From: Nitrospirota bacterium
Lineage (GTDB): Bacteria > Nitrospirota > Nitrospiria > Nitrospirales > Nitrospiraceae
Assembly: GCA_004296885.1 (NCBI GenBank)
Contig: SCVN01000023.1
Location: forward strand, 434,001 to 498,000
Reading direction: 5' to 3'
DNA: 64,000 nucleotides
In this document: positions 1 to 64,000 of the stretch, one piece after another
How the letters are laid out: each line of letters starts with the position of its first letter
Position numbering within the stretch: the first letter of the stretch is position 1
Made by a program: the position numbers and the translations under genes
The notes under the pieces: model-generated
The model's input: the letters and a program-made list of their open reading frames with translations, nothing else
Told to the model about the DNA's origin: nothing
The model's database searches: none

Positions 1-13
1 ATGAGGAGAATTC

Positions 14-1150
14 TCACGGCAACAGGTTCCTGGCCGCGGCATAGACCTCGTCCACCGTAATGGCCCAGGGAAAAGCCGCGTCCTTGCGGTCCCGTATATC
101 GAAGGGAAGCGGGTTCTTCAAGATCACGGCCTCATCGGGGGCATAGCGGTGATAGCGGGTTCTGCCCGGCCCGATCAAGCCGATCGTCGGGCGTCGCCTC
201 GCAATCGCCACGTGCATGGGGCCGGAATCGTTCCCGATGAAGAGGTCCGCCACATCGATGAAGGCCGCCATCTGAAACAGATCGGTCATGCCGGCGACAT
301 TCAAGACCGCCCCCGGAGGCAAGGAGCCGGCCAACTGCTCCGTGAGGCTTCGTTCCTCTTTCGTGCCGATCAGCACAATTCCATCCCCCTCGGCTTGCAA
401 TCGACGGGCAAGGTCGAGAAAGCGCTCGATGGGCCAGAGCTGCGCGGCATGAGTCGCCCCCACGTGCAGGCAGACCATGCGATGCCGATCCGGCATGGCC
501 TGCCGGACCTGGTCCCTGGCCTGCTGGATCTCGGCCGGCTCCAGCGGAAATTCCGTGGCCAGATCGTTCCCCGCCTCGCCCACGAGTCCCACCACCTCCA
601 GAAACAATGGCCGGTAATGGCGATCGCCCAGTTGAGATTCCGGCAAGGCCCGATCGAAGACCCCGGACCCCGCCACACAATCCGGATTGATCCCCACGGC
701 AAAGCGTGCACCGGAGCGGGCCGCGACCCAGAGCTCGAACAGGTACCATTGCGACAGCCACGTGTGGTGAAAGCTCACGTAGAGGTCGCATGGTTCCTGC
801 CGGAGGAAACGGATCGGCCGATCCAGGCCCAGCCAGAAGGCAGGCGTCCAGATGCGCCTCAGCTCCAACTCGAACAATGGGAACTCGCAGCCGCGACGCA
901 TGTATGGAAGGCGAAAGAGGAACACCGCATTTTCCAGCTTGTACGTGATCAAATCGATCCGGGCTTCCGGATACAGCCGGTGCAGGGCCCGCAGCGCCGG
1001 TGTGATCAAGAGCAGATCCCCCACCCCGCTCATCTGCAGCACGACAATCCGGTGTACGGACCGGGGATCCGGCAGGGCTCGCCACCCCCGCACCGCCTGC
1101 GCAACGGACGAGCAGAGGCGGATGAGTGTTCGGACCAGGAGCTCTTTCAC
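14..1150 (-). CDS. Glycosyltransferase family 9 (heptosyltransferase-like)
   Basis: 378-residue GT9/ADP-heptose:LPS heptosyltransferase-like protein, expected to add a sugar to a lipid-linked or LPS acceptor on the cytoplasmic face. Visible signatures are the N-terminal VLQMSGVGDLLLITPALR loop, the nucleotide-site LHVGATHAAQLWPIERF segment and the C-terminal GNDSGPMHVAIA motif typical of GT9. I chose the GTG at 1150-1148, which overlaps the TGA of the upstream methyltransferase (GTGA), over a longer in-frame extension that would run back through that gene. Last gene seen of the polysaccharide operon; downstream genes may lie beyond the left edge. The sugar donor is not determinable from sequence. 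Confidence 0.88.
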   Translation of the reverse strand: MKELLVRTLIRLCSSVAQAVRGWRALPDPRSVHRIVVLQMSGVGDLLLITPALRALHRLYPEARIDLITYKLENAVFLFRLPYMRRGCEFPLFELELRRIWTPAFWLGLDRPIRFLRQEPCDLYVSFHHTWLSQWYLFELWVAARSGARFAVGINPDCVAGSGVFDRALPESQLGDRHYRPLFLEVVGLVGEAGNDLATEFPLEPAEIQQARDQVRQAMPDRHRMVCLHVGATHAAQLWPIERFLDLARRLQAEGDGIVLIGTKEERSLTEQLAGSLPPGAVLNVAGMTDLFQMAAFIDVADLFIGNDSGPMHVAIARRRPTIGLIGPGRTRYHRYAPDEAVILKNPLPFDIRDRKDAAFPWAITVDEVYAAARNLLP

Positions 1151-1992
1151 CCGTCCCGCTCCTTGCGCGCCACCAGCAAGGTCCCCGCCGCCACTCCCTC
1201 CGGCCCGACGGCTTCGTCGTAGAACGGCCGGATCATCCGGACAAAGACCCGTTTCCAGAAGCGCTCTCCACCCAATCTCCGCAAGAGGCCCGACAGGAAA
1301 TAGAACGTGCCGGAATGGGTCCAGAAACCGGGGCACGGAAACGGCCGCGCCAGGATCGACTCCAGCAGGGTGGTAAACCGGGCCCCCCGCGCGGTCAGGT
1401 AGGGGTCGAACGCGACCGGTTCAAGCCCGGCCCGACGAAACTTCACGGTCCATTCTTCAGGCCCGAACAGGTTGAGGTGCGCCACCGTTCGGTCATGCGC
1501 ATCCACGATCTTCCGGCCGAGCCGGGGCCATCCCAAGGCCGAGAAAAACCGGTTCCAGACGTAGAGCTCCTTCCAATGGGCACTGGGGACCGAGGCGATC
1601 AGGATGCCCCCCGGACGCAAGACACGGGAGGCCTCCGCCAAGCAGAGGTCGATATCAGGAAAGTGTTCGATCGCACAGTTGCCGAAGACCGCCCCGAAAG
1701 TCCGGCTCCGGAACGGCAGGCGACGCGCATCCGCCCGAGCCACTCCGCGCAGGAACTGTTTGGCTTTCGGGAGCGACGTCGAGTCCCAATCGATCCCGAT
1801 CGAGTCGAATTCGGCCAGGAACAGCCGATTAATCTCTCCATCTCCACACCCGAGATCCAAAATGGGCGACGCCAGCAAGGCGTGCCGGCGGCGGACGCCC
1901 CGTCGCTCCAGCGCGCGAAAGAGGGCCAGCGAAGGCTTCCACGGAAACAGATCAACCAGGATCTCCAGATCCGATTCCCCTGCCGCGGTCAT
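1147..1992 (-). CDS. Class I SAM-dependent methyltransferase
   Basis: 281-residue Methyltransf_11-type enzyme. Motif I is ILDLGCGDGEINRLFL, the acidic post-II region is IGIDWDST, and NCAIEHFPD with RVLRPGGILI form the later core motifs. The ATG at 1992 lies 4 bases after the TAG of the upstream gene. The C-terminal third (after about residue 150) is a less conserved substrate-binding part. Position among glycosyltransferases suggests methylation of a glycan or lipid-linked intermediate; the substrate is inferred from context only. Confidence 0.85.
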   Translation of the reverse strand: MTAAGESDLEILVDLFPWKPSLALFRALERRGVRRRHALLASPILDLGCGDGEINRLFLAEFDSIGIDWDSTSLPKAKQFLRGVARADARRLPFRSRTFGAVFGNCAIEHFPDIDLCLAEASRVLRPGGILIASVPSAHWKELYVWNRFFSALGWPRLGRKIVDAHDRTVAHLNLFGPEEWTVKFRRAGLEPVAFDPYLTARGARFTTLLESILARPFPCPGFWTHSGTFYFLSGLLRRLGGERFWKRVFVRMIRPFYDEAVGPEGVAAGTLLVARKERDG

Positions 1993-1996
1993 GGGC

Positions 1997-2908
1997 CTAC
2001 CCCTTTCTCGCAAGCAGACGCACCACGTCCGATTCTCCCTTGACCTCGGCCCAGTAGAACTCGTTCAGCCTCCGCACCGCTCGCACCGATGCGCGGAACC
2101 CGGGTATATGTCGGGCCCATTCGTAGAACCGTTTGGCGCCTTCGGGCCCGCCACAAGCCGCATTCATCAGCCCCGTGCTTTCGACCTCCCGATGCACGGC
2201 CAGCACCCGAAACCCCTGCGCCGTCAGCAAACGGGTGAGCGTCCGCTCGCTGAAGTAAAACAGGTGCTCCGGCACTTTGATATGGACCCACTGGGCCCCA
2301 TCCCGCTTGGCCTGTCCCGAGTCGATATCCGGCGTTTCCACCCACAAGATCCCGCCGGGCGCCAGCCAACGGCTGATCCGCTGCACCATGCGGACCGGAT
2401 CCCGGAAATGCTCGATCACATGCTGCAACGTCACCACATCGAACGCGTTCGCAGGAAACTCCACTTCTTCCAAGGAGCCGGTGGTCACGGTACTGATGCC
2501 GAACTGGTCCCGTGCGTGTTCCGTCGCAAATGACGACACATCCGCCCCCGCCACCGTCCACCCGGCGTCCCGAGCCGTCTTGAGCAAGAACCCGGGGCCG
2601 CATCCCAGGTCCAGCAACCGGCCTCGCCGGCCCAGCGCTTCTTCGATCTCCTCCAGGACTTCGCGGCAACTGTCCAATCGCCTGGCCACGCGCGCCGGAT
2701 CGAGCACGTTCTCCTGCCCGCGATCCTTCACGGCGCAATCGCCCCGGTAATAGGCCTCGGCATAGAGCCGTTCATCGGAGCAGGCCGGTTGCGGGTTGAA
2801 CAGGGCCAAGGAGCAGTCGGCGCAGCGTTCCACGTCCTGCCCCGAAACCGTGAACAGGCGGCCGAGCTTCTGCGACCCGCAGAGGGGACAGACAGTCAAT
2901 CGCGTCAT
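1997..2908 (-). CDS. Methyltransferase with N-terminal CxxC zinc-ribbon
   Basis: 303-residue class I methyltransferase. It opens with a small metal-binding module (CPLCG near residue 8 and CADC near residue 32), followed by the SAM-binding motif LLDLGCGPGFLLKTA, the QHVIEHFRDP region and APGGILWVETPD. This architecture is common for methyltransferases in O-antigen and capsule clusters. The ATG at 2908 overlaps the TGA of the upstream flippase as ATGA, so translation is probably coupled. The methylated group is unknown. Confidence 0.87.
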   Translation of the reverse strand: MTRLTVCPLCGSQKLGRLFTVSGQDVERCADCSLALFNPQPACSDERLYAEAYYRGDCAVKDRGQENVLDPARVARRLDSCREVLEEIEEALGRRGRLLDLGCGPGFLLKTARDAGWTVAGADVSSFATEHARDQFGISTVTTGSLEEVEFPANAFDVVTLQHVIEHFRDPVRMVQRISRWLAPGGILWVETPDIDSGQAKRDGAQWVHIKVPEHLFYFSERTLTRLLTAQGFRVLAVHREVESTGLMNAACGGPEGAKRFYEWARHIPGFRASVRAVRRLNEFYWAEVKGESDVVRLLARKG

Positions 2909-4473
2909 GCCGGCGCCTTCACAAGCGACCGCATGAACGGCAGATACCCGCCAAGCAATTCCCAATCCCGTCGGTCCAAGACGCCCGAGCAGCGAATAGC
3001 CGCCAGGTAGGCGGGCACGTAGAGCCCCACGCACCCGGCGAAGGCCAGCAGCGCCGCCCCGCGATCTCCCTCCTGCATCCACCCAGCCACCCAGAACAAG
3101 TAGGCCAGCGAGAGCAGCGCCGCCGGCACATTCAGCAGCGCGATCCTGAGTATCAACTTGAGGTGTGCGGCAACCGGACGATCGAAGTCCCGACAGAACT
3201 GCAGCAGCAGATATCCATTGCTGCACACGAGCGCTGTCAGCGTGCCGATCAACGCCCCCGTATATCCTATCGCCAGGATCAGACTCAACGAAAGCCCGAG
3301 ATTCAACAGGCTTTGCACGAGCCCGGCCTTCATCTGAGGGCTCACCCAGCCGATGCCGGCTCCCACGGTCGCCACCATGCCCATGCTGATGGACGTCCAA
3401 TAGGCGGTCGAGAGAAACAAGATGGCCCGATGTACATCCGCAGAGACATGGTTGAGCCAGACCTGCAGGATCAAATGGGCCGTCAGCCAGGTACCGAAGA
3501 GGATCGGCAGGCTCAGCATCAGCAAATACTTCGTCCCCCGCTCATAGAGCAGCCAGAGCCGCTGCTGATCGTCCCGGCCGGCCAGTTCGGAGGCCGCCGG
3601 GAAGACCGCGTTGAAGAAGATGTACGGCAGGTCGTGCAGGAAATAGGCCACTTTCGCGCCCAGGTCATAAAACGTCACATAGCGAATGGGCACGAGCAGG
3701 CCCAGTAAAATCTTGTCCGCGTAAAAACACACGAGTTCGGCCACCCGAGGCATCTGAAGACGCGCCCCGTACCCGAATAAGCCTCGCACCATCGAGAACT
3801 GGACGTGCCGCCAGTCGAGGCGTAGCGGGGGAAAGATCCGCTTGGCAAACAGCACCAACACCAGGAGCTGCAGGAGATAGACCCCTCCTGCGACCATGAC
3901 CAGCCCCGAAAGCCCCCAACCTTGACGAAGCACCCAATAGGAACCCAGCACGTTGGGGACCGACACCAGGACCAACGTGAGATTCGTCAACTCCATCCGC
4001 TGATACCCTTTCAACAACGCATCAAATAGGTTTACGAAGTAGAGAAGGATGAGAATGACGAGGCCGCCTCGGAAGGTCTGCACGGCTTCCGGCAGGAGCT
4101 CCGGCGGCAACGACAGGCGGGCGGCCAGCCACCCCAGCGCCGGCCACAGCCCGATCAGCAGCATCGCCCCCATCAGGAGATAAAGACAGCACACCGTCGT
4201 GATGGCCCGGTTGATGGATTGCGTCTCTTCTTTCGACTGAAACTGGGCAAAGTGCTTGACCAGCGAGGGACCCAATCCCATGTCCAGAAAAATGAAGTAC
4301 TGGGTCAAGGTCCAGAAGAGCACCCAGATGGCGAACCGATCTTGCCCCAGATAGGACAAATACAAGGGGGTCAGCAGTAAATTGGTTCCGATCAACCACA
4401 GCCGTCCGGCGGCGTTGAAGAACGTATTGCGCAGCAATCGATCGCCGATTCCCTCTTTCCCCGCCTTCCCCAT
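2905..4473 (-). CDS. Wzx-like polysaccharide flippase
   Basis: 522-residue polytopic membrane protein of the oligosaccharide flippase family (PST/MATE fold). It starts with an amphipathic segment and a typical Wzx first helix around NTFFNAAGRLWLIGTNLLLTP, followed by about 12 to 14 hydrophobic segments, including LYLSYLGQDRFAIWVLFWT and the FLDMGLGPSLVKHFA loop common in this family. It likely moves undecaprenyl-linked repeat units across the inner membrane for the ligase/polymerase at 8419-9834. Ends in a 4-base overlap with the next methyltransferase. Confidence 0.88.
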   Translation of the reverse strand: MGKAGKEGIGDRLLRNTFFNAAGRLWLIGTNLLLTPLYLSYLGQDRFAIWVLFWTLTQYFIFLDMGLGPSLVKHFAQFQSKEETQSINRAITTVCCLYLLMGAMLLIGLWPALGWLAARLSLPPELLPEAVQTFRGGLVILILLYFVNLFDALLKGYQRMELTNLTLVLVSVPNVLGSYWVLRQGWGLSGLVMVAGGVYLLQLLVLVLFAKRIFPPLRLDWRHVQFSMVRGLFGYGARLQMPRVAELVCFYADKILLGLLVPIRYVTFYDLGAKVAYFLHDLPYIFFNAVFPAASELAGRDDQQRLWLLYERGTKYLLMLSLPILFGTWLTAHLILQVWLNHVSADVHRAILFLSTAYWTSISMGMVATVGAGIGWVSPQMKAGLVQSLLNLGLSLSLILAIGYTGALIGTLTALVCSNGYLLLQFCRDFDRPVAAHLKLILRIALLNVPAALLSLAYLFWVAGWMQEGDRGAALLAFAGCVGLYVPAYLAAIRCSGVLDRRDWELLGGYLPFMRSLVKAPA

Positions 4474-4501
4474 CAGCCGATGTGCCCCCTCTGAAAATTC
4501 A

Positions 4502-5239
4502 TCACGCCTTCTGCAACACAGCCAGCAGCGACAGACCGACCGGGAACGGGAAGACCCGATCCAGAAGCTTCAGCCAGGGGATGGCCCGATTCATCCGGCG
4601 CAGCTCTTCTGGCGAGAAGGTGAGGGAGAAGTTCGTGGCCCGTTTCAACACCTTCCCCTTGACCCACCAAGGCACAACGGCGATCGGATTCATGGTCGAG
4701 AGCAAGACCACTTTGAAGCCTTCACGCCGGGCAAGGGCTTCGATGTCCCGTTTCGCATAGCGGCGAAAATGACCGGAAGCTCGATCCATCGTGCCGTACA
4801 GCCACCGGTGCGCGGGCACTTTCAAGAGCAGGTGCCCCCCCGTTGCCAACAAGCTTCGAAAATGGGCCACGACTTGCTCATGGGCTTCCAGATGTTCCAA
4901 GACATCCAGGCAAAGAATCGTATCGAAGGCTTCCCGTCCAAGGCGCAAGAGGCCCGGGTCCTGGAGGTCCTGACACCAGACCTCGACCCCGGCAACCCCC
5001 TTGAAGCGCTCCCGCATCTCCCCACACTGTTCCTCGTTGATGTCCACCAACGCCAACCGTTCCCACCGAGATACCAGCACCGTGAGGTTCCCGATGCCCC
5101 CGCCGGCATCCAGAATCCGCGAGCCGATCCATGGTCTGAGTCGTCCGAACACCCACTCGTAATAATTGGGCAACTGCGCCATCCGGTGCAGCGCCGCATG
5201 ATGCGCCTGGCTGACCGGCGCCGGTCGTGCTGTCTCCAT
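4502..5239 (-). CDS. Class I SAM-dependent methyltransferase
   Basis: 245-residue methyltransferase with motif I ILDAGGGIGNLTVLV, acidic VDINEEQC, LCLDVLEHLEAHE and GGHLLLKVPAHRWLYG. The KVPAHRWLYGTMDRASGHFRRY stretch is characteristic of methyltransferases that accompany GT2 enzymes in polysaccharide clusters. It lies 12 bases after the GT2 gene (5252-6115), implying co-transcription, and 28 bases before the flippase gene. Substrate unknown. Confidence 0.86.
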   Translation of the reverse strand: METARPAPVSQAHHAALHRMAQLPNYYEWVFGRLRPWIGSRILDAGGGIGNLTVLVSRWERLALVDINEEQCGEMRERFKGVAGVEVWCQDLQDPGLLRLGREAFDTILCLDVLEHLEAHEQVVAHFRSLLATGGHLLLKVPAHRWLYGTMDRASGHFRRYAKRDIEALARREGFKVVLLSTMNPIAVVPWWVKGKVLKRATNFSLTFSPEELRRMNRAIPWLKLLDRVFPFPVGLSLLAVLQKA

Positions 5240-5251
5240 GTCCCTCCTGGC

Positions 5252-6115
5252 TCAGCGACGCCGGACGATGAGGTCTGCGAGAATCCCGATGGCAGCGGTG
5301 AGCACCGTCCCGACAAACAGGATCGTCGTGGAATCGGTCAAGTTCGACAGCACGAACACGTCGTAGCCGACGCGGGCGACGGTCAGGGAGAGAAAGCACA
5401 GGCTCAGCGGCAGGAACACGCGCAACGGATTGAAATAGGTGACCGTGCGGAGGATCAGAATGAGAAAATTGAGCGCGTCCGACGGCTTGATTTTTGACCG
5501 CCCGACCCGCTTGCGGTAATTGATCGGGACAAACCGAACCCCCAACCCGTCCGACAAGAAACACAGGGTGATGGTCGTGGTGAAGGAGAAGCGGTTGGGC
5601 AGGATATGGAGGTATGGCCGGACCGCTTCCCGGCGGAACGCTCGCAGTCCCGAATTCAAGTCGGGAATGGTGCGCTCCGACAGATGTTCGGCCAACCGCC
5701 GCAGCACCCACTTGGCCGGCTTGCGCACAAGGGGGATACTGACGTCCGAGCCGGTCCTGGCTCCCACCACCATCTCCACCCCTGGCTGCAGCTCATGAAG
5801 GAGTCGGGGAATCTCGGCCGTCGGATAGGTTCCGTCAGCATCGATGATCAGCACGATCGGAAAGCGCGCGGCGTGGATGCCGGTCTTCAAGGCCGCCCCA
5901 TAGCCGCGATTCTCTTCGTGGCAGAGGAGACGGACCGTCTCCGCATGAACCTGGATGTTCTCTCGCGTCCGATCGGTTGAGCCGTCGTCGACGACCAGCA
6001 CCTCGAAGGCCAGGCCGCTCCGCGCCATTTCTGACGAGACCTGCGTGATGAGGGCCCCGATCCCCCTCTCCTCGTTGTAGACCGGCACAACGACGCTGAC
6101 CCCCCCGTTGCGCAT
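5252..6115 (-). CDS. Glycosyltransferase family 2 (DPM1/GtrB-like) with C-terminal membrane helices
   Basis: 287 residues. The GT-A domain has VSVVVPVYNEERG at the start, VLVVDDGSTDRT and the metal-binding IIDADGTYP (DxD), plus the NSGLRAFRR motif seen in polyprenyl-phosphate glycosyltransferases. Two hydrophobic segments at the C-terminus (FLPLSLCFLSL and ILFVGTVLTAAIGIL) would anchor it in the inner membrane. It probably makes a polyprenyl-phosphate sugar donor, which fits the GT39-like enzyme encoded at 7032-8309. I prefer ATG 6115 because a GGAGTGGAGGAG ribosome site precedes it; ATG 6145 in the same frame is the alternative. Confidence 0.87.
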   Translation of the reverse strand: MRNGGVSVVVPVYNEERGIGALITQVSSEMARSGLAFEVLVVDDGSTDRTRENIQVHAETVRLLCHEENRGYGAALKTGIHAARFPIVLIIDADGTYPTAEIPRLLHELQPGVEMVVGARTGSDVSIPLVRKPAKWVLRRLAEHLSERTIPDLNSGLRAFRREAVRPYLHILPNRFSFTTTITLCFLSDGLGVRFVPINYRKRVGRSKIKPSDALNFLILILRTVTYFNPLRVFLPLSLCFLSLTVARVGYDVFVLSNLTDSTTILFVGTVLTAAIGILADLIVRRR

Positions 6116-6154
6116 CTGCTCCTCCACTCCACTCTCCTCCCTCATCTCACCATC

Positions 6155-7051
6155 TCACGCATCCGTCGCCGGCAATGCCACTGCCAGCAGATAAATCCTG
6201 TCGTAGGGGCCGGCGCGCCGGACATCCTGACGAAAAATGCGATAATGGCACTGCTCCAGCAGATAGGGGAAATTGTGACTGTAGGCCGTGCTGCCCCTCG
6301 GTCGCGAAATGGTCTGCTCCGCCCAACCCGGCTCAACCGCCGCAAAGATCCCGATGGCGACCCGCCCCAACTGCTTCCGAATACACTGGAATAACTCCGT
6401 TAACTCCTGCGGGCGAATGAATTCAAAGGTTTCACTGGCCACAAAGATGGTCCCACTGCGGCCAGACTGTTGGACCCACTCTAGCACCTCGCCGTGAACA
6501 AACTCCATTGAGAAGTCGGCATAGGTGTGCTGGTTTTCCACTATCTGCTCCCGGTTCAAATCAATGCCGACGAAACGATTAATGGTGGGAAACTCCTTGG
6601 TCAGGTGCTGCAGGAACAGGCCGTTGCCCGTTCCGACTTCACAGATCGTGTGATACCCGGACTCCTCCGTCAGGAAGGCCTTGATCTGTTGAACAAGTGG
6701 AAGCCGTGGCTCCAGAAACCATTGACTGTGGAGAATCGGGTCGCGATAACGCTCGCGACTGAGTTCATGCCACCTCCTTCCAGGCTCCGAGGCCCAGAAC
6801 AGCTCCCGGCTCTGTCGTCGGATTTCTCCTGCATCACGCGCAATATAGTATTGTCGATTTAATTCCGCGCGGACCATGTCGGCTAGTATGCCCGACGGCC
6901 CCTTGGCCGTGAAAAACTCGCGGCGCACACGGTCTAGGTAAGACGCCGGCAGGAGCATGACAAGGACCTGCCCCAGGTAGGCATAGGGCCGCTCGCGGAA
7001 TAGCACGTACCAAGCCCTCTTCAGCGCCTCCCTAACGCGCGGCATCGGCAT
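6155..7051 (-). CDS. SAM-dependent methyltransferase-like protein
   Basis: 298 residues. About 115 N-terminal residues are unassigned and basic, followed by a Rossmann methyltransferase core with ICEVGTGNGLFLQHL (motif I), FVGIDLNREQI and GTIFVASETFEF. It overlaps the preceding membrane glycosyltransferase gene by 20 bases; a second ATG at 7045 would shorten the overlap slightly. Context suggests glycan modification, but this is the most divergent of the four methyltransferases in the cluster. Confidence 0.75.
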   Translation of the reverse strand: MPMPRVREALKRAWYVLFRERPYAYLGQVLVMLLPASYLDRVRREFFTAKGPSGILADMVRAELNRQYYIARDAGEIRRQSRELFWASEPGRRWHELSRERYRDPILHSQWFLEPRLPLVQQIKAFLTEESGYHTICEVGTGNGLFLQHLTKEFPTINRFVGIDLNREQIVENQHTYADFSMEFVHGEVLEWVQQSGRSGTIFVASETFEFIRPQELTELFQCIRKQLGRVAIGIFAAVEPGWAEQTISRPRGSTAYSHNFPYLLEQCHYRIFRQDVRRAGPYDRIYLLAVALPATDA

Positions 7052-8309
7052 CCCCCATCGGAGTCCGCAAATAACTCAGCGCACCGGCCGCAAACAGACA
7101 CCACAAAGGCACCAGCGCATAGCCGTAGCGCCTGATCGAGTGGGTCAACCCGAAGACGACCAGGCAATAGGCGATCCCGGCCACGACCGGCCACACCGAC
7201 ACATCCCGCCGATACGTCCTCAGAAGAAATGCCAGGGCGGTCCCGACGAAAGCCACGTTAACGACGAACAGCGTCCCGGCCAGGGCCGTGGACCGCTCCC
7301 GGACGGTGCTCGTTCCCGGCGGTGGCGACACGGTCAGGATAAGTGCGCGGTTGAGTATGAATTGCGCATAACGGAACGGGTGCTCGATGATGAGATCCCT
7401 CAGCTCCAGACGTTCCTTCGCGCGACGGTCCTCCCACGGAAGCTCCGCTCCGATTCTTGCACGCTCCCGTAAAAACGCGCGGGCCTCTTCCCGTTCCTGC
7501 TCCAACTGCCGCATATCGCTGATGGTCCACCAGTAGCGGCCGGCGAAGAGAGGATAATGACCGAACATCACCGCGCGGTGCTGAAACTCGGCAATCTCCT
7601 TGTCCCCTCCCGGAAGGAGGTGCGTACGGACCTGCCAGGGCGCCCACAGTACAAGCGCGACCAGGAATAGGCCCAGCAGGCGTCCCACGTGCGGGTGCAT
7701 ACGTCGGTCAATAACGCCCAAGCACAGGAACCCAGCCGGAAGGTAGAAAAACGCGGAATTCGTCAAGGTCAAAGCCCCGGCCAGCAAGCCCGCACCCCAG
7801 AACCACCCGGCGCGTCTTTCCTGAATACCCACCACCAGGACATAGAGACAGCCCACAAACAGAGGCGTCTGCAGGTTCTCCCGATGCAACTGAGCGGCCA
7901 TCTCGAACGAGGGGTGCACCGCATACAGCCCTGCGCCCCAGAGGGACGCCGACTCCGAGAAGAACCGCCGCCCAAGCAGATAGACCAGGACGGGCATGGC
8001 GGCGTTGAGCACGGCCTGTCCATACCAGGCGACCGCGTAGCGATCGCCGAACAACGCATAATGAAGGGCAAGAAAGGCGGGATAGAGCGGAGGTCGGAAT
8101 GTGGTGGGATGGCCCGGCTCCACCGCAAACCCCTCCCCCTTGAGGAGATTCACGGCAAGCCGGTGGTAATCCAGCTCATCCCCGGCCGGAGGCTTGGCCC
8201 CAATTTGGATCACGATCAGGCTGAGGGAAAGGGACAGGAGAAAGAAGGCCAGCAGCCACCAGACATGGCGCCGGTCCGAGGAGCCATCAATCGCGTCGTG
8301 GTTCAACAC
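7032..8309 (-). CDS. GT39/ArnT-like membrane glycosyltransferase
   Basis: 425-residue polytopic protein with about 10 hydrophobic segments. The first extracytoplasmic loop contains GDELDYHRLAVNLLKGEG and TTFRPPLYPAFLALHYALFG, the acidic and aromatic signature of the dolichyl-phosphate-mannose-protein mannosyltransferase/ArnT superfamily (PMT_2). These enzymes take a sugar from a polyprenyl-phosphate donor and transfer it on the periplasmic side. The GT2 at 5252-6115 is the likely donor synthase. It is separated from the ligase gene by 109 bases. Confidence 0.85.
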   Translation of the reverse strand: MLNHDAIDGSSDRRHVWWLLAFFLLSLSLSLIVIQIGAKPPAGDELDYHRLAVNLLKGEGFAVEPGHPTTFRPPLYPAFLALHYALFGDRYAVAWYGQAVLNAAMPVLVYLLGRRFFSESASLWGAGLYAVHPSFEMAAQLHRENLQTPLFVGCLYVLVVGIQERRAGWFWGAGLLAGALTLTNSAFFYLPAGFLCLGVIDRRMHPHVGRLLGLFLVALVLWAPWQVRTHLLPGGDKEIAEFQHRAVMFGHYPLFAGRYWWTISDMRQLEQEREEARAFLRERARIGAELPWEDRRAKERLELRDLIIEHPFRYAQFILNRALILTVSPPPGTSTVRERSTALAGTLFVVNVAFVGTALAFLLRTYRRDVSVWPVVAGIAYCLVVFGLTHSIRRYGYALVPLWCLFAAGALSYLRTPMGDADAAR

Positions 8310-8418
8310 CGGTCCCCATGAGGACTCCTCGCCATCGCATAGCGGACCGCTGCATGGCCCTGTTCATTCAAGATCTCCGCCGGTCCGATCGTATCGACAC
8401 CCCCCGCCTCCCGCCCCA
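8310..8418 (-). other. Short spacer within polysaccharide operon
   Basis: 109 bases between the ligase and the GT39-like gene, the longest spacer inside the operon. I see no ORF with a convincing ribosome site, no strong promoter and no T-run terminator; transcription probably reads through. Confidence 0.4.
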
Positions 8419-9834
8419 CTATCCAACCCCTCCCAAAGCTGTCCGGGAGGGCATCGGCTCCGGCCGGCCCTCCTGTGCCTCAAGTGACGGCAGAGCAAGA
8501 TAGGCCTTTGCCAAAAAGGCGGCGTACAGCCAGAACGGCTCCATGATCCGCACGATAATGAAGGTGTTGGACCCGAGCCCGTGGATCAGGAGTCCCATCA
8601 AACCGAGCATAAAACCCATCGCCAGCCCTTGCACGGCAGGGTCAGGGGAACGGTTGTAGCAGAGGAACGCCATACGAAAGAGGCTGTATACGATGGTCAC
8701 GAACGCAACAATCCCCAACAGCCCGGTCTCGGTGATCAGGCGCGGGTACATGGCATCCATGAAATAGGGAGAGCCGGTGATGCCGGCTCCCCACAAAGGA
8801 GACTTTTGAAAATACTTGAACGAATTTTCCCAGGAGTGCAGCCGCTCCGACGTAGAAGTATCCACCTTCAACCCCCCAAGGCGCAGCTGACCGACCTGGG
8901 ATTCCTGGGTGAAGGTAAACGTCACGCGCTCCTTCACACTCTTCGGCGCCCATAAGGGAGAGGTCGCAATCAGCGCCAGCACCATCACAAAGAGGAGCGG
9001 CTTCTTATAGCTGGTAAACAGGACCACGACCAGCACGATCACCGAGAGCGCCAACATGGAAGAGCGCGACAGTGTGGCAAAGATGCCCAGGACGCCAGCA
9101 CCCAGGAGGAGAATGAACTGCCACTTCTTTTGCCCGATCGCACCCCGCGTCATGAGCAGTCCGATGGCAATAGCCATCATGAAGACCAGATAGCCGCCCA
9201 ATGTATTGGGCTCTCCCTGTTCTCCTTCAAAGGGGGCCGAAGCCCGCTCCCCGGATGGAATTTGTGCAATCCCGAAGAGCGACACGAGGAAACAGGTGAT
9301 CAGGCTGGCCTTGATGAGGCCCCGGACCTCTTTTTCGGTATCCACCGCATTGACCACCATGAAGTATACGAAGAAATATTCGAAATACTTCAAGTTGAAG
9401 AAAAATCCGGTCTGCGGCTTGACGCGTCCGGCCACCACCCCCATCAGCGTGGCAAACAGACAGATCGCCACATAGAACATCATGGGCCCGTTCAACGGCG
9501 TGTATTTGACCGGGGACTCTTCTTTGTGGATGGCCGACTTGACGAGCCAGACGAAACCGATGATGGCCAATAGGAAATCATCGAAACGGAGCGTCACGCC
9601 GCGCCCCTGCGTAGCGCTGACACCGCCCATCCCGCCAGCCACGAATTCGGGACCCAGCAGCATCGAGTAGACGAGCAGATAGAGACTCAGCGGGGTGGAA
9701 AGGAACGAGATGACGAGCAGGGCCATCCCGCCGACCGCGCCGACAATCGGGCCGGCTTCTTCATACATGACGGCCAACGCCAGCCCTATCGCGAGCAACA
9801 GCAGCGTGATCAGGCCCAGCGGTCCGATTGGCAT
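8419..9834 (-). CDS. O-antigen ligase/polymerase (Wzy_C family)
   Basis: 471-residue polytopic membrane protein of the O-antigen ligase family, with about 11 to 12 hydrophobic segments and a large periplasmic loop (roughly residues 280-350) containing LHSWENSFKYFQKSPLWGAG, followed by YPRLITETGLLG. This arrangement is typical of WaaL/Wzy_C proteins, which join or polymerise undecaprenyl-linked glycans in the periplasm. ATG 9834 has an AGG upstream; a TTG two codons earlier is possible. Whether it acts as ligase or polymerase cannot be decided from sequence. Confidence 0.85.
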   Translation of the reverse strand: MPIGPLGLITLLLLAIGLALAVMYEEAGPIVGAVGGMALLVISFLSTPLSLYLLVYSMLLGPEFVAGGMGGVSATQGRGVTLRFDDFLLAIIGFVWLVKSAIHKEESPVKYTPLNGPMMFYVAICLFATLMGVVAGRVKPQTGFFFNLKYFEYFFVYFMVVNAVDTEKEVRGLIKASLITCFLVSLFGIAQIPSGERASAPFEGEQGEPNTLGGYLVFMMAIAIGLLMTRGAIGQKKWQFILLLGAGVLGIFATLSRSSMLALSVIVLVVVLFTSYKKPLLFVMVLALIATSPLWAPKSVKERVTFTFTQESQVGQLRLGGLKVDTSTSERLHSWENSFKYFQKSPLWGAGITGSPYFMDAMYPRLITETGLLGIVAFVTIVYSLFRMAFLCYNRSPDPAVQGLAMGFMLGLMGLLIHGLGSNTFIIVRIMEPFWLYAAFLAKAYLALPSLEAQEGRPEPMPSRTALGGVG

Positions 9835-9857
9835 GGACAACCTGCGGAATGGTCTCG

Positions 9858-12002
9858 CTACTTATAGCTGTAGCGGTACATCTCGTAATCGGGCGTCAGC
9901 TCGGCGCTGACGTTGCTCAAGACGATCCCGATCAACGAGGCATGGGCGTTTTCCAGAAGCGACTTGGCACGCTTGAGCGCGTTGCGTCCCACCTTGCCGA
10001 CTTGGTAGACCATCACGACCCCGTCCACCTTGGAGCCCAGCGTCACGCCGTCCGTGACCGGCAGGATGGGCGGACAGTCGAAGATCACAATGTCGTACTC
10101 CTTCCGCACACTGTCGATGAGTTCGGTCAGCCGCGGAGAATTCATGAACTCGGACGGATTGTCCGGACGCTTGCCGGAGGGAAGGATGTTAAGGTTGTCG
10201 ATACCGGGCGCATTGATCACCTGATCCACCCCCAACTTGCCCAACATCAGGTCCGTCACGGTGCGGATCGCCTCCGGGTAGGCCACCGTGCCCAGGATCA
10301 CCTCGCTCAGGCCCGGTGCCTGCTCCAATCCCAGCCGTTCGTGGATGGTGGGCTTCCGCAAGTCGGCATCGATGAGCAACACCCGTTTACCGTCCTGGGC
10401 CAACGCGATCGCCAGATTGACCGCGCTGGTGGATTTGCCTTCCTGCGCACCGGCACTGACAAAGGCCAACACCCGATTGCCCTGGATCCCGCCGGCGAAT
10501 TGAATATTGGTGCGCAGCGATCGATAGCCTTCCGCCAACGGCGATTGCGGATCGAACAGGGCGACCAGATGACAGTAGAGATCCAGCGTCTCGCGATCCA
10601 GCTTGTCCTGAAATCCCATCTGGATCTCCCGCTCGACCTCCTTGCGATCGACCCGCGGGATGACGCCCAGGACCGGAACTTTCAAGTATGCTTCGACTTC
10701 TTCGATCGTGCCGATGGAGGTATCGAACGATTCTTTCAGAAAGGCCGCCACCAGCCCGACCATACTGCCCATCAAAACGCCCAGGAACGCGTTCAGCGGG
10801 AGGTTCGGGGCATTGGTGGGCCGGGTCGGCATCGGCGCCGGCTCGATGATCGTCACCTCCTCGATCTGCTCGGCCCCTCTGATCATAAATTCCTGATGTT
10901 TCGATTTCAGCGCCGCATAGAGATTGCTGTTGACCATCACGTCCCGTTCGAGCCGGGCCAACTGGATTGCCGCCTGCGGAAGGCTCAGGTACCGTTCCTT
11001 ATACCGTACGATCGACTCCCGGATCGCCCGTTCCCGCTCATCGAAGGTGCCCAGCTTGGCCTCCAACTCCCGGATCATCTCGTCTTTCACGTTGAGTATC
11101 CGGCGGTCCAACTCCCGCACCAAAGCGTGTTGGGGAGTGTAATTGATCAGCAGCGTATCCCGTTCCTGTGTGAGATCCGACATGCGCTGGTTCAACTTGC
11201 TGATTAGCGCCTCCACCTCGTCGGAATAGACACGACTGCGGACCTCCGACACGACCCCTTTGGTTTCCTTGAGCGACTGCAATTGGGCCAGCACTTCTTT
11301 CTTGACCCGCTGCAGCCGATCCTGTTCTCCCTCCAGCCTGTTATACTGATCCAGCGCTTGCTTGGCCTCCTCCGTGACGAAGACCTGCCCTTCCTGTTCC
11401 TTGAATTCCCGAAGCGCCTGCTCGGACTCGTGCAAGCTGGCCGCCAACGTTTTGAGCTGCCCCTCCACAAAGCGACGCGCCTCGATCACCTGTCGGTTTC
11501 GGTTGTAAATGTTCTCTTCGCGATAGGCCTCGGCGATTAAGGTCGCGTACCGCTCCGCCGTCCGGGGGTCCGATGCGGTCGCCGTGATCTTAATGATGTT
11601 GGTCGACGCCTCTTGCGTCGCTTCGATGTGCCCCTGAATGTCATAAATGATGTCCAAGAGCTCGTGGTTGGCGCGGATATCCTTGGATTCCATCGACTTA
11701 TCGACAAAGTTCATCCCCTTGGCGACCCGTTCGATCACGTTGAAGCTCTTGATCACCTCCGCTTGCGTCGCGATGTCGCTGCCTTCTCCGACCGCACCGA
11801 TGGATTCTTGCAGAAGGCCTGAAGCCGTCGTGGAGCGCTCGTATTTGACCCGGGATGAAGCCTTGAAGATGGGGGGAGGGCCGACGAGGAAGGGCATGGT
11901 TGAGGTCAAACCACCCACCAGCCCAACGGTAAAGAGGATAATGAGCTTTCGGCGGCGGATGATCAGCCAGAAGTCGACGAGATTGAGATCGTATTGTGCC
12001 AT
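9858..12002 (-). CDS. Polysaccharide co-polymerase/tyrosine autokinase (Wzz + BY-kinase)
   Basis: 714 residues. N-terminal Wzz domain with the first helix near LIILFTVGLVGGLTSTMPF, a long periplasmic coiled-coil region, a GNVR-like ARLERDVMVNSNLYAALKSK segment and a second helix NLPLNAFLGVLMGSMVGLVA. The cytoplasmic BY-kinase has Walker A SAGAQEGKSTSAVNLA, Walker A' VLLIDADLRKP and Walker B IVIFDCPPIL, and ends in the tyrosine cluster YEMYRYSYK that would be autophosphorylated. It controls chain length and export with the Wza-like protein encoded just upstream. ATG 12002 fits the conserved start; a longer upstream extension would enter the previous gene. Confidence 0.92.
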   Translation of the reverse strand: MAQYDLNLVDFWLIIRRRKLIILFTVGLVGGLTSTMPFLVGPPPIFKASSRVKYERSTTASGLLQESIGAVGEGSDIATQAEVIKSFNVIERVAKGMNFVDKSMESKDIRANHELLDIIYDIQGHIEATQEASTNIIKITATASDPRTAERYATLIAEAYREENIYNRNRQVIEARRFVEGQLKTLAASLHESEQALREFKEQEGQVFVTEEAKQALDQYNRLEGEQDRLQRVKKEVLAQLQSLKETKGVVSEVRSRVYSDEVEALISKLNQRMSDLTQERDTLLINYTPQHALVRELDRRILNVKDEMIRELEAKLGTFDERERAIRESIVRYKERYLSLPQAAIQLARLERDVMVNSNLYAALKSKHQEFMIRGAEQIEEVTIIEPAPMPTRPTNAPNLPLNAFLGVLMGSMVGLVAAFLKESFDTSIGTIEEVEAYLKVPVLGVIPRVDRKEVEREIQMGFQDKLDRETLDLYCHLVALFDPQSPLAEGYRSLRTNIQFAGGIQGNRVLAFVSAGAQEGKSTSAVNLAIALAQDGKRVLLIDADLRKPTIHERLGLEQAPGLSEVILGTVAYPEAIRTVTDLMLGKLGVDQVINAPGIDNLNILPSGKRPDNPSEFMNSPRLTELIDSVRKEYDIVIFDCPPILPVTDGVTLGSKVDGVVMVYQVGKVGRNALKRAKSLLENAHASLIGIVLSNVSAELTPDYEMYRYSYK

Positions 12003-12021
12003 AGGTGCTCTACCGACCGGC

Positions 12022-13146
12022 CTACGGCAACCCCGCCGCCGCAACGACGGGCGACTCCCGATGCGTTCTGGTCTCTATGGTCTTGATCGCCTGAGCCAGG
12101 AGGCGGTCAAAGAGGGGCTTGACGAACATCTGCAAGCTTGGATGCCGCTCCAGCACATGCGCGACCTGCTGCCCATGCCGGCGATACAGATCGGCGAACC
12201 AGCGGCCGACTCGGTGTTCCGACAGCGGCCCGGTGATGTACCAGCGAAGCACGTTGGTCTGCCAGGCGTGGTCTCCATACAGCACGCCGGCGACCCAGCA
12301 GACCGGAATGGCCGGCGTGACTGGTTGATCCGTAGGCGTCCTGAATGACGCGTCCAGAGCCTTGCCGATGAAGACGCCGTTGAGCACGTTTGTGACGGAC
12401 CCGATGATGGGCAGCGCCACCTTGTTGTAGTAGTTCAAAAAGTCGCCGGCCGTGCTTCTCGGGACAAAGATGATGTCGTTATCGTTGATGGGGATATCGG
12501 GAGCTTGGTCGCCCGAGATCAACGCGACCTTCATATTCACGATCCGGATCAGCGGCTTACGTCCCGACTGCTTGGAGATCACAACCACTTTCTCCGTCAG
12601 CGCGATATCCGTATACCCTCCCGCGACCGCGACGGCCTGCAGGAGAGTCATCCGTCGCGCGATCGGAATTTTCCCCGGTGATTTCACTTCTCCAATGGCG
12701 TAATAATTCTTCGCTCGGCCCGCAGTTTTTTGCGCCACCCGCACCTGACTGCTGGGATTCCTGATCACTTTGGACAATTCTTGATTGATGCGCTCTTCAG
12801 CCTGGAACTCGGTCAGCCCCTTGACGTTGATTTCCTGAAACGACACCGTGACGATGCCGTTGGCCCGGACGGCCGCCTGGTATTTTTCCTCTCCCGCGCC
12901 GCGCCGAACCACGATCTCCAACACGTCACCGGCTTCAATCAGGTCTTCAGGATCCGGTTCGGGGGCTTCCAGCGTCGTCACGGCTGGTCCGGACGGTTCG
13001 TCGCCTCCGGACATGACATACACGGAAGGGATGTTATCGGGAACCTTCGGCTGGATCACGCCGCTCCAACTCGAACATCCGACCATGGCGACGACGATCA
13101 CGCCAAGCATCAGCTGATGAGGCCCGGCCCGGCCTGCAGCTTTCAT
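12022..13146 (-). CDS. Wza-like polysaccharide export lipoprotein with CFI-box-like C-terminus
   Basis: 374 residues. Lipoprotein signal with lipobox VAMVGC (Cys about residue 24), Poly_export domain (DLIEAGDVLEIVV...QEINVKGLTEFQAEERI), then SLBB (YYAIGEVKSPGKIPI...LLQAVAVAGGYTD). About 70 residues from position 283 (CWVAGVLYGDHAWQTNVLRW...RVGRWFADLYRRHGQQVAHVLERHPSLQ) follow the CFI-box C-terminal pattern (CFIATAAYG...VLRRFR...Y...P) and are not part of normal Wza. ATG 13146 is chosen for a compact signal peptide; ATG 13200 is the alternative. It should form the outer-membrane export channel. Confidence 0.85.
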   Translation of the reverse strand: MKAAGRAGPHQLMLGVIVVAMVGCSSWSGVIQPKVPDNIPSVYVMSGGDEPSGPAVTTLEAPEPDPEDLIEAGDVLEIVVRRGAGEEKYQAAVRANGIVTVSFQEINVKGLTEFQAEERINQELSKVIRNPSSQVRVAQKTAGRAKNYYAIGEVKSPGKIPIARRMTLLQAVAVAGGYTDIALTEKVVVISKQSGRKPLIRIVNMKVALISGDQAPDIPINDNDIIFVPRSTAGDFLNYYNKVALPIIGSVTNVLNGVFIGKALDASFRTPTDQPVTPAIPVCWVAGVLYGDHAWQTNVLRWYITGPLSEHRVGRWFADLYRRHGQQVAHVLERHPSLQMFVKPLFDRLLAQAIKTIETRTHRESPVVAAAGLP

Positions 13147-13219
13147 CACCCCCACTGTCCCTCGGCGTTGGGGAACCCTGCCGCGGTCAATCGTATTCAT
13201 ATTCGTTGGGAACGACCCG

Positions 13220-14485
13220 TCAGGCAAACTGCAGCGCATCCACTATCTCGGCCACATGCACCAAGGGAGATCCGCTCAAGTCCAGGTTCTTGGGTTCGCG
13301 CAACCGCTGCCCGCCCTGGTCAATGATGATTTTGACCGCGGGACGCAACGGGAACCGCGGGTTCGACCGGAAGACCTCGCCGATTTCCCCCGAGGTCAAC
13401 TTCACCCAGGTGCCGACCGGAAACAGCGAAAACTGCTGAAGGAGGCTTTTAAAAATACGCGTGGGGAAGCCGGTCTTCTCGCGTGACAGGAGCAACCGGA
13501 CTGCCTCATGCGGAAGCAGGGCCTTCCGGCTTGCCCGCGACCGCAGCATGGCGTCGAGGACATCCGCCAGACCGATGACCAAGGCGAACTCGTGAATCTG
13601 CGGCCCTTGCAGCCCCTTCGGGTAGCCCGTGCCGTTGATCCGTTCGTGCTCCTGCAGCACAATCTCGGGCAGCCACGGATGCGCTTTGGCGGCCTGCTTG
13701 AGCAGATCGGCTCCCGTTTGAGGATGTCGGCGCAGCAATTCGATCTGCCCTTCCGTCCAGCGGCCCGGATGGTCCAGCATCTCGGCGGGCAACTGGAACA
13801 TGCCCACGTCATGCACCAGCGCCGCCAGCGCCAGCTTCGCCAGTTCATCCGGCCGATAGCCCAGTCCCATGCCGATTTTCACACCGAAGATGGCGGTATG
13901 CACCATGTTGCCGATCAGGGAATGGCCGCTTTGGTGGGAGATCGCGCGGACTAAAAGACGATCGTCGATGGCAAGGGACTGTGCCATGCCTTCGGCAATT
14001 TGCGGAAGGTCGCCGAGCGACACCGCACGCTGTTTGTTGACAGCCGTCGCAATTCCCGCGAGAGCCGCTTCGGCCTTGCCATACCAATCCACCTGCGACA
14101 CCGAAGACGGAGCTGTTTGCGTGGTAAATCCGGTCAGATCCGGCGGCAACTCCAGCACCGAAGCCCTGGGCTGGGTGAGGGGCGCAGCCGGAGTCATCGG
14201 CACGGTTGGCGCCGCCGTGAGGATCGCCGCTTCCAGGGTCATCGTGCGTGGGCCGGCCGGCGAGGCCGCTTGCGGGACCGGAGGCGACGTAGGCAATGCC
14301 ACCGCGGGGGCAGCTTGACGCTGAACCTGCTCCTTGAGGGCGCGCAACTGGATCGACGGAGCAACAGGCGCATCAGGCGGAGGCGCAGGCGCTTCCGCGG
14401 AAGAGGCATCCGCCCCTGCCTTCGCCTCATCTGCGGTTTCTGGCGGGACCTTCGCCCCCCTGATCAGGTCAGTGAGTCGAACCAC
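13220..14485 (-). CDS. HD-GYP domain protein
   Basis: 421 residues. The first about 130 residues are Ala/Pro-rich and low complexity. A C-terminal HD-GYP domain follows, with LVHDVGMFQLPAEML, HPQTGADLL, QEHERINGTGYPKGL and IHEFALVIGLADVLDAM, so the HD pair and the GYP motif are present. The usual HDIGK lysine is Met here. Predicted cyclic-di-GMP phosphodiesterase or effector controlling exopolysaccharide output. GTG start with GGGGAG upstream. It overlaps the ATPase gene by 17 bases and sits directly before the export lipoprotein gene. Confidence 0.88.
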   Translation of the reverse strand: MVRLTDLIRGAKVPPETADEAKAGADASSAEAPAPPPDAPVAPSIQLRALKEQVQRQAAPAVALPTSPPVPQAASPAGPRTMTLEAAILTAAPTVPMTPAAPLTQPRASVLELPPDLTGFTTQTAPSSVSQVDWYGKAEAALAGIATAVNKQRAVSLGDLPQIAEGMAQSLAIDDRLLVRAISHQSGHSLIGNMVHTAIFGVKIGMGLGYRPDELAKLALAALVHDVGMFQLPAEMLDHPGRWTEGQIELLRRHPQTGADLLKQAAKAHPWLPEIVLQEHERINGTGYPKGLQGPQIHEFALVIGLADVLDAMLRSRASRKALLPHEAVRLLLSREKTGFPTRIFKSLLQQFSLFPVGTWVKLTSGEIGEVFRSNPRFPLRPAVKIIIDQGGQRLREPKNLDLSGSPLVHVAEIVDALQFA

Positions 14486-15296
14486 GCGACTCCCCTAAGT
14501 TAAAGTCCGCGATGACACGGCTGACAACCGGGCCATCAATTTGCGCCTTCCGCTCAAGGAATCCGCTCAACAGCGCCAAATCGGCCATGGTGTTGATGTT
14601 CCTCGGAATCCCGCCGGAACTCCGGAAGATCAGATCAATCGCATCCGGAGAGAAAATCGGCCGACGGTCCGCGCCCGCCGTCTGGAGGCGGAATTCCATA
14701 TACTTGGTGGTCTCCTGAAGGTCGAAGGCCGGCAAATGGAACCGGATGGCAATGCGCTGCGCAAACTGCTTGATGGCATTGATCCGCGCGTTCAACTCAG
14801 GCTGGCCAAGCAGGATCAGCGTGAGCAGAAAGCGCTCGTTGAGCTGGAAATTCAAGAGCAACCGGAGTTCCTCAAAGACGCTGTCATCTTTGATTGCCTG
14901 CGCTTCATCCACGATGACGACCGTGTCTTTGCCTTTTTTTAGGTTCTCCAGCAAATGCTCGTTGAGCTGATGCATCCGGTCAAGCTTGCTCCCGTTGCTG
15001 GTCAACCCGAACTGATACAGCACCTCGCCGATAAACTCCTGCGCATCAATGGCGGGATTGGCGATCAACGCCGTGTCATACCGTTCGTGCGCTAGGTGCT
15101 GAATGAACTGGCGGCTGAGGGTTGTCTTGCCGCAGCCGATCTCACCGGTAAGCAACAACGCGCCCTTACGCGCTTCCACGCCGTAGAGGAGACGGTGCAG
15201 CCCCTCTTCGTGCTTCGGCGAAGGAAAATAAAACTTGGGGTCAGGCACGTTTTCGAAGGGTGAGAGCTTCAGCCCCCAGTAGTCTTCGTAATGCAC
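14469..15296 (-). CDS. ExeA-like AAA ATPase (secretion/XrtA-type EPS locus ATPase)
   Basis: 275 residues. Starts MHYEDYWGLKLSPFENVPDPKF, typical of ExeA/GspA-type ATPases and the ATPases found in exosortase-linked polysaccharide loci. Walker A is GEIGCGKTT, Walker B is VVIVDEAQ, the sensor region is LILLGQPEL, and SSGGIPRNINTMADLALL matches the C-terminal AAA part. GTG start with a GGAGAAAGGG ribosome site. First gene of the polysaccharide operon, directly behind a sigma70-like promoter. No exosortase gene is visible in this window. Confidence 0.88.
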   Translation of the reverse strand: MHYEDYWGLKLSPFENVPDPKFYFPSPKHEEGLHRLLYGVEARKGALLLTGEIGCGKTTLSRQFIQHLAHERYDTALIANPAIDAQEFIGEVLYQFGLTSNGSKLDRMHQLNEHLLENLKKGKDTVVIVDEAQAIKDDSVFEELRLLLNFQLNERFLLTLILLGQPELNARINAIKQFAQRIAIRFHLPAFDLQETTKYMEFRLQTAGADRRPIFSPDAIDLIFRSSGGIPRNINTMADLALLSGFLERKAQIDGPVVSRVIADFNLGESRGSTH

Positions 15297-15356
15297 GTGA
15301 CTTTCAACCCTTTCTCCAGGCTAATATTGACATGGCTACGTCCTGTGAATTCCTGT

Positions 15357-15386
15357 ATATTGTGACACAACTTTATGATTTGTCAA
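15357..15386 (-). promoter_or_regulatory. Sigma70-like promoter with overlapping palindrome for the polysaccharide operon
   Basis: On the minus strand a perfect TTGACA (15386-15381) is followed after 18 bases by CAATAT (15362-15357), about 60 bases before the GTG of the ATPase gene. The 11-base palindrome TTGTGACACAA (15360-15370) overlaps the -10 end and could be an operator. The surrounding bases are AT-rich compared with the window. Confidence 0.55.
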
Positions 15387-15467
15387 GATTTTATAGCCAT
15401 TCCTCGAACGATCAGCGCGAACAGGCCATCAGGAACACCTGGCATTTCGCGAATGTCTCGCAACAAT

Positions 15468-15503
15468 CTATGACCAAGCTATGACTAAGAAGCTATGACC
15501 AAG
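15468..15503 (-). repeat. Triple direct repeat CTTGGTCATAG upstream of polysaccharide promoter
   Basis: Three copies of an 11-base unit, read on the minus strand as CTTGGTCATAG (15503-15493), CTTAGTCATAG (15489-15479) and CTTGGTCATAG (15478-15468), the first pair separated by 3 bases and the second pair adjoining. They lie about 80 to 120 bases upstream of the predicted -35 element, between the small hypothetical gene and the promoter. Spaced near-helical repeats suggest an activator site. Confidence 0.6.
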
Positions 15504-15519
15504 AGGGAGCCTAACCGCC

Positions 15520-15810
15520 TCATGACGGGACTACCCGCGACCGAACGGCCAACCGCGTCCGCTGCGACCGTGAACGGTTGTCGCTTTGATAGAGAATGCG
15601 GCAAATACCGGTGAAGAAGTCCAGCAGGGCACCGATGACCCCCTCGCGCACAGAGGAAACCGGCGGCTCCGTCACCTCCATCAGGACCCACTGGCCTGCG
15701 ATGCGGCGACTGATGCGCACATCCGGCGGTCCGCTCTGGCCCTGCTCGTTGACGCTGAGAAGATATTCTTGTCCGTTTCGATCCTCTACCAGAAGGCCTT
15801 TAGCTAACAT
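15520..15810 (-). CDS. Small hypothetical protein
   Basis: 96 residues, no family recognised. ATG 15810 is preceded by a strong GAGGAGGG ribosome site 7 to 8 bases upstream, which is the main support. The sequence has a plausible folded core (GQEYLLSVNEQG, ISRRIAGQWVLMEVTE) and a hydrophobic helix VIGALLDFFTGICRIL, ending in an Arg-rich tail. It is transcribed toward the polysaccharide operon but separated from it by the triple repeat and promoter. Confidence 0.55.
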   Translation of the reverse strand: MLAKGLLVEDRNGQEYLLSVNEQGQSGPPDVRISRRIAGQWVLMEVTEPPVSSVREGVIGALLDFFTGICRILYQSDNRSRSQRTRLAVRSRVVPS

Positions 15811-16109
15811 CCCTGCCCTCCTCGTTCCCTGGAGCCCAAGAACCTGTCCGCCATGGAGATATCAATTCATATGCCAAGACATCCACACCTGAAATATTAT
15901 CGCGAACTCAATTAGATCGGATATCTCGCTCGAGAAATCAACGCAACGGCCTTTGGCCGTTGAGACATTCGCGCGACACATCTTCGTTGCGGCACTGTCT
16001 CAACGAGACAGTGCCGCAAGTAGCATGAATGAAGCAACAGGGAAAGACTCCGGCAGGTAGAGACGGCTACTAGTAGTAGCCCGCAGGCAACAGAGGGGAT
16101 AGCGTTGGC
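15811..16109. other. Non-coding stretch with three perfect hairpins
   Basis: About 300 bases without a convincing gene. It contains three perfect inverted repeats: CAACGGCC/GGCCGTTG with a 3-base loop (15944-15962), a 15-base stem TTGCGGCACTGTCTC/GAGACAGTGCCGCAA with an AAC loop (15987-16019), and GGCTACT/AGTAGCC with an AGT loop (16065-16081). None is followed by a T-run on either strand, so they are not ordinary terminators. Confidence 0.6.
15987..16019. repeat. Perfect 15-bp stem-loop
   Basis: Inverted repeat with two fully complementary 15-base arms (15987-16001 and 16005-16019) and a 3-base loop. It is the strongest hairpin seen in the window. No poly-T follows on either strand. It could be a structured RNA element, a transcription barrier between 15520-15810 and 16336, or a mobile-element remnant. 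Confidence 0.7.
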
Positions 16110-16274
16110 TCAACAGGACGTAAGGACGGCCATGTTGCCCTCGTAGACCTGGCCCGGACGATATAACTTGTTCTCACGAAGCTGCTCGAACCAATGGGCC
16201 AGCCACTCGGCCACCCGGATCATCGCACTCATCAAGAAACCAGCCACCTTGCAATGCAGAGTTCGGCTTGGCAT
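16110..16274 (-). pseudogene. Short ORF, possible gene remnant
   Basis: 54-codon ORF (ATG 16274, TGA 16112-16110). The peptide has a coherent amphipathic stretch, MIRVAEWLAHWFEQLRENK followed by LYRPGQVYEG, that looks like part of a real protein, but there is no good ribosome site and no family I can name. It may be the surviving piece of an older gene. Listed for completeness. Confidence 0.25.
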
Positions 16275-16335
16275 ACTGAATTGGCTGGCTCATGGGAGCA
16301 CCGCCGACAGGACGCCTACCCTAGGGCCAGGATCC

Positions 16336-16599
16336 ATGACTCGTTCATTGCGCATCGCCTTACTGGCCGGAGGACTCGCAGCACTCGCAGGCCTGACCCT
16401 GTGGCTGTGGATGTGGGGCGGAATAGAGCGAGCACTCCCCGATCCGCCGGGAACTTCGATTGCGCCCCCTCCCGGAGCACCGGGCAGAATGGTCGGCACC
16501 AGCGCGATCAGCCACGGCGGCCCGGCCACACCGCCGGCAGCCGGACCTGGGACCGCGATGCCGGCCCCCGTCACCAAGGAGCGAAAGGGCACCGAGTGA
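16336..16599 (+). CDS. Small single-pass membrane protein, Pro/Gly-rich tail
   Basis: 87 residues: a short basic start (MTRSLR), one hydrophobic helix (IALLAGGLAALAGLTLWLWMW), then a Pro/Gly/Ala-rich exported tail ending KERKGTE. ATG 16336 has GGA five bases upstream. Its TGA overlaps the next ATG (TGATG), so the two genes are a coupled pair. Function unknown. Confidence 0.6.
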   Translation: MTRSLRIALLAGGLAALAGLTLWLWMWGGIERALPDPPGTSIAPPPGAPGRMVGTSAISHGGPATPPAAGPGTAMPAPVTKERKGTE

Positions 16600-16991
16600 T
16601 GAAACCGCATGGATGGTGGATTGGAACTATCGCAGCTGCGGTCTTCTTCCTTTCGACCACGGCGGCTCTGCCGCAGCAGGATCCGTTGATCATTTTTGCC
16701 GTCGTCACCAAGGTTTCCAAAGACAAGAAGCAAGTCACCGCACAAGTGTCCGACGGGGGGCCACCCGTTGAGGCAGCGCTGATCCCCACCGATCCGATTC
16801 TGGACAACCTGATCTGGCGGAAACTGGAAATCTGCCATGCCTTGAAAGCCGAGGCCTGGAAAAACCAGGAGGGGTACCGAATCGTGTCCGTTCGTGTGCT
16901 GGATGCGGGCATGCTGCCGATGCCGCTACAGGGAGTGGCGGGAGATTGCCTGATCAAGAAGGCGCTGGATTTCGGCCCGCTCGTGGATTGA
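16599..16991 (+). CDS. Secreted hypothetical protein
   Basis: 130 residues with a clear signal peptide (MKPHGWWIGTIAAAVFFLSTTAALP) and a small mature domain (IIFAVVTKVSKDKKQVTAQV... ICHALKAEAW ... GVAGDCLIKKAL) containing two cysteines that could pair. The ATG at 16599 overlaps the stop of the upstream membrane protein. No family recognised; likely periplasmic. Confidence 0.65.
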   Translation: MKPHGWWIGTIAAAVFFLSTTAALPQQDPLIIFAVVTKVSKDKKQVTAQVSDGGPPVEAALIPTDPILDNLIWRKLEICHALKAEAWKNQEGYRIVSVRVLDAGMLPMPLQGVAGDCLIKKALDFGPLVD

Positions 16992-17007
16992 GCGGGCTAG
17001 ACCAAGA

Positions 17008-17376
17008 TTAGACAGAACAAGCGGGACAGGCCGTGGGCTCCTCGTCCGCTTGCGCCTCATCGTGGGTCAAGGGAAACGGCTGTTCACATTGCCGACAAGG
17101 CCGAATTTCGAAGTAGGCCACGCCGGCATCGTTGATCTCCGTGGGCAGCAGCAGCTCGGTCGGATCGAATCCCAGAAACACCCCGTCGGAAAACTTCACG
17201 ACCGCCAGGCGCACGTTGAAGAGTTCGAACACCGCCTCCTGGCCCTTGCGTTCGGGAACATGTCCGACCACGAACACCGGCTGTCCCTTACGTTTCGTCC
17301 GCAAATCCTTGAGGGTCCGCTGGCCCGGTTGGGCGATGGCAAAACTCCCGCTTGAACTGGTTCCGGCTGTCGGCAT
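17008..17376 (-). CDS. Hypothetical protein with C-terminal zinc-binding cysteines
   Basis: 122 residues. The middle has beta-strand-like segments (GQPVFVVGHVP, VFELFNVRLAVVKFSDGVFLGFDPTEL); the C-terminus has CRQC and CPAC pairs (RPCRQCEQPF...EPTACPACSV), suggesting a zinc ribbon. ATG 17376 has GGAG about 9 bases upstream; a longer reading from 17463 is less likely because it runs into the ArsC gene leader. Convergent with the secreted protein gene (16 bases apart). Function unknown. Confidence 0.6.
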   Translation of the reverse strand: MPTAGTSSSGSFAIAQPGQRTLKDLRTKRKGQPVFVVGHVPERKGQEAVFELFNVRLAVVKFSDGVFLGFDPTELLLPTEINDAGVAYFEIRPCRQCEQPFPLTHDEAQADEEPTACPACSV

Positions 17377-17510
17377 AGGCTTGCTCCACGATATGGGCTG
17401 GCACACGAGGCAGGCGGCGTACGAGCGTCGAACTCTCGCCCTTGCCAGGGGTTCATCTATCACGTACCGAAAAAGCAGGTCAAGAGACCGAAGAGAGGGA
17501 GATCGGCCCG

Positions 17511-17858
17511 ATGAAGATCACGATTTATCAAAAACCCACCTGCAGCACCTGCCGGGAAGCCGTCAAGCTCCTCGCCGCGAGCGGCCAGCCCTATGAGGCC
17601 GTGAACTATTACGAGACCCCCTTCACCAAAACGACGTTGAAGGAGGTGCTGAAGAAGGCGGGGCTCGCGGCTAAAGACGTGCTGCGGACCAAGGAATACA
17701 TCTACAAGGAACTGGGGCTGGCGAAAAAGCAGGCGTCGGAAGACGAACTGATCGACCTGATGCTCAGGCACCCGGACCTGATCCAACGGCCGCTGGTCGT
17801 CAAGGGCACGCGCGCGATGCTGGCCAGGCCGGCGGAGACGATCAAACAGCTGCTTTAG
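17511..17858 (+). CDS. ArsC/Spx-family reductase-like protein
   Basis: 115-residue ArsC-family thioredoxin-fold protein. It begins MKITIYQKPTCSTCREAVKLL, so the active-site loop is CSTC; later parts include YYETPFTKTTLKEVLKKAG and the RPLVVKGTRAMLARP segment with the arginine typical of the fold. It could be an arsenate reductase or an Spx/YffB-like thiol protein; no arsenic genes are nearby, so I do not assign arsC. ATG 17511 follows a GAGGGAG site. Its stop overlaps the stop of ribonuclease D in a convergent arrangement. Confidence 0.8.
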   Translation: MKITIYQKPTCSTCREAVKLLAASGQPYEAVNYYETPFTKTTLKEVLKKAGLAAKDVLRTKEYIYKELGLAKKQASEDELIDLMLRHPDLIQRPLVVKGTRAMLARPAETIKQLL

Positions 17859-19048
17859 CGGTCCGGATCGACCGTCTCCAGCCTGAGTCTTCCGCTCTTC
17901 GGCTCCACTCTTACCCTCACCGCTCCATCCAGCACCTTGAGCAGAGTCTCGCCGGCCAGCACCCGCCGCCAGCCCTGTAAGATCGGCACATCCACCGATT
18001 CGCGGCTCCCCTTGGCCTCCGCCAACTGTTGCAGGTCCGCGGCGCTGGCCAGCAGGCTGGGCGCGATCTCGGCCTCCAGCGCACAGGCCTTCAACACGGC
18101 TTGGAGCAGCTCGACCAGGCCGGCGGCCTCCGGCTCCGGCTTGCGCTCGCGCGGGATCTCCGGCCATTCCGACGGAGGTAGAGCCAGACCGGTCTTGATC
18201 GCGGCGAGAATCGCCTCTCCCCGCTTCTCCGCTTCCGAGGCATGCAACCCGCGCGTTACGCGCAGAGCGGCCGGGGTTGCAGGCTGACGGCGCGCCAGTT
18301 CCAACAAGACCTCATCCCGCACAACCCGCCCCCGCGGCACATTCCGCCGCCGAGCTTCCCCTTCCCGCCAGTTGGCCAACTCCCGGAGCACCGCCGCCGA
18401 CTTGGGCTTCAACCCATCCCACCCGCGGATCCGTTGGTAACGGAGCCCGGCCTCCGACGAGGCCTCCATCAGCTTGGATTCCAGACGCCGGAACTCTTCC
18501 TGCACCCAGTCCAGGCGCCCCAACAACCGAAGACGCTGCTGGAGATGCTCGTGGACCTGCAGCAGGTACAGGACATCGTCGAGGGCATAGGCGATCTGCT
18601 CGGGGGACAGCGGCCGTTGACTCCAGTTCGAGAGCGTGTGGGACTTGTCCAGCTTGGTCCCGACGATACGTTGCACGAGTTGCGCATAGGCCACCTGCGT
18701 CCCATACCCGACCATGGCCGCAGCCATCTGCGTGTCGAACACCGAGGCCGGCAGCTGCCCCGTATGCGCGTAGAACAGCTCCAGATCCTGCCGCCCCGCA
18801 TGCACCACCTTCTCGATGCCGGGATCGTTGAGCAGCGCCGCAAAGTCGCCGAGCGAGCCGATGGCGGGAAAATCGATCACGGCGCTGATATCCCCCGCCG
18901 CCACCTGAATGAGTTCCAGCCGGGGCACGAAGCTGTCCTCTCCCACGAACTCCGTGTCCAGGGCGAACCGCGGATGTTCCCGCAGACGGACGCAGAGCGC
19001 CTGCAACGAATCACGATCGGCTATGTAGTGCGGGCCGGGCTGGGCCAT
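17855..19048 (-). CDS. rnd: Ribonuclease D
   Basis: 397 residues. DEDDy exonuclease domain with FALDTEFVGEDSF (Exo I), VVHAGRQDLELF (Exo II) and AYALDDVLYLLQVHEHL (Exo III with the tyrosine), followed by HRDC-like helical parts (GLKPKSAAVLRELANWRE). It trims the 3' ends of tRNA precursors and other stable RNAs in the cytoplasm. It follows the J-domain gene by 33 bases on the same strand. Confidence 0.92.
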   Translation of the reverse strand: MAQPGPHYIADRDSLQALCVRLREHPRFALDTEFVGEDSFVPRLELIQVAAGDISAVIDFPAIGSLGDFAALLNDPGIEKVVHAGRQDLELFYAHTGQLPASVFDTQMAAAMVGYGTQVAYAQLVQRIVGTKLDKSHTLSNWSQRPLSPEQIAYALDDVLYLLQVHEHLQQRLRLLGRLDWVQEEFRRLESKLMEASSEAGLRYQRIRGWDGLKPKSAAVLRELANWREGEARRRNVPRGRVVRDEVLLELARRQPATPAALRVTRGLHASEAEKRGEAILAAIKTGLALPPSEWPEIPRERKPEPEAAGLVELLQAVLKACALEAEIAPSLLASAADLQQLAEAKGSRESVDVPILQGWRRVLAGETLLKVLDGAVRVRVEPKSGRLRLETVDPDR

Positions 19049-19081
19049 GGCTATCGCCTCATCTCTGAACGAGTCGGCCGC

Positions 19082-19690
19082 TTACACGTCGCGCGGCGGC
19101 TCCGTCATGGACACACTCAAATGCTCCTTGAGGTACTGATAGGCCTCGATGATGCGGCGAAGCTCCGGCTCCGCGCTGCGATCCCCTTTGCGCGCATCGG
19201 GATGCAGCCTCTTGGCCCGCTGCCTGAACGCGGCCGTCACCTGCGTCATGGAACTCCCGTACTCCAGCTCCAAGACGGCAAAGGCTTCGGACACGCTCCC
19301 GATCTCTCCACGGACCGCCGGCATCTCACCGCCGCCACCGCCGGCCGCCTTGAAAAAATCGGCAAAATTGATTCGGCGACGGCGACGTCTCGGACGTTGC
19401 CGGATCTCGCTGTCGAACTCTTCGAACCGGTCTTCGACGAACTCCAGCCGGGACTGGAGACGAAACGCCCCGCTCTGGTCCTGAATATGCGCCAGTTCCT
19501 CCTCGATCAGCATCAGGGTCCGGTCGATCTCTTCCAGCCCCTCTTCGACCTTGAAATAGCTGTCCACCCGCTCTTGCATCATGTGGTCCATCGCAAAATC
19601 GAGGCTGTCCTCCGTCCTGCTCTTGAGTTCCCCAATGCGCCTGGCCATTTGGGCTTGAAACTTGGCCTGTTTCGCCGCGTCGAATGCCAT
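19082..19690 (-). CDS. J-domain (DnaJ-like) protein
   Basis: 202 residues. A long charged, helical N-terminal half (AAKQAKFQAQMARRIGELKS...EEGLEEIDRTLMLIEEELAH) likely forms coiled coil; a basic stretch RPRRRRRRI follows, then a C-terminal J-domain with the HPD triad in AFRQRAKRLHPDARKG. Predicted partner of Hsp70/DnaK, adaptor target unknown. ATG 19690 is preceded by GAGGA. Probably co-transcribed with rnd. A good extended -10 (TG-C-TAGAAT, minus strand 19730-19725) lies about 35 bases upstream. Confidence 0.8.
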   Translation of the reverse strand: MAFDAAKQAKFQAQMARRIGELKSRTEDSLDFAMDHMMQERVDSYFKVEEGLEEIDRTLMLIEEELAHIQDQSGAFRLQSRLEFVEDRFEEFDSEIRQRPRRRRRRINFADFFKAAGGGGGEMPAVRGEIGSVSEAFAVLELEYGSSMTQVTAAFRQRAKRLHPDARKGDRSAEPELRRIIEAYQYLKEHLSVSMTEPPRDV

Positions 19691-19724
19691 GATTCCTCTG
19701 CCTGCCTGAACCAGCGTGGGCCGC

Positions 19725-19730
19725 ATTCTA
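19725..19730 (-). promoter_or_regulatory. Extended -10 promoter element for the J-domain gene
   Basis: TAGAAT preceded by TGC on the minus strand forms an extended -10 box about 35 bases upstream of ATG 19690. The -35 region is poor. Confidence 0.35.
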
Positions 19731-19770
19731 GCATAATCCGGCCGCGCATCGGGCCTGCCCGGACCCAGGA

Positions 19771-19800
19771 TTGCCTCGACATTTCGCCCTGTGCTAGACT
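19771..19800 (+). promoter_or_regulatory. Sigma70-like promoter for the cytochrome gene
   Basis: TTGCCT (19771-19776) and TAGACT (19795-19800) are separated by 18 bases and lie about 70 bases upstream of ATG 19872. Match to consensus is moderate (4 of 6 each). Confidence 0.35.
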
Positions 19801-19871
19801 CCCGCCCCGTTGCGCACCACGAACGCCGCCCCCGGCAGGCGCACGCGTCATCTATGCACCGAGGAGGAAGA

Positions 19872-20366
19872 ATGAAGCCCCGGACTTGGTACCTTGCTGT
19901 CAGCTGGAGCCTGCTTCTCTGGTCCACCGCCGCACAGGCCGCCGACCCATCCGGCTATGGGCAGGCCGGCGGCGAGTTCGACATCAAAATTCCACGGGTC
20001 CCGGCCGCGGAACTGCCGGCCGCCAAGGCGGATAAGCCCCCCTTCGCCCCCACCCCGGAGATCCTCGCCGAGGGCAAGGCGATCTTTCTGGGCCGCGGCA
20101 CCTGTTTTCAATGCCACGGGCCGGAAGGCAAGGGCGACGGAGGCGCTGCCAAGGTGCTCCCGATCCAGCCGCGCGACTTTACGAACCCCAAATTCAACAA
20201 GGTCCGGACGCCGGGGGAAATGATGTGGGTCCTGAAGAACGGGAGCATGGGCCAATCGGGCAAAGTCCCTGGCACCGGCATGCTGCCCATCGTCGGCCAG
20301 TTCCTGAGCGAAGAGGATGGGTGGAAGGTGTTGCTCTACGAACGGAGCCTCGGCGAAAGCCGGTAA
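19872..20366 (+). CDS. Periplasmic mono-heme c-type cytochrome
   Basis: 164 residues. Signal peptide MKPRTWYLAVSWSLLLWSTAAQAA, then a cytochrome c domain with the heme-binding CFQCH in FLGRGTCFQCHGPEGKGDG and a distal Met candidate in GTGMLPIVGQFLSEED. It should carry electrons in the periplasm. ATG 19872 has a GAGGAGGAAGA ribosome site. Divergent from the J-domain gene. The partner enzyme is not visible here. Confidence 0.88.
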   Translation: MKPRTWYLAVSWSLLLWSTAAQAADPSGYGQAGGEFDIKIPRVPAAELPAAKADKPPFAPTPEILAEGKAIFLGRGTCFQCHGPEGKGDGGAAKVLPIQPRDFTNPKFNKVRTPGEMMWVLKNGSMGQSGKVPGTGMLPIVGQFLSEEDGWKVLLYERSLGESR

Positions 20367-20388
20367 CCCGGGAGTCGCCAAATCGTAG

Positions 20389-20418
20389 TTGACAATCCTA
20401 GATACTTTGGTCTAGGTT
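20389..20418 (+). promoter_or_regulatory. Sigma70-like promoter with internal inverted repeat
   Basis: TTGACA (20389-20394) followed after 18 bases by TAGGTT (20413-20418). Between and across them lies an inverted repeat CCTAGA (20397-20402) and TCTAGG (20411-20416), placed where an operator would block or control RNA polymerase. It lies about 60 bases upstream of the small secreted protein gene. Confidence 0.5.
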
Positions 20419-20479
20419 CAACGCCTGTTTTGATCCCGGGCAGAATCAGCAAACCGTTGGTGGAAGGAGGTGATCTCTC

Positions 20480-20644
20480 ATGAAGCGGATTATGGTCGCA
20501 ATGCTCGCAGTCATGTTCCTCGCCGGCTTCAGCGGCATGTCTTTCGCAGCCGATGCCCCCAAGGGTGACGCCAAGGCTGAGAAGAAGGCCGAGAAGAAGG
20601 ACGAGAAGAAGGCTGAGAAGAAGGAAGAGAAGAAGGGTCACTAA
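20480..20644 (+). CDS. Small exported Lys/Glu-rich protein
   Basis: 54 residues. Signal peptide MKRIMVAMLAVMFLAGFSGMSFAA, then a roughly 30-residue tail made of KAEKK, DEKK and EEKK repeats ending in GH. No folded domain is expected; the mature peptide is extremely charged. The ribosome site GGAAGGAGGTGATC is near perfect, and the gene has its own promoter and a rho-independent terminator, so it is probably strongly expressed as a single unit. Similar short Lys/Glu-rich secreted peptides occur in environmental Gram-negative bacteria; function unknown. Confidence 0.8.
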   Translation: MKRIMVAMLAVMFLAGFSGMSFAADAPKGDAKAEKKAEKKDEKKAEKKEEKKGH

Positions 20645-20672
20645 TTCTTCGCTCTCCATCTTTTGCCGATCG

Positions 20673-20712
20673 AACGGCCCGTGCCCGGCTCACCCCGAGG
20701 CTACGGGCCGTT
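20673..20712 (+). terminator. Rho-independent terminator
   Basis: Stem AACGGCCCGT (20673-20682) with ACGGGCCGTT (20703-20712), followed by TCATTTTG. It lies about 30 bases after the Lys/Glu-rich peptide gene. Confidence 0.75.
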
Positions 20713-20772
20713 TCATTTTGAGCCCCTGACAAGCGATTGACCAGTCTCGTTGACGGATGGTACGGTGCATCC

Positions 20773-23700
20773 ATGTCATCGAGCGAGCGACCGGCCAACC
20801 GTTTGGCCCGTGAAACCAGCCCCTACCTGCTTCAACACGCCCACAATCCCGTCGACTGGTACCCCTGGGGAGAGGAGGCGCTGCGCCGGGCGCGCGAGCT
20901 GAACCGCCCCATCCTCCTGTCCATCGGCTATTCCGCCTGTCACTGGTGCCATGTGATGGAGCGGGAATCCTTCGAGGATGAGCGGATCGCGTCGCTCATG
21001 AACGAACACTTCGTCTGCATCAAGGTGGACCGGGAAGAACGGCCCGACCTGGACGAGATTTACATGCAGGCCACCCTCCAGCTCAACCAGGGCCAGGGCG
21101 GCTGGCCCATGACCGTCTTCCTGACCCCCCAGCAGGAACCCTTCTTCGCCGGCACCTACTTTCCCCCGGCCGACAAGTGGGGCCGCCCGGGATTCCCTGC
21201 TGTCCTGCGCAAGGTCGCAGAGTTCTGGCGAAAAGACCCGGACGCCTTGCGACAGCAAGCGGCTCAGTTGACCGAGCGGATGAAACAGACCTTGCAAGGA
21301 GGCTCGCCCATGGCCGTGGGCCAGGCCGAGTTGGACGCAGTCGTGACCCAGTCAGCCGAGGAATTCGACGCCCGCCACGGAGGATTCGGCGGCGCGCCGA
21401 AATTTCCTCCCGCCACCGGACTCTCCCTCTTGCTCCGCTGCCACCATCGAACCGGCGACCCGCAGGTCTTGCACATGGTGCGGAAGACGCTGGATGCCAT
21501 GGCGGCCGGCGGGATGTACGACCAGATCGGAGGCGGCTTCGCCCGTTACTCCACCGACGAACGCTGGCTGGTGCCCCACTTCGAGAAAATGCTCTACGAC
21601 AACGCCTTGCTGACCCGCACCTATCTTGAAGCCTATCAGGTCACGCAGGACCTGGAATACCGGCGCATCGCGACCGAAACCCTGGACTACATTGTCCGCG
21701 AAATGACGTCCCCGGACGGAGGCTTCTACTCGGCCACCGATGCGGATTCCGAAGGGGTGGAAGGCAAATACTTCGTCTGGACGCCGGAGCAGATCCGCGC
21801 CGTCATCCCCGACGAAACAGAGGCCCGGCGCTTCTGCTCCTTCTACGACATCACCCCCGGCGGCAACTGGGAACAGGCCAGTATCCCCAACCGGCCCCGT
21901 TCCTGGGAAGCCGTCGCACAGGAACTGGGGATCGAGCCGGAGGAACTCCGCCGCACGGTCGAACAGGTCAAGCCGCTCGTATACGAAGCCAGACGCCAGC
22001 GCATCCCGCCGGCCCTGGACGACAAGATCCTCACCGCCTGGAACGGCATGATGATCAGCGCCATGGCCGAAGGAACCAGGGTCTTGCTTGCGCCCCGCTA
22101 CTTACAGACGGCCGAGCGAGCTGCAGACTTTTTATTGACGTCGCTCTCTCGTCCCGACGGAGGCCTCTACCGAACCTACAGAGCCGGGAAGGCCCACTTA
22201 CCCGCCTATCTCGAAGACTATGCGTACCTGGCGGAAGGGCTGGTTGACCTCTACGAAGCAGGAGGCGCAGAACGCTACCTCAAGGACGCGGTCCGCCTGG
22301 CCGAACGCATCCTGGCCGATTTTTCCGATCAGGAGAAAGGCGGCTTCTTCACTACGGCCAAGGACCATGAAGCCTTGCTCCTGCGCAGCCGCGAAGGACC
22401 GGACGGAGCCATCCCCAGCGGCAACGCCGTAGCCGCGTCGGCCCTGGCCCGCCTCTCCTTTCATTATGACCGACAGGACTTTCGTGAGGCCGCGACCTTG
22501 GCCATCCGGGCCTATGGCCGCCAGACGACCCGCTACCCCCGAGCCTTCGCCAAGAGTCTGGCCGTGGTGGATCTGTTGCTGGCAGGGCCGGTTGAGTTGG
22601 CCCTGGTCGGAACCCCCGGGAAACCGGACTATGAAGCCCTGCGCGCGGCAGTCAACCGTCCCTACTTGCCCAATCGCATCATCGCCCATCACGATTCAAG
22701 CGGGTCGGCAACCACCCATCCGCTGCTGAGTGGCAAAACCCTGGTCCAGGGTCGTGCGGCCCTCTATATCTGCCGCAACTTTGCCTGCCAGGCCCCGATC
22801 ACCGATCCGCAGACAGTGGCGACGACATTAGCCGGCCCGGACAAGGCGGCGGCCCCATCCGGCTCAGGACAGAAAACCCTTGCCGGTAGCCGCCTCCCCG
22901 GCCATGCCACAGCCGGCGGCACCGGTGCCTATGCAGTCCGGATGGTGAACCGACCCGGAGTGCTCAGGGGATTGGCGCACGGCTATACGACGTTCGGCTC
23001 CACCGGCCTGACCGCCAGCAAACTCGGGTTCGGTTGCTACCGCACCCATACGGAAGAGCCGGAGCATCGCGAGGCCCTCATCAAAGCCCTGCGCGAAGGG
23101 ATCAACGTCATCGACACCTCCACCAACTATGCCGACGGAGACAGCGAGCGTCTCGTCGGGCTCGTGCTGGCGGATCTGATCAAGCAGGGCGAGGTGACCC
23201 GCGAAGAGATCATCGTCGTCTCCAAGATCGGCTATGTGCAGGGCCAAAACTTGAAACTGGCGGAGGCGCGCGAAAAGGCCGGCAAGCCGTACCCGGAGAT
23301 GGTCAAATACGGCGAAGGAATCTGGCACTGCCTGCATCCAGAGTTTCTGGCCGACCAGTTGGACCTATCGCTGGATCGGCTGGGCGTGGAGACCTTGGAT
23401 GTCTTGCTGTTACACAATGCAGAATACTTCCTCTCCGACGCGGCCCGCCGGATGGACAAGAACCTGGATCGGCTGCGGGAGGAGTTCTACCGCCGGCTCC
23501 GGGCAGCCTTTATCTATCTGGAAAGCCAAGTCCAGGCAGGACGTATTCAATGCTACGGGGTTTCCTCCAACACCTGCACGGCGGAGCCCAATGATCCGGA
23601 AGCCGTCTCCCTGAGCCGCATGCTGGACTCGGCCCAGGCGACGGCGAAGGAGCTGGGCCTGCCTCGCCATCATCTGCATGTGTTGCAATGTCCGATGAAT

Positions 23701-24456
23701 CTGTTCGAATCGGGCGCGCTGCTCACACCCAACTGCGGTCCGGGAACCCGGCAGACGGTCCTAGACCTGGCCAAGGCCGAAGGCCTCGCCGTCTTGCTGA
23801 ACCGACCGCTCAATGCCATGCAGCCGAAGCGAGGCGGTATGACCAGGCTGGCCTCGCTCCCGATCGAGGCCTCGACCGTGGCCTTTGAGGCTCAGCGGGA
23901 CCTTCTGGCCAAGCTGGAAGAGGAATACCGGCGCGCCATCGCCCCTGCCGTCACCCATGCAGGCCAGGGCATGCCGCCGGCGGAGTATTTCAACTGGGCG
24001 GCGGAACTGACCGGACTGCGGCCGCGTATCCAAAGCCTGGAACATTGGGAACAGATCGAAACCCAGATGATCGCGCCGCACATCAACCAGGTCCTGCGCG
24101 CCCTCACGCAACATCTGAGCGGCGAGCTGGGGGACCGCTGGCAGGATTGGCGTGAACGGTACATTCCTGAGCTGCTGACGCTCTTGAAAGAACTGCGCCA
24201 CGAGGCGACCGTGAAGAGCCGGGCCAGGACCGACGCCATCGCCGCCGCCATCGCCCCCCTGCTGCCCGAATCCAGGCGCCATACATCCCTCTCTCGGAAA
24301 GCTCTCTGGATTCTCGCCTCCACACCGGGCGTCACCAGCGTATTGAACGGCATGCGTAGCCGTGGCTATGTCGAGGACTCCGCCGGTATCCTTGGATGGG
24401 AGCCGCTCCCGAACCCACGAGCGATCTATGAAGCCTTGCGGAACACGCCAGCCTAG
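20773..24456 (+). CDS. YyaL/DUF255 protein fused to aldo/keto reductase
   Basis: 1227 residues. Residues 1-about 690 are a YyaL/spermatogenesis-associated protein 20 homologue: thioredoxin-like part with [27 protein letters not shown] at 56-60, [15 protein letters not shown] and an alpha/alpha barrel. After a linker of about 40 residues, residues from about 737 are an aldo/keto reductase: [39 protein letters not shown] (Asp and Tyr), VSKIGYV (Lys) and LLLHNAEYF (His) form the usual tetrad. The reading frame is continuous with no internal ribosome site needed. ATG 20773 begins the conserved YyaL start. Role unknown; possible thiol- or sugar-linked redox function. Confidence 0.85.
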
Positions 24457-24580
24457 CCCTCCCCCTCCGGACTTCCACGAGTGCGCATGGTCTTTGCATG
24501 TATAATTCGATAGGATTTCCACATTGCCATAGGCCTGATTACCACCACGGCGGATTCCATTCCGCTCTTCAGAGGCACGG

Positions 24581-26503
24581 ATGCGACGGATAGTGACCTG
24601 GCTCAGCAACCTTCCCATTGAACGAAAGCTGCTGCTCACTTCGGTGATTCCGGTCCTGGCGATCGTCTTACTGAGCGCGATCACCTATCGCAGCGTGCAG
24701 ACATTTTCGGAGGACGAAGAACAACTCAACAATATCTACCTCGCCCAGCGGAAAGGGGCCGAGTACCTGCGTCTCGCCCTCGACTTGCAATCAGGATTCA
24801 GGGGCTATGTCCTGACCCAGCAGGAAAGCTTCCTCATTCCCTTTCGGCAGGCCGAAGACCACGTACTGGAAGCGGGCGACTCTCTGCTCGCGATGGTCAG
24901 CGGTCGTGCCCCTCAGCGTCAGGCCATCCTCAAGGTCCAGCAGTTGGTCAAACGGCACATTGCCGAGAAGAACCAGCTCATCGACGCCGTGAAAGCGGGG
25001 CATCTCACGGAAGCGATGCAATACATCGAAGAAGGCCGGGGGCGCATGCTCATCATTCGGGAACAGATGGACCAGTTCGAGCGGCTCGAACAGCAGGCAT
25101 TGAGCGAAGCATTTGCCAATATCGCTCGAGATCGTTCGTTAATGATATCCGTGATCCTGGGTGGAGGGCTCCTGGCGCTTGCGCTGATGCTGGCGGCATT
25201 GCACCTGATCGCCCGCTCGATCACGGCGCCCCTCGTCGGTCTGGCCAAGGCCATGGGAACCGCCACCGGAGGGGCCATCCCCTTCGTGCCGATCCTCGAC
25301 CGGAAAGACGAAATCGGCGCCTTGACCAATGTGATGAGCGCGATGAGCGCGCAGGTCCGAGACCGTATCGCGCAAGTGGAAAAGTCGGAGGCCGAACTCC
25401 GCACCCTCAACCAGGATCTCGCCGCCTCGGAGTCCAAGTATCGCAGCATCGTAGATCACGCTCCCTTTGGGATCTTCAGAACGGAAGGCATGGCGCTGGT
25501 CTACAGCAACCGCTATAATCGCATCCTCGCCGGACTGAATCCGGACGAAGAAGGCGATCCGGAAGCCATCCGACAATCGATCCATCCGGAGGAACGCGAG
25601 CGGGTCCTGTCCGAGTACGCGCAGGCGGTTCGGGAGAACCGGCCCTACGAAACCGTCTTTCGGTTCCTGCACAAGGACGGGACCATCACGAAAGTCTTGA
25701 GCCGGCGCATTCCCATCAAAGACGACGCCGGCCGGACCGTCATGTACCAAGGATTCAACATCGACATCACGGCGCTGGAGCAGATGCAGGCACGCCTCAG
25801 CCGGGCCGAACGCCTGGCGACGCTCGGCCAAATGGCGGCCGGTATCGCGCACGAGATCCGCAATCCCCTGGTCGGAATCGGGTCCACCGCCTCGGTGCTG
25901 CTCGAAGACGCCGAGCCGACGGACCCCCGGCGTCCGGATCTTGAAACCATTCTGAAAGAAACCCGCCGACTCGACCGGATCGTGAATCAGATCGTCGACT
26001 ACGCCCGTCCCCGGACGCTGGCGCCGATCCTGTTCGCCATGGAGGAGCTGGTGCGGGAGACCCTGGCCGTTCTGGGAGAGCCGCTCGCGAAGAAACAGAT
26101 CCGCGTCGAAGGCCCCCACCAGCCCCATCTGCCCCCGATCCAGGCCGACCGGGACCAACTCAAACAGGTGCTGCTCAACATTGTCCAGAACGCGGTCGAG
26201 GCGATGCCCAATGGCGGCGTTCTCCGGATTTCTGCCTTCGAGTTCATGCGCGATCAGGAACCGGGCATGACGCTGACGTTCACCGACAACGGGGCCGGCA
26301 TCACCCAGGCCGATTTGCCGCATGTCTTCGAGCCCTTTTTCACCATCGGCAAGCATCGCGGCACGGGGCTCGGCTTGGCCATCTGCCGCAACATTGTGGA
26401 CGCTCATCAAGGCGAGATCCGGCTGGAGAGCCAGCCGGGACGGGGCACAACCGTGGCCCTGTGGCTCCCGCTGCGGCAACCCTCGATCGTGTCCGGAGGC
26501 TAA
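24581..26503 (+). CDS. CHASE3-PAS sensor histidine kinase
   Basis: 640 residues. Transmembrane helix at about 17-37, a CHASE3-type periplasmic helical domain (GAEYLRLALDLQSGFRGYVLTQQESFL), a second helix near 190-210, HAMP, a short coiled coil, a PAS domain (about 285-395) and a HisKA with H424 in AAGIAHEIRNPLVGIG, then HATPase_c (NIVQNAVEAM, DNGAGI, GTGLGLAICRNI). It autophosphorylates and should pass phosphate to the NtrC-type regulator 2 bases downstream. The extracellular signal is unknown. Confidence 0.9.
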   Translation: MRRIVTWLSNLPIERKLLLTSVIPVLAIVLLSAITYRSVQTFSEDEEQLNNIYLAQRKGAEYLRLALDLQSGFRGYVLTQQESFLIPFRQAEDHVLEAGDSLLAMVSGRAPQRQAILKVQQLVKRHIAEKNQLIDAVKAGHLTEAMQYIEEGRGRMLIIREQMDQFERLEQQALSEAFANIARDRSLMISVILGGGLLALALMLAALHLIARSITAPLVGLAKAMGTATGGAIPFVPILDRKDEIGALTNVMSAMSAQVRDRIAQVEKSEAELRTLNQDLAASESKYRSIVDHAPFGIFRTEGMALVYSNRYNRILAGLNPDEEGDPEAIRQSIHPEERERVLSEYAQAVRENRPYETVFRFLHKDGTITKVLSRRIPIKDDAGRTVMYQGFNIDITALEQMQARLSRAERLATLGQMAAGIAHEIRNPLVGIGSTASVLLEDAEPTDPRRPDLETILKETRRLDRIVNQIVDYARPRTLAPILFAMEELVRETLAVLGEPLAKKQIRVEGPHQPHLPPIQADRDQLKQVLLNIVQNAVEAMPNGGVLRISAFEFMRDQEPGMTLTFTDNGAGITQADLPHVFEPFFTIGKHRGTGLGLAICRNIVDAHQGEIRLESQPGRGTTVALWLPLRQPSIVSGG

Positions 26504-26505
26504 CC

Positions 26506-27894
26506 ATGCGCGCGACCATTTTCGTGACCGACGATGAGCCCGCCATCCGCTCGGCCATCGGCAAACGACTCAGCCGCCAGCAACACCAGGTCCGCACCTT
26601 CGAGTCGGGCGAAGCGCTCGTGGACGCGCTCGACACCGAGCCCCCCGACCTGGTCCTGCTCGACCTGAAGATGCCCGGCATGACCGGGCTTGAGACGCTC
26701 AAGGTGCTCCGCCAAAAGTCCCCGCAAGCGCTGGTGATCATCCTGACCGCCTTTGGGACCGTGCAGGATGCGGTGGCGGCCATGAAACTCGGCGCCTACG
26801 ACTTTTTGATCAAGACCGTCGACCTGGAGGGCATGGACTCGGTCCTCGAGCGGGCGTTGGAACTCCTGACGCTCCGGCGTCGCGTCCTCTTCGAGATGGA
26901 GCATGCAGGCAGCCAGTACACCCTGGAAAACTTGGTGGCGCACAGTTCGGCCATGCAGCATCTGGTGACGCAGTTGCGCGACGTGGTACAGAACCCGAAA
27001 GCCACGGTCCTGCTCCAGGGTGAAACCGGGACGGGCAAGGAGTTTATCGCGCGGGTCCTGCACCACAATAGCAGCCGCGCCTCGGCGCCCTTCATCGGAG
27101 TCAATTGCACGGCGATCCCCCGGGACCTGTTCGAGAGCGAACTCTTCGGCTACGAACGGGGCGCGTTCACCGGAGCCGGCCAGCGCAAGCTGGGCCTGCT
27201 GGAACGGGCCGAAGGCGGCACCATGTTCCTGGACGAGATCGGAGATCTCGACCCCGCCATGCAGGCCAAGCTGCTCCGCGTCCTCCAGGAACGATCCTTC
27301 AGGCGGCTGGGCGGGGCCGACGATATCGCCGTGGACTTTCGGCTCATCGCCGCCACCAACCGCGACCTCAAGAAGGAAGTCGCCCGCGGCACCTTCCGGG
27401 AGGACCTTTTCTTCCGTGTGAACATGGTGCTGTTCGAACTGCCGCCGCTGAGGAAACGTTCGGAGGACATCCTTCCCCTATGCCTGCGCACCCTGATGCG
27501 CGCCAACAAGGAGTTCAATAAGGAGGTCCTGGACATCGAGCCGGATGCCCGCGTCATGCTGGAACGGTATGCTTTTCCGGGCAATGTCCGGGAACTGCAG
27601 AACATCATCGAGCGGGCCCTGATATTCTGCCACGGCAAGACACTCACCGCCGCCGCCCTCCCGCAAGAGCTGCGGCAGACTTCCCCGCCGGTCACCACGA
27701 CGGCGACCACGGGCGCCGGACAGGTCCTGCGCGTCGAGATGCCGCTGGGGCAGATGTCCCTCGCCGAGGTCGAGGACGCTATCATCCGGGAAGTCCTTCG
27801 CCTCGCCGACTACAACAAAAGCCTCGCCGCCAAACACCTGGGGCTCACGCGATTTGCGCTCGACCGCCGATTGAAGAAGGGGCAAGAGGAATAG
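26506..27894 (+). CDS. Sigma54-dependent response regulator (NtrC family)
   Basis: 462 residues: receiver domain with acid pair near residues 9-11 and phospho-acceptor D53 (LVLLDLKMPG), AAA+ activator domain with Walker A GETGTGKE and the sigma54-contacting GAFTGA at about 219-224, Walker B GGTMFLDEIGDL, and a C-terminal Fis-type HTH (DYNKSLAAKHLGLTRFALDRRL). Start ATG 26506 lies directly after the kinase stop. It activates sigma54 promoters from upstream sites; a candidate target is the GCAC(T/A)GTGC element found at four loci in this window. Confidence 0.92.
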   Translation: MRATIFVTDDEPAIRSAIGKRLSRQQHQVRTFESGEALVDALDTEPPDLVLLDLKMPGMTGLETLKVLRQKSPQALVIILTAFGTVQDAVAAMKLGAYDFLIKTVDLEGMDSVLERALELLTLRRRVLFEMEHAGSQYTLENLVAHSSAMQHLVTQLRDVVQNPKATVLLQGETGTGKEFIARVLHHNSSRASAPFIGVNCTAIPRDLFESELFGYERGAFTGAGQRKLGLLERAEGGTMFLDEIGDLDPAMQAKLLRVLQERSFRRLGGADDIAVDFRLIAATNRDLKKEVARGTFREDLFFRVNMVLFELPPLRKRSEDILPLCLRTLMRANKEFNKEVLDIEPDARVMLERYAFPGNVRELQNIIERALIFCHGKTLTAAALPQELRQTSPPVTTTATTGAGQVLRVEMPLGQMSLAEVEDAIIREVLRLADYNKSLAAKHLGLTRFALDRRLKKGQEE

Positions 27895-27909
27895 CCCCGG
27901 TCCGTTCTG

Positions 27910-27954
27910 CCGGTCGAGGGCCTACTTCTTGAGCCGCACGACGACCGCGCCCAT
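27910..27954 (-). repeat. 45-bp duplicate of the 3' end of the 29253-29819 gene
   Basis: Bases 27910-27954 are identical to 29241-29285, which encode the last residues (GAVVVRLKK) and stop of the heme protein plus its downstream flank. The copies lie 1.3 kb apart in the same orientation; sequence diverges abruptly on both sides. Confidence 0.9.
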
Positions 27955-27981
27955 CAAGCTCTGGCAACGATCACATTGCAT
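27922..27981 (-). pseudogene. Chimeric zinc-ribbon start fused to duplicated heme-protein tail
   Basis: A 19-residue ORF reading MQCDRCQSLMGAVVVRLKK. The first nine residues look like the start of the small zinc-ribbon proteins at 28321 and 35250 (CxxC followed by a hydrophobic pair), and a GAGGGGG ribosome site precedes ATG 27981. From the ATGGGCGC sequence onward it is the duplicated tail of the 29253-29819 gene. Best read as a zinc-ribbon gene truncated by recombination at a short shared sequence. Confidence 0.6.
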
Positions 27982-28101
27982 CGTGCCCCCTCGCCGGCTG
28001 GAACGCCGGATCGCAGCGGGGCAAGACCGGCCGAACCGAGATACGCCAGGCGTCAGAACGCGGATCATCCGCCTACAAGCCAACCGGCAGGTCTTTCGCT
28101 T

Positions 28102-28173
28102 TTACGAGGAGACGGGCCTTCCCGGTTGGAGCATCAGCACAATCCCCCACAGCCCCGGCGTGCCTAACTTCAT
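28102..28173 (-). CDS. Possible 23-residue small protein
   Basis: Short ORF MKLGTPGLWGIVLMLQPGRP plus three residues. ATG 28173 has a GGAAGGAG ribosome site 6 bases upstream, and the peptide has a hydrophobic core. It lies downstream of the zinc-ribbon gene on the same strand. Could be a leader peptide or chance. Confidence 0.25.
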   Translation of the reverse strand: MKLGTPGLWGIVLMLQPGRPVSS

Positions 28174-28320
28174 GAGGCACTCCTTCCATCCGTCGGGAGA
28201 CGGGTCCCCCGCACGTCGCGGCCAGATCGGCAGGGAAACGGAGGGGATACCCTCACAGGAGGGCAAGGGCATCCATACAGCGGGGCACACCACTGTATTG
28301 TCCTCCGTTCCATGTGCCGA

Positions 28321-28602
28321 TCACTCCGACATCCCAGAAGGAGCGTTGCCCTCCCTGCGCAACGCGGCGACGCTCTCCTCCTCCAGCGTCACCGTGAGGC
28401 CGGGCCGGCTCCAATTGCGAGCACGCCCCGGCCGTGTCAATTTCAGCTGCGGCGGACAGGACCTGTTCGCCGTGATGACAGCATCCTCGATGCACCCGCA
28501 GTTCAGGCATCGCACGCCCGGAAGCATCCCCGCAGGCATTCTTTCCCCCGTCCCTTCATAGGTCTCCCGAATAGCCAACCCGCCACAGCGACCGCATCGC
28601 AT
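28321..28602 (-). CDS. Small zinc-ribbon protein
   Basis: 93 residues. Starts MRCGRCGGLAIRETYEG and has a second pair in VRCLNCGCIEDAVI, the layout of a two-CxxC zinc ribbon. The C-terminal half is basic and unassigned. It resembles the protein at 35250-35495 in motif order and in operon position behind a small regulatory gene under a sigma54-like promoter. GGGGAG lies about 10 bases before ATG 28602. Likely nucleic-acid or protein binding; function unknown. Confidence 0.65.
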   Translation of the reverse strand: MRCGRCGGLAIRETYEGTGERMPAGMLPGVRCLNCGCIEDAVITANRSCPPQLKLTRPGRARNWSRPGLTVTLEEESVAALRREGNAPSGMSE

Positions 28603-28633
28603 GGCAGCGGCTCCCCCCTTGATTCCGGCCTTT

Positions 28634-28885
28634 TCAGGCCAGGCCCTGTGACATACCCGGCATGTTTTCTCGCAACAAAATCTCCATGTCCCATTTGTGA
28701 GGGAACAGGTCGATCAGATGCCTGGCATGGAGTCGGCTCAACGCCGACAGGAGAACCTTCCACGAACAACCGCTCAAAACATCGGCAAGCTCAAGAAACA
28801 TCACTCGCCGGCGCCGACGCAAGAAATCCAGGATTTGGTCTTCGACGTGCGATGCCGTCGGCATCGTGAACCGGTGAGTTTGCAT
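28634..28885 (-). CDS. Small winged-helix-like protein
   Basis: 83 residues. SHVEDQILDFLRRRRRVMFLELADVL followed by SWKVLLSALSRLHARHLIDLFPHKWD has the helix-helix-turn-helix and wing spacing of a winged-helix DNA-binding domain. ATG 28885 has GAAGGA upstream and lies about 50 bases after a predicted sigma54 start site. An alternative ATG at 29032 (AGAGAGGG site) would add a Cys-containing N-terminus but would start upstream of that promoter. Probably co-transcribed with the zinc-ribbon gene. Confidence 0.55.
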   Translation of the reverse strand: MQTHRFTMPTASHVEDQILDFLRRRRRVMFLELADVLSGCSWKVLLSALSRLHARHLIDLFPHKWDMEILLRENMPGMSQGLA

Positions 28886-28948
28886 ACGCCGTCCTTCAAG
28901 CGGGTCCTCATAACTTGTGCGGCTTCGCTGTTGGTGCGCGTAATCCGT

Positions 28949-28962
28949 GCAAATCCTATTCC
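28949..28962 (-). promoter_or_regulatory. Weak sigma54-like -24/-12 promoter
   Basis: On the minus strand GG (28962-28961) and TTGC (28952-28949) have the exact -24/-12 spacing: GG-AATA-GGAT-TTGC. The CACG part of the -24 box is not conserved. About 65 bases upstream of ATG 28885 and about 110 bases downstream of the enhancer-like element at 29071. Confidence 0.35.
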
Positions 28963-29070
28963 CTTCTCCAGTGCCCCTCCTATCATCACGAGAGTTGCGT
29001 GAATGCGTGCAGGAGTTACACGATTGCGTCATGAGGCCCTCTCTTTTTTGTGCGGCGGACTGGCGCCCTC

Positions 29071-29090
29071 GCACTGTGCGCCATGTGCGA
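29071..29090 (-). promoter_or_regulatory. Enhancer-like element, copy A (GCACTGTGC + GTGCGA)
   Basis: Plus-strand GCACTGTGCG, CCAT, GTGCGA. The same arrangement occurs at 36120-36139 and 42119-42138, and inverted at 34281-34300. It lies upstream of a sigma54-like promoter, as expected for an NtrC-type upstream activating site. Confidence 0.6.
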
Positions 29091-29178
29091 TACCGCCCAG
29101 GCGACCGTCACCCCGAACCTACATCAGTCACACATCAGTCAATGGCGATGGATGATCGATTGGCAGGCTGCCACAGCC
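29071..29178 (-). repeat. Upstream homology block A (related to 36120-36215)
   Basis: About 108 bases similar to the block at 36120-36215. Shared landmarks include the GCACTGTGCGCC element, the CATCAG stretch, AATGG(A/C)-GATC and TTGGCAGGCTGCC followed by CAGCC. Block A has a small internal duplication (CAGTCACACATCAGTC) that B lacks. It is a duplicated promoter-upstream region of two paralogous operons. Confidence 0.7.
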
Positions 29179-29252
29179 AAAGCGCGGGCGCCTCGCCCCA
29201 GAGGTCGCCCAAGGAAACGACCGTCCACCGATCCGACCTTCCGGTCGAGGGC

Positions 29253-29819
29253 CTACTTCTTGAGCCGCACGACGACCGCGCCCATGAGATCCCCTTGCTT
29301 GAAATCCCTCTTCGTGCTGGTGGGATGCTGGTTGTGGCAATCGGCACAGGCCTGCTCGATGGCGAAGTCCGCGGCCAGCCCCTTGAATTGATTGCCGTCC
29401 GCGAAGGTGATCACCGTCTGGCTTGGGTTGTCCGTCAGGGCCTTGAGCGCGGCGACTTCGGCCTCGGTTTGAGGGAAATTGGACGAATAGATCGGCGTCA
29501 GCGAGATCACCCCCACGTCCACATCCTTGACCGCGCCCTTGAGTTCTGCCGCCGCCAGCTTCACAAACTGAAAGGGCAACATGATGGCGTGGACATCCTG
29601 AGCCCAGTGCTCCTTGGGATGAATCCCCCCTTTCTTGACATGCTCCTCGACGTATTTCACGTAGACCGTACGAAAGGCTTTGACCGTCGCCAGCAGATAG
29701 CGAACCACCTGCTCTTTGGGCTCCGAGTCCGGTTGACCTGCCCGGCTCACCGGAGCCATCGCCCCCACGAACAGGAGCGTTGCGACGGCTCCTGCCATGA
29801 TTCTTTTCCGCTTGCCCAT
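29253..29819 (-). CDS. Periplasmic DUF3365/Tll0287-like heme protein
   Basis: 188 residues. Signal peptide MGKRKRIMAGAVATLLFVGAMAPVSRA, a helical sensor-like domain (KAFRTVYVKYVEEHVKKGG...) and a C-terminal heme c motif CADCH in IEQACADCHNQHP. DUF3365 domains bind heme and sense or transfer electrons in the periplasm. ATG 29819 follows GAGGAGG. It lies 55 bases after the porin pair and is probably in the same transcript. Its last 9 codons plus flank are duplicated at 27910-27954. Confidence 0.82.
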   Translation of the reverse strand: MGKRKRIMAGAVATLLFVGAMAPVSRAGQPDSEPKEQVVRYLLATVKAFRTVYVKYVEEHVKKGGIHPKEHWAQDVHAIMLPFQFVKLAAAELKGAVKDVDVGVISLTPIYSSNFPQTEAEVAALKALTDNPSQTVITFADGNQFKGLAADFAIEQACADCHNQHPTSTKRDFKQGDLMGAVVVRLKK

Positions 29820-29874
29820 GAAACCTCCTCGAAGCGAATTGCGCCCCATGCCAAGCCGCTTCTGCGCTCGGTGT

Positions 29875-31320
29875 TCAATAAATCAAGGTGAACCGGAAAA
29901 TCAGCATGTTTGCAGCCCGAGGGGCGGCGTACATCTGATTCGCGCCTTGAAACTCGGAGTGCTCCCAAATCCACTGGTAACGGAACTCCCGGCTGGCGTA
30001 CCAGTTCACGGCGAAGCTGGTCGCCTTGGTCGTGCGAACGTACTGGGCCGTGTCGGCAAAATTGAGCCCGAAGGCTTGAGGGTCGATGCGCTGTTCGGAG
30101 TACCGAGCCGCGACCGTCCAGGCGCCCCACCGGCCCTTCTTCGAGAGATCGAACGGCTGCCTGGGCGTGACACGGATGAAGGCCGGCTCGTCGTCCGTCA
30201 CCGCGACCTCGGCCTGCGCCATCCAGGCTTCGTTTTGCAGCAGGCCCGCCTTCCCGGTGGTCTTGTCGATCTTGGGCTCCCAGGTATGGATGAACGTCGC
30301 CATGACGCCGAGCCGCCCGTAGAACCAGGTCATCTGCGGAAGGACCTTGGTTTCAAAGCCGTTGCCGGTGACTGCGGGTTGATACTGGAAGACGATGCGG
30401 TCCTGGCCCATCGTGTACATCGGCTGCTGGCACGCTGAATTCGTGCAAGCCCCGTAGAGAACCCCCACCCCGATATCGAATTGTCGAAAGGCGCGGGGGC
30501 CTTTGAGCAGAAACGGCGTGACCATGACTCTGGCCATGCCCAGCTTGTCGTTGTCGACCGAGGGCTCCGGCACGCTGGCACTGCCGATCGCCCCGTTGTT
30601 GCTGTTGAAGACGCCGAGATCGTAGCGGACGTGTCGATCCAAAATCCGGCCCGTCACGTTCGCGCCGAAGTCGCGCCGCAAGGCAAAGTTTTGGACGAGC
30701 GAGCGCTCGGCGAACACGAGGTCGAATTCCCCCTGTTGATTCTCGACGTTGAGCACCGGCTTGAACTGGCCCACGCGCACGCGGGCCCAATCATAGTAAT
30801 CCCAGTCGATGAATGCGTTGAACAACTCGCTGCGGCGGCGCGGAGCCAGGTCCGGCATGATCTGGCCGCGGAAATAGTTGGCGATCCGGAAGTCCAGGAT
30901 CGGACGAACCCGACGCAGCACGAACCCATCCGATTCGGCCCCCGGAGCATGTCCTGTTTGGCCGCCCGGGTAGCCATGGTAGTCGGCCTGGATGCCGCCG
31001 TTGAGGTGCAGCCGGTTGTTGCCGTCCGTGGAATAGAGGGAAAAGCCCCGTTCCTTAATTTCGGGCGACCAGCCCAACCCCCGCTCCATCACCCCCCGCT
31101 TATGCCCGCTCCCGACCGCCAGTGATTCCAACACGTTCAGGCGACGATCCAGCTCGCGGAGTTGCTGCTTGGTCGAAGGCGCACGCGGAGTGGCGGGAGA
31201 ATGAGGACCCTGCACAGGAGCGGTCCGGTCCGTATTTTCCGGCTGGACCGTATCGGGCTCGGCGGCCCAGGCCGTCCCATCCAACACAAGGATGAGCAGG
31301 AGCAATCCGGTGATGGCCAC
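29875..31320 (-). CDS. Porin (phosphate-selective porin O/P type)
   Basis: 481 residues. GTG 31320 begins 2 bases after the stop of the upstream porin; the signal peptide is VAITGLLLLILVLDGTAWAA. A short coiled coil (KQQLRELDRRLNVLESLAVG) precedes a beta-barrel with RLHLNGGIQADY, RRVRPILDFRIANYFRGQIMPD, RVGQFKPVLNVENQQG and a terminal aromatic strand ending LIFRFTLIY, the C-terminal signal for Bam insertion. It resembles the 31323 gene along its length. The substrate is not determinable. Confidence 0.85.
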   Translation of the reverse strand: MAITGLLLLILVLDGTAWAAEPDTVQPENTDRTAPVQGPHSPATPRAPSTKQQLRELDRRLNVLESLAVGSGHKRGVMERGLGWSPEIKERGFSLYSTDGNNRLHLNGGIQADYHGYPGGQTGHAPGAESDGFVLRRVRPILDFRIANYFRGQIMPDLAPRRRSELFNAFIDWDYYDWARVRVGQFKPVLNVENQQGEFDLVFAERSLVQNFALRRDFGANVTGRILDRHVRYDLGVFNSNNGAIGSASVPEPSVDNDKLGMARVMVTPFLLKGPRAFRQFDIGVGVLYGACTNSACQQPMYTMGQDRIVFQYQPAVTGNGFETKVLPQMTWFYGRLGVMATFIHTWEPKIDKTTGKAGLLQNEAWMAQAEVAVTDDEPAFIRVTPRQPFDLSKKGRWGAWTVAARYSEQRIDPQAFGLNFADTAQYVRTTKATSFAVNWYASREFRYQWIWEHSEFQGANQMYAAPRAANMLIFRFTLIY

Positions 31321-31322
31321 GG

Positions 31323-33062
31323 TTAAAACGTCATTTGCATGCGGAACATCAACCCGTCTTCGTGGCTGGCGGCGCGGTAGGCGCGCGTCGCCCCCGTGAA
31401 GTCGGTATGGACGAAATTGGTCGTCAGCCTCACATTGGTATTGAGATACCAGTTCAGGCCGACGGTTGAGCTTTTGGCCCGCAAGACGTTGATCGTAGGA
31501 TCGGCCAGGTTGTACGCAAAGGTTTCCGGATCGATGTTGAGCTGGGCGTACCGGGCCGCAATTTCCCAAGCCCCCCAGTGGCCTTTCGACGGTTCGACCG
31601 GATAGCGGGGCTGCACATGGCCGAAGGTGGCCGTGTCGTCCGTCAGAAACCAGGAGGCCTGGGCCGACCAGGACTCGTGCGTCGTGCGGACCGATGGCCC
31701 CCCGGTGACCAAGCGCAGTTGTTGCGTGCTGCGCACATACTGACCGAGCAATCCCAGCCGTCCCACGTACCAGGCCACCTGGGGCGAAATGCGGATACGC
31801 TGGCCGTCTCCGGTGACATTGCTGTTGTATTGAAAGAAGGTGTAACTGAAAGTTTCCGTCTGCATCGGATCCTGCCCGCTGCTCCCCTGCTTGACCGACC
31901 CGACGCTCATCCCAACGCCATACCCCAGGCCCCGGAACATACTGGTCGTGGAGGCGACGAACGGACGCGAGAAGATCCGCGCCTCCAGCGTCTTGGCCGA
32001 TCCGGTGGCGGCGCTTTCCTGGTAAAAATTCGCGTTGGGCACGCCGTTGAACACGCCCAACTGATATTCAAAGAGGCCCCGTTCATAGACGCCCCAGACC
32101 ATCGCCCCCAGGTCGCGGTTCGGCAGCAGATTGCGTGTCAGCGATCGCTCCATGAAGCTGAGGTTCTGCGGCGCCTGGAGCATCTCCAGGCCGATCGGGC
32201 TCTTGAACTTGCCCATGCGGATCCGGAACAGCGAAAAATAGTCCCATTCGCCGAACGCATCCGGAACTTGCACACGTCCCTGGACGTTCGGATTATTGGT
32301 AAAGCCATTGCCGAAATCCGGCGTCATGTAGCCGCGGAAGTACCGCCAGAGGCGGAAATGCACCATGGTCCGAGCCCGCTCAACAATGAACGTGCTCGGG
32401 TTCACGCCGGGATTCGCGCCATTCTGGCCGCCCGGAAAGGTCCGCAGATCGGTCTGCAGCAACACCGGCAGCCGCAGGAAGAAATCGCCGTCGCCGGACA
32501 TGAGAAAGAACCCGTTGTGCCTGGTGTAGCCGCCGATCATCCCGGCCAACCCCTGATGTTCCTCCGTCCCCACGAGCACCCGTTCAAGTTCACCGACGCG
32601 CTGACTGAGCTTTTGCACTTGTTGGTCAAGTTCGGGACTGAGACTGTCTTTGGGAGCCGGCGAGGGCTGAGGCTGGGATGATGGCTCTTCACCGAGGCGC
32701 TGCGCCTGCAGGCGCTGGAACGTCTTCCGCAGCTCGTCCACTTCCTGAAAATCGATCGGCGGAGCCCCGTCGCGTTCGTCCACAATCGGCGGAGGCAGCG
32801 GCGCAGGTTGCGGGAGCCGGTCCGGCTCCGTGGCGGGACCGGCGTGAGGCAACCTCGCACGGGCCTCCTGCAGTCGCTCCCGCGCCGCATTCAGCTCAGC
32901 CTCATCGATGGGCGGCACTTCGTCGTAGTAGCCGAAATAGGGCTCGACGGCCCAGACCGGCTGGGCCCAGTTCATGCACAGAATGGCCGCGGCCACGCCG
33001 AGCCGCCGCTTGAACAAGCGTGAGGATTCGTGGCACCATTGAGCGAGTTGCGAGACTGTCAT
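31323..33062 (-). CDS. Porin (phosphate-selective porin O/P type), paralogue
   Basis: 579 residues. Signal peptide near LFKRRLGVAAAILCMNWAQPVWA; a long N-terminal extension with Pro-rich linkers and a coiled coil (LDQQVQKLSQRVGELERVLVG); then a barrel with LPVLLQTDLRTFPGGQNG, RTMVHFRLWRYFRGYMTPD, RMGKFKSPIGLEMLQ and a terminal strand ending LMFRMQMTF. Same order of motifs as the next gene, indicating tandem duplication. Only 30 bases separate its ATG from the divergent lipoprotein start. Confidence 0.85.
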   Translation of the reverse strand: MTVSQLAQWCHESSRLFKRRLGVAAAILCMNWAQPVWAVEPYFGYYDEVPPIDEAELNAARERLQEARARLPHAGPATEPDRLPQPAPLPPPIVDERDGAPPIDFQEVDELRKTFQRLQAQRLGEEPSSQPQPSPAPKDSLSPELDQQVQKLSQRVGELERVLVGTEEHQGLAGMIGGYTRHNGFFLMSGDGDFFLRLPVLLQTDLRTFPGGQNGANPGVNPSTFIVERARTMVHFRLWRYFRGYMTPDFGNGFTNNPNVQGRVQVPDAFGEWDYFSLFRIRMGKFKSPIGLEMLQAPQNLSFMERSLTRNLLPNRDLGAMVWGVYERGLFEYQLGVFNGVPNANFYQESAATGSAKTLEARIFSRPFVASTTSMFRGLGYGVGMSVGSVKQGSSGQDPMQTETFSYTFFQYNSNVTGDGQRIRISPQVAWYVGRLGLLGQYVRSTQQLRLVTGGPSVRTTHESWSAQASWFLTDDTATFGHVQPRYPVEPSKGHWGAWEIAARYAQLNIDPETFAYNLADPTINVLRAKSSTVGLNWYLNTNVRLTTNFVHTDFTGATRAYRAASHEDGLMFRMQMTF

Positions 33063-33092
33063 CGTCGGACAACCTTTCGTGAGGAGGACGCC

Positions 33093-33599
33093 ATGCCGAG
33101 GCGCCTGAGGAGCCCATCCGGAGCCATCCTGGCTTGTGCCCTATGGGGAATCGCGGCCTGCTCGACCGGTCCGATGAGCGGCCCCCATGCCGAACGGCTA
33201 CGTACGCCGGAAGGCCTCGCGGAATGGAATCAGCAAGAACTGAGCCTACGCGGAGAGGTACGCGCCACGGCCGATCAGTACGGGCGTGCCAAGTCTCTGG
33301 ATGCTCTGCAGAGCTACGAGAAGTCGGTCCGCGCGTTTCTCGATCACGGATTCGCCCTTTACCGGGCCTATCGGGCGGCCCGTTTGGACCCTCCGCCCGA
33401 TCTCATTCCTTCGCTGGAACAGCGCACGGCTTGGCTCATGGACGTGGCGGAGGAGTACATCAAGCTCGGCAGCGTCGCGATGGGGGAAGGAATCGCGGCG
33501 GACGTGGTGCACGACTATTCGGATCTGCCGGTGCTGGCGCCGGCCCAGCGGCGCGCCGAGGCCGTGCTCATGCGGTACCGCTATCGGCAGGACTACTAA
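33093..33599 (+). CDS. Lipoprotein of unknown function
   Basis: 168 residues. Signal with lipobox GIAAC (ILACALWGIAACSTGP), then a mostly helical, charged mature region (EWNQQELSLRGEVRATADQY... LMDVAEEYIKLGSVAMGEG). GAGGAGG precedes ATG 33093. Divergent from the porin operon with only 30 bases between starts, and convergent with the next gene (4 bases between stops). Outer-membrane location is inferred from the lipobox context. Confidence 0.75.
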   Translation: MPRRLRSPSGAILACALWGIAACSTGPMSGPHAERLRTPEGLAEWNQQELSLRGEVRATADQYGRAKSLDALQSYEKSVRAFLDHGFALYRAYRAARLDPPPDLIPSLEQRTAWLMDVAEEYIKLGSVAMGEGIAADVVHDYSDLPVLAPAQRRAEAVLMRYRYRQDY

Positions 33600-33603
33600 A
33601 ACG

Positions 33604-34152
33604 CTAGTCTTCGGAGACGACGGTCCACTCGACCAGACGGCCGTCCCGAAAGACGAGGTCCCATTCGTAGGGCCGGTCGAGCATGGCCAGGTACCGGAAT
33701 CGGGCCATGGCCCCGACGGCAAACCGCTCCGTGGGCTTCCCGTACAGCCGCAGCACCTCTTCCATCGTTGCGCCCAACTCCAGGCCTTCTTCCGTGCGCA
33801 GCGACATCGTGTGCGCCAAGGGGGCATAGCAGACGCCGGCGAGCGGAGGGTCCTTGGAAACCGTAATGGCATCCACGCGACTGTTGACTTCCAGCCGCAG
33901 GAAATAATGGCCTTTGGCGTCCTTGGCGTTGTAGAGATACGACACGGTGTCGCCGGTCAGGGACGGCACCAGGCACGGCGACGCGCCGAGCTTGCGTTCC
34001 ACATCCGACGCCCCGTCGTGGCCCACCAGCACGGTGGCGATGCCTAGGTCATGCACGATGCCCGCCGGCTCGGCAGCCCAGACCTGACCACTCTCCGCCG
34101 ACAACAGGAGTAACATCAGGCACCTTCCCCCGGTCCGAATGACGCTCTTCAT
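33604..34152 (-). CDS. Secreted BamE/OmlA-like small protein
   Basis: 182 residues. Signal peptide MKSVIRTGGRCLMLLLLSAESGQVWAA. The C-terminal part ELGATMEEVLRLYGKPTERF ... YEWDLVFRDGRLVEW has the helix, Gly-Pro and strand order of the SmpA/BamE-like fold. ATG 34152 lies about 40 bases after a near-consensus sigma54 promoter, so it is the best-supported single-gene member of the sigma54 set in this window. Function unknown. Confidence 0.75.
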   Translation of the reverse strand: MKSVIRTGGRCLMLLLLSAESGQVWAAEPAGIVHDLGIATVLVGHDGASDVERKLGASPCLVPSLTGDTVSYLYNAKDAKGHYFLRLEVNSRVDAITVSKDPPLAGVCYAPLAHTMSLRTEEGLELGATMEEVLRLYGKPTERFAVGAMARFRYLAMLDRPYEWDLVFRDGRLVEWTVVSED

Positions 34153-34204
34153 AATCCAGCCCCATCTCCCATGGCCATGTGGTGGAACAGCAGTTTTTAT
34201 ATAG

Positions 34205-34220
34205 AGCAATGCGCATGCCA
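34205..34220 (-). promoter_or_regulatory. Near-consensus sigma54 promoter
   Basis: Minus strand TGGCATG-CGCA-TTGCT matches the sigma54 consensus TGGCACG-N4-TTGCW with one mismatch and exact spacing. The start site would be near 34194, about 42 bases before ATG 34152. The enhancer-like element D lies about 62 to 80 bases upstream. Confidence 0.7.
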
Positions 34221-34280
34221 CGCTATCCCGTCCCGATAGCCTTACAATCTGACCGGCCGTCTGGATTATTGAGCGAACGC

Positions 34281-34300
34281 GCACAGGCCGCACTGTGCAC
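34281..34300 (-). promoter_or_regulatory. Enhancer-like element, copy D (inverted)
   Basis: Plus-strand GCACAGGCC then GCACTGTGC. Read on the plus strand it matches the minus-strand form of copy C, so this copy is inverted relative to A, B and C, as enhancer sites can be. Confidence 0.5.
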
Positions 34301-34646
34301 GACCTCAATGAACCGGCATGGCCAAGGACACAAGGTTGGTCCCGTGGGCCATGGCAGGCAGAGGGCGCTGCTTCGATTTCGGGGGCATACCGAGACTGAA
34401 GAGGACTGGAAGACAGGACGGATAGACAGTCGAACCGATGCTCGCTCGTGCATTCGAGTTCAACCCAGGGGCAGTCGTTGTCAATGCAAATGGCGGACTA
34501 ACCGGGCAAGGACGGAAGGACTCTCGCCTGCCGATGGCAAGACAGGCGCTGACGGTGCAAACCGCACCGCCGCTACGCCCACAAGCCGCTCCCTTTGCGG
34601 GACGCCTCCGCAATCCTCCGTATCAGCCGACCAAGACAGCGCCCCG
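34301..34646. other. Non-coding stretch, no gene recognised
   Basis: About 350 bases with weak ORFs on both strands and no convincing ribosome site. It contains a small hairpin GGTGC-AAACC-GCACC near 34553 and a G/A-rich segment CGGGCAAGGACGGAAGGAC. I compared it by eye with the cobalamin, c-di-GMP, glycine, TPP and SRP RNA patterns and found no match. Confidence 0.4.
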
Positions 34647-35195
34647 CTATCCGCCGTTGCGCCTTTCGCGCCAGAGAAGCTCCGGCCTGTGAAACACTAT
34701 GCGGCGATACTGCTCCGGATACCACTCTCTGCAACAGTCGAGACACATGCCATGCGAGAAAATGGCCTCGGAATGCTCCTCAATGTACTCCTCAAACTTT
34801 CTCCACTCATCCCGGCTGTCTCGAATCTTCTTGCAGGAGGCGCAAATGGGCAAGAGGCCGCGCAGGCCCCTGCGCGGCTCTTTATGCATGAGGATCAACA
34901 GAACCGTCACCCAGATCGCCAGGACCGCCAGTGCCCGGTTGAGTACCCCCATCCAGACAATGCCGTCCTGCGAAGACAGAAAAAACCCGACAATGGTCAG
35001 CAGCGTTCCCGCCGAGGCTGCGATCAGCGTATCGTGTCGCAACGAGGGCCAGAGGGTCACGAGCACCGCCCCGACATACAGCATCGGAACCGCGACGCCA
35101 TGCGGGGCCACTAGGTCCAGAGCAAACACGGCGACCGACCAGATCATGGCCGCCACCACCGATTGGAAACGCTTCGTCTGTTCCGCCGCCGTCAT
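34647..35195 (-). CDS. Membrane protein with C-terminal four-cysteine module
   Basis: 182 residues. About four hydrophobic helices (residues 15-110), then a soluble tail GLLPICASCKKIRDSRDEW ... EEYIEEHSEAIFSHGMCLDCC. The CASCKKIRD plus SHGxCxxC module is usually found at the C-terminus of PAS or receiver-linked signalling proteins; here it is attached directly to membrane helices without PAS, kinase or GGDEF parts. Last gene of the receiver/zinc-ribbon operon. Probably metal-binding; function unknown. Confidence 0.75.
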   Translation of the reverse strand: MTAAEQTKRFQSVVAAMIWSVAVFALDLVAPHGVAVPMLYVGAVLVTLWPSLRHDTLIAASAGTLLTIVGFFLSSQDGIVWMGVLNRALAVLAIWVTVLLILMHKEPRRGLRGLLPICASCKKIRDSRDEWRKFEEYIEEHSEAIFSHGMCLDCCREWYPEQYRRIVFHRPELLWRERRNGG

Positions 35196-35249
35196 CAGTA
35201 CCCCCAAGGCAAGTGCCGCCCACTCACACGAGTGTCCTGTGCCCCCGCC

Positions 35250-35495
35250 TCACGGTCCCAAGCGAATCGCCACGTGCCGCCGGCGCGGGCCTCTCCCCGA
35301 TGCCGGCGCCGAGGAGCGTCCCGCCAAACGGAGCCAGGTCCGTCGCTCGACAATGTGAGCGTCCACCACCTCGCCGCAATTCATGCAACGCCAGACGTGC
35401 AGCCAAATGGAGCTGCTGGATTCTTTCAAGTCCAACAGATGATCTTCGGCCATCAGCCCCTGACATCGTGCGCATTGCAGGGCGGACTTCTTCAT
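35250..35495 (-). CDS. Small zinc-ribbon protein
   Basis: 81 residues, MKKSALQCARCQGLMAEDHL ... WRCMNCGEVVDAHIVERR with two CxxC pairs, then an Arg/Pro-rich tail. Same layout as the protein at 28321-28602 and the truncated start at 27981. It follows the receiver gene by 16 bases. A longer start at 35555 would overlap the receiver gene and is rejected. Predicted zinc-binding; role unknown. Confidence 0.7.
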   Translation of the reverse strand: MKKSALQCARCQGLMAEDHLLDLKESSSSIWLHVWRCMNCGEVVDAHIVERRTWLRLAGRSSAPASGRGPRRRHVAIRLGP

Positions 35496-35511
35496 ACGGA
35501 ATCTGGCCTCG

Positions 35512-35937
35512 TCACTCCCGCACAAAATCTGTCGAAGCGGAATGCACGGCCGCAAACCGATCGCGCTTCACCTGCATCAAGCGTCGAATCAGCTCCGGCA
35601 ACCGTGCCCCCACTTCCCACTTCGGCACAAAGCCATCGGCGCCGGCCGCTTCGGCCGTTCGCCCGTAGGCTTCCTGGTCATGCAACGTCACAATGATCAC
35701 CAGGGGCACGGGCGTCCCGGCCTTGATACGCCTGGTCACTTCCAAGCCGTTCATCAAGGGGAGGGTCAGATCCACGACGACCACGTCGGGACGAAGACGC
35801 GCAACAAGTTCCAGCCCCTTGGCGGCCGAATAGGTCCCGCCCACAATTTCGAACGCCTCATCGTCGGCGAGCAACTGCCTGACGGTCTTTAAAAATTGGG
35901 GATTATTGTCAACCAGCAGGATTCGAATCGCCGGCAT
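35512..35937 (-). CDS. Single-domain response regulator (receiver only)
   Basis: 141 residues. Receiver domain with RILLVDNNPQF (Asp-Asn instead of Asp-Asp in the acid pair), phospho-acceptor D56 in VVVVDLTLPLMNG, switch Thr in IIVTLHDQ and Lys in GFVPKWE. No output domain. ATG 35937 has GAGG 9 bases upstream; ATG 35961 is an alternative. It leads the B operon and could relay phosphate or act by protein contact. Confidence 0.85.
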   Translation of the reverse strand: MPAIRILLVDNNPQFLKTVRQLLADDEAFEIVGGTYSAAKGLELVARLRPDVVVVDLTLPLMNGLEVTRRIKAGTPVPLVIIVTLHDQEAYGRTAEAAGADGFVPKWEVGARLPELIRRLMQVKRDRFAAVHSASTDFVRE

Positions 35938-36033
35938 CGCCTGCCTCGCCGCTCGTGTCATTGCCCTGTGCTTCCATACCCCCTGCACCAAGCCCTTCCG
36001 TCCAAGCTACGCTGAGGCAGGTACGGGATCCCT

Positions 36034-36049
36034 TGCAAAACCCGATCCT
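36034..36049 (-). promoter_or_regulatory. Sigma54-like promoter for the receiver operon
   Basis: Minus strand AGGATCG-GGTT-TTGCA: GG and TTGCA have exact -24/-12 spacing, and the -24 box matches 4 of 6 core bases. The start site would be near 36023, about 85 bases before ATG 35937. Element B lies about 72 to 92 bases upstream. Confidence 0.5.
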
Positions 36050-36119
36050 GTGCCGATTACCGGAAACCCTCATGGAAGTTGAAGAATGATCGCGCAATAG
36101 ATGAGGCGCCTCCGGCATC

Positions 36120-36139
36120 GCACTGTGCGCCCCGTGCAA
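36120..36139 (-). promoter_or_regulatory. Enhancer-like element, copy B
   Basis: Plus-strand GCACTGTGCG, CCCC, GTGCAA. Same layout and orientation as copies A and C. Confidence 0.6.
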
Positions 36140-36215
36140 TATCGCTCGACCGGCTATCACCTCGATCCGCATCAGACAATAACAATGGACGATCAGTTGG
36201 CAGGCTGCCGCAGCC
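36120..36215 (-). repeat. Upstream homology block B (related to 29071-29178)
   Basis: About 96 bases colinear with block A. It overlaps the 3' end of the secreted protein gene 36193-36621, whose last codons (RLRQPAN) fall within it; block A has a similar reading WLWQPAN but no intact gene. Confidence 0.65.
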
Positions 36216-36621
36216 GAAATCCCGGGGCCTTTTGTCGGCTGCCTGAAGGTGCGGTTACACAACCGTCCGCTCTTGCCGGTCGCCCCCCGCCGCTTTCAGT
36301 TCCAGTATCGGATCTGAGTCGCGATGGGCTGCGGCCTGCTTCCGGCCCCAGCAAGCCGGACCCAGGTCCGATTGACGGAGCAAGGGGGAACGTCGGCGAA
36401 CCAAGGTCCGGGCTTCTCGGAGGGATATGGGAGTCGGGTACGGCCCCGCGGTCTCTATTAGGAAAACCTCGATCGGTACGATCCGGGCCTGGCGCGACGC
36501 CAATCGCTCCCGATGGATTCGCGTGACGGTTGCCGGCTGCGTCAAGAGACTGCCCTTGCACGATGGCAGGCCCGACAACAAGCCCAACGCACAGGACCGC
36601 GCTGCGCAGGACGTGCTTCAC
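36193..36621 (-). CDS. Small secreted protein, possibly frameshifted
   Basis: 142 residues. GTG 36621 has AAGGAG five bases upstream, and MKHVLRSAVLCVGLVVGPAIVQGQ is a good signal peptide. After about 30 codons this frame becomes Pro/Gly-rich with low GC at third positions, while another frame (running to a stop at 36255) keeps the GC-rich third-position pattern and reads as an ordinary protein (IVPIEVFLIETAGPYPTPIS). A frameshift after the signal peptide is therefore possible. It follows the EmrA-like gene by 68 bases. Confidence 0.45.
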   Translation of the reverse strand: MKHVLRSAVLCVGLVVGPAIVQGQSLDAAGNRHANPSGAIGVAPGPDRTDRGFPNRDRGAVPDSHIPPRSPDLGSPTFPLAPSIGPGSGLLGPEAGRSPSRLRSDTGTESGGGRPARADGCVTAPSGSRQKAPGFRLRQPAN

Positions 36622-36689
36622 GCCCACTCCTTCGTACGCTCACTGTCCCTCGACCGACGGGATTGCTTCTGAATCGGTCGCCGTCGCTT

Positions 36690-37967
36690 CTACGGAGACA
36701 GTTCCGCGATACTCAGCTCGACACTTTTCGGTACGGATGCCGTGCCTTGCGCCTCGCGGTCCTCCGACGTCGCCTTCGGTCGATCACGGTCGGCAAGCAG
36801 GTTGGCCGTCATGACCTCCCGGGCTATCGACTCCGCGTTCGGCAGTTCATCGGCATAGATGTCCGTCTCGTACTCCGAGGTGGAGACGGTCGCGAGCGAG
36901 GACCAGACGGACTGACCCGACTCGGCGACCTTGATCTGCGTCACCGTGGAGAGCCCCGGCCTGACGGGATGTTCCCGGATCTCGTCTTGCGGCAGGGAAA
37001 TGCGCACCGGCACACGCTCGACGATGTGAATAAAATTGCCGGTGGCATTGTCCGGAGGCAAGAGGGCGAATGCGCTGCCGGTTCCGGGGACCAGGCCTTC
37101 GACGGTGCCGTGAAATGTCAGCCGTTCGCCGTACAAATCGACGCTGACCGAGGCGGGCTGGCCCGGCCGCACCAATTGCAGCTCGGTTTCGCGCAAGTTC
37201 GCCTCGACCCAGAGGTGGTCCAGGGGGACGATCGTCATCAAATCGCTGCCCGGTTTGACCCGATCCCCCACCTGGGCTCTCCGTTTGGCCACGTATCCTG
37301 ACACCGGCGCCAGGATTTGCTGCCGCTTGTATTCCAGATAGGCGTCGATGAGTTCATGCTTGGCCAACTCGACGGCCGGATGGTCCATGATGCTCGTGCC
37401 GCCCACTTGCGCATCGAGTACCTCGAGCGCCGCCTGGGTTTCCCGGACTTCGGCCTCCAACGCCCGGATCTTGTCGGCGGCGTTCTGCAGAATCTGTTTC
37501 GAGACCGCCCCGCTCGGCGAAGCCAGTTGGTACCGATCCAAATCGTGGCGGACCAGGTCGAGCTGGGCTATCTTGGCCGACACTTTTTCCTCGAGCTGTG
37601 CGCGAGTCTTGAACAGCGCGGCAATCCGGCGCACCTCCTCCCCGAGACGCCCTCGCGCACGTCCCAGCGCCGCGAAGGCCTCGTGCTCATCAAGATGGAT
37701 CACGAGGTCGCCCCGGTTCACAAACTGCGTCTCCTCGGCCAACACTTGCGTGACGATGCCCGAGGCCTGCGCCGCGACCGTGACAAGGTTGCCCGTGACG
37801 TACGCATTGTCGGTCCGAACCCAGAAACGGTCGTAGGACCACCAGTGCCAGCCGTAGGCGCCCCCGGCGGCGGCCAGCAGCAGGGCCACCAGCAGCAGCA
37901 GGCGGGTCCGCCTGACGCGAATGGTCTTGGGATGGATTTTGGGTGAAGGAGGTGTCGTGGTATGCAT
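36690..37967 (-). CDS. EmrA/HlyD-family membrane fusion protein
   Basis: 425 residues. One N-terminal helix (LLLLVALLLAAAGGAYGWHWW), then RVRTDNAYVTG-like RFWVRTDNAYVTGNLVTVAA, a biotinyl-lipoyl half site (GIVTQVLAEETQFVNRGDLVIHLD), a coiled-coil hairpin, and LAPVSGYVAKRRAQVGDRVKPGSDLM, all typical of EmrA. It bridges the DHA2 transporter encoded at 39474 and the NodT channel encoded at 37972 to form a tripartite drug exporter. Confidence 0.9.
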   Translation of the reverse strand: MHTTTPPSPKIHPKTIRVRRTRLLLLVALLLAAAGGAYGWHWWSYDRFWVRTDNAYVTGNLVTVAAQASGIVTQVLAEETQFVNRGDLVIHLDEHEAFAALGRARGRLGEEVRRIAALFKTRAQLEEKVSAKIAQLDLVRHDLDRYQLASPSGAVSKQILQNAADKIRALEAEVRETQAALEVLDAQVGGTSIMDHPAVELAKHELIDAYLEYKRQQILAPVSGYVAKRRAQVGDRVKPGSDLMTIVPLDHLWVEANLRETELQLVRPGQPASVSVDLYGERLTFHGTVEGLVPGTGSAFALLPPDNATGNFIHIVERVPVRISLPQDEIREHPVRPGLSTVTQIKVAESGQSVWSSLATVSTSEYETDIYADELPNAESIAREVMTANLLADRDRPKATSEDREAQGTASVPKSVELSIAELSP

Positions 37968-37971
37968 AGCC

Positions 37972-39477
37972 TCAGCCGGGTTTCTGTGTGGGTCTGTTCC
38001 GGACGTCCGGGTTATGGTACCCGCCGCCCAGCGCTTCGATGAGATCGACCGTGGCGACCAGTTGATCGCTTTCCAGGGCCTTCAATACATATTCCTGCTC
38101 CAAGACCGGATGCCGATGCCGCAACACTTCCCGGTCATCGTCCAGCCCGCTTGTCAGACGCACCTTGGCCAAGCGCCAATCGTCGCCGAGCGAGGCCAGG
38201 AGTCGCCGATGGGCCTCGAGCATCTCGTTGGTCGCCTGCCAGGCGCTCAAACTGTCCGCCACGTCCCGCATCGCATCCAGCAAGGTCTCGTTATAGAGTT
38301 CCACGGCCGCGTCATATTCGGCCCGCTGGGCGGCCAACTCACCCCGCAGCCGCCCCCCTTCAAACCAGGGAAGGCGAAAGCCTGGCGCCAAGCCATAGGA
38401 AAAACTTTGGCCTGAAAACAGCAAGTTGCCCAACTGATTGGAGCCTTTGGCAAGGGTCAGAGCATTGAATCCGACGAAACCCGTCAGGTCGATCGTCGGC
38501 AGGAATTGCGTCTTGGCCACTTTCACCAACCGGGCCGCCGCATCGGCCCTGTAAAGAGCGGCGGCCAAATCCGGACGATGGACCAACAGCCCGATCGAAA
38601 GATGATCGGGCAGCGGAATCTGCTCCGGAACGACCACATGGCCCGTGAAGAGGTCCTTCGCGAAATCAGGCCCCTTGCCGGCCAGCCGGCCGAGCAAGTG
38701 TCGCTGGACATCCAATTGATCCCGCACACCCGCTGCACGCTTGTTGGCCGCTTCCAACTCCGCGATGGCCTGCTTCACGGCGAGATCGTTGTCCAGCCCC
38801 AGCCGGAACCGCGTCTCCGCGAGCTGCCGCAGGTCGCGGCGGATGCCGACCATCGCCTGGACAAGGTCGAGTTGTCGGTGGAGCGCCTGGCCGCGGAAGT
38901 AGGCCCGCGCCACGCCGGCGGTCAAGTGCAGCCGCACTTCGGCTTTTTCCGCCTCCTCGGCCGCCGTCCGCCCCAGAGCCGCTTCGAGCATCGCGCGGTT
39001 CTTCCCCCAGAAATCGAATTCGTACCGGAAGCTCAAGGGGTTGATGACCCCATAGAGAATCCGAATGCCGGCCACTTCGCGGTTCAAGGCCGCAAAGACC
39101 CCATGCTGGGAAATCCGCTCATAGGTCAGCGAGGCATCGGCATCCAGAAACGGCAACAGCCGCGCGCCTTCGACGCGCACGAGCCCCTGCGCTTCCCGGA
39201 GCCGGGCCGATGCGACCTTGAGCCCGGGATTGTCCTGCAGCGCGGTCTCCATGAGCCGGTTGAGCTCGGGATTGCCGAACTGCTCCCACCAACGGTCGTC
39301 CGGCCACTGCTGCAAGCGGCTCGTCACCTCCGCCAACGTCGCCTTCATCTCCGGCGGCTCGATGATTTCCGCCGGGGGATCGCCAGGCGGAATCCAGGCG
39401 CACCCGCCCAAGAGGAACAGGCAGCCGAGGCCGAGACAGACACAGAGATGCCGGGAGATGACGTATGAGGGGCTCAT
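37972..39477 (-). CDS. NodT-family outer-membrane efflux lipoprotein
   Basis: 501 residues. Lipoprotein signal with lipobox LLGGC, then DDRWWEQFGNPELNRLMETAL, NPGLKVASARLREAQG and a second repeat with RPDLAAALYRADAAARLVKVAKTQFLPTIDLTG, the two outer-membrane efflux repeats of TolC/NodT proteins. It forms the exit duct of the EmrAB-like pump. Start overlaps the transporter stop by 4 bases. Confidence 0.9.
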   Translation of the reverse strand: MSPSYVISRHLCVCLGLGCLFLLGGCAWIPPGDPPAEIIEPPEMKATLAEVTSRLQQWPDDRWWEQFGNPELNRLMETALQDNPGLKVASARLREAQGLVRVEGARLLPFLDADASLTYERISQHGVFAALNREVAGIRILYGVINPLSFRYEFDFWGKNRAMLEAALGRTAAEEAEKAEVRLHLTAGVARAYFRGQALHRQLDLVQAMVGIRRDLRQLAETRFRLGLDNDLAVKQAIAELEAANKRAAGVRDQLDVQRHLLGRLAGKGPDFAKDLFTGHVVVPEQIPLPDHLSIGLLVHRPDLAAALYRADAAARLVKVAKTQFLPTIDLTGFVGFNALTLAKGSNQLGNLLFSGQSFSYGLAPGFRLPWFEGGRLRGELAAQRAEYDAAVELYNETLLDAMRDVADSLSAWQATNEMLEAHRRLLASLGDDWRLAKVRLTSGLDDDREVLRHRHPVLEQEYVLKALESDQLVATVDLIEALGGGYHNPDVRNRPTQKPG

Positions 39478-41072
39478 GGCACCTCCATCCCCAATTCCTC
39501 CGCCAGCATCTCCGGCAACTCCTCTTCGACAGTCTGATGGGCGGGCAACTGCGTCGGCTCCGCCAGCCAGACCAGCGCCGCCAGGCCGAGGAAGATATAG
39601 CTGGCCACGAGAAACGCATCGTTCAACCCCAGGATGGCGGCGGACTGTTTGATGATCGCCGTCAGCTTGCCCTGAACCATGGCCGGATCGAGCCCGGCGT
39701 CGCCCAGCTTGGCCGACACATGCTCCAACCCGTCGAACGATACGAACTGCCTGCCACCGAAATGATCCGACAGATTCAGTTGATGAAAGGGGGCGCGTCG
39801 AAAGAGCACGATCCCCTGGAAGGCGATGCCGAAGGCTCCGGCCGCAATGCGCAACAGGGCCGCCAATTCCGCCGCCCGCCCGACGACCCGACCGGAGAGG
39901 CCGTGCAGAGTCAGGACGGTCAACGGGGTGAAAAACGATCCGAGGAACAGTCCTTCGAACAACATGGGCCAGAAAATCTGGTCATACGAGTGGGGATCGT
40001 CGAACAAGCCGATCCAGTAGAAGACGCCTGCAAACCCGAGACAACTGAGGCTTGCAAGCCACCGAGCATCGATGCGCTTGCAGAGTTCGTGCATGACGGC
40101 AATGGCCGGCGCGCCCAGCAGGATCATGGGCAGGAACACCAGGCCGGCCAGAAAGGACGAATAACCCAACAAGACCTGAAGCTGAACGATAAACAGCGCG
40201 AGCAGCCCTTGGATCGACAGGAACCCGGCCGTCAGGCAGAGCACCCCGATCGCAAAATTGCGATGGGCGAACAAGCGGACGTCCACCGCAGGATGGCGCT
40301 CACCCAACTCCCAAATGACCAGGCAAGGCAGCGCCACGAGGATGGCAACCAACACCCCTCGAAGAAAGGGCGAGTCCAACCAGTCAAAATCGTTCCCCAT
40401 GTTCAGCAGCGTCTGGACGCCGCCGAGCACCAGGACCAAGAGGGCAAATCCGACAACATCGAAACGGATGAAGCGACGCTCGAACCCCCGACCATACAGC
40501 AACGAACCGGTGATGCCGGCGATGGCCACCGCCATGGGAATGTTCAGATAAAACAAATACCGCCAACCGAGTTCGTCGGCGATCCAGCCCCCCAGGGGAA
40601 GGCCGATGGTAAACGGCATCAACGTGAACAGCCCCCAGACCCCCAAGCCCAGCGATTTGAGCCGGTCCGGGTACTCGTTCAGCCACAGAGCCTGCCCAAG
40701 CGGGAGCGTGATGCCGCCGGCAAGACCGAGGAGCACCCGCGCAGGCAAAAACAGCCAGAGGGTCTGGCTGATGGCGCAGAGATACGAGGCGCCCGAATAC
40801 AGGACAAAGGCGGCGACGAACAGGCGGTAATTGCCGACCCGGAACGCCAGCCACCGGGCGAGGGGGAATCCCAGCGCCAAGGCGACCATGAAATCGGTTT
40901 GGGCCCAGGTCCCGAAGCTCGGCAGAACCCCTCCGAGATCGCTGGCTGCATGTGGCAACAGCGCCACATAGGACCCGGCATTGAACAGCACGACCATGTG
41001 CCCCAGGCCGAGCATGAGGTTCAAGAGGAGAAAGCGCCAGCCTCGCAGCCGTTTGGGAAACAGGACCGGCAT
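39474..41072 (-). CDS. EmrB-like MFS transporter (DHA2, 14 TMS)
   Basis: 532 residues with about 14 hydrophobic segments. MFS signatures include RVLLGLAGGITLPLGQAL and GLPLGGWIADELGWRYLFYLNIP (DHA2 motif C region). Drug:proton antiporter expected in the inner membrane with EmrA and NodT partners. It starts 23 bases after the FNT gene, so the four genes look like one operon from the sigma54 promoter at 42027. Confidence 0.9.
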   Translation of the reverse strand: MPVLFPKRLRGWRFLLLNLMLGLGHMVVLFNAGSYVALLPHAASDLGGVLPSFGTWAQTDFMVALALGFPLARWLAFRVGNYRLFVAAFVLYSGASYLCAISQTLWLFLPARVLLGLAGGITLPLGQALWLNEYPDRLKSLGLGVWGLFTLMPFTIGLPLGGWIADELGWRYLFYLNIPMAVAIAGITGSLLYGRGFERRFIRFDVVGFALLVLVLGGVQTLLNMGNDFDWLDSPFLRGVLVAILVALPCLVIWELGERHPAVDVRLFAHRNFAIGVLCLTAGFLSIQGLLALFIVQLQVLLGYSSFLAGLVFLPMILLGAPAIAVMHELCKRIDARWLASLSCLGFAGVFYWIGLFDDPHSYDQIFWPMLFEGLFLGSFFTPLTVLTLHGLSGRVVGRAAELAALLRIAAGAFGIAFQGIVLFRRAPFHQLNLSDHFGGRQFVSFDGLEHVSAKLGDAGLDPAMVQGKLTAIIKQSAAILGLNDAFLVASYIFLGLAALVWLAEPTQLPAHQTVEEELPEMLAEELGMEVP

Positions 41073-41095
41073 CGCGTATCCTCACTCAACCAAAA

Positions 41096-41968
41096 TCAGA
41101 AGGATGCAAACGAACCGGCTCGGCTGCTGCTGTGGCCCTCTTGCAGTTGCATGGTCACACCTCCCGCAGGCGCCGGTTTGGCCGCGCGGTGCGTGGCATA
41201 GATCGCCAAACCGGTGAAGACCATCCCGCCGACCAGGTTGCCCAGCGTGACTGGAATCTGGTTCCAGAGCCACCAATTCGACAGGGTCACGTTGGCGCCC
41301 AACAACATGCCGACCGGAATCGCAAACATGTTCACTACGGCATGCTCGAATCCTTGGGAAAAGAACAGGACTGTAGGGCCCCAGATCGCGAGCATCTTGC
41401 CCGCGAAGGACGTCGACGCAAACGCCGCGATGACCGCCAGACTGACCATCCAGTTGCACAAGATCGCCTTCGTGAACACGGTGAGCAGGCCCGCGGAGCC
41501 ATGCGCCGCGTAGTGAGTCGTCTTGGCTTCGGCGATCGCCATCAGCTTGGCCCCGACTGCGGAGACTTGGACGTCCCCTGCCATGGTCAGCGCGATCCAA
41601 AAAAACAGGGCATAGAGGGTGCTGCCTATGAGGTTGCCCAGAAAGACCCAGCCCCAGTTACCAAGCACGCGACCGATCCCCACTTGCCCCCCGCTCTCGA
41701 CCGCCGCGCAGGGAAGCAACGCAAAGCTTCCGGTGATGATTTCCGCTCCGAGCAAAATGGCCAGTGCAAGTCCGAAAGGAAAGAGTATGGAGCCGACGAT
41801 CCAGAATCCGGTTTCGACCGCGGCGGTGACCGCCATGCTGGTGGCCACGCCCAGATAGGCGCCGGCTAACATGCCTCGAATCACCAAGTGTCGAGCCGGC
41901 AAGTCCAGCTTGAACGCGCCGCCGGCCACCATGCTCTCGACCACACCTTGAGGCTTCACATAGTCCAT
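41096..41968 (-). CDS. Formate/nitrite transporter family channel (FNT)
   Basis: 290 residues with six hydrophobic segments. FNT signatures are RGMLAGAYLGVATSMAV (near helix 1), LLGAEIITGSF, GNLIGSTLYALFFW, ILCNWMVSLAVI and the central-His motif FFSQGFEHAVVNMFAIPVG. FNT channels move formate, nitrite or related small anions across the inner membrane. In a nitrite oxidiser, nitrite is the natural guess, but specificity is not readable here. First gene of the FNT-EmrB-NodT-EmrA operon. Confidence 0.9.
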   Translation of the reverse strand: MDYVKPQGVVESMVAGGAFKLDLPARHLVIRGMLAGAYLGVATSMAVTAAVETGFWIVGSILFPFGLALAILLGAEIITGSFALLPCAAVESGGQVGIGRVLGNWGWVFLGNLIGSTLYALFFWIALTMAGDVQVSAVGAKLMAIAEAKTTHYAAHGSAGLLTVFTKAILCNWMVSLAVIAAFASTSFAGKMLAIWGPTVLFFSQGFEHAVVNMFAIPVGMLLGANVTLSNWWLWNQIPVTLGNLVGGMVFTGLAIYATHRAAKPAPAGGVTMQLQEGHSSSRAGSFASF

Positions 41969-42026
41969 GATGCCCCCTTCCAGACAATCGAACCGTTTTC
42001 ACCGCCTCACGACAAAAACGCGACAA

Positions 42027-42042
42027 TGCAACCTCCATGCCT
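42027..42042 (-). promoter_or_regulatory. Sigma54 promoter of the FNT-efflux operon
   Basis: Minus strand AGGCATG-GAGG-TTGCA, with the -24 GG, ATG for ACG, and complete TTGCA at -12 at exact spacing. The start site would be near 42016, about 48 bases before ATG 41968. Confidence 0.7.
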
Positions 42043-42118
42043 CTATCATCACCAAAGCAACAAGCCTTCACATCCATCGCGCACACCTTTCAGCACAACC
42101 TTAAGATCCACGACACGC

Positions 42119-42138
42119 GCACTGTGCGCCCTGTGCGA
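42119..42138 (-). promoter_or_regulatory. Enhancer-like element, copy C
   Basis: Plus-strand GCACTGTGCG, CCCT, GTGCGA, about 78 to 97 bases upstream of the sigma54 promoter of the FNT operon. Confidence 0.6.
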
Positions 42139-42380
42139 AACCGCGCACCCGGCGATCTGCCCTAGAAAAACCGCGACGCATCGCGAGCCGCATGGCGCGG
42201 CGCCGGCCGGCGATCGGTGGCGCTCGATCGGAAAATCGGATATGATCGCGCCCGTGCCGGAGAGACATCGCTTCATTGCCGGACATCACAGGGCGTGGGA
42301 ACAGCTTCCATTGCCAGAGACCGGCATGGAATGCCGGCCCCGCGCCCATGTCGCCGATTCATGGCTCACCCGGTGCTGAC

Positions 42381-43943
42381 ATGACGTGGTTCCGCCATCT
42401 CACGATCGGCCAGAAGCTCCTCGTATCCTTCGGTATCTTGCTCCTGCTGCTCGGCCTCAGCCTCTCGGCCATTCTCTTTTACCTGGCCCGCATCAACAGC
42501 TACGTGGAACGTCACGATCGCATCACCGTGCCGGCCATCGTCTCGGCGACGGACATGCGGCGGCGGATTTATGAGATGACCCTGCTGCTGCACTCCCTCA
42601 GGGAGAACCGCTCGGACGTCGATCGCCGGAACACACTCGACGGCATGCAACGACTGGAGTCGGATACGCGAAGCGCGTTAGCGTTCTACCGTACGACCCA
42701 CACAGCCAGAACACATCCCGTGTTATTCCGCATGCTGACCCAACATGGCCAAGCGGCCATGGCCGATCTCGAGGATCATGCCTTGGATGAGACGGCCAAA
42801 CTCCTGGAAGCCTTCGGAACCAGCTGGAGGGCGATGACTGCCCATCAGGGAAAGAGACAGGAGGCGGAAGCCGATCTCGCGTTCAACGAGGCGGTCGCGC
42901 TCACCCGTCAACTGACGGATAAAATAAACACGCTCATTGACTTGCACAGCAAAATCACAACCGAGATGAAGTCAGAGGGCGACTCCCTCTTTCGTCAATC
43001 TGCGTTGGTCATTCTTGCCCTGGTCGTCATGCTCGGCCTCTTGATTGTGGCCACCTATGTCATCGTGAACACCCAGATTGCTAGGCCGCTGAAGAGCCTC
43101 GCAAAAACCGCCGATCATGTGGCCCGCCACGAGCTGTCGGCCGGCTTCGATCCCTGGCCGGCGCAGGATGAAGTCGGCAACCTCGCCCGGTCGCTGGGCA
43201 CCATGCTGGAGAACCTGCGGGACCGCACCCGCGCGCTGGAACGCAAAACGCGGGAACTCGAGGGGTTCACCTATTCCGTCGCGCACGATTTAAAAGGCCC
43301 GCTTCGGGAGATCGAAGGGTTTTCGTCGTTGATTCAGCAAAAATTTCCTGAGACCCTAAACCAGACAACCCGCCATTACGTTTCCAAGATCAGGACATCG
43401 GCCCTACGGCTCACTGCATTGATCAACGATCTGCTTCGATATTCACGGCTGGAGCAACAAGCCCTGCCCATGTCGCAGGTCAACGTGAGGACACTCATCG
43501 ATCACATCCTGTCGGACCGCCTCCCCGCTGCGCCGCAGGCATCTCCTCTCATCCACGTCGCTCTCCCGTTCACCCACGTGCGGGGCGAACCGACCAGCAT
43601 TCAGCAGGCTCTCGTCAATCTTGTCGGCAACGCCCTGAAATTCTCCCGCGACGCCGACCCGCCCGAGATCAGCATCGGCGGCGCAGTCCGCGCCCAGGAA
43701 CGCATCATCTGGGTCCGAGACAACGGAATCGGCTTCGACCCCAAAGACGCCGACCGGATCTTCGGCCTGTTCGAGCGCCTGCACGGCCAGGAGGAGCATG
43801 AAGGGACGGGGGTGGGCCTGGCGATCGTGAAGCTGGTCATGGAGAAACACGGCGGCCGAGTCTGGGCCGAATCCTGTCCGGGCAAAGGCAGCACATTCTT
43901 TCTGGCGTTTCCGGACGCCCCGTCCGACGGAGGCACCGCATGA
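42381..43943 (+). CDS. Membrane sensor histidine kinase
   Basis: 520 residues. Helix 1 at about 10-32 (LLVSFGILLLLLGLSLSAILF), a helical periplasmic domain of the four-helix-bundle type, helix 2 near 210-232, HAMP, then HisKA with H302 in FTYSVAHDLKGPLREIEGF (phytochrome-type H box) and HATPase_c (NLVGNALKFS, DNGIGFD, GTGVGLAIVKLV). It overlaps the NtrC gene by 4 bases (ATGA) and so is its cognate kinase. ATG 42381 is chosen for the start next to helix 1. Confidence 0.9.
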   Translation: MTWFRHLTIGQKLLVSFGILLLLLGLSLSAILFYLARINSYVERHDRITVPAIVSATDMRRRIYEMTLLLHSLRENRSDVDRRNTLDGMQRLESDTRSALAFYRTTHTARTHPVLFRMLTQHGQAAMADLEDHALDETAKLLEAFGTSWRAMTAHQGKRQEAEADLAFNEAVALTRQLTDKINTLIDLHSKITTEMKSEGDSLFRQSALVILALVVMLGLLIVATYVIVNTQIARPLKSLAKTADHVARHELSAGFDPWPAQDEVGNLARSLGTMLENLRDRTRALERKTRELEGFTYSVAHDLKGPLREIEGFSSLIQQKFPETLNQTTRHYVSKIRTSALRLTALINDLLRYSRLEQQALPMSQVNVRTLIDHILSDRLPAAPQASPLIHVALPFTHVRGEPTSIQQALVNLVGNALKFSRDADPPEISIGGAVRAQERIIWVRDNGIGFDPKDADRIFGLFERLHGQEEHEGTGVGLAIVKLVMEKHGGRVWAESCPGKGSTFFLAFPDAPSDGGTA

Positions 43944-45322
43944 CGATACCGTCCCCCATGCCGCTGCGCATCCTGGTCATGGACGACGAGGAACTGATCC
44001 GTCTCGTGCTGAAGGAGTCGCTGCAGGCGGAAGGCTGCGCCGTCACCACGGTCACCGATGGACGAGCCGGGCTCGACGCGCTCCAAGCGTCGCCGTTCGA
44101 CTGCGTCATCACCGACCTGCGCATGCCGAGAGTCACCGGCTGGGAAGTCCTGCGCTGGGTACGGGAACATCAGCCGGACGTGGATGTGATCGTGCTCACG
44201 GGGCACGGCGAAGTGCCGTCGGCCGTGGAGGCGATCAAAGCAGGCGCCTGCGATTATGTGGTCAAGGAAACCCCGTTTAACGAGGGCCCCGTGAAGGCCG
44301 CGCTGGCCAAATTGCTCGCCGTACGAACGTTACGACAGGAGAATCTGGCGCTCAAGCTCGCGGCCCGCATGCCGGGCCTCGAGCCAATGGTTCCGGGAAT
44401 CAGTCCCGCCTGGAAGAAACTGATGGAGACCGTGGAGAAGGTTGCGCCGTCCAATGCGCCGGTCTTGATCCAGGGCGAAACCGGCTCCGGCAAAGAGGTC
44501 GTCGCCGGAACCCTCCACCAGCTCAGCCCCCGGCGCGAGGCGCCGTTTCTAGCGGTCAACTGCGGGGCGGTCAGCGGTCAGTTGCTCGAAAGCGAATTGT
44601 TCGGGCACGAGAAGGGGGCCTTCACCGGCGCCGCGACGGCCAAGAGCGGCTTGTTCGCCGCCGCCGAAGGGGGCACGCTGTTCCTGGACGAAATCAGCGA
44701 AATGAGCGGCCCCATGCAGGTCAGTTTGCTGCGCGTCCTGGACCGGGGCGAATACCGCCAGGTCGGCGGCACGCGGACATTGCGCGCAAACGTGCGCGTC
44801 GTGGCTGCCAGCAATCGCAGTCTTCAGGACATGGTGCAGAGCGGTCGATTCCGCGACGATCTGCTCTACCGCATCAACACCGTCACGATCTCCGTGCCGC
44901 CCCTGCGGGAACGTCCCGAAGACCTGCCGCGATTGGCGGAGCACTTTTTGGGTCAGTTGCACGTTCCGGGCAAGGTCAAGCGAACCGTCTCCTCCGAAGC
45001 CCTGGCCCGGTTGTCCGCCTATCCCTGGCCCGGCAATGTACGCGAGCTGCGCAACGTGATCGAACGCCTCATCCTGCTGTCCGCTCCCGGCCGTGTCGAA
45101 CCCATCGGCACCGAGGAATTGGCGTCGGTACTGCAGCCCATGCCTGCAAGTCCCGGCTCCGCCGAGCACGAGACGCACGGATCCCTGGAAAGCGCCGAAC
45201 AAGCTCACATCCTGCGCGTCCTACAGGCGCAAGAGGGGAACAAGACTCAGGCGGCCCGGGTACTCCGCATTGACTACAAGACCCTCCTCAGTAAGCTGCG
45301 CAAGTATGGGCTGGAATCATAA
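43940..45322 (+). CDS. Sigma54-dependent response regulator (NtrC family)
   Basis: 460 residues. Receiver with DD at 15-16 and phospho-acceptor D59 (CVITDLRMPR), AAA+ domain with GETGSGKE, GAFTGA (EKGAFTGAATAKSG), GGTLFLDEISEM, and a Fis-type HTH at the end (NKTQAARVLRIDYKTLLSKLRK). It lies directly before the promoter region at 45420-45557, whose paired palindromes are its most likely binding sites, and beside the FNT operon, which carries the other element. Confidence 0.92.
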   Translation: MTIPSPMPLRILVMDDEELIRLVLKESLQAEGCAVTTVTDGRAGLDALQASPFDCVITDLRMPRVTGWEVLRWVREHQPDVDVIVLTGHGEVPSAVEAIKAGACDYVVKETPFNEGPVKAALAKLLAVRTLRQENLALKLAARMPGLEPMVPGISPAWKKLMETVEKVAPSNAPVLIQGETGSGKEVVAGTLHQLSPRREAPFLAVNCGAVSGQLLESELFGHEKGAFTGAATAKSGLFAAAEGGTLFLDEISEMSGPMQVSLLRVLDRGEYRQVGGTRTLRANVRVVAASNRSLQDMVQSGRFRDDLLYRINTVTISVPPLRERPEDLPRLAEHFLGQLHVPGKVKRTVSSEALARLSAYPWPGNVRELRNVIERLILLSAPGRVEPIGTEELASVLQPMPASPGSAEHETHGSLESAEQAHILRVLQAQEGNKTQAARVLRIDYKTLLSKLRKYGLES

Positions 45323-45419
45323 AGAACCGGCAGTTCCGCCAGGTGCCTCTCATCTAAATCATCTGCTCGGGTAAACGCCTCCACCATGCTCACGGAAGGC
45401 GACCAAATTATTTTTCGCT

Positions 45420-45456
45420 CTGGAAAAATTCCACAGACTCCCTGGAAGATTTCCAG
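45420..45456 (+). promoter_or_regulatory. Paired palindromes CTGGAA-N3-TTCCA(G/C), candidate NtrC-type enhancer sites
   Basis: Site 1 (45420-45434) is CTGGAA-AAA-TTCCAC; site 2 (45442-45456) is CTGGAA-GAT-TTCCAG, a perfect palindrome. Centres are 22 bases apart, about two helical turns, and lie about 95 to 115 bases upstream of the -24 box, the classic layout for a dimer-pair of an enhancer-binding protein. Confidence 0.7.
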
Positions 45457-45541
45457 AATCGGCGCTTCTGTGTTGCATCTCTTGACGAAACGATTCTGCC
45501 TTATCGTTGAGAAATTGCCGCCTTGGGTTCTCCGTTATTCA

Positions 45542-45557
45542 AGGCACGCCCCTTGCT
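45542..45557 (+). promoter_or_regulatory. Sigma54 promoter
   Basis: AGGCACG-CCCC-TTGCT: complete GGCACG and TTGC cores with exact 4-base spacing, only the first T of the consensus differing. The start site would be near 45568, about 50 bases before ATG 45620. Confidence 0.8.
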
Positions 45558-45619
45558 TTTCATTCTTTTACGACTCCCCATAGGAAGGTGGCGCAACGAC
45601 TACACTCTAAGGAGGAAAC

Positions 45620-46054
45620 ATGCACCACCCTACCCGCGCAGGCGTTGCAGGCAAGCCTCTTTTGATCATCGGAGATGATCCGGACTACTGTGAACTGTTC
45701 CACGAAGCTGCTCGGCGACATGATGACGCAAATGAAACGAACATCGTGCATGGCATAGAATCCGCGTTGACGTTTCTAAAAGCCGCTCAAACCTCGCCCC
45801 ATCTCAGACTGCCGCATCTGATTCTTCTGAATCTGAAACAGGAAAACAGCCGTAAGTTTATACGTCGATTCCGCGCAGATCCCGGCCTGGCTTCCATTCC
45901 GGTGGTCATGATGGTCTCCTCTGATGATCCGAAAGACATCAACACCTGTTATGCAAGCGGAGCAAACGGATACGTCGTCGCACCGGACACACTCGAAGGA
46001 CTTGTCGTCCTGATCGCGAATCTTTACCGCCACGGGCTCGGCCAGAAACAATAA
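45620..46054 (+). CDS. Degenerate (pseudo-)receiver protein, Rcp1-like
   Basis: 144 residues. The Rcp1-type receiver fold is clear (LLIIGDDPDYCELF ... IRRFRADPGLASIPVVMMVSSDDPKDI ... CYASGANGYVV), and the acidic pair D19-D20 is present. The phospho-acceptor position is N71 (LILLNLKQE) and the conserved Lys is A121 (YVVAPDT), so phosphorylation in the usual way is not expected. AAGGAGG ribosome site. Driven by a strong sigma54 promoter. It may act as a constitutive or ligand-gated protein partner. Confidence 0.85.
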   Translation: MHHPTRAGVAGKPLLIIGDDPDYCELFHEAARRHDDANETNIVHGIESALTFLKAAQTSPHLRLPHLILLNLKQENSRKFIRRFRADPGLASIPVVMMVSSDDPKDINTCYASGANGYVVAPDTLEGLVVLIANLYRHGLGQKQ

Positions 46055-46099
46055 ACGATGCTTCAGTTCGACCGCGCAAGCTACACACGAACCTTGCCA

Positions 46100-46372
46100 A
46101 TGAAGATGCTTGTGCTCGTTTTCCGCCAATCCCTTGAAAAAGACCTGCTGCAATTACTGAATGAGCTCGACGTGCAAAGCTTCGCTCACGCTCCAACAGT
46201 CAACGGTACGGGCAAGACCGAACCGACGATGCACTCGTTCAGCTGGTCGGAACATAGCGGCACGATCCTTGCGGCTCTTCGCTATCCCCTGCGAATGCCT
46301 GATATAACTCCCTCTTCGCACGATCCAATTGGCATGAATTGTGCTTGGCTAATGAACCCATATGGACTATAA
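46100..46372 (+). CDS. PII-like small protein, C-terminally truncated
   Basis: 90 residues. MKMLVLVFRQSLEKDLLQLL ... VNGTGKTEPTMHSFSW...TILAALR resembles the small PII-like proteins (ferredoxin-like fold) that accompany RND pump operons, in which the chain continues with a final helix and strand. Here the sequence after ILAALR (YPLRMPDITPSSHDP) no longer fits, so the 3' part is probably replaced or lost. ATG 46100 lacks a strong ribosome site. It sits just before the RND gene. Confidence 0.5.
   Translation: MKMLVLVFRQSLEKDLLQLLNELDVQSFAHAPTVNGTGKTEPTMHSFSWSEHSGTILAALRYPLRMPDITPSSHDPIGMNCAWLMNPYGL
46330..46345 (+). promoter_or_regulatory. Possible sigma54 promoter for the RND operon
   Basis: TGGCATG-AATT-GTGCT: exact -24/-12 spacing, with two mismatches (T for C, G for T). 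About 90 bases before the GTG of the RND gene. Confidence 0.4.
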
Positions 46373-46432
46373 ATCACTTCGCCCTTCGATACCGGACGGA
46401 GCCTAGCGGAACCAGGCCATCAGGAGCTTTGA

Positions 46433-49400
46433 GTGGTCCGAGCCTCGCTAAAAAATCCCTATGCCGTGGTGGCGATCAGCCTGATCATCGTCATCCTGGG
46501 CGTGGTGTCCTATCAGAAGATGGTCGTGGACATCTTCCCGGAGATCAATCTGCCCGTCGTCGCGGTGGTCACCTTCTACAAAGGCATGGGCCCCTCCGAA
46601 ATCGAGGGGGCGATCACCCTTCGCCTGGAGCAGCTCTATCTGCAGGCTTCCTACATCGAACACATCGAGTCCCGTTCGCTGCCGGGCGTCAGCCTCATCA
46701 AAATCTACTTCCAGCCCTCATACGACGTCAACGCGGCGGTGGCCGAGATCACCAGCCTCACGTACAGCACCCTCCGCTACCTGCCACAAGGCGTCTTTCC
46801 GCCGATCATCGTCAAATTCGGCGCGACCAGCCTGCCCATCGCCGACCTGACCGTGAGCAGCGACCAGATGACCGAGAAGGAAGTCCGCGACCTGGCCTAC
46901 TTCACCGTGCGGCCCCAGTTCGGCAACGTCCCCGGCATCTCCCTGCCTCCGACCTTCGGCGGCACGGTGCGGCAGATCACGGTCTTTCTGGATCGGGAAA
47001 AAATGCTGGCCCGGGGCATCTCGTCCGGCGACATCGTGGAGGCGGTGAACACCCAAAGCCTCCTGCTTCCGGCCGGCGACGTGAAGATCGGCGACTTCGA
47101 CTACAACCTCTACACCAACAGCATGATCCGGGTCGTGGACAACATGAACGACATCCCGATCAAGATCGTGAACGGGACGCCGATCGCGCTGCGGGACGTC
47201 GGCAAGGCCGTTGACTCGACCATGATCCAGACGAACGTGGTGCGCATCGACGGGCGGCGCGCGGTCTACATTCCGGTGATGAAACAGGCCGGCGCCAACA
47301 CCCTGGCGGTCGTCGACGGGGTCAAGGCCGCCCTGCCCAAATTGATCGGCCTTCCCGCCAACCTGGACGTGAAACTGATCTTCGACCAGTCCCTCTACAT
47401 CCGGCAATCCATCAAGACGCTCGAGGACGAAGGGCTGATGGGCGGCGGCCTGGCCTGCCTGATGGTCCTCCTGTTCCTGGGCAGCCTCCGGTACACCGTC
47501 ATCATCGCGCTGGCCATTCCCCTCTCGGTCACTGCCGCCTTCATCGGGCTCTATTTCACCGGCCATACCATCAACATCATGACGCTCGGCGGCCTGGCCC
47601 TGGCGGTCGGCCGGCTCGTGGACGACGCCATCGTCGTCGTGGAGAACACGCACCGGCATCTGGACATGGGCAAATCCGCCGCCCAGGCGGCCGGCGACGC
47701 GACGAGCGAGTTCGCTCTCCCCATGCTGGTGATCACCATTACCGTATTCCTGGTGTTTTTGCCGATCGCCTTCTTCACGGGCATCATCAAGTTCCTGTTC
47801 GTCCCCCTGGCCCTGGCCGTGGGCTACGCGATGATGGCCTCCTATGTGGGCGCCCTGAGCGTGGCGCCGGTCTGTCTGGCCTATTTGCTCAAGGGCCGGC
47901 ATCACGGCCAACCGGAACAACCGGCGTCCGGATTGACGGGCCTGTGGCACAGACTGAACCTGTTCGATCCGTTCGTGGCCCGTTACGTCATGGTGCTGCG
48001 CTGGTGCCTGCACCACAAGGCATCGGTGATTGTCGCCGTGGCGGCCATCTTCGCCGGCTCGGTCATGATGGCCCCGCGCCTCTCCACCGAATTTTTCCCC
48101 AAGGTGGATGCGGGCCAGTTCATCCTGAACGTCGCCGCGCCGGAAGGCACCAGGGTGGAGAAGACCGAAGCGATCGTGGCCAAGATCGAAGATCTGATCC
48201 GCCAGGTGATCCCGCCGGCGGAGCTGGACCAGATCGTCGCCAACATCGGCGTGCCGCAAGGCTGGATGGTGCTCTATACCCCGGTCGTCGGCCCCCACCA
48301 ATCCTTCATGCTGGTCAGCCTCAAGCGGGAACATACGATACGGACCGACGACGTGGTGGACCGACTCAGGGAACGGCTGGCGCAGGAACTGCCCGGCTTG
48401 AAATTTTCCTTCCAGACCGGCGGCATCGTCAGCGACGTCCTGAACTACGGGTTGCCGGCTCCCATCGACATCAAGGTCAGCGGCCCGAACCTCAACGAAG
48501 TGGCGGAGACCGCCTCGCGCATTCGGGAGGTCGTCGTCAAGGTTCCGGGCACGGTGGACGTGGCCGTGCGGCAGGGCATGGCCTATCCCGAACTGCACCT
48601 GACCGTGGACCGGTCCAAGTCGGCCTACCAAGGCCTCAACGAACAGCGGATCGTCACGGACGTGATCACCGGGCTCAGCTCCAACGTCCAGCTCAACCCG
48701 GGTTACTGGATCGACCCCAAGTCCAACAACGCCTACTTCGTCGTGACCCAATACCCGGAACAGTTCCTGGTCAAATTCGAAGACTTCCTGAATATTCCCC
48801 TCGTGGGCACCGATATCGAGCACTCGGGGACCTCCAGCGCATCAATGTCCCGCGGCAGTTCCCTGGCTTTGCAGCAGACGCCCTTCCCCGAACGGGCCGC
48901 CATGCCGCAAGCCAATGGCAACGCCAGCGCCCCGATCCTCTTGCGCGACCTCATCGAGGTCACGAGGAAGAACGGCCCTGAGACAGTGGACCATTACAAT
49001 CTCCAGCGCACGGTGGATGTGCTGGTAGACGTGCCGGGCAACGACCTGGGGAAGGTCGCGGGGTTGATCGAGCAGGAACTGGCGAAACTGGACCTGCCCA
49101 AAGATGTCGTGGTCTCGTTCAAGGGCCAGGTGGACAGCATGCGACAGGCGCTGATCGGATTCGGCGGAGGCCTACCGCTGGCCGTGGTTCTGATCTACCT
49201 CGTGATGGTCGGACTGTTCCGGTCCTACCTGGACCCCCTCGTGATCATGTTCGCCGTTCCGCTGGGCCTCATCGGGGTGATCTGGATGTTGCTGCTCACG
49301 CACACGTCGCTCAACGTGGAGTCGCTCATCGGCACCCTCATGATGATCGGGATCGTGGTGTCCAACAGCGTCCTGCTGGTGGATTTCGCCAACCAGCGCC

Positions 49401-49687
49401 TGCGCGAGGGGGCTCCACTGGAAGAGGCGGTGGTGGACGCGGGCCGCCTTCGCATCCGGCCGATTCTCATGACCTCGCTGGCCACGATCATCGGCCTGGC
49501 CCCGATGGCGCTGGGCATCGGCGAGGGCAGCGAGGCGAACATGCCGCTGGCGCGGGCGGTGATCGGAGGCCTCTCCGTGTCCACCGTGATGACCCTGCTC
49601 TTTATTCCGGTCCTGCACATGCTCGCCCGGCAGCGGTCTGCCGCCCATTCGCCCACCGGGGAAACAGCTGATGAAACAGCAGCCTGA
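46433..49687 (+). CDS. RND efflux pump inner-membrane transporter (HAE/AcrB-like)
   Basis: 1084 residues with the RND layout: helix 1 (YAVVAISLIIVILGVVSY), a large periplasmic loop, six helices, a second loop and five helices. The proton-relay aspartates are in GRLVDDAIVVVENTHRHLD. Substrates are probably hydrophobic compounds; the class is HAE rather than heavy-metal type because of the DD pair. GTG 46433 follows AGGAG. Followed by an adaptor (17-base overlap) and three TolC-type channels. Confidence 0.9.
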   Translation: MVRASLKNPYAVVAISLIIVILGVVSYQKMVVDIFPEINLPVVAVVTFYKGMGPSEIEGAITLRLEQLYLQASYIEHIESRSLPGVSLIKIYFQPSYDVNAAVAEITSLTYSTLRYLPQGVFPPIIVKFGATSLPIADLTVSSDQMTEKEVRDLAYFTVRPQFGNVPGISLPPTFGGTVRQITVFLDREKMLARGISSGDIVEAVNTQSLLLPAGDVKIGDFDYNLYTNSMIRVVDNMNDIPIKIVNGTPIALRDVGKAVDSTMIQTNVVRIDGRRAVYIPVMKQAGANTLAVVDGVKAALPKLIGLPANLDVKLIFDQSLYIRQSIKTLEDEGLMGGGLACLMVLLFLGSLRYTVIIALAIPLSVTAAFIGLYFTGHTINIMTLGGLALAVGRLVDDAIVVVENTHRHLDMGKSAAQAAGDATSEFALPMLVITITVFLVFLPIAFFTGIIKFLFVPLALAVGYAMMASYVGALSVAPVCLAYLLKGRHHGQPEQPASGLTGLWHRLNLFDPFVARYVMVLRWCLHHKASVIVAVAAIFAGSVMMAPRLSTEFFPKVDAGQFILNVAAPEGTRVEKTEAIVAKIEDLIRQVIPPAELDQIVANIGVPQGWMVLYTPVVGPHQSFMLVSLKREHTIRTDDVVDRLRERLAQELPGLKFSFQTGGIVSDVLNYGLPAPIDIKVSGPNLNEVAETASRIREVVVKVPGTVDVAVRQGMAYPELHLTVDRSKSAYQGLNEQRIVTDVITGLSSNVQLNPGYWIDPKSNNAYFVVTQYPEQFLVKFEDFLNIPLVGTDIEHSGTSSASMSRGSSLALQQTPFPERAAMPQANGNASAPILLRDLIEVTRKNGPETVDHYNLQRTVDVLVDVPGNDLGKVAGLIEQELAKLDLPKDVVVSFKGQVDSMRQALIGFGGGLPLAVVLIYLVMVGLFRSYLDPLVIMFAVPLGLIGVIWMLLLTHTSLNVESLIGTLMMIGIVVSNSVLLVDFANQRLREGAPLEEAVVDAGRLRIRPILMTSLATIIGLAPMALGIGEGSEANMPLARAVIGGLSVSTVMTLLFIPVLHMLARQRSAAHSPTGETADETAA

Positions 49688-50954
49688 AGAACAGTATACT
49701 GACGCACAACCGGGTAACGGGCATCCCCATGCCGCAAGGGAGTTCCACGTGACGGAATCGGATCTGCCTGGCATGCCTCCCGAACCTCCCCCCGACCCAG
49801 GACCGGGCATCAGCCACCTCAAGCTCACGCTGATTGCGGCGGCAATCCTGTTCCTCGTCGTCGCCACGCTGGTGCTCCTTCAGGACCAGCCCCAGACCGC
49901 CTCCGCCCCTTCAGCGGAACCGGAAGCCGTCCAGACTCCGGCCGGCACCCGCCTGGTACAGGTCATCAAACCCCAACGGCGTGATCTGACCAGGACGCTC
50001 AGCCTCCCGGCCAACATCGCTCCCTGGTATCGGGCCACGCTCTATGCCAAAGTCTCCGGCTACTTGAAGTGGATCGGGTTCGACAAGGGCGACGAGGTCA
50101 AGAAAGGCCAGGTGCTGGCCGTGATCGACGCGCCGGAAGTCCAGGACCAGTATGAGCAGGCGGAGTCGGACTACGCCATCAAAAAACTGACCTATGAACG
50201 GCTCCTGAGCGTCTGGAAAGAAAATCCCGACGTGATCGCCAAGCAGGACGTGGACGTCGCCGCGGCGGCGGCGGAAGGGGCCAAACAACAGATGGAACGG
50301 CGGCGCACCTTCCTGGAGTACACCAAGATCACGGCGCCCTTTGCCGGCACCATCACGGCCCGCTTCGCCGATCCCGGCGCCATGATCCAGTCCGCGATCA
50401 GTTCGTCCACCCAGGCCAACCCCCTTTTCACGCTCATGGACCTGGATACCGTCCGGGTCTACGTCAGCGTCCCACAAGAAAGCGCCCTGCTCGCCACGGC
50501 CGGCGTGCCCGCACTGCTGACCATCAAGGAAATGCCGGGGGTGCAGATCAAGGGCCAAATCACACGTACGACCGAATCCCTGGACCCGGCGACCCGCACC
50601 CTCTTGGTCGAGATCGACTTGCCCAACAAAGACCACCGCCTGCAACCCGGCACATTCGTCAACGCCACGCTTGCGCTCGAACAACACCCGAACGTGCTCA
50701 CCGTTCCGCCGGCTGCCATCGAACCGCCCTCGAACGGAAAGCCCAAGACCGTGGTCCTCGTGGAGAACGGCAAGGTCCGTCGCGTCCCGATCACCACCGG
50801 CATCGACGACGGGAGCTGGGTCGAGGTGGTGGACGGACTGACCGGCAACGAAGACGTCATCGTGGTCGGCAAAAACAACCTTGCCGAAGGACAGGCCGTG
50901 ACGGCCTCCCCCTACGCGCTTCCGTCCGGCACGCCGGCCAAACAGAAATACTAG
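49671..50954 (+). CDS. RND periplasmic adaptor (membrane fusion protein)
   Basis: 427 residues. Cytoplasmic N-terminal stretch of about 45 residues, one helix (LTLIAAAILFLVVATLVLL), then the adaptor domain with lipoyl half motifs (TLYAKVSGYLKWIGFDKGDEVKKGQVLAVID and ITAPFAGTITARFADPGAMIQ), a coiled-coil hairpin and beta barrel (LDTVRVYVSVPQE). It is anchored in the inner membrane and connects the pump to an outer-membrane channel. Confidence 0.9.
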   Translation: MKQQPEEQYTDAQPGNGHPHAAREFHVTESDLPGMPPEPPPDPGPGISHLKLTLIAAAILFLVVATLVLLQDQPQTASAPSAEPEAVQTPAGTRLVQVIKPQRRDLTRTLSLPANIAPWYRATLYAKVSGYLKWIGFDKGDEVKKGQVLAVIDAPEVQDQYEQAESDYAIKKLTYERLLSVWKENPDVIAKQDVDVAAAAAEGAKQQMERRRTFLEYTKITAPFAGTITARFADPGAMIQSAISSSTQANPLFTLMDLDTVRVYVSVPQESALLATAGVPALLTIKEMPGVQIKGQITRTTESLDPATRTLLVEIDLPNKDHRLQPGTFVNATLALEQHPNVLTVPPAAIEPPSNGKPKTVVLVENGKVRRVPITTGIDDGSWVEVVDGLTGNEDVIVVGKNNLAEGQAVTASPYALPSGTPAKQKY

Positions 50955-50961
50955 ACCAACG

Positions 50962-51038
50962 CGGAATGATGAACGATGAATGATGAGCTCAGAAAATCCG
51001 TCATTCATCATTCCGCATTCCGCATTCATCATTCATCG
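50962..51038 (+). repeat. Inverted repeat of GAATGATGA units before first TolC gene
   Basis: Left arm 50962-50986 (CGGAATGATGAACGATGAAT and four more bases) and right arm 51001-51038 (TCATTCATCATTCCGCATTC and continuing) are made of complementary GAATGATGA/TCATTC units. It overlaps the possible start of the TolC gene. Confidence 0.65.
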
Positions 51039-52550
51039 TTGCCTCGGCAGAAAAATCCGGGAGCCATGGCGGGCTTCGCCGCCTGCTGCTTGCTGCTCTT
51101 CGCGGTCAACCCGCCGACCGCCGCGCCGGCCCAAGCAGACAACAAGGCGAGCTCGGCTGCCGCTCCGGCCGGGAAAGCTTCGAGTTCTACGCCGGCTCCA
51201 TCTCCCGCGCACCTTCTCAGTCTGACCGAGGCCATTCGGGCCGGCCTGGCACAACACCCGTCGATCGAGCGCGCCCAGGCCACGTCAAAGAGCGCGGCCG
51301 CCGAAACCAAACAGGATCAGGGACGGCTGTATCCCTGGCTCGAAGCCTCCGCGGCGGGCGGCACCGGCTCGATTCGTGTGTTGAGCAGCGACGGCGCCAA
51401 CATCCATGCAACCGGCGACTTGGCCTCCAGTTTCCGCAATCGGAGCGGATTTCACACCTACGGAGGCGGGCGCGGCTTTGCCCTGGCCGGCGCCCTGCCC
51501 AAACACAACATGAACATGACGACGGGCGGGTTGCTGTTGAACCAACTGATCACGGATTTTGGGACCAGCGCTCACCGCATCCTGGCCAGCCAGGCGACGG
51601 AAGCGGCGACGGAAAAAGAAATTCTGACGAGCAAGGCCCTGGTCATCCTGAACATCCAACAGGCCTACCTCACCTGCCTCATGCAGCAACGTTTCGTCGA
51701 GATCGCCGCCGAAAACCTAGCCACACGCAAGCTCATTCGGGACCAAGTCCAGAGCCTGTACAAGCATCAACTGAAGGCCAAGCTGGATCTGGACCTCATG
51801 ACGGTCGAAGTCGAGAATGCAACCCTCGCCTTGATCAAAGCCAGGAACGACCTGGCACAAGCCTTTGCCTCCCTGAACAACGCCATGGGGGTCGAAGGGC
51901 CTGATCGCTATGCTCTGGAACCGGTGGCCATCGACAAGGGGGCGGCGCCGGCAATGGCCGAACTGGTGGAGGAAGGTCTCAAACAGCGGCCCGAACTCCT
52001 GGGCAGCCAGGATCGGCTTCAGGCCAGTCAGGAATTTCTCCAGGCGGTCAAGGCGCTCCATTTTGGCGATGTGTCGGCGGTCGGCACCCTCGGGATCACG
52101 AAATATGGGGATATCCATGATGCCGGTATTCCCTCCGACGGAGTGGCGCCCTTGTGGGGCTTCGGGGTCTCGGCCCGCCTGCCGCTGTTCACCGGCTTCA
52201 AGATCCAAAACCAGATCGTCGAGGCGGGACACCACAAGGGTGAGGCGGAACAAGAGCTGCAGAACCTCGCGAACGAAGTGACGCTCCAGGTCGTCAAGGC
52301 ATCCCTGGGCCAGATCGCAAGCGCCGAGCAGATCACCCTGGAGCAGGAACGCACGGCCTTTGCCAAGGAGGCGGTGAACCTGGCGCAAGCCCGGTACAAA
52401 CTCGGGCTCAGTTCCATCGTGGAGGTTGTCCGGGCGACGACCGCGCTGTTCGACGCGGAATCCAGGCTCGCCGAAGCCCAGTATGTCTACAAGAAAAGCC
52501 AAGCCTTGGTGGCCTACGCCGCCGGGCAGGAATACCGGAAGTATCCGTGA
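50976..52550 (+). CDS. TolC-family outer-membrane channel (1 of 3)
   Basis: 524 residues as written. The signal region is MAGFAACCLLLFAVNPPTAAPAQA; the true start is uncertain because ATG 50976 lies within a repeat, and ATG 51066, directly before the hydrophobic part, may be used. The OEP repeats start LLSLTEAIRAGLAQHPSIERAQAT and contain LVILNIQQAYLTCLMQQR and a second-half equivalent. First of three consecutive channel genes after the RND pump and adaptor. Confidence 0.85.
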   Translation: MNDELRKSVIHHSAFRIHHSSLPRQKNPGAMAGFAACCLLLFAVNPPTAAPAQADNKASSAAAPAGKASSSTPAPSPAHLLSLTEAIRAGLAQHPSIERAQATSKSAAAETKQDQGRLYPWLEASAAGGTGSIRVLSSDGANIHATGDLASSFRNRSGFHTYGGGRGFALAGALPKHNMNMTTGGLLLNQLITDFGTSAHRILASQATEAATEKEILTSKALVILNIQQAYLTCLMQQRFVEIAAENLATRKLIRDQVQSLYKHQLKAKLDLDLMTVEVENATLALIKARNDLAQAFASLNNAMGVEGPDRYALEPVAIDKGAAPAMAELVEEGLKQRPELLGSQDRLQASQEFLQAVKALHFGDVSAVGTLGITKYGDIHDAGIPSDGVAPLWGFGVSARLPLFTGFKIQNQIVEAGHHKGEAEQELQNLANEVTLQVVKASLGQIASAEQITLEQERTAFAKEAVNLAQARYKLGLSSIVEVVRATTALFDAESRLAEAQYVYKKSQALVAYAAGQEYRKYP

Positions 52551-52690
52551 GGCATGATGGGTGACGGGTACAGGCGACACGGAGACGCGGGGACACGGGG
52601 ACATGGAGATCGCCGCGTCGCCCCTCGCCGCATCTCCGCGTCGGGCGCCTCGCGCCTCACGTACGACGCTTCACGAGATACGAACGACAG
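52551..52690 (+). repeat. G-rich, partly inverted repeat spacer between TolC genes 1 and 2
   Basis: Contains GACACGGAGACGCGGGGACA and similar GGGGACA units, then GGAGATCGCC...GCATCTCC arms and GCGTCGGGCGCCTCGCGCC. No gene. It looks like a dispersed intergenic element. Confidence 0.5.
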
Positions 52691-52711
52691 GTTCAAAGGG
52701 AGAAAACGACC

Positions 52712-54118
52712 ATGAACCGATCACATGGCATACGAAACAGCATCCTGGCGATCGGGCTGCTGATCTGCCTCTGGTCCGGCACAACGACCCTCGCCGCCGA
52801 CACGCCCTCTCCCGCACCGACCGTCACGCAAACTCCGGTTCCGCCCGGTTCACCAAGGTTGACCTGGGATGAGGCCATCAAAAGCGGCGTCGCCCAGCAT
52901 CCGCTGATCCAGGCGGCGCACCATGGGGTGCTGGGATCAGAAGCGGTCGGCAAGCAAATCGCCTCGGTGAACTATCCGCAAGTCTCCGGCATGTTGTCCA
53001 ACTCGCTCGGCAACACCCGCGTCCTGTCCAATTTCGGCATTTCCGGATCGCTGCCTAAGCCCACGAACTACATGACCGACCCGGGGGCTCGCGTGGATCT
53101 GCTGATCACCGACTTCGGACGCACCGCCCACAAAATCCTGGCCAGCCAATCGCTCACGGCTTCGGCCGAGAAACAGGTCCTGACGGTCAAGGCCCTCGTC
53201 ATCCTGAATGTCGAACAGGCCTATCTGGCCTGCCTGAAACAACAGCGGCTGGTGACCGTCACACGCGACGTATTGGCGGAGCGGCGGCTGATCCGGGAGC
53301 AGGCCGAGTCTCTCTTCCACCATCAAGTGCGATCCAAGCTGGATCTCGACTTTGCATCAGTCGAAGCGGCCAAGGCCGAGTTGGATTTCATCAAGGCGCA
53401 GAACGACCTCCAAGCCGCGTTCGCCGCCTTGAACCAGGCGATGGGCCGGCAGGAGCCGGTCCAGTATGTGCTGGAAGAAGTCCGCCCATCGCTATCGTCC
53501 GCGCCGCCGCTCGAACCCCTGTTCAAAGAAGCACTCGACCGGCGTCCGGAACTGCTGGGCAGCAAGGACCGAGTCCAGGCGGCGGAGGAGGCGCTGAAAG
53601 CGGCCCACGCATTGAACTATGGAAGCATTTCGGCCATCGGTGCAGCCGGGTATGCCTGGTGGGCCCGTCAGGAAGTGGTCAATGCCAAGGGCAACCCGAA
53701 TAACCCAGGCGCACAGCTCGGCTGGTGGGGCGCCGGTTTTTCCTCCACAACCCCGCTGTTCACCGGCTTCCGCATTGAGGCCGAGGTCGAACAGGCCGAG
53801 GCGAATAAGGGAATCGCCCGGGCCACGACGCGGGTGATCGCCAACGACGTGGTGCTTGAAGTGGCCAAAGCCTATCTGAACCGGCTCACAGCCGAGCAAC
53901 AGATCGCCGTGGCGCAGGACCGGGTCGCTCATGCACGTGAAGCGCTGACGCTGGCGCGCGAACGGTACAAGGCCGGCCTGGCCTCCATCTTGGACGTGAC
54001 GACCGCCGCCGCCGACCTTTTGACTGCGGAAACCGGCTTGGCCGAGGCCCAATACGGCTACCTGGCCGGCAATTCCGCTTTGGCCTATGCAACTGGCGTG
54101 GAATACGGGAAGTACTGA
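52712..54118 (+). CDS. TolC-family outer-membrane channel (2 of 3)
   Basis: 468 residues. Signal peptide MNRSHGIRNSILAIGLLICL...TLAA, then OEP repeat LTWDEAIKSGVAQHPLIQAAHHG, LVILNVEQAYLACLKQQRLVTV and a second repeat with FSSTTPLFTGFRIEAEVEQAE. ATG 52712 is preceded by AGGGAG. It is similar in motif order to the genes on both sides; the set looks like a tandem duplication. Confidence 0.88.
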   Translation: MNRSHGIRNSILAIGLLICLWSGTTTLAADTPSPAPTVTQTPVPPGSPRLTWDEAIKSGVAQHPLIQAAHHGVLGSEAVGKQIASVNYPQVSGMLSNSLGNTRVLSNFGISGSLPKPTNYMTDPGARVDLLITDFGRTAHKILASQSLTASAEKQVLTVKALVILNVEQAYLACLKQQRLVTVTRDVLAERRLIREQAESLFHHQVRSKLDLDFASVEAAKAELDFIKAQNDLQAAFAALNQAMGRQEPVQYVLEEVRPSLSSAPPLEPLFKEALDRRPELLGSKDRVQAAEEALKAAHALNYGSISAIGAAGYAWWARQEVVNAKGNPNNPGAQLGWWGAGFSSTTPLFTGFRIEAEVEQAEANKGIARATTRVIANDVVLEVAKAYLNRLTAEQQIAVAQDRVAHAREALTLARERYKAGLASILDVTTAAADLLTAETGLAEAQYGYLAGNSALAYATGVEYGKY

Positions 54119-54121
54119 AAG

Positions 54122-54204
54122 CAATTTTGAATTCTTAATGTTGAATTAAAGAAGATGCGCCCGATCGTCAATTCAAAATTGAACATTCAACATTTAACAT
54201 TCAT
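54122..54204 (+). repeat. AT-rich inverted repeat between TolC genes 2 and 3
   Basis: Left arm 54122-54147 (CAATTTTGAATTCTTAATGT, continuing) and right arm about 54168-54204 contain complementary CAATTTTGAATT/AATTCAAAATTG and AATGTTGAA/TTCAACATT parts. Strongly AT-rich compared with the genes around it, and overlapping the start of the third channel gene. Confidence 0.65.
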
Positions 54205-55555
54205 CCGGCTGCTGCCGGTCATGCTGGCCGTCGCCCTACCCGTCGTCGTTGCTGCCGCAGAGGAGACAACTCACCCCATGCCCAAGGCCGTCGGCGCATT
54301 CCTGGGGTACAAGACCGCGATCCAGATCGGGCTCGAACAACATCCCTTGGTGAAAAAATCCCAGGAGTCCGCCCTAGCCGCGGACGCGCTGACGCAGCAA
54401 GCCAAGGCCAAATACTACCCGCAAATCGACGCGTACGCGATTCAGACCGGTGGAAATGTCCGCCCCCTCAGCGCGTTCAACATCGCGGGCGCCCAAAACA
54501 AACCGACCTCCTACATCCAGAACGCCGGTATGATCGCGGACCAGATGATCTACGATTTCGGCCAGACTGCCCATACCGTCCTGGCGGAGCGGGCCAACCA
54601 GGCGGCGGCCGAGAAGAATGTCCTCACCCACAAGGCCCTCGTGATCCTGACCGTGCAACAGGCCTACCTCGACTGTCTCCGCCAGAAGCGCCTGGTGCAA
54701 GTCGCCGAGCAGACCGTCAAGGAACGCGGCGTGTTCCGCGATCACATCGCCCTGCTGCACAAAAGACAATTAAAATCCAAGCTGGATCTGGATCTGATTT
54801 CCGTCGAATTGCGGAACGCGGAAGTCCTCCTGGTCCAAGCCAACAATAATCTCCGTTCCGCCTTCGCCGCGCTGAATAACGCGATGGGTGTTCGAGGACC
54901 GGATGGTTACACACTCGAAGATGTACCGGTCATTCTCTCTTCGGTCGACACACTGGAGGCCCTCACCCAGGCAGGGCTCTCACAACGACCCGAGTTGCTG
55001 AACAGCGCAGATCGGATCCGCTCGTCGGAAGAGCGGCTCAAATCCGCCCAGTCGCTTTACCTGCCGACCATTTCGGCCGCCGGCATGGGCGGCGTCATCC
55101 ATTTCAGCGATGCCCCGACCAACCAAGACCCCGGCGCAACTCCCGGCTTTACCCAGACCTGGTGGGGTGCTGCCGCCACGCTCTCCCTCCCCCTCTTCAC
55201 CGGTTTCCTGATCGAGAACAAGGTCGCCGAAGCCCGTCAGCAAAAATACAAGGAAGAACAAAAGAAGACGGAATTGTCCAATAAGGTGGTGCTGGAGGTG
55301 ACCGAGGCCTACCTGACCCTGCAGACAGCCAAGCAGCAGACCAAGGTGGCCGAGCAGGAAGTGGCCACCGCCAGGAACGCGCTGGCGTTAGCCGGTGAGC
55401 GCTACCGTCTGGGACTGGCCTCGATCGTGGATCTCACCACCGCCACCACATCGCTCATCTCTGCGGAAGTACAGCTCGCCGACACCAACTATGCCCTCCA
55501 GGCCAGTGCCGCCGCCGTCGCCTTCGCGACCGGGACTGGCTACCGGGAGTTTTAA
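54155..55555 (+). CDS. TolC-family outer-membrane channel (3 of 3)
   Basis: 466 residues from ATG 54155; the signal peptide core is LLPVMLAVALPVVVAAAEE, and ATG 54221 is an alternative start outside the repeat. OEP repeats start GYKTAIQIGLEQHPLVKKSQES and include LVILTVQQAYLDCLRQKRLVQV and WGAAATLSLPLFTGFLIENKVAEAR. Third channel of the RND operon. Confidence 0.87.
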   Translation: MRPIVNSKLNIQHLTFIRLLPVMLAVALPVVVAAAEETTHPMPKAVGAFLGYKTAIQIGLEQHPLVKKSQESALAADALTQQAKAKYYPQIDAYAIQTGGNVRPLSAFNIAGAQNKPTSYIQNAGMIADQMIYDFGQTAHTVLAERANQAAAEKNVLTHKALVILTVQQAYLDCLRQKRLVQVAEQTVKERGVFRDHIALLHKRQLKSKLDLDLISVELRNAEVLLVQANNNLRSAFAALNNAMGVRGPDGYTLEDVPVILSSVDTLEALTQAGLSQRPELLNSADRIRSSEERLKSAQSLYLPTISAAGMGGVIHFSDAPTNQDPGATPGFTQTWWGAAATLSLPLFTGFLIENKVAEARQQKYKEEQKKTELSNKVVLEVTEAYLTLQTAKQQTKVAEQEVATARNALALAGERYRLGLASIVDLTTATTSLISAEVQLADTNYALQASAAAVAFATGTGYREF

Positions 55556-55651
55556 CGGCCGGCGCAGGGAGAAAAATCCAGACGCGGTTGACCCATTTGA
55601 AACGCCGTGCTAGCTTGTTTTTGACTTCGGGCCAGCTCCCTCGGGGTGTCG

Positions 55652-56104
55652 ATGTTCAACAGAGCACTCATCTTGCGCAAAACAGTGCTGTTGTGGGTGA
55701 TGCTGTGGATGGTGGCCATCCCGCTCGTCCACGTCCATCCCGAAACGGATCACCGCCACGGTGACATCGGGCATGCCCACGGCGGTACCGCGCATACGGT
55801 TTTTTCCTCCGACCTCCCCTGTGAATATGCAGCGCACCATTCCTCGTCCTCGCCCCCGACCATCGCCGCTGTGACCCAGGCCGCACATGACTTGGGTCAC
55901 CCAGAGATTGGGTTTTCTCTGGCCGTCTCCGGGGATCGTTATCTCGGGAAAGCGGCGCTGACGGAGGCCTTGGCCTCTACCACGCCACCCCCTTTGCCGC
56001 AACTGAGCGGCTCGGCCCGCTCCGATCCGTTCCTAGACTCTCCTCCATCCGTTCTCTTGCTGGCCAACTGTTCGTCGCGTGCACCGCCCCGCTTGTTCGC
56101 CTAA
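55652..56104 (+). CDS. His-rich secreted protein
   Basis: 150 residues. Signal helix TVLLWVMLWMVAIPLVHV, then a histidine cluster (HVHPETDHRHGDIGHAHGGTAH) and AAHHSSS, followed by a Pro/Ala-rich C-terminus. Histidine clusters of this kind bind Ni, Co, Zn or Cu in the periplasm. It sits directly before the Czc/Cus-type operon, so a metal-buffering role is likely but unproven. ATG 55652 (CGGGG upstream) is chosen over GTG 55646. Confidence 0.7.
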   Translation: MFNRALILRKTVLLWVMLWMVAIPLVHVHPETDHRHGDIGHAHGGTAHTVFSSDLPCEYAAHHSSSSPPTIAAVTQAAHDLGHPEIGFSLAVSGDRYLGKAALTEALASTTPPPLPQLSGSARSDPFLDSPPSVLLLANCSSRAPPRLFA

Positions 56105-56216
56105 TCAACTCTCAGTTTCCTGAATTCGCACAGGCATCTTCGGCCGCGGACCATCCGTGGGAGCAACGGCGCTTTCCGCCTGCCCACTCGCGGCGGATTT
56201 CTACGTGAGGAACGCG

Positions 56217-57506
56217 ATGTCGTACCTATGGTTGAAGCCTCTCGTGTGGCTTGGCTTGTCAGTTGTCTCTGCCGTCGGATTTGTGACGGGTGTTTGCGCA
56301 GATGAGGGCGCCTCCCTTTCTTACACCCTCGATGCCGTGATCGACCTGGCTCTGGAACGCAACCCCGCCATCGCCGGCGCCGCAAGCGTCATGGAACAAA
56401 ACCATGGCCAACAGATTGCTGCCGGTGCATACCCCAATCCCAGCGTCGGTGGCTATAGCGGGCGTGGGCTCTTGCAGGACACGGGACGCGCAGGGATTGG
56501 GAATGATCCCAACACGGTCCGCTCGATCACCGAATACAACGTCACGGTCGGTCAGCCGATAGAATGGCCGGCCAAGCGTGCGGCTCGCCAACGCGCGGCC
56601 GAGGCGGGGGTGGCCGGAGCCGGAGCCGGGCTGGAGGAAGCGCGACTCAACTTGATTGCCGAGGTCAAGCTGGTGTTCTACCAACTGCTCCTGGCACAGC
56701 GGCAGTCCGACACAGCGGAGCAGAATCTCGTCATGGCGAAGGACGTGCTGCGGATCGTCAAGAGCCGGGTGGCAGCCGGAGACGCCACGCCGTTCGAGGC
56801 CATGAAGGCCAACGTGGAAGTGATGAAGGCCAATCTCGCGGTGACTCGATCGCGGAATGCCGTTCGTGTGGCGCGTGTCGGGCTGGACACGGTGACGGCG
56901 GGGGCACTGGGTCGGACTTTCGTCGTCAAAGGGGACTTCGAAACCTTCCGTCAGCGCACAGATGCCAGCGCCCTGACGACGTTGGCCTTCGAACGGCATC
57001 CAACCCTCAGGCGTCAACGGTCGTTGGTGGAGCAAGCCGATCACACCGTCGATCGGGAACGGCAGTCCAGGGTGCCGGACCTGACGGTGAATGGCGGCTA
57101 CTGGCGGGAGATCGGACGGGAAGCCTTCGGGGGCGGTGTGAGCCTCCCGATCCCGTTCTGGTATCAACGGCAAGGTGAAGTGGCGACTGCGATGGGAGCG
57201 AAGCATCGAGTGGAGGCCGAGCTGCTCCGTACCCAGAACGAGCTGGGGCGTGCGATCCAGCAGGATTTTCAGGACGCACGGACGGCGGCGGAGCAGATCG
57301 ACCTCTTTGAGAAGGAGCTTCTCAAGCAGGCACAGGAAACCCTTCGGATCGCCCAGTTCAGTTTTCAGCAGGGGGCTTCCGGCCTGCTGGATGTCCTGGA
57401 TGCGCAACGGGTCTACCGCCAGATCCAGCTCGACTATGTACAGGCCCGCTATGAACTCTCGATCGCGCTGGCCCGGCTGGAACGTGCCACGGGTGGAACA
57501 CTATGA
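56217..57506 (+). CDS. CzcC-like outer-membrane channel of heavy-metal efflux
   Basis: 429 residues. Signal peptide around LVWLGLSVVSAVGFVTGVCA, OEP repeat LDAVIDLALERNPAIAGAAS, LIAEVKLVFYQLLLAQRQSDTAEQNL and a second repeat with GGGVSLPIPFWYQRQGEVATA. The closeness to the following adaptor and HME-type pump makes it the C part of a CBA system. ATG 56217 has GAGG upstream. Confidence 0.87.
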   Translation: MSYLWLKPLVWLGLSVVSAVGFVTGVCADEGASLSYTLDAVIDLALERNPAIAGAASVMEQNHGQQIAAGAYPNPSVGGYSGRGLLQDTGRAGIGNDPNTVRSITEYNVTVGQPIEWPAKRAARQRAAEAGVAGAGAGLEEARLNLIAEVKLVFYQLLLAQRQSDTAEQNLVMAKDVLRIVKSRVAAGDATPFEAMKANVEVMKANLAVTRSRNAVRVARVGLDTVTAGALGRTFVVKGDFETFRQRTDASALTTLAFERHPTLRRQRSLVEQADHTVDRERQSRVPDLTVNGGYWREIGREAFGGGVSLPIPFWYQRQGEVATAMGAKHRVEAELLRTQNELGRAIQQDFQDARTAAEQIDLFEKELLKQAQETLRIAQFSFQQGASGLLDVLDAQRVYRQIQLDYVQARYELSIALARLERATGGTL

Positions 57507-58708
57507 TCCCGCCAAGCAGCAGCGCCATGCACAACGGCCAGGTTGCACGGAGAGGATGGATCGCCTTGGTGGCAACTCTGCTGCTGGTCGGTTGCGGAGA
57601 CCAGGGCGGCGAGCCAAAAACGGTTTCCCCCAATGCGGCCAAGCCAGGGCATTCGGGTCCGCACCTGATCCAGGCTCCCCCGTCGATTCATGGCCAGATA
57701 CGGACGGAGGCTGCCGCTATACGCCCGATTCCCGAGATGGTCACCGCACCGGGCGAAGTGGCGCTCGACCTGAAGCAGGTGGCGAAAGTGACCTCGCGGA
57801 TCGAAGGCCAAGTGGAACAGGTGCACGTACAACTGGGCGACCGCGTCCGCAGCGGGCAGCCGCTGGTCGCCATCGGAGGACCGAGGCTGGATGAACTGGT
57901 CCAAGAGTATCTTGTGTCCAAAGCGCAAGCCGACGTGGCCGAGAACAGTTTCCAACGGACCCAGAAACTGTGGGCCGAACAGATCGTCACGGAACGTCGG
58001 CTGGTCGAAGAGCGGGGCCACTTTCTTGAAACCAAGGCCCGCTATCAGCATGCCCGCGAGAAGCTGCTGAACATGGGAATGGCAGCCGGAGAGTTGCAAC
58101 AACTCGAGCGGGACCACCATGTGGAGGGGCATCGCTATACCATCAAGTCGCCGATCGCCGGCACCGTGGTTGCGCAACATATCGTGCTCGGACAAGGGGT
58201 GTCATCGGGCATTGAATTATTTGAGATCGTCGACACAAGCCGTGTTTGGATCTTCGCCAGCCTGGCGATCGAACAGGCGCGCCGGTTCACAGTAGGAGAC
58301 ACCGCCATGATCGTGCCCAAGGGCGCCGAGCCGATCACCGCGCCACTCACCTACATCTCGCCCCTCGCCGACGAGAAAACACGGACGGTCCGTGTGCGGT
58401 TCGAAGTGGCCAACCAGGACGGCCGTCTCAAGCCGCAGGAATATGTGGAAGTCCGGCTGGCCGTACCGGCCGCCCCCACGCTGGCCGTGCCGGCGGCGGC
58501 CGTGACGTTGCTCGATCAGACCCGTGGGGTCTTCGTCCAGCGTGAAGCCGGCTACCTCTTCACGCCGGTCGAGGTGGGTCGCGAAGGGGAAGGGTGGGTC
58601 GAAATCAGAAGCGGTCTGACCGCCGGGGACCGGGTCGTCACCGACGGTGTCTTCGATCTCAAGAATGTGCTGCTGAAAGATCGCATCCAGTCGGGCGAAG
58701 GAGGGTGA
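57503..58708 (+). CDS. CzcB/CusB-like adaptor lipoprotein
   Basis: 401 residues. N-terminal lipobox LLVGC, then lipoyl half motif TSRIEGQVEQVHVQLGDRVRSGQPLVAI, coiled coil, second half SPIAGTVVAQHIVLGQGVSSGIELFEIVD and a beta barrel SRVWIFASLAIEQ. It starts with ATGA overlap with the channel gene. Periplasmic adaptor for the pump encoded 1 base downstream; metal specificity not readable. Confidence 0.88.
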   Translation: MIPPSSSAMHNGQVARRGWIALVATLLLVGCGDQGGEPKTVSPNAAKPGHSGPHLIQAPPSIHGQIRTEAAAIRPIPEMVTAPGEVALDLKQVAKVTSRIEGQVEQVHVQLGDRVRSGQPLVAIGGPRLDELVQEYLVSKAQADVAENSFQRTQKLWAEQIVTERRLVEERGHFLETKARYQHAREKLLNMGMAAGELQQLERDHHVEGHRYTIKSPIAGTVVAQHIVLGQGVSSGIELFEIVDTSRVWIFASLAIEQARRFTVGDTAMIVPKGAEPITAPLTYISPLADEKTRTVRVRFEVANQDGRLKPQEYVEVRLAVPAAPTLAVPAAAVTLLDQTRGVFVQREAGYLFTPVEVGREGEGWVEIRSGLTAGDRVVTDGVFDLKNVLLKDRIQSGEGG

Positions 58709-58709
58709 C

Positions 58710-61700
58710 ATGGATCGCTTGCTGACCCTCTCGCTCCGGTATCGCTTCTTCACGCTCGTCGCGATGCTCATGGCCGTCGCGATCGGACTGTGGTCCATGT
58801 CCCATCTCGCCATTGATGCCATGCCGGACCTGACGCCGGTGCAGGTCCAGATTCTCACCCGCTCGCCGGCGCTGGGCCCGGTCGAAGTCGAACAGTTCGT
58901 AACGTTCCCGATCGAAGCCTCGCTGAGCGGGCTCCCCGGTCTCCGGGAGACGCGCTCGATCTCGCGCTACGGTTTATCCGCAGTAACGGCGATATTCGGC
59001 GACGACATGGACGTCTATCGGGCCAGGCAACTGGTGAGCGAACGCCTCGGCCGAGCCGTTGAACGCATTCCCCCGGAATACGGACGTCCGCTCATGGGGC
59101 CGCTGACGACCGGCCTGGGTGAGGTCTACCAGTTCACCATCCGGGGCGAAGGGTACAGTGCCATGGCCTTGCGGACTCTCCTCGAGTGGGATATCGGGAT
59201 GCGACTGCGGGCGGTTCCCGGTGTGGTCGAGGTCAATATCTGGGGGGGTGAGGCGCAGCAGTATCAGGTCCTCGTCGATCCCGCCAAACTCCTCGCGTAT
59301 CGGCTGTCGCTGCGACAGGTCTTCGAGGCGTTGGAACGGAACAATGCGATGGTGGGCGGCGGGTACATCGAACACCAGCGCGAGCAATTGCTCATCAGGG
59401 GAGAAGCGTTGGCGACGCGAACGGCGGACGTGGTCCGCATCGTGGTGGACCATGGGCCCGGCGGGGTGCCGATCTTCGTCAAGGATGTAGCCGAGGTCAC
59501 AGAGGCCCCCGCCCTTCGGATCGGTGCGGCGACGGCCATGGGAAACGGCGAAACCATCATCGGCATGGTGCAGATGCTGGCCGGAGAGAATGCGCAGCAG
59601 GTAGTCGAGCGTGTCAAGACCAGAGTTCAGGAAATCCAGACCACGCTCCCGCCCGGAGTGGTCATCGCTCCCTACTATGATCGGACCCTACTCGTTTCGA
59701 ATGTGATTCAAACCGTTCGGAACAATCTCCTTGAAGGAGGGCTGCTGGTCGTCGCGGTCCTTTTTTTGTTCCTGGGGGATCTCCGCGCCGGCTTGATCGT
59801 CGCATCGGCCATCCCGCTGTCGATGCTCATCGCTTTCACCGGAATGGTCCAGGTCGGACTCTCCGGAAATCTGATGAGTCTCGGCGCCATCGACTTCGGA
59901 TTGTTGGTGGATGGGTCGGTCGTCATGATCGACAACATCCTTCGACGCCTGTCCCGGCAAGGGCCTGCGTCACCCGAGGCGAAACTGGCGACGATTCGCG
60001 CGGCGGGCCGTGAGGTGTTGCGACCGATCGCCTTCGCGGTCGGAATCATCATCCTCGTCTACCTCCCGATCCTGACGCTCACAGGGATCGAGGGAAAAAT
60101 GTTCCGCCCGATGGCGGTCACTGTAATCCTCGCCCTGGCCGGTTCCCTCCTGCTGGCCATCACGGTCACACCAGTTCTGGCCTTCTGGTTCGCCCGACCC
60201 ACGAAGACCGAGGAGGAAACACGGGTCGCCACCCTGCTTCGGCGGGCTTATGTTCCCTGCCTCCATTGGACTATGACACGTCCAATCTGGGTCTCCGGCT
60301 TCGCGGTCGGGCTGTTCCTGATCAGCCTCGGCATCGGTGCGACACTCGGCATCGAGTTTGTGCCCCGGCTGGATGAAGGGGACCTGGCTATCCAGATTTG
60401 GCGCCTGCCGAGCGTCTCGCTCAGCGAATCCGTCTCGACCGCCCTGCAGGTCGAGCGGGTGCTTCGTCGGTTCCCGGAGGTGACCGAGGTTGTCACGAGA
60501 ACCGGCAGTCCCGAAGTCGCGACGGATGTGATGGGCGTGGAGATGTCGGATACCTTTGTGACCCTGAAACCACACAGGGATTGGACGACCGCTCAAACGC
60601 GGGACGATCTCATCGCCACCATGAAGTCGGCCGTGCTGAACGAAGTCCCCGGTGTTGGACTCGGCTTCACGCAGCCGATCGAGATGCGGTTCAACGAATT
60701 GATCGCGGGCACGCGCTCGGATCTGGCCATCAAGATCTTCGGGCCGGACTTAGAGGTGCTCAAACAGAAGGCCGAGGCTGTGGCCCGAGCGCTAGAACAG
60801 GTCCATGGCGCAGCGGACATCAAAGTCGAGCAGATCGCCGGCCTGCCCCTGATCCGGGTTATTGTGGACCGGGATCAAATCGCCCGGTATGGCTTGACGG
60901 CGGGGGAGGTCCTCGATCTGGTCCAGGTGACGCGAGTGGGACGTGTCGTGGGCACAGTGGTACAAGGGCACCGACGGTTCGAGCTGGTCGTCCGCTTAGC
61001 GGAAGAGGCGTCAGCAAGCCCCAACGCCTTGGGAAACCTCCTGATCCCGACCGCTCACGGCGAACTGGTGCCTCTGTCGCGCGTGGCCACGATCCTGGTG
61101 AGTTCCGGTCCGGCTCAAGTGAGCCGGCAAGACGTTCAGCGACGCATGATCGTGGAGTGCAACATCCGGGGACGCGACCTGGGCAGCTTTATGACGGAGG
61201 CACAGCGAACAGTGGCTGAATCGGTCTCGATGCCGATCGGGTACGAACTCAAGTGGGGCGGTCAATTCGCGCACTTGCAGGGCGCGTCGCGCCGGCTGGC
61301 CGTCGTGGTCCCGGCTACGCTCCTGATGATTCTGGGCATGTTGTCGGTGACCTTTGGGGCGATGCGTCCCGCGCTGCTGATTTTTCTGAACGTGCCGCTG
61401 GCCCTGTCGGGCGGAGTTCTGGCTCTCTGGCTCCGTGGGCTTCCGCTCAGTATCTCAGCCGCCATCGGCTTCATCGCCTTGTTCGGGATCGCGGTCCTGA
61501 ACGGCGTGGTCTTGGTCAGTCACATCCGCCGGCTCGAGGCTGGAGGCCTCCCCACCGATCAGGCCGTTACGCAAGGCACGAGGGACCGTCTGCGCCCGGT
61601 TCTCATGACGGCGATGGTCGCCAGCCTGGGCTTTCTCCCCATGGCGTTGACCAGCAGCATGGGTGCGGAAGTGCAACGTCCGTTGGCGACGGTGGTGATC

Positions 61701-61781
61701 GGGGGACTCATGACATCCACCTTGCTCACGCTCTTCGTCATACCGACGCTCTATGGATGGTTCGTAGAACAGCCTGAGTAA
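58710..61781 (+). CDS. CzcA/CusA-like heavy-metal RND pump
   Basis: 1023 residues. HME-RND signatures are AIDAMPDLTPVQVQILTRSPA, VEQFVTFPIEASLSGLPGL and the helix-4 charged motif AIDFGLLVDGSVVMIDN. The two Asp of the HME DFG..VDG motif are present, but the usual Glu in the following VEN is Asp (IDN). It should export divalent or monovalent metal ions using the proton gradient. Followed by a 150-base gap before the next gene. Confidence 0.9.
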   Translation: MDRLLTLSLRYRFFTLVAMLMAVAIGLWSMSHLAIDAMPDLTPVQVQILTRSPALGPVEVEQFVTFPIEASLSGLPGLRETRSISRYGLSAVTAIFGDDMDVYRARQLVSERLGRAVERIPPEYGRPLMGPLTTGLGEVYQFTIRGEGYSAMALRTLLEWDIGMRLRAVPGVVEVNIWGGEAQQYQVLVDPAKLLAYRLSLRQVFEALERNNAMVGGGYIEHQREQLLIRGEALATRTADVVRIVVDHGPGGVPIFVKDVAEVTEAPALRIGAATAMGNGETIIGMVQMLAGENAQQVVERVKTRVQEIQTTLPPGVVIAPYYDRTLLVSNVIQTVRNNLLEGGLLVVAVLFLFLGDLRAGLIVASAIPLSMLIAFTGMVQVGLSGNLMSLGAIDFGLLVDGSVVMIDNILRRLSRQGPASPEAKLATIRAAGREVLRPIAFAVGIIILVYLPILTLTGIEGKMFRPMAVTVILALAGSLLLAITVTPVLAFWFARPTKTEEETRVATLLRRAYVPCLHWTMTRPIWVSGFAVGLFLISLGIGATLGIEFVPRLDEGDLAIQIWRLPSVSLSESVSTALQVERVLRRFPEVTEVVTRTGSPEVATDVMGVEMSDTFVTLKPHRDWTTAQTRDDLIATMKSAVLNEVPGVGLGFTQPIEMRFNELIAGTRSDLAIKIFGPDLEVLKQKAEAVARALEQVHGAADIKVEQIAGLPLIRVIVDRDQIARYGLTAGEVLDLVQVTRVGRVVGTVVQGHRRFELVVRLAEEASASPNALGNLLIPTAHGELVPLSRVATILVSSGPAQVSRQDVQRRMIVECNIRGRDLGSFMTEAQRTVAESVSMPIGYELKWGGQFAHLQGASRRLAVVVPATLLMILGMLSVTFGAMRPALLIFLNVPLALSGGVLALWLRGLPLSISAAIGFIALFGIAVLNGVVLVSHIRRLEAGGLPTDQAVTQGTRDRLRPVLMTAMVASLGFLPMALTSSMGAEVQRPLATVVIGGLMTSTLLTLFVIPTLYGWFVEQPE

Positions 61782-61934
61782 AGCACGCTCGTCTTCCCGG
61801 CTCTCGGCCATGCCCGTCCTTCCCCTTCTTCGATTTAACCGAAATGTTACCCGCCGTTGACCGGACAGGAACAGGCGCAAGGCATGATCACGTCGGCACG
61901 AAATGAAAAGAGCAGACGGAGGAGGGTTTCAGCA

Positions 61935-62138
61935 ATGATCACATTACTCGTCATCGCGGCGGGGCTGGTGGCCTTGTTCGTCTATACGCTTGCGACCTTG
62001 TCCGGCATGACTCCCAAGAGACTCTATCCCCTGTTGCGAGTCAAACAGACGGACGGACGGATCACGCCGCTGGTCATCGTCATGCACCTTCGAGACAGAA
62101 CCCGTCACGCAACGACACTGTGTCCATACAACTCATAA
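61935..62138 (+). CDS. Small single-pass membrane protein
   Basis: 67 residues. A hydrophobic helix MITLLVIAAGLVALFVYTLA, then a basic soluble tail. GGAGGG precedes ATG 61935 by 8 bases. No family recognised. It lies between the metal pump and the CBS protein, on the same strand. Confidence 0.5.
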   Translation: MITLLVIAAGLVALFVYTLATLSGMTPKRLYPLLRVKQTDGRITPLVIVMHLRDRTRHATTLCPYNS

Positions 62139-62165
62139 CGCAACCGCTCACATAAGGAGGACCCG

Positions 62166-62549
62166 ATGCTCACAGCCTTGCACCTGATGAAACGAAACCT
62201 GGTCACAGTGCCGCACTCGGCGACGGCTTTGGATGCAGCCAAACTGATGCGGGAACGGCGCATCGGCAGCGTGTTCGTGGAGCAAGACAGTCAGATCGTC
62301 GGGATTGTGACCGAGTCGGACCTTGTCCGCGATGTCGTCGGCATGAGCCTCGCCGCCAATCACATTCGCGTCAAGGACATCATGAGCAGCCCGGTCATCG
62401 GCGTCGACGAGCGGAGCTCGATCACCGAAGCTGCCGACCAAATGGAACGGAATGGCACACGCCATCTGGCCGTATTCAAGGCCGACCAGATCGTGGGCGT
62501 GCTCTCGGTGCGCGACCTGCTGCATCCGGTGTCGGTCGATGAGTTCTGA
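62166..62549 (+). CDS. CBS-domain protein
   Basis: 127 residues with two CBS repeats: LMKRNLVTVPHSATALDAAKLMRERRIGSVFVEQDSQIVGIVTESDLVRDVV and the second starting VKDIMSSPVIGVDERSSITEAADQMERNGTRHLAVFKADQIVGVLSVRDLL. CBS pairs bind adenosine nucleotides and sense energy state. AAGGAGGACCC precedes ATG 62166. Possibly regulates the membrane protein that follows. Confidence 0.88.
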   Translation: MLTALHLMKRNLVTVPHSATALDAAKLMRERRIGSVFVEQDSQIVGIVTESDLVRDVVGMSLAANHIRVKDIMSSPVIGVDERSSITEAADQMERNGTRHLAVFKADQIVGVLSVRDLLHPVSVDEF

Positions 62550-62631
62550 GAAGGCGAGTACGCTGCCGATATGGCCGCAGCTCTCGAAGAGCTGCCTGTG
62601 GTTCGGGGGAGCGATTGGACGCGTGTGTGAC

Positions 62632-63054
62632 ATGGACCTGACCAAGCTCTGGACGAAGGGCATCAAGCTGGTCCTCAGCCTGCTCATCGTGACGATCCTG
62701 GCGGCGTTGACCGGCGGCGTGGCCAAGACGTTCCTCGACCTGGGACTGCTCCTGCGCAGTCCGGTCGAGGTGGCCTTGCGCCAGGTCATCATCGACACTC
62801 TCATCATTCTGGCGGTGGTGGAACTGTTCAAGACCACCCTCACCTACTTTTCCGAGGGGCGGGTCAAGGTCACCTTCATCGTGGACACGATCCTGGTCGT
62901 GATGCTGACCGAGGTGATCGCCCAATGGTTCAAGGGGGGCGAGGTCACCCACCTGGCCATCCTCGGCGCGACGATTCTCACGCTGGGCGTCATGCGGGTC
63001 CTGGCCGTGCGCTTCTCCCCAATTCATGGAGAAATCGAACGCGAAGCCGCTTGA
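62632..63054 (+). CDS. PsiE-like membrane protein
   Basis: 140 residues with about four hydrophobic helices (GIKLVLSLLIVTILAALTG, QVIIDTLIILAVVELFKTTL, VDTILVVMLTEVIAQW, HLAILGATILTLGVMRVLAV), the layout of phosphate-starvation-inducible E proteins. ATG 62632 lacks a clear ribosome site; ATG 62539, coupled to the CBS stop, would add 31 residues. Function of the family is poorly known. Confidence 0.7.
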   Translation: MDLTKLWTKGIKLVLSLLIVTILAALTGGVAKTFLDLGLLLRSPVEVALRQVIIDTLIILAVVELFKTTLTYFSEGRVKVTFIVDTILVVMLTEVIAQWFKGGEVTHLAILGATILTLGVMRVLAVRFSPIHGEIEREAA

Positions 63055-63093
63055 GCGTGCAGCTCACTTCAGCCGACTATTCCGGAGAGTCGC

Positions 63094-64000
63094 ATGCGAC
63101 AAACTCTCGTCAAGAATAGGGTGACGATCGGACTCATCTGTGTGGCGTTAGTGCTCGTGCTGAATATCCTCCTGCTGAGTTACAACACCACCAGACAGCT
63201 CCACATCAGAGATTCCCACATTCAGACGTACGAAATCCTATCGGAACTGCAAACGGCGCTCTCGATCCTGAAGGACGCCGAAGCAGGCCAGCGGGCCTAC
63301 CTCCTGACCGGCGAAGAGCCGTACCTGGCTCCGTTCGATCTGGCAGGCCCATTGGTCAAGGATCACTTGCTCCGACTCCGAGCGCTGACGATGGACAATC
63401 CGCTCCAACAACAGCAGCTGGACAGCTTGGAGCCGTTCGTCGCCTACACCTTGACGGAATTCAGGCGGACGACCGACTTGCGACGAGTGAAGGGGCTTGA
63501 CGCCGCCTTGCGGAGCGTCGTCTACAGCCCCGCTAAATACAAAATTGCAGACATCGAACGCCTGATCGCGGCGATGGAACGGGACAACCGAACGCGACTG
63601 CAAGAAGAAGTCCGGGAAGCGCAGCACAACACCCGCCAGACTGCCGTCACCTTCGCCGCCACGACGCTGATTGCCTTTGCCCTGCTCTGGTTCATCAACC
63701 GTCGCCTCCACCGATACATTCAGGCGCGCGATCACGCGGAGGAAGCGTTGCGGGTTAGCGAAGCGAACCTTCGCCAATCACAAAAAATGGAAGCCGTCGG
63801 ACGGCTGGCCGGAGGCATCGCGCACGACTTCAACAACTTGCTGACCGTGATCACGGGATACAGCGAGGTGCTGCTCAAAAAACCGGACATGAAGGACCGC
63901 CAGCGGAATTATGTGGAGCAGATCAAGCAAGCCGGCGACAGGGCCGCCAGCTTGACCCGTCAGCTTCTGGCCTTCAGTCGGAGGCAGGTGCTGCAACCGA
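63094..64000 (+). CDS. Sensor histidine kinase, CHASE3 type (partial, runs off right edge)
   Basis: 302 codons visible, no stop before the window ends. ATG 63094 (GGAGAG upstream) is followed by helix [21 protein letters not shown], a CHASE3-type domain ([26 protein letters not shown]), a second helix [18 protein letters not shown], and HisKA with the H box [22 protein letters not shown] near residue 242. The ATPase domain lies beyond the edge; the HDFNN type kinase often has a receiver at its end. Confidence 0.85.

Follow-up and report, generated by a model that had tools for sequence, protein, structure and literature searches.

A 29-bp element with four half-sites is the putative upstream activating sequence of a sigma54 regulon in the Nitrospira family and is probably read by the two-component system HKa-NtrCa

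A 29-bp element which occurs in four copies within the stretch of Nitrospirota DNA analysed here (64,000 nucleotides, referred to as the window) can with high confidence be regarded as the upstream activating sequence (UAS) of a sigma54 regulon which is conserved across the Nitrospira family and read by the sensor kinase HKa together with the NtrC-type regulator NtrCa. Judged by sequence comparison, this is a previously undescribed gene-control circuit, namely a new regulon of the NtrC-type sigma54 sort whose enhancer spacing is unusually constrained. The features on which this reading is based are compiled in Table 1.

Table 1. Features of the window and microprotein loci of related genomes. 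Distances between elements and promoters run from the edge of the 29-bp element to -24.
Feature	Position	Strand	Remarks
HKa sensor kinase	24581..26503	+	CHASE3-HAMP-PAS-HisKA-HATPase (Pfam); element co-occurrence; likely NtrCa partner
NtrCa, proposed UAS reader	26461..27894	+	REC-AAA(GAFTGA)-HTH_8 (Pfam)
93-aa zinc-ribbon-like ORF	28322..28603	-	downstream of 83-aa gene; sequence only
83-aa protein	28634..28885	-	probable UAS 1 target
Weak -24/-12 candidate	28949..28964	-	GGGAATAGGATTTGCA; score 10.6; 106 bp from UAS 1
UAS copy 1	29070..29098	+	CGCACTGTGCGCCATGTGCGATACCGCCC; matrix score 33.1 (matrix trained on other genomes)
Tll0287-like protein and two O/P-type porins	29253..33062	-	Pfam; downstream of BamE-like gene
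Secreted BamE-like protein (g33.6)	33604..34152	-	UAS 2 target; BamE E 0.002, below cut-off
-24/-12 promoter	34205..34220	-	TGGCATGCGCATTGCT; perfect consensus, 1 of 5 in genome; score 17.3; 50 bp from UAS 2
UAS copy 2	34271..34299	-	TGCACAGTGCGGCCTGTGCGCGTTCGCTC; score 32.4; orientation to own promoter canonical
Receiver-domain protein and zinc-ribbon ORFs	34647..35991	-	probable UAS 3 targets; Response_reg (Pfam); Zn_Ribbon_TF match of zinc-ribbon ORFs below cut-off
Weak -24/-12 candidate	36034..36049	-	AGGATCGGGTTTTGCA; score 9.4; 69 bp from UAS 3
UAS copy 3	36119..36147	+	CGCACTGTGCGCCCCGTGCAATATCGCTC; matrix score 38.7
FNT channel, MFS, outer-membrane factor, HlyD adaptor	36690..41968	-	Pfam; UAS 4 target operon
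-24/-12 promoter of FNT operon	42027..42042	-	AGGCATGGAGGTTGCA; score 15.7; 75 bp from UAS 4
UAS copy 4	42118..42146	+	CGCACTGTGCGCCCTGTGCGAAACCGCGC; score 33.7; between FNT operon and HKb gene
Microprotein loci	L120 16296, L121 9768, L122 16470
Microprotein loci, further	L141-L143, L147, L166, L167, L169, L178, L179, L196 and others

The four copies of a shared element which the sequence-only reading had reported are indeed all present, at 29071, 36120 and 42119 of the forward strand and at 34298-34281 of the reverse strand. The last of these had been described as inverted; while its position is correct, it actually exhibits the orientation and spacing which are canonical for the family. Of the 11 occurrences of the 9-mer GCACWGTGC in the genome of 3.26 Mb, four are located in the window, and the seven other sites bear no resemblance to the full element, with scores below 8 in its matrix. 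If one mismatch is allowed, the 9-mer is found in the window at chance level (16 occurrences, 16.4 expected), so it is informative only when exact or extended. The pattern GTGCGNNNNGTGCRA with one mismatch was discarded since it, too, is at chance level genome-wide. A genome-wide scan with the extended form GCACWGTGCGNNNNGTGC yields exactly four matches, all of them inside 13.1 kb, and none for the reversed control.

Conservation reaches far beyond this organism, so that the designation “local regulon” used initially does not hold: GCACWGTGCGNNNNGTGC is present in 69 of 175 family genomes, with 119 matches compared to 7 for the reversed control. Alignment of 83 fetched sites reveals a 29-bp element, CGCAC-W-GTGCG-N4-GTGCG-RAWY-CGCTC, composed of four GTGCG/CGCAC half-sites which are separated by spacers of 1, 4 and 4 bp. 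The shared element proposed at the outset is real but extends beyond the motif as first stated. The core positions are fixed by the search pattern, and the independent evidence consists in the match of the outer positions, where a C at -1 and GCGAA...CGCTC at 18-27 are conserved although the pattern does not fix them. With a matrix trained without the window, the four window sites reach scores of 32.4 to 38.7, whereas 18.7 is the highest score among 20 shuffled windows. Low-scoring chance matches, mostly within coding sequence, were removed (L131, L173, L177, L183, L186 and L191, plus L168). The four copies are, as far as such comparison can tell, genuine binding-site-like elements, and dozens of related genomes contain them as well.

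A flank of about 125 nt with 70% identity is common to the copies at 29071 and 36120 but was not found in the three other genomes of the genus; the local clustering thus results partly from local duplication. The intergenic homology spans 29064-29193 and 36113-36230 of the window and extends past the element. Such a shared flank would also be expected if the copies merely represented a dispersed or duplicated repeat without any regulatory role. We consider this explanation practically negligible, since across genomes only about 29 bp are conserved while the flanks have diverged, and since the elements are positioned at a set distance from the promoters of unrelated genes.

The association of the element with downstream -24/-12 sites, as originally claimed, clearly exceeds chance. 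Using a hand-made -24/-12 matrix, a set of 76 non-spurious elements and a distance limit of 150 bp, outward-directed sites scoring at least 11 are detected for 46 of the 76 elements, while the inward control yields none; at a score of 9 the corresponding figures are 57 and 3. Sites on the 3' side of the element cluster at 49-53 and 60-65 bp, and 41 out of 83 -24/-12 sites are found 49-74 bp from the element. Many of these spacing counts stem from orthologous promoters; unrelated targets (FNT, BamE-like, HKa, porin-like, RND), however, also show distances of 49-53, 60-65 or 74 bp. For helical phasing, the spacers provide no more than a suggestive signal, with P 0.013 and without a sharp period. 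Within the window, the promoter of UAS 2 is located 50 bp downstream of the element, which corresponds to the commonest spacing in the family, while the other three elements adopt the less common orientation towards their promoters with spacers of 69-106 bp. From the four sigma54-like promoters assumed initially, those at 34220-34205 and 42042-42027 proved to be strong, the orthologous FNT promoters reading TGGCAYCGAGGTTGCT, but weak ones are present at 36049-36034 and 28964-28949: scores of 9.4 and 10.6 are reached by chance in 2.8% and 1.2% of cases per 100 bp, respectively.

The genome to which the window belongs harbours rpoN (PF04552, E 5.4e-59). NtrCa, whose coding sequence probably starts near 26506, matches Sigma54_activat with an E value of 4.9e-67, contains the GAFTGA loop and possesses an HTH which is nearly invariant among its orthologues. 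HKa orthologues are encoded by 63 of the 69 motif genomes compared to 29 of the 106 others, with a Fisher P of 8e-18 which overstates independence as the genomes are related; the resulting set of 92 genomes leaves out three weak or fragmentary matches. Among the six motif genomes lacking HKa, G001, G123 and G149 contain low-scoring coding matches, G095 (76%) and G144 (79%) are incomplete and carry good motifs, and G110 features a truncated HKa. If an element and HKa reside on the same contig, they are at most 30 kb apart in 46 of 64 cases. In L120 and L122-L125 the element is situated between the divergent HKa-NtrCa and FNT-MFS-OEP-HlyD operons, and in L132 and L150 it is located upstream of HKa. 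Near matches scoring 28-39 are observed at HKa loci which do not contain the exact pattern at this place (L138, L152-L157), and at six further HKa loci (L139, L140, L144, L148, L149, L151) there is no element within the fetched stretch.

Promoter association, co-occurrence of kinase and regulator, and the conserved position in front of the FNT operon are all in agreement with the initial proposal that an NtrC-type activator reads these sigma54 sites. Both NtrC-type genes of the window had been offered as readers, of which NtrCb (43940-45322) is encoded beside HKb and adjoins UAS 4, the FNT operon of the window being divergent from HKb-NtrCb rather than from HKa. NtrCb also contains GAFTGA, and its orthologues are found in 46 of the 69 motif genomes compared to 22 of the 106 others (P 2e-9), so that it might be the activator of the same sigma54 regulon. 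This is improbable, however, in view of 18 motif genomes, including G172 of the same genus, in which HKa is present without any NtrCb orthologue. Where the two systems are separated, the motif tracks HKa, being present in 18 of the 35 genomes that have HKa alone and in 1 of the 11 that have NtrCb alone, and this single case is a low-scoring coding match. In addition, distances of 63 kb to 2.8 Mb separate NtrCb from the elements in single-contig genomes. The activator is thus likely to be HKa/NtrCa (24581-27894) and not the neighbouring NtrCb; accordingly, the original claim would apply to the gene at 26461-27894 rather than to NtrCb.

Three -24/-12-like sites on the forward strand (45542-45557, 46258-46273 and 46330-46345, scoring 15.8, 12.5 and 14.7) are located between NtrCb and an RND operon without any recognisable element. 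NtrCb may control this RND operon of the window. In relatives, an element is present at RND operons (L133, L171).

Still slightly less probable than an involvement of NtrCb is the control of the regulon by some other conserved regulator to which HKa is only linked, be it the NifA-like GAF activator encoded at the nxr locus or some factor independent of sigma54. In one genus the NifA-like gene shares a locus with the element, and the fixed spacing would be compatible with another factor as well. Yet, no NifA-like orthologue is detected at E 1e-150 in the genome of the window or in several motif genomes such as G007, G008, G014 and G015, and so strong an association with -24/-12 sites calls for a bacterial enhancer-binding protein.

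Concerning the targets of the HKa-NtrCa regulon, the FNT channel with its EmrAB-type pump and the BamE-like protein had been named beforehand, and their operons are in fact located behind UAS 4 and UAS 2. The FNT operon follows the element at the same place in five relatives (L120, L122-L125), and BamE-like orthologues in L118, L130 and L137 are likewise preceded by element and promoter. The gene order of Tll0287-like protein and porins behind an element recurs in L118 and L137. In L150 a gene encoding an 84-aa orthologue of the 83-aa protein is equipped with an element and a better -24/-12 site. Further targets in relatives comprise RND pumps, HKa itself, porin-like proteins and a GDREL microprotein of about 33 residues. 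The latter, encoded behind element and sigma54 promoter, has one hydrophobic stretch and an invariant GDRE-x2-W (GDREL.W.MLA), and yields no match in Pfam or NCBIfam. Single-change codon comparisons are synonymous in 1079 and non-synonymous in 242 cases, with changes mostly at third positions; from this substitution pattern we infer that the microprotein is protein-coding. A non-coding RNA behind the seemingly gene-less promoters was rejected as these promoters encode the microprotein. In L130 and L137, the GDREL module is also found as the N-terminal part of BamE-like homologues. In the window's own organism the microprotein was not found; a GDREL match in its genome (C20:28290) was dismissed as a chance hit in an unrelated reading frame without promoter.

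In L141, L142, L146 and L147 the microprotein adjoins nxrAB. In genus g14, microprotein and element have a CHASE3 protein and nxrBA as neighbours, and this nxr locus runs on to the FNT operon and HKa-NtrCa. In L142 (4009-10795), nxrB, nxrA and the NifA-like GAF regulator are flanked by the FNT-pump operon and by a CHASE3 membrane protein standing alone, which results in one continuous locus for nitrite oxidation and regulation. The nxrB of the window organism is 96% identical to that of G017 / L142, which makes this organism very probably a nitrite oxidiser. Its nxrB (G000:C20:217-1503, G000:C5:26890-26979) is located at contig ends, which suggests that nxrAB copies have been collapsed in the assembly.

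The enhancer consensus of enteric NtrB/NtrC at glnA is TGCAC-N7-GTGCA. The present system resembles enteric NtrB/NtrC in combining a sensor kinase with a REC-AAA-HTH_8 activator and in having GCAC/GTGC half-sites upstream of -24/-12. It differs from it in the outer base (C/G), the four half-sites, the spacers of 1, 4 and 4 bp as well as in the preferred spacing and orientation. Due to this differing site spacing and to the score of NtrCa against the ntrC equivalog of NCBIfam (400 bits at a cut-off of 558.6), a classical NtrB/NtrC nitrogen regulon was rejected. AtoS/AtoC and ZraS/ZraR likewise exert two-component control over sigma54 promoters, and the best NCBIfam matches are of the AtoS and ZraS type for HKa and of the AtoC type for NtrCa. 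An identity with AtoS/AtoC was nevertheless dismissed as the scores are far below the equivalog cut-offs (AtoC 430/714, AtoS 240/646 bits). For ZraS/ZraR, too, NtrCa and HKa remain well below them, and the targets seen include neither ato nor zra genes. Sigma54-type regulators encoded beside nxr genes of Nitrospira, along with their expression, have been reported (PMC6606698, PMC7522533), and the HKa-NtrCa/FNT locus, which abuts nxrAB in one genus, resembles them in this respect. The portions of these two reports considered here deal with regulator genes and their expression and describe neither a binding site nor a target set or the geometry of promoters. No such element, binding site or regulon is described in the Nitrospira literature searched, which covers only a minority of the subscription papers. 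Together with the equivalog scores below cut-off this points to a new regulon of a known type.

According to the mechanism we propose, the CHASE3 membrane sensor kinase HKa would phosphorylate the adjacent response regulator NtrCa, which would then bind directly to the four half-sites of the 29-bp element and activate RNA polymerase-sigma54 at a -24/-12 promoter, which usually lies at a distance of 50 or 61 bp. The genes turned on in this way in the window would be those of the FNT channel and its EmrAB/TolC-like pump, of the BamE-like protein and the porins, and of two small operons; relatives would additionally turn on RND pumps, HKa itself and the 33-residue membrane microprotein beside nxrAB. 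This scheme starts out from what the genomes compared show, namely a conserved element which is associated with -24/-12 sites and is linked to and co-occurs with HKa-NtrCa. Candidates for the signal are nitrite, other N-oxides and envelope stress: nitrite or one of its products is suggested by the FNT channel and the connection with nxr, envelope stress by the pumps, the porins and the BamE-like protein. A “stress or nitrogen-compound response”, as proposed beforehand, is a putative role of the regulon. Only tentatively do we suggest that the circuit is specific to nitrite oxidisers and coordinates nitrite entry, detoxification pumps and the NXR-associated GDREL microprotein via a compact four-half-site enhancer with preferred distance and orientation, in contrast to classical NtrC, whose enhancers are flexible.

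Nitrospira are the dominant nitrite oxidisers, and their gene regulation is almost unexplored as genetic tools are scarce. The regulon exposes a conserved family of small proteins unmatched in Pfam and NCBIfam. With a site which can be read from the sequence, a named candidate activator and a list of targets, the control of nitrite handling in these bacteria would become directly testable.

Follow-up and report, generated by a model that had tools for sequence, protein, structure and literature searches.

Paired palindromes behind an NtrC-type regulator gene as the probable enhancer of a sigma-54-dependent RND efflux operon in Nitrospiraceae

What might two adjacent palindromes be doing in the gap between an NtrC-type regulator gene and the operon behind it, and which protein would dock there? 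The question arises from a 64,000-nucleotide stretch of a Nitrospirota genome (assembly GCA_004296885.1, contig SCVN01000023.1, positions 434,001 to 498,000), which we call the window. A sequence search recovered both palindromes where an earlier note on this DNA had placed them, with start points 22 bp apart: a left dyad, CTGGAAAAATTCCAC (45420-45434), with one mismatch to the 15-mer consensus CTGGAA-N3-TTCCAG, and a right dyad, CTGGAAGATTTCCAG (45442-45456), which matches it perfectly. Both are strandless features, called from the sequence match together with a conserved footprint in relatives. Downstream on the plus strand lies the -24/-12 element AGGCACGCCCCTTGCT (45542-45557), the top-scoring such match of the window, in which AGGCACG-N4-TTGCT carries the GG and GC at the correct spacing. 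The dyads had been described as lying about 100 bases upstream of the promoter; the upstream position stands, and 86 bp separate the right dyad from the -24 element. The reading that we favor, at a probability of about 0.85, is that the dyads and the -24/-12 element serve as enhancer and promoter for a sigma-54-dependent efflux operon under the control of the adjacent kinase/NtrC-type pair.

We used pattern searches and family searches across the genome. The 13-bp core pair, TGGAA-N3-TTCCA/N9/TGGAA-N3-TTCCA, has a single match in the 3.26-Mb genome, which answers the search for such pairs that the earlier note had proposed, and with up to two mismatches it turns up in just 5 of the 175 Nitrospiraceae genomes. 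Lone CTGGAA-N3-TTCCAG sites are common: 27 occur in the genome at one mismatch or fewer, and the 25 places other than the two dyads all lie within open frames, with no -24/-12 element nearby. A single site alone is no evidence. Being neither intergenic nor close to such a promoter, these 25 places were rejected as further regulon members in this genome. One exact copy of the family consensus half, TGGAGAAATTCCA, lies within a Fur-family gene.

The pair is conserved well beyond this genome. In 45 of 46 Nitrospiraceae receiver promoters (the receiver being the first gene of the downstream operon), the best 13-mer pair had a shuffle-based p-value of 1% or less; these p-values are optimistic because the scoring matrix was written after the sites were seen. 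The agreement in spacing, the control DNA and the consensus scans suffer less from this circularity. The sample also includes many closely related genomes. When the register was left free between 13 and 79 bp, all 46 loci chose 20-23 bp. No pair reached a score of 36 in 1.07 Mb of control DNA around other sigma-54 regulators, as against 42 of the 46 promoters, and the window holds no further pair at this score besides 45420-45456. The gap between the right dyad and the -24 element is usually 97-119 bp in relatives, somewhat longer than in the window. The family consensus, TGGAGAAATTCCA...TGGAATTTCTCCA, is one 13-mer in two inverted copies, and the dyads of the window are its most symmetric copies in the family. 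Scanning the 175 genomes with this consensus returned chiefly the receiver-operon promoter, the rest being mostly one repeated coding-type sequence, besides a few scattered hits; the recurrent match, TGGAAAAACTCCTCAAGCTGGACGAACTGCTCCA, seen in several genomes away from the operon, was discarded. The upstream dyads are thus tandem and conserved in both register and position; this comparison shows that the paired palindromes are genuine and have been kept in evolution as two predicted docking sites.

The promoter is conserved as well. Orthologous promoters carry a counterpart -24/-12 element of the CGGCAC-N5-CTGCT type, with a weak best -24 match (AGGAACG or TGGAATG type) in G045, G030, G032, G022, G024 and G025, and RpoN itself is encoded in the genome (PF04552, 199.5 bits, C19:18870). 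The idea of a sigma-54 promoter preceded by paired enhancer sites at this place, already voiced in the earlier note, is supported.

The operon behind the promoter, all on the plus strand, begins with a stand-alone Rcp1/CheY-like receiver of 144 residues (45620-46054), identified by alignment and codons at a Pfam score below the curated cut-off. Its phospho-acceptor Asp is replaced by Asn (AAT, 45830-45832) and its conserved Lys by Ala (GCA, 45980-45982), with a two-residue deletion behind the phospho-acceptor position. The aligned relatives retain both residues; the window version lacks the features of a phosphorylatable receiver and by its sequence is a pseudo-receiver. The next gene (46100-46372) encodes a PII-like PG0541-family transporter-associated protein (NCBIfam NF045581), whose homology is limited to approximately the first 60 residues; the C-terminal part has been replaced, and no other frame restores the rest. 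Both modulators seem to be decaying or functionally changed in this lineage, with the enhancer intact. They are followed by an RND efflux permease of type B (46433-49687; Pfam PF00873), a periplasmic adaptor or membrane fusion protein (49671-50954; NCBIfam TIGR01730, above cut-off), a TolC-family outer-membrane channel (50976-52550; TIGR01844, below cut-off, with homologues that come after the adaptor in relatives) and a second TolC-family channel (52712-54118), similar tandem TolC copies being present in G010. A -24/-12-like sequence, TGGCATGAATTGTGCT (46330-46345), lies directly ahead of the RND gene and is possibly a second promoter.

In nearly all genomes inspected, an RND permease follows the receiver gene, mostly with an adaptor and a TolC channel; G011 is the exception. 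Two RND subfamilies stand under the same promoter, type A in most genomes and type B in the window, G010 and G015, with identities of 79-93% within A, 66-78% within B and 53-61% between the two. The apparent pump exchange is seen across four loci: L259 (G050), where A is followed by B; L257 (G140), where an A fragment is followed by B; L268 (G010); and L169 (G015). Read without a tree, it looks as if pump B was first added behind A, which was later lost, with the enhancer constant.

Upstream of the dyads, a membrane histidine kinase with HAMP, HisKA and HATPase domains (42381-43943, plus strand; Pfam) overlaps the regulator gene by 4 bases; its listed open reading frame starts at 42276, and the first good ATG is at 42381. 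In the relatives examined, the kinase orthologue adjoins the regulator. The NtrC-type sigma-54 enhancer-binding response regulator (43940-45322, plus strand; Pfam PF00072, PF00158, PF02954) contains a receiver, an AAA+ domain with GAFTGA and a Fis-type HTH (GNKTQAARVLRIDYKTLLSKLRKYG), the full domain set of such an activator. AtoC is its best NCBIfam model, at 400.6 bits against a cut-off of 714 for the equivalog NF008469, and the NtrC model TIGR01818 gives 376.8 bits against 558.6. By these cut-offs the protein is neither AtoC nor NtrC; it belongs to a separate orthologous group. Orthologues with 57-69% identity occur in 65 further Nitrospiraceae genomes of the 175, the next relatives being near 46%; none was found in the three other genomes of the window's genus examined. 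All aligned orthologues share the HTH core IDYKTLL-x-KL, which is in line with a shared DNA site. The sites CTGGAAGTAATCCAG, which lie within coding sequence in genes beside the regulator in other genomes (L057, L059, L063), were discarded.

Does the regulator travel with the operon? Among the 175 genomes, 57 have both the regulator and the receiver, 3 the receiver only, 9 the regulator only and 106 neither (Fisher p ~2e-32, not corrected for kinship). The genomes with a receiver and no detected regulator are G039, G044 and G094, two of which are very fragmented. The enhancer adjoins the regulator gene in the window's own genome (G000) and in G011, G015 and G019; in the latter three, the gene order matches that of the window: the receiver gene comes after the regulator, and the paired sites and a -24/-12 element lie between them. 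Most of the remaining genomes have the receiver gene away from the regulator, for example 33 kb away in G032, and the paired sites still stand ahead of the receiver-RND operon at more than 30 kb from the regulator (G032, G035, G037); therefore, it is the target operon that the enhancer accompanies, wherever the regulator gene lies. With no second such pair in the genome, the regulator probably serves only this receiver-RND operon. Taken together, the co-occurrence and the co-conservation support the neighbor relation foreseen in the earlier note, and the co-conserved enhancer is most probably the docking pair for the regulator encoded next door. Some rearranged copies were also seen. In G078 (L293) and G124 (L297) the enhancer pair is duplicated upstream of the receiver gene, with the copies 716 and 750 bp apart, and in G078 a short ORF that is BrnA-like by eye lies between them. 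A second, rearranged copy in G015 (L083/L170) consists of kinase, regulator and PII-like genes, an apparent RND remnant, paired sites, a -24/-12 element and the receiver gene.

Could the palindromes be functionless products of chance or codon usage, CTG GAA NNN TTC CAG being made of common codons? The frequency of single sites in coding sequence, including the 25 other places in open frames, fits such an origin, but the intergenic position, the pairing, the fixed register and the absence of such pairs from the control DNA do not, and the conservation ahead of the same gene across genera already refutes this barely credible explanation. A different regulator, either another sigma-54 activator or a repressor, might instead own the dyads as its operator, with the kinase-regulator pair acting elsewhere. 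Another activator could bind them, because the genome encodes 22 strong sigma-54-activator matches (plus 3 weak ones), and the 3 receiver-only and 9 regulator-only genomes also count against the favored reading. Against ownership by another regulator stand the strong co-occurrence of the regulator orthologues with the target operon, their adjacency in four genomes of different genera, and the lack of any alternative site pair for the regulator in the window or its own genome. A repressor site 86-119 bp upstream of a -24 element would also be in an unusual position, and we consider ownership by another regulator very unlikely.

The dyads lie directly behind the regulator gene, which lends itself to a feedback arrangement: the regulator would control its own kinase-regulator operon through them, or the receiver of the downstream operon would act back on the kinase. 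The first gene of that operon is indeed a receiver and, in relatives with the Asp and Lys, a plausible phosphate sink. However, there is no site pair by the kinase promoter, the -24/-12 element points to the downstream operon, and the window receiver is without both residues, so a phosphate-sink loop cannot work in the usual way here. The feedback circuit, which the earlier note had named as the alternative to a neighbor circuit, was not borne out: the kinase-regulator genes have no copy of the site nearby except the one facing the downstream operon, and the circuit therefore looks one-way. We regard feedback as unlikely.

Under the favored enhancer-promoter reading, the membrane kinase would sense an envelope or periplasmic signal and phosphorylate the NtrC-type regulator. 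Two regulator dimers would then bind the dyads at 45420-45456, presumably on the same face of the DNA and about two helical turns apart, and would assemble into an ATPase ring. Looping of the DNA would bring the ring to the sigma-54 RNA polymerase held at 45542-45557, the promoter would open, and the receiver (45620), PII-like, RND permease, adaptor and TolC genes would be transcribed. In relatives the receiver probably tunes the circuit, for instance as a rival acceptor of the phosphate that the kinase donates, and the window receiver may be a decayed or phosphorylation-independent version. The sites and their conservation, the order of the operon, the joint occurrence of regulator and target, RpoN and the loss of the Asp and Lys are observed, whereas regulator binding, activation, the role of the receiver, the signal and the substrate are inferred. 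A more specific extension, which we offer tentatively and hold to be rather doubtful, is that the leading gene of the operon serves specifically to modulate the activator and its kinase: as a phosphorylatable phosphate sink damping the switch in most Nitrospiraceae, as a phosphorylation-independent pseudo-receiver working by direct contact in the lineage of the window, with the pump exchanged behind an unchanged enhancer.

The dyads are distinct from a second palindromic element, GCACTGTGC, which is the core of a longer dyad, roughly CGCAC-TGTGCGCC-NN-GTGCG by eye. The earlier note had assigned this GCAC element to the other four promoters; four copies are present in the window (29071, 34290, 36120 and 42119), but a good -24/-12 match is close to only two of them, those at 34290 (element at 34220, minus strand) and 42119 (element at 42042, minus strand). 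The -24/-12 element at 42042 stands before a formate/nitrite transporter gene. The natural candidate for the GCAC element is the second sigma-54 regulator in the window (26461-27894). Its recognition helix differs from that of the regulator next to the dyads (IDYKTLLSKL versus LTRFALDRRL for the window's two regulators), so two specificities are likely; the different DNA motifs and the different helices agree with the separate specificity proposed previously.

How does the predicted switch relate to known systems? Tandem enhancers of the NtrC/glnA type consist of two dimer sites, dyads for Fis-type HTH domains, upstream of the -24/-12 element with room for looping. The locus shares this layout, with two predicted dimer sites, whereas its half-sites are TGGA/TCCA instead of GCAC/GTGC. 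Two-component control of RND pumps is otherwise exercised by OmpR-type regulators such as BaeR, CusR and AdeR. The combination of a membrane kinase and a response regulator with an RND-adaptor-TolC operon is common to those systems and this one; unlike them, the regulator here is a sigma-54 enhancer-binding protein predicted to act at a distance, and the operon begins with a stand-alone receiver. The closest match in enhancer architecture is AtoC at atoDAEB of Escherichia coli, where two inverted copies of one imperfect dyad stand in a 21-bp register at -184 to -165 and -163 to -144 from the transcription start site, far upstream of the sigma-54 promoter (PMC3118216). As with AtoSC, an NtrC-type two-component activator is encoded alongside its kinase, and the dyads are inverted in a comparable register (20-23 bp in the family), but the motif is TGGAGAAATTCCA here and GCTATGCAGAAATTTGCACA for AtoC, and the target is RND efflux instead of acetoacetate catabolism. 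Our literature search found no paper that describes this motif or regulon or that places RND pumps of Nitrospira under sigma-54, which does not prove that none exists. Four points go beyond the earlier note: that the target is an RND efflux operon, that the pair is conserved throughout the family, that its copies are inverted, and that the receiver has degenerated.

The locus adds a well-built case to a familiar class of bacterial gene switches, and it occurs throughout the family. For a two-component system encoded in at least 66 of the 175 Nitrospiraceae genomes, a group in which little regulation has been studied experimentally, it supplies a DNA motif ready for use and a regulon that is likely to be a single operon. 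It also ties a predicted sigma-54 switch to an RND efflux operon, in which the cassette of enhancer, promoter and receiver appears to remain unchanged as one pump replaces another behind it and the kinase-regulator pair relocates.
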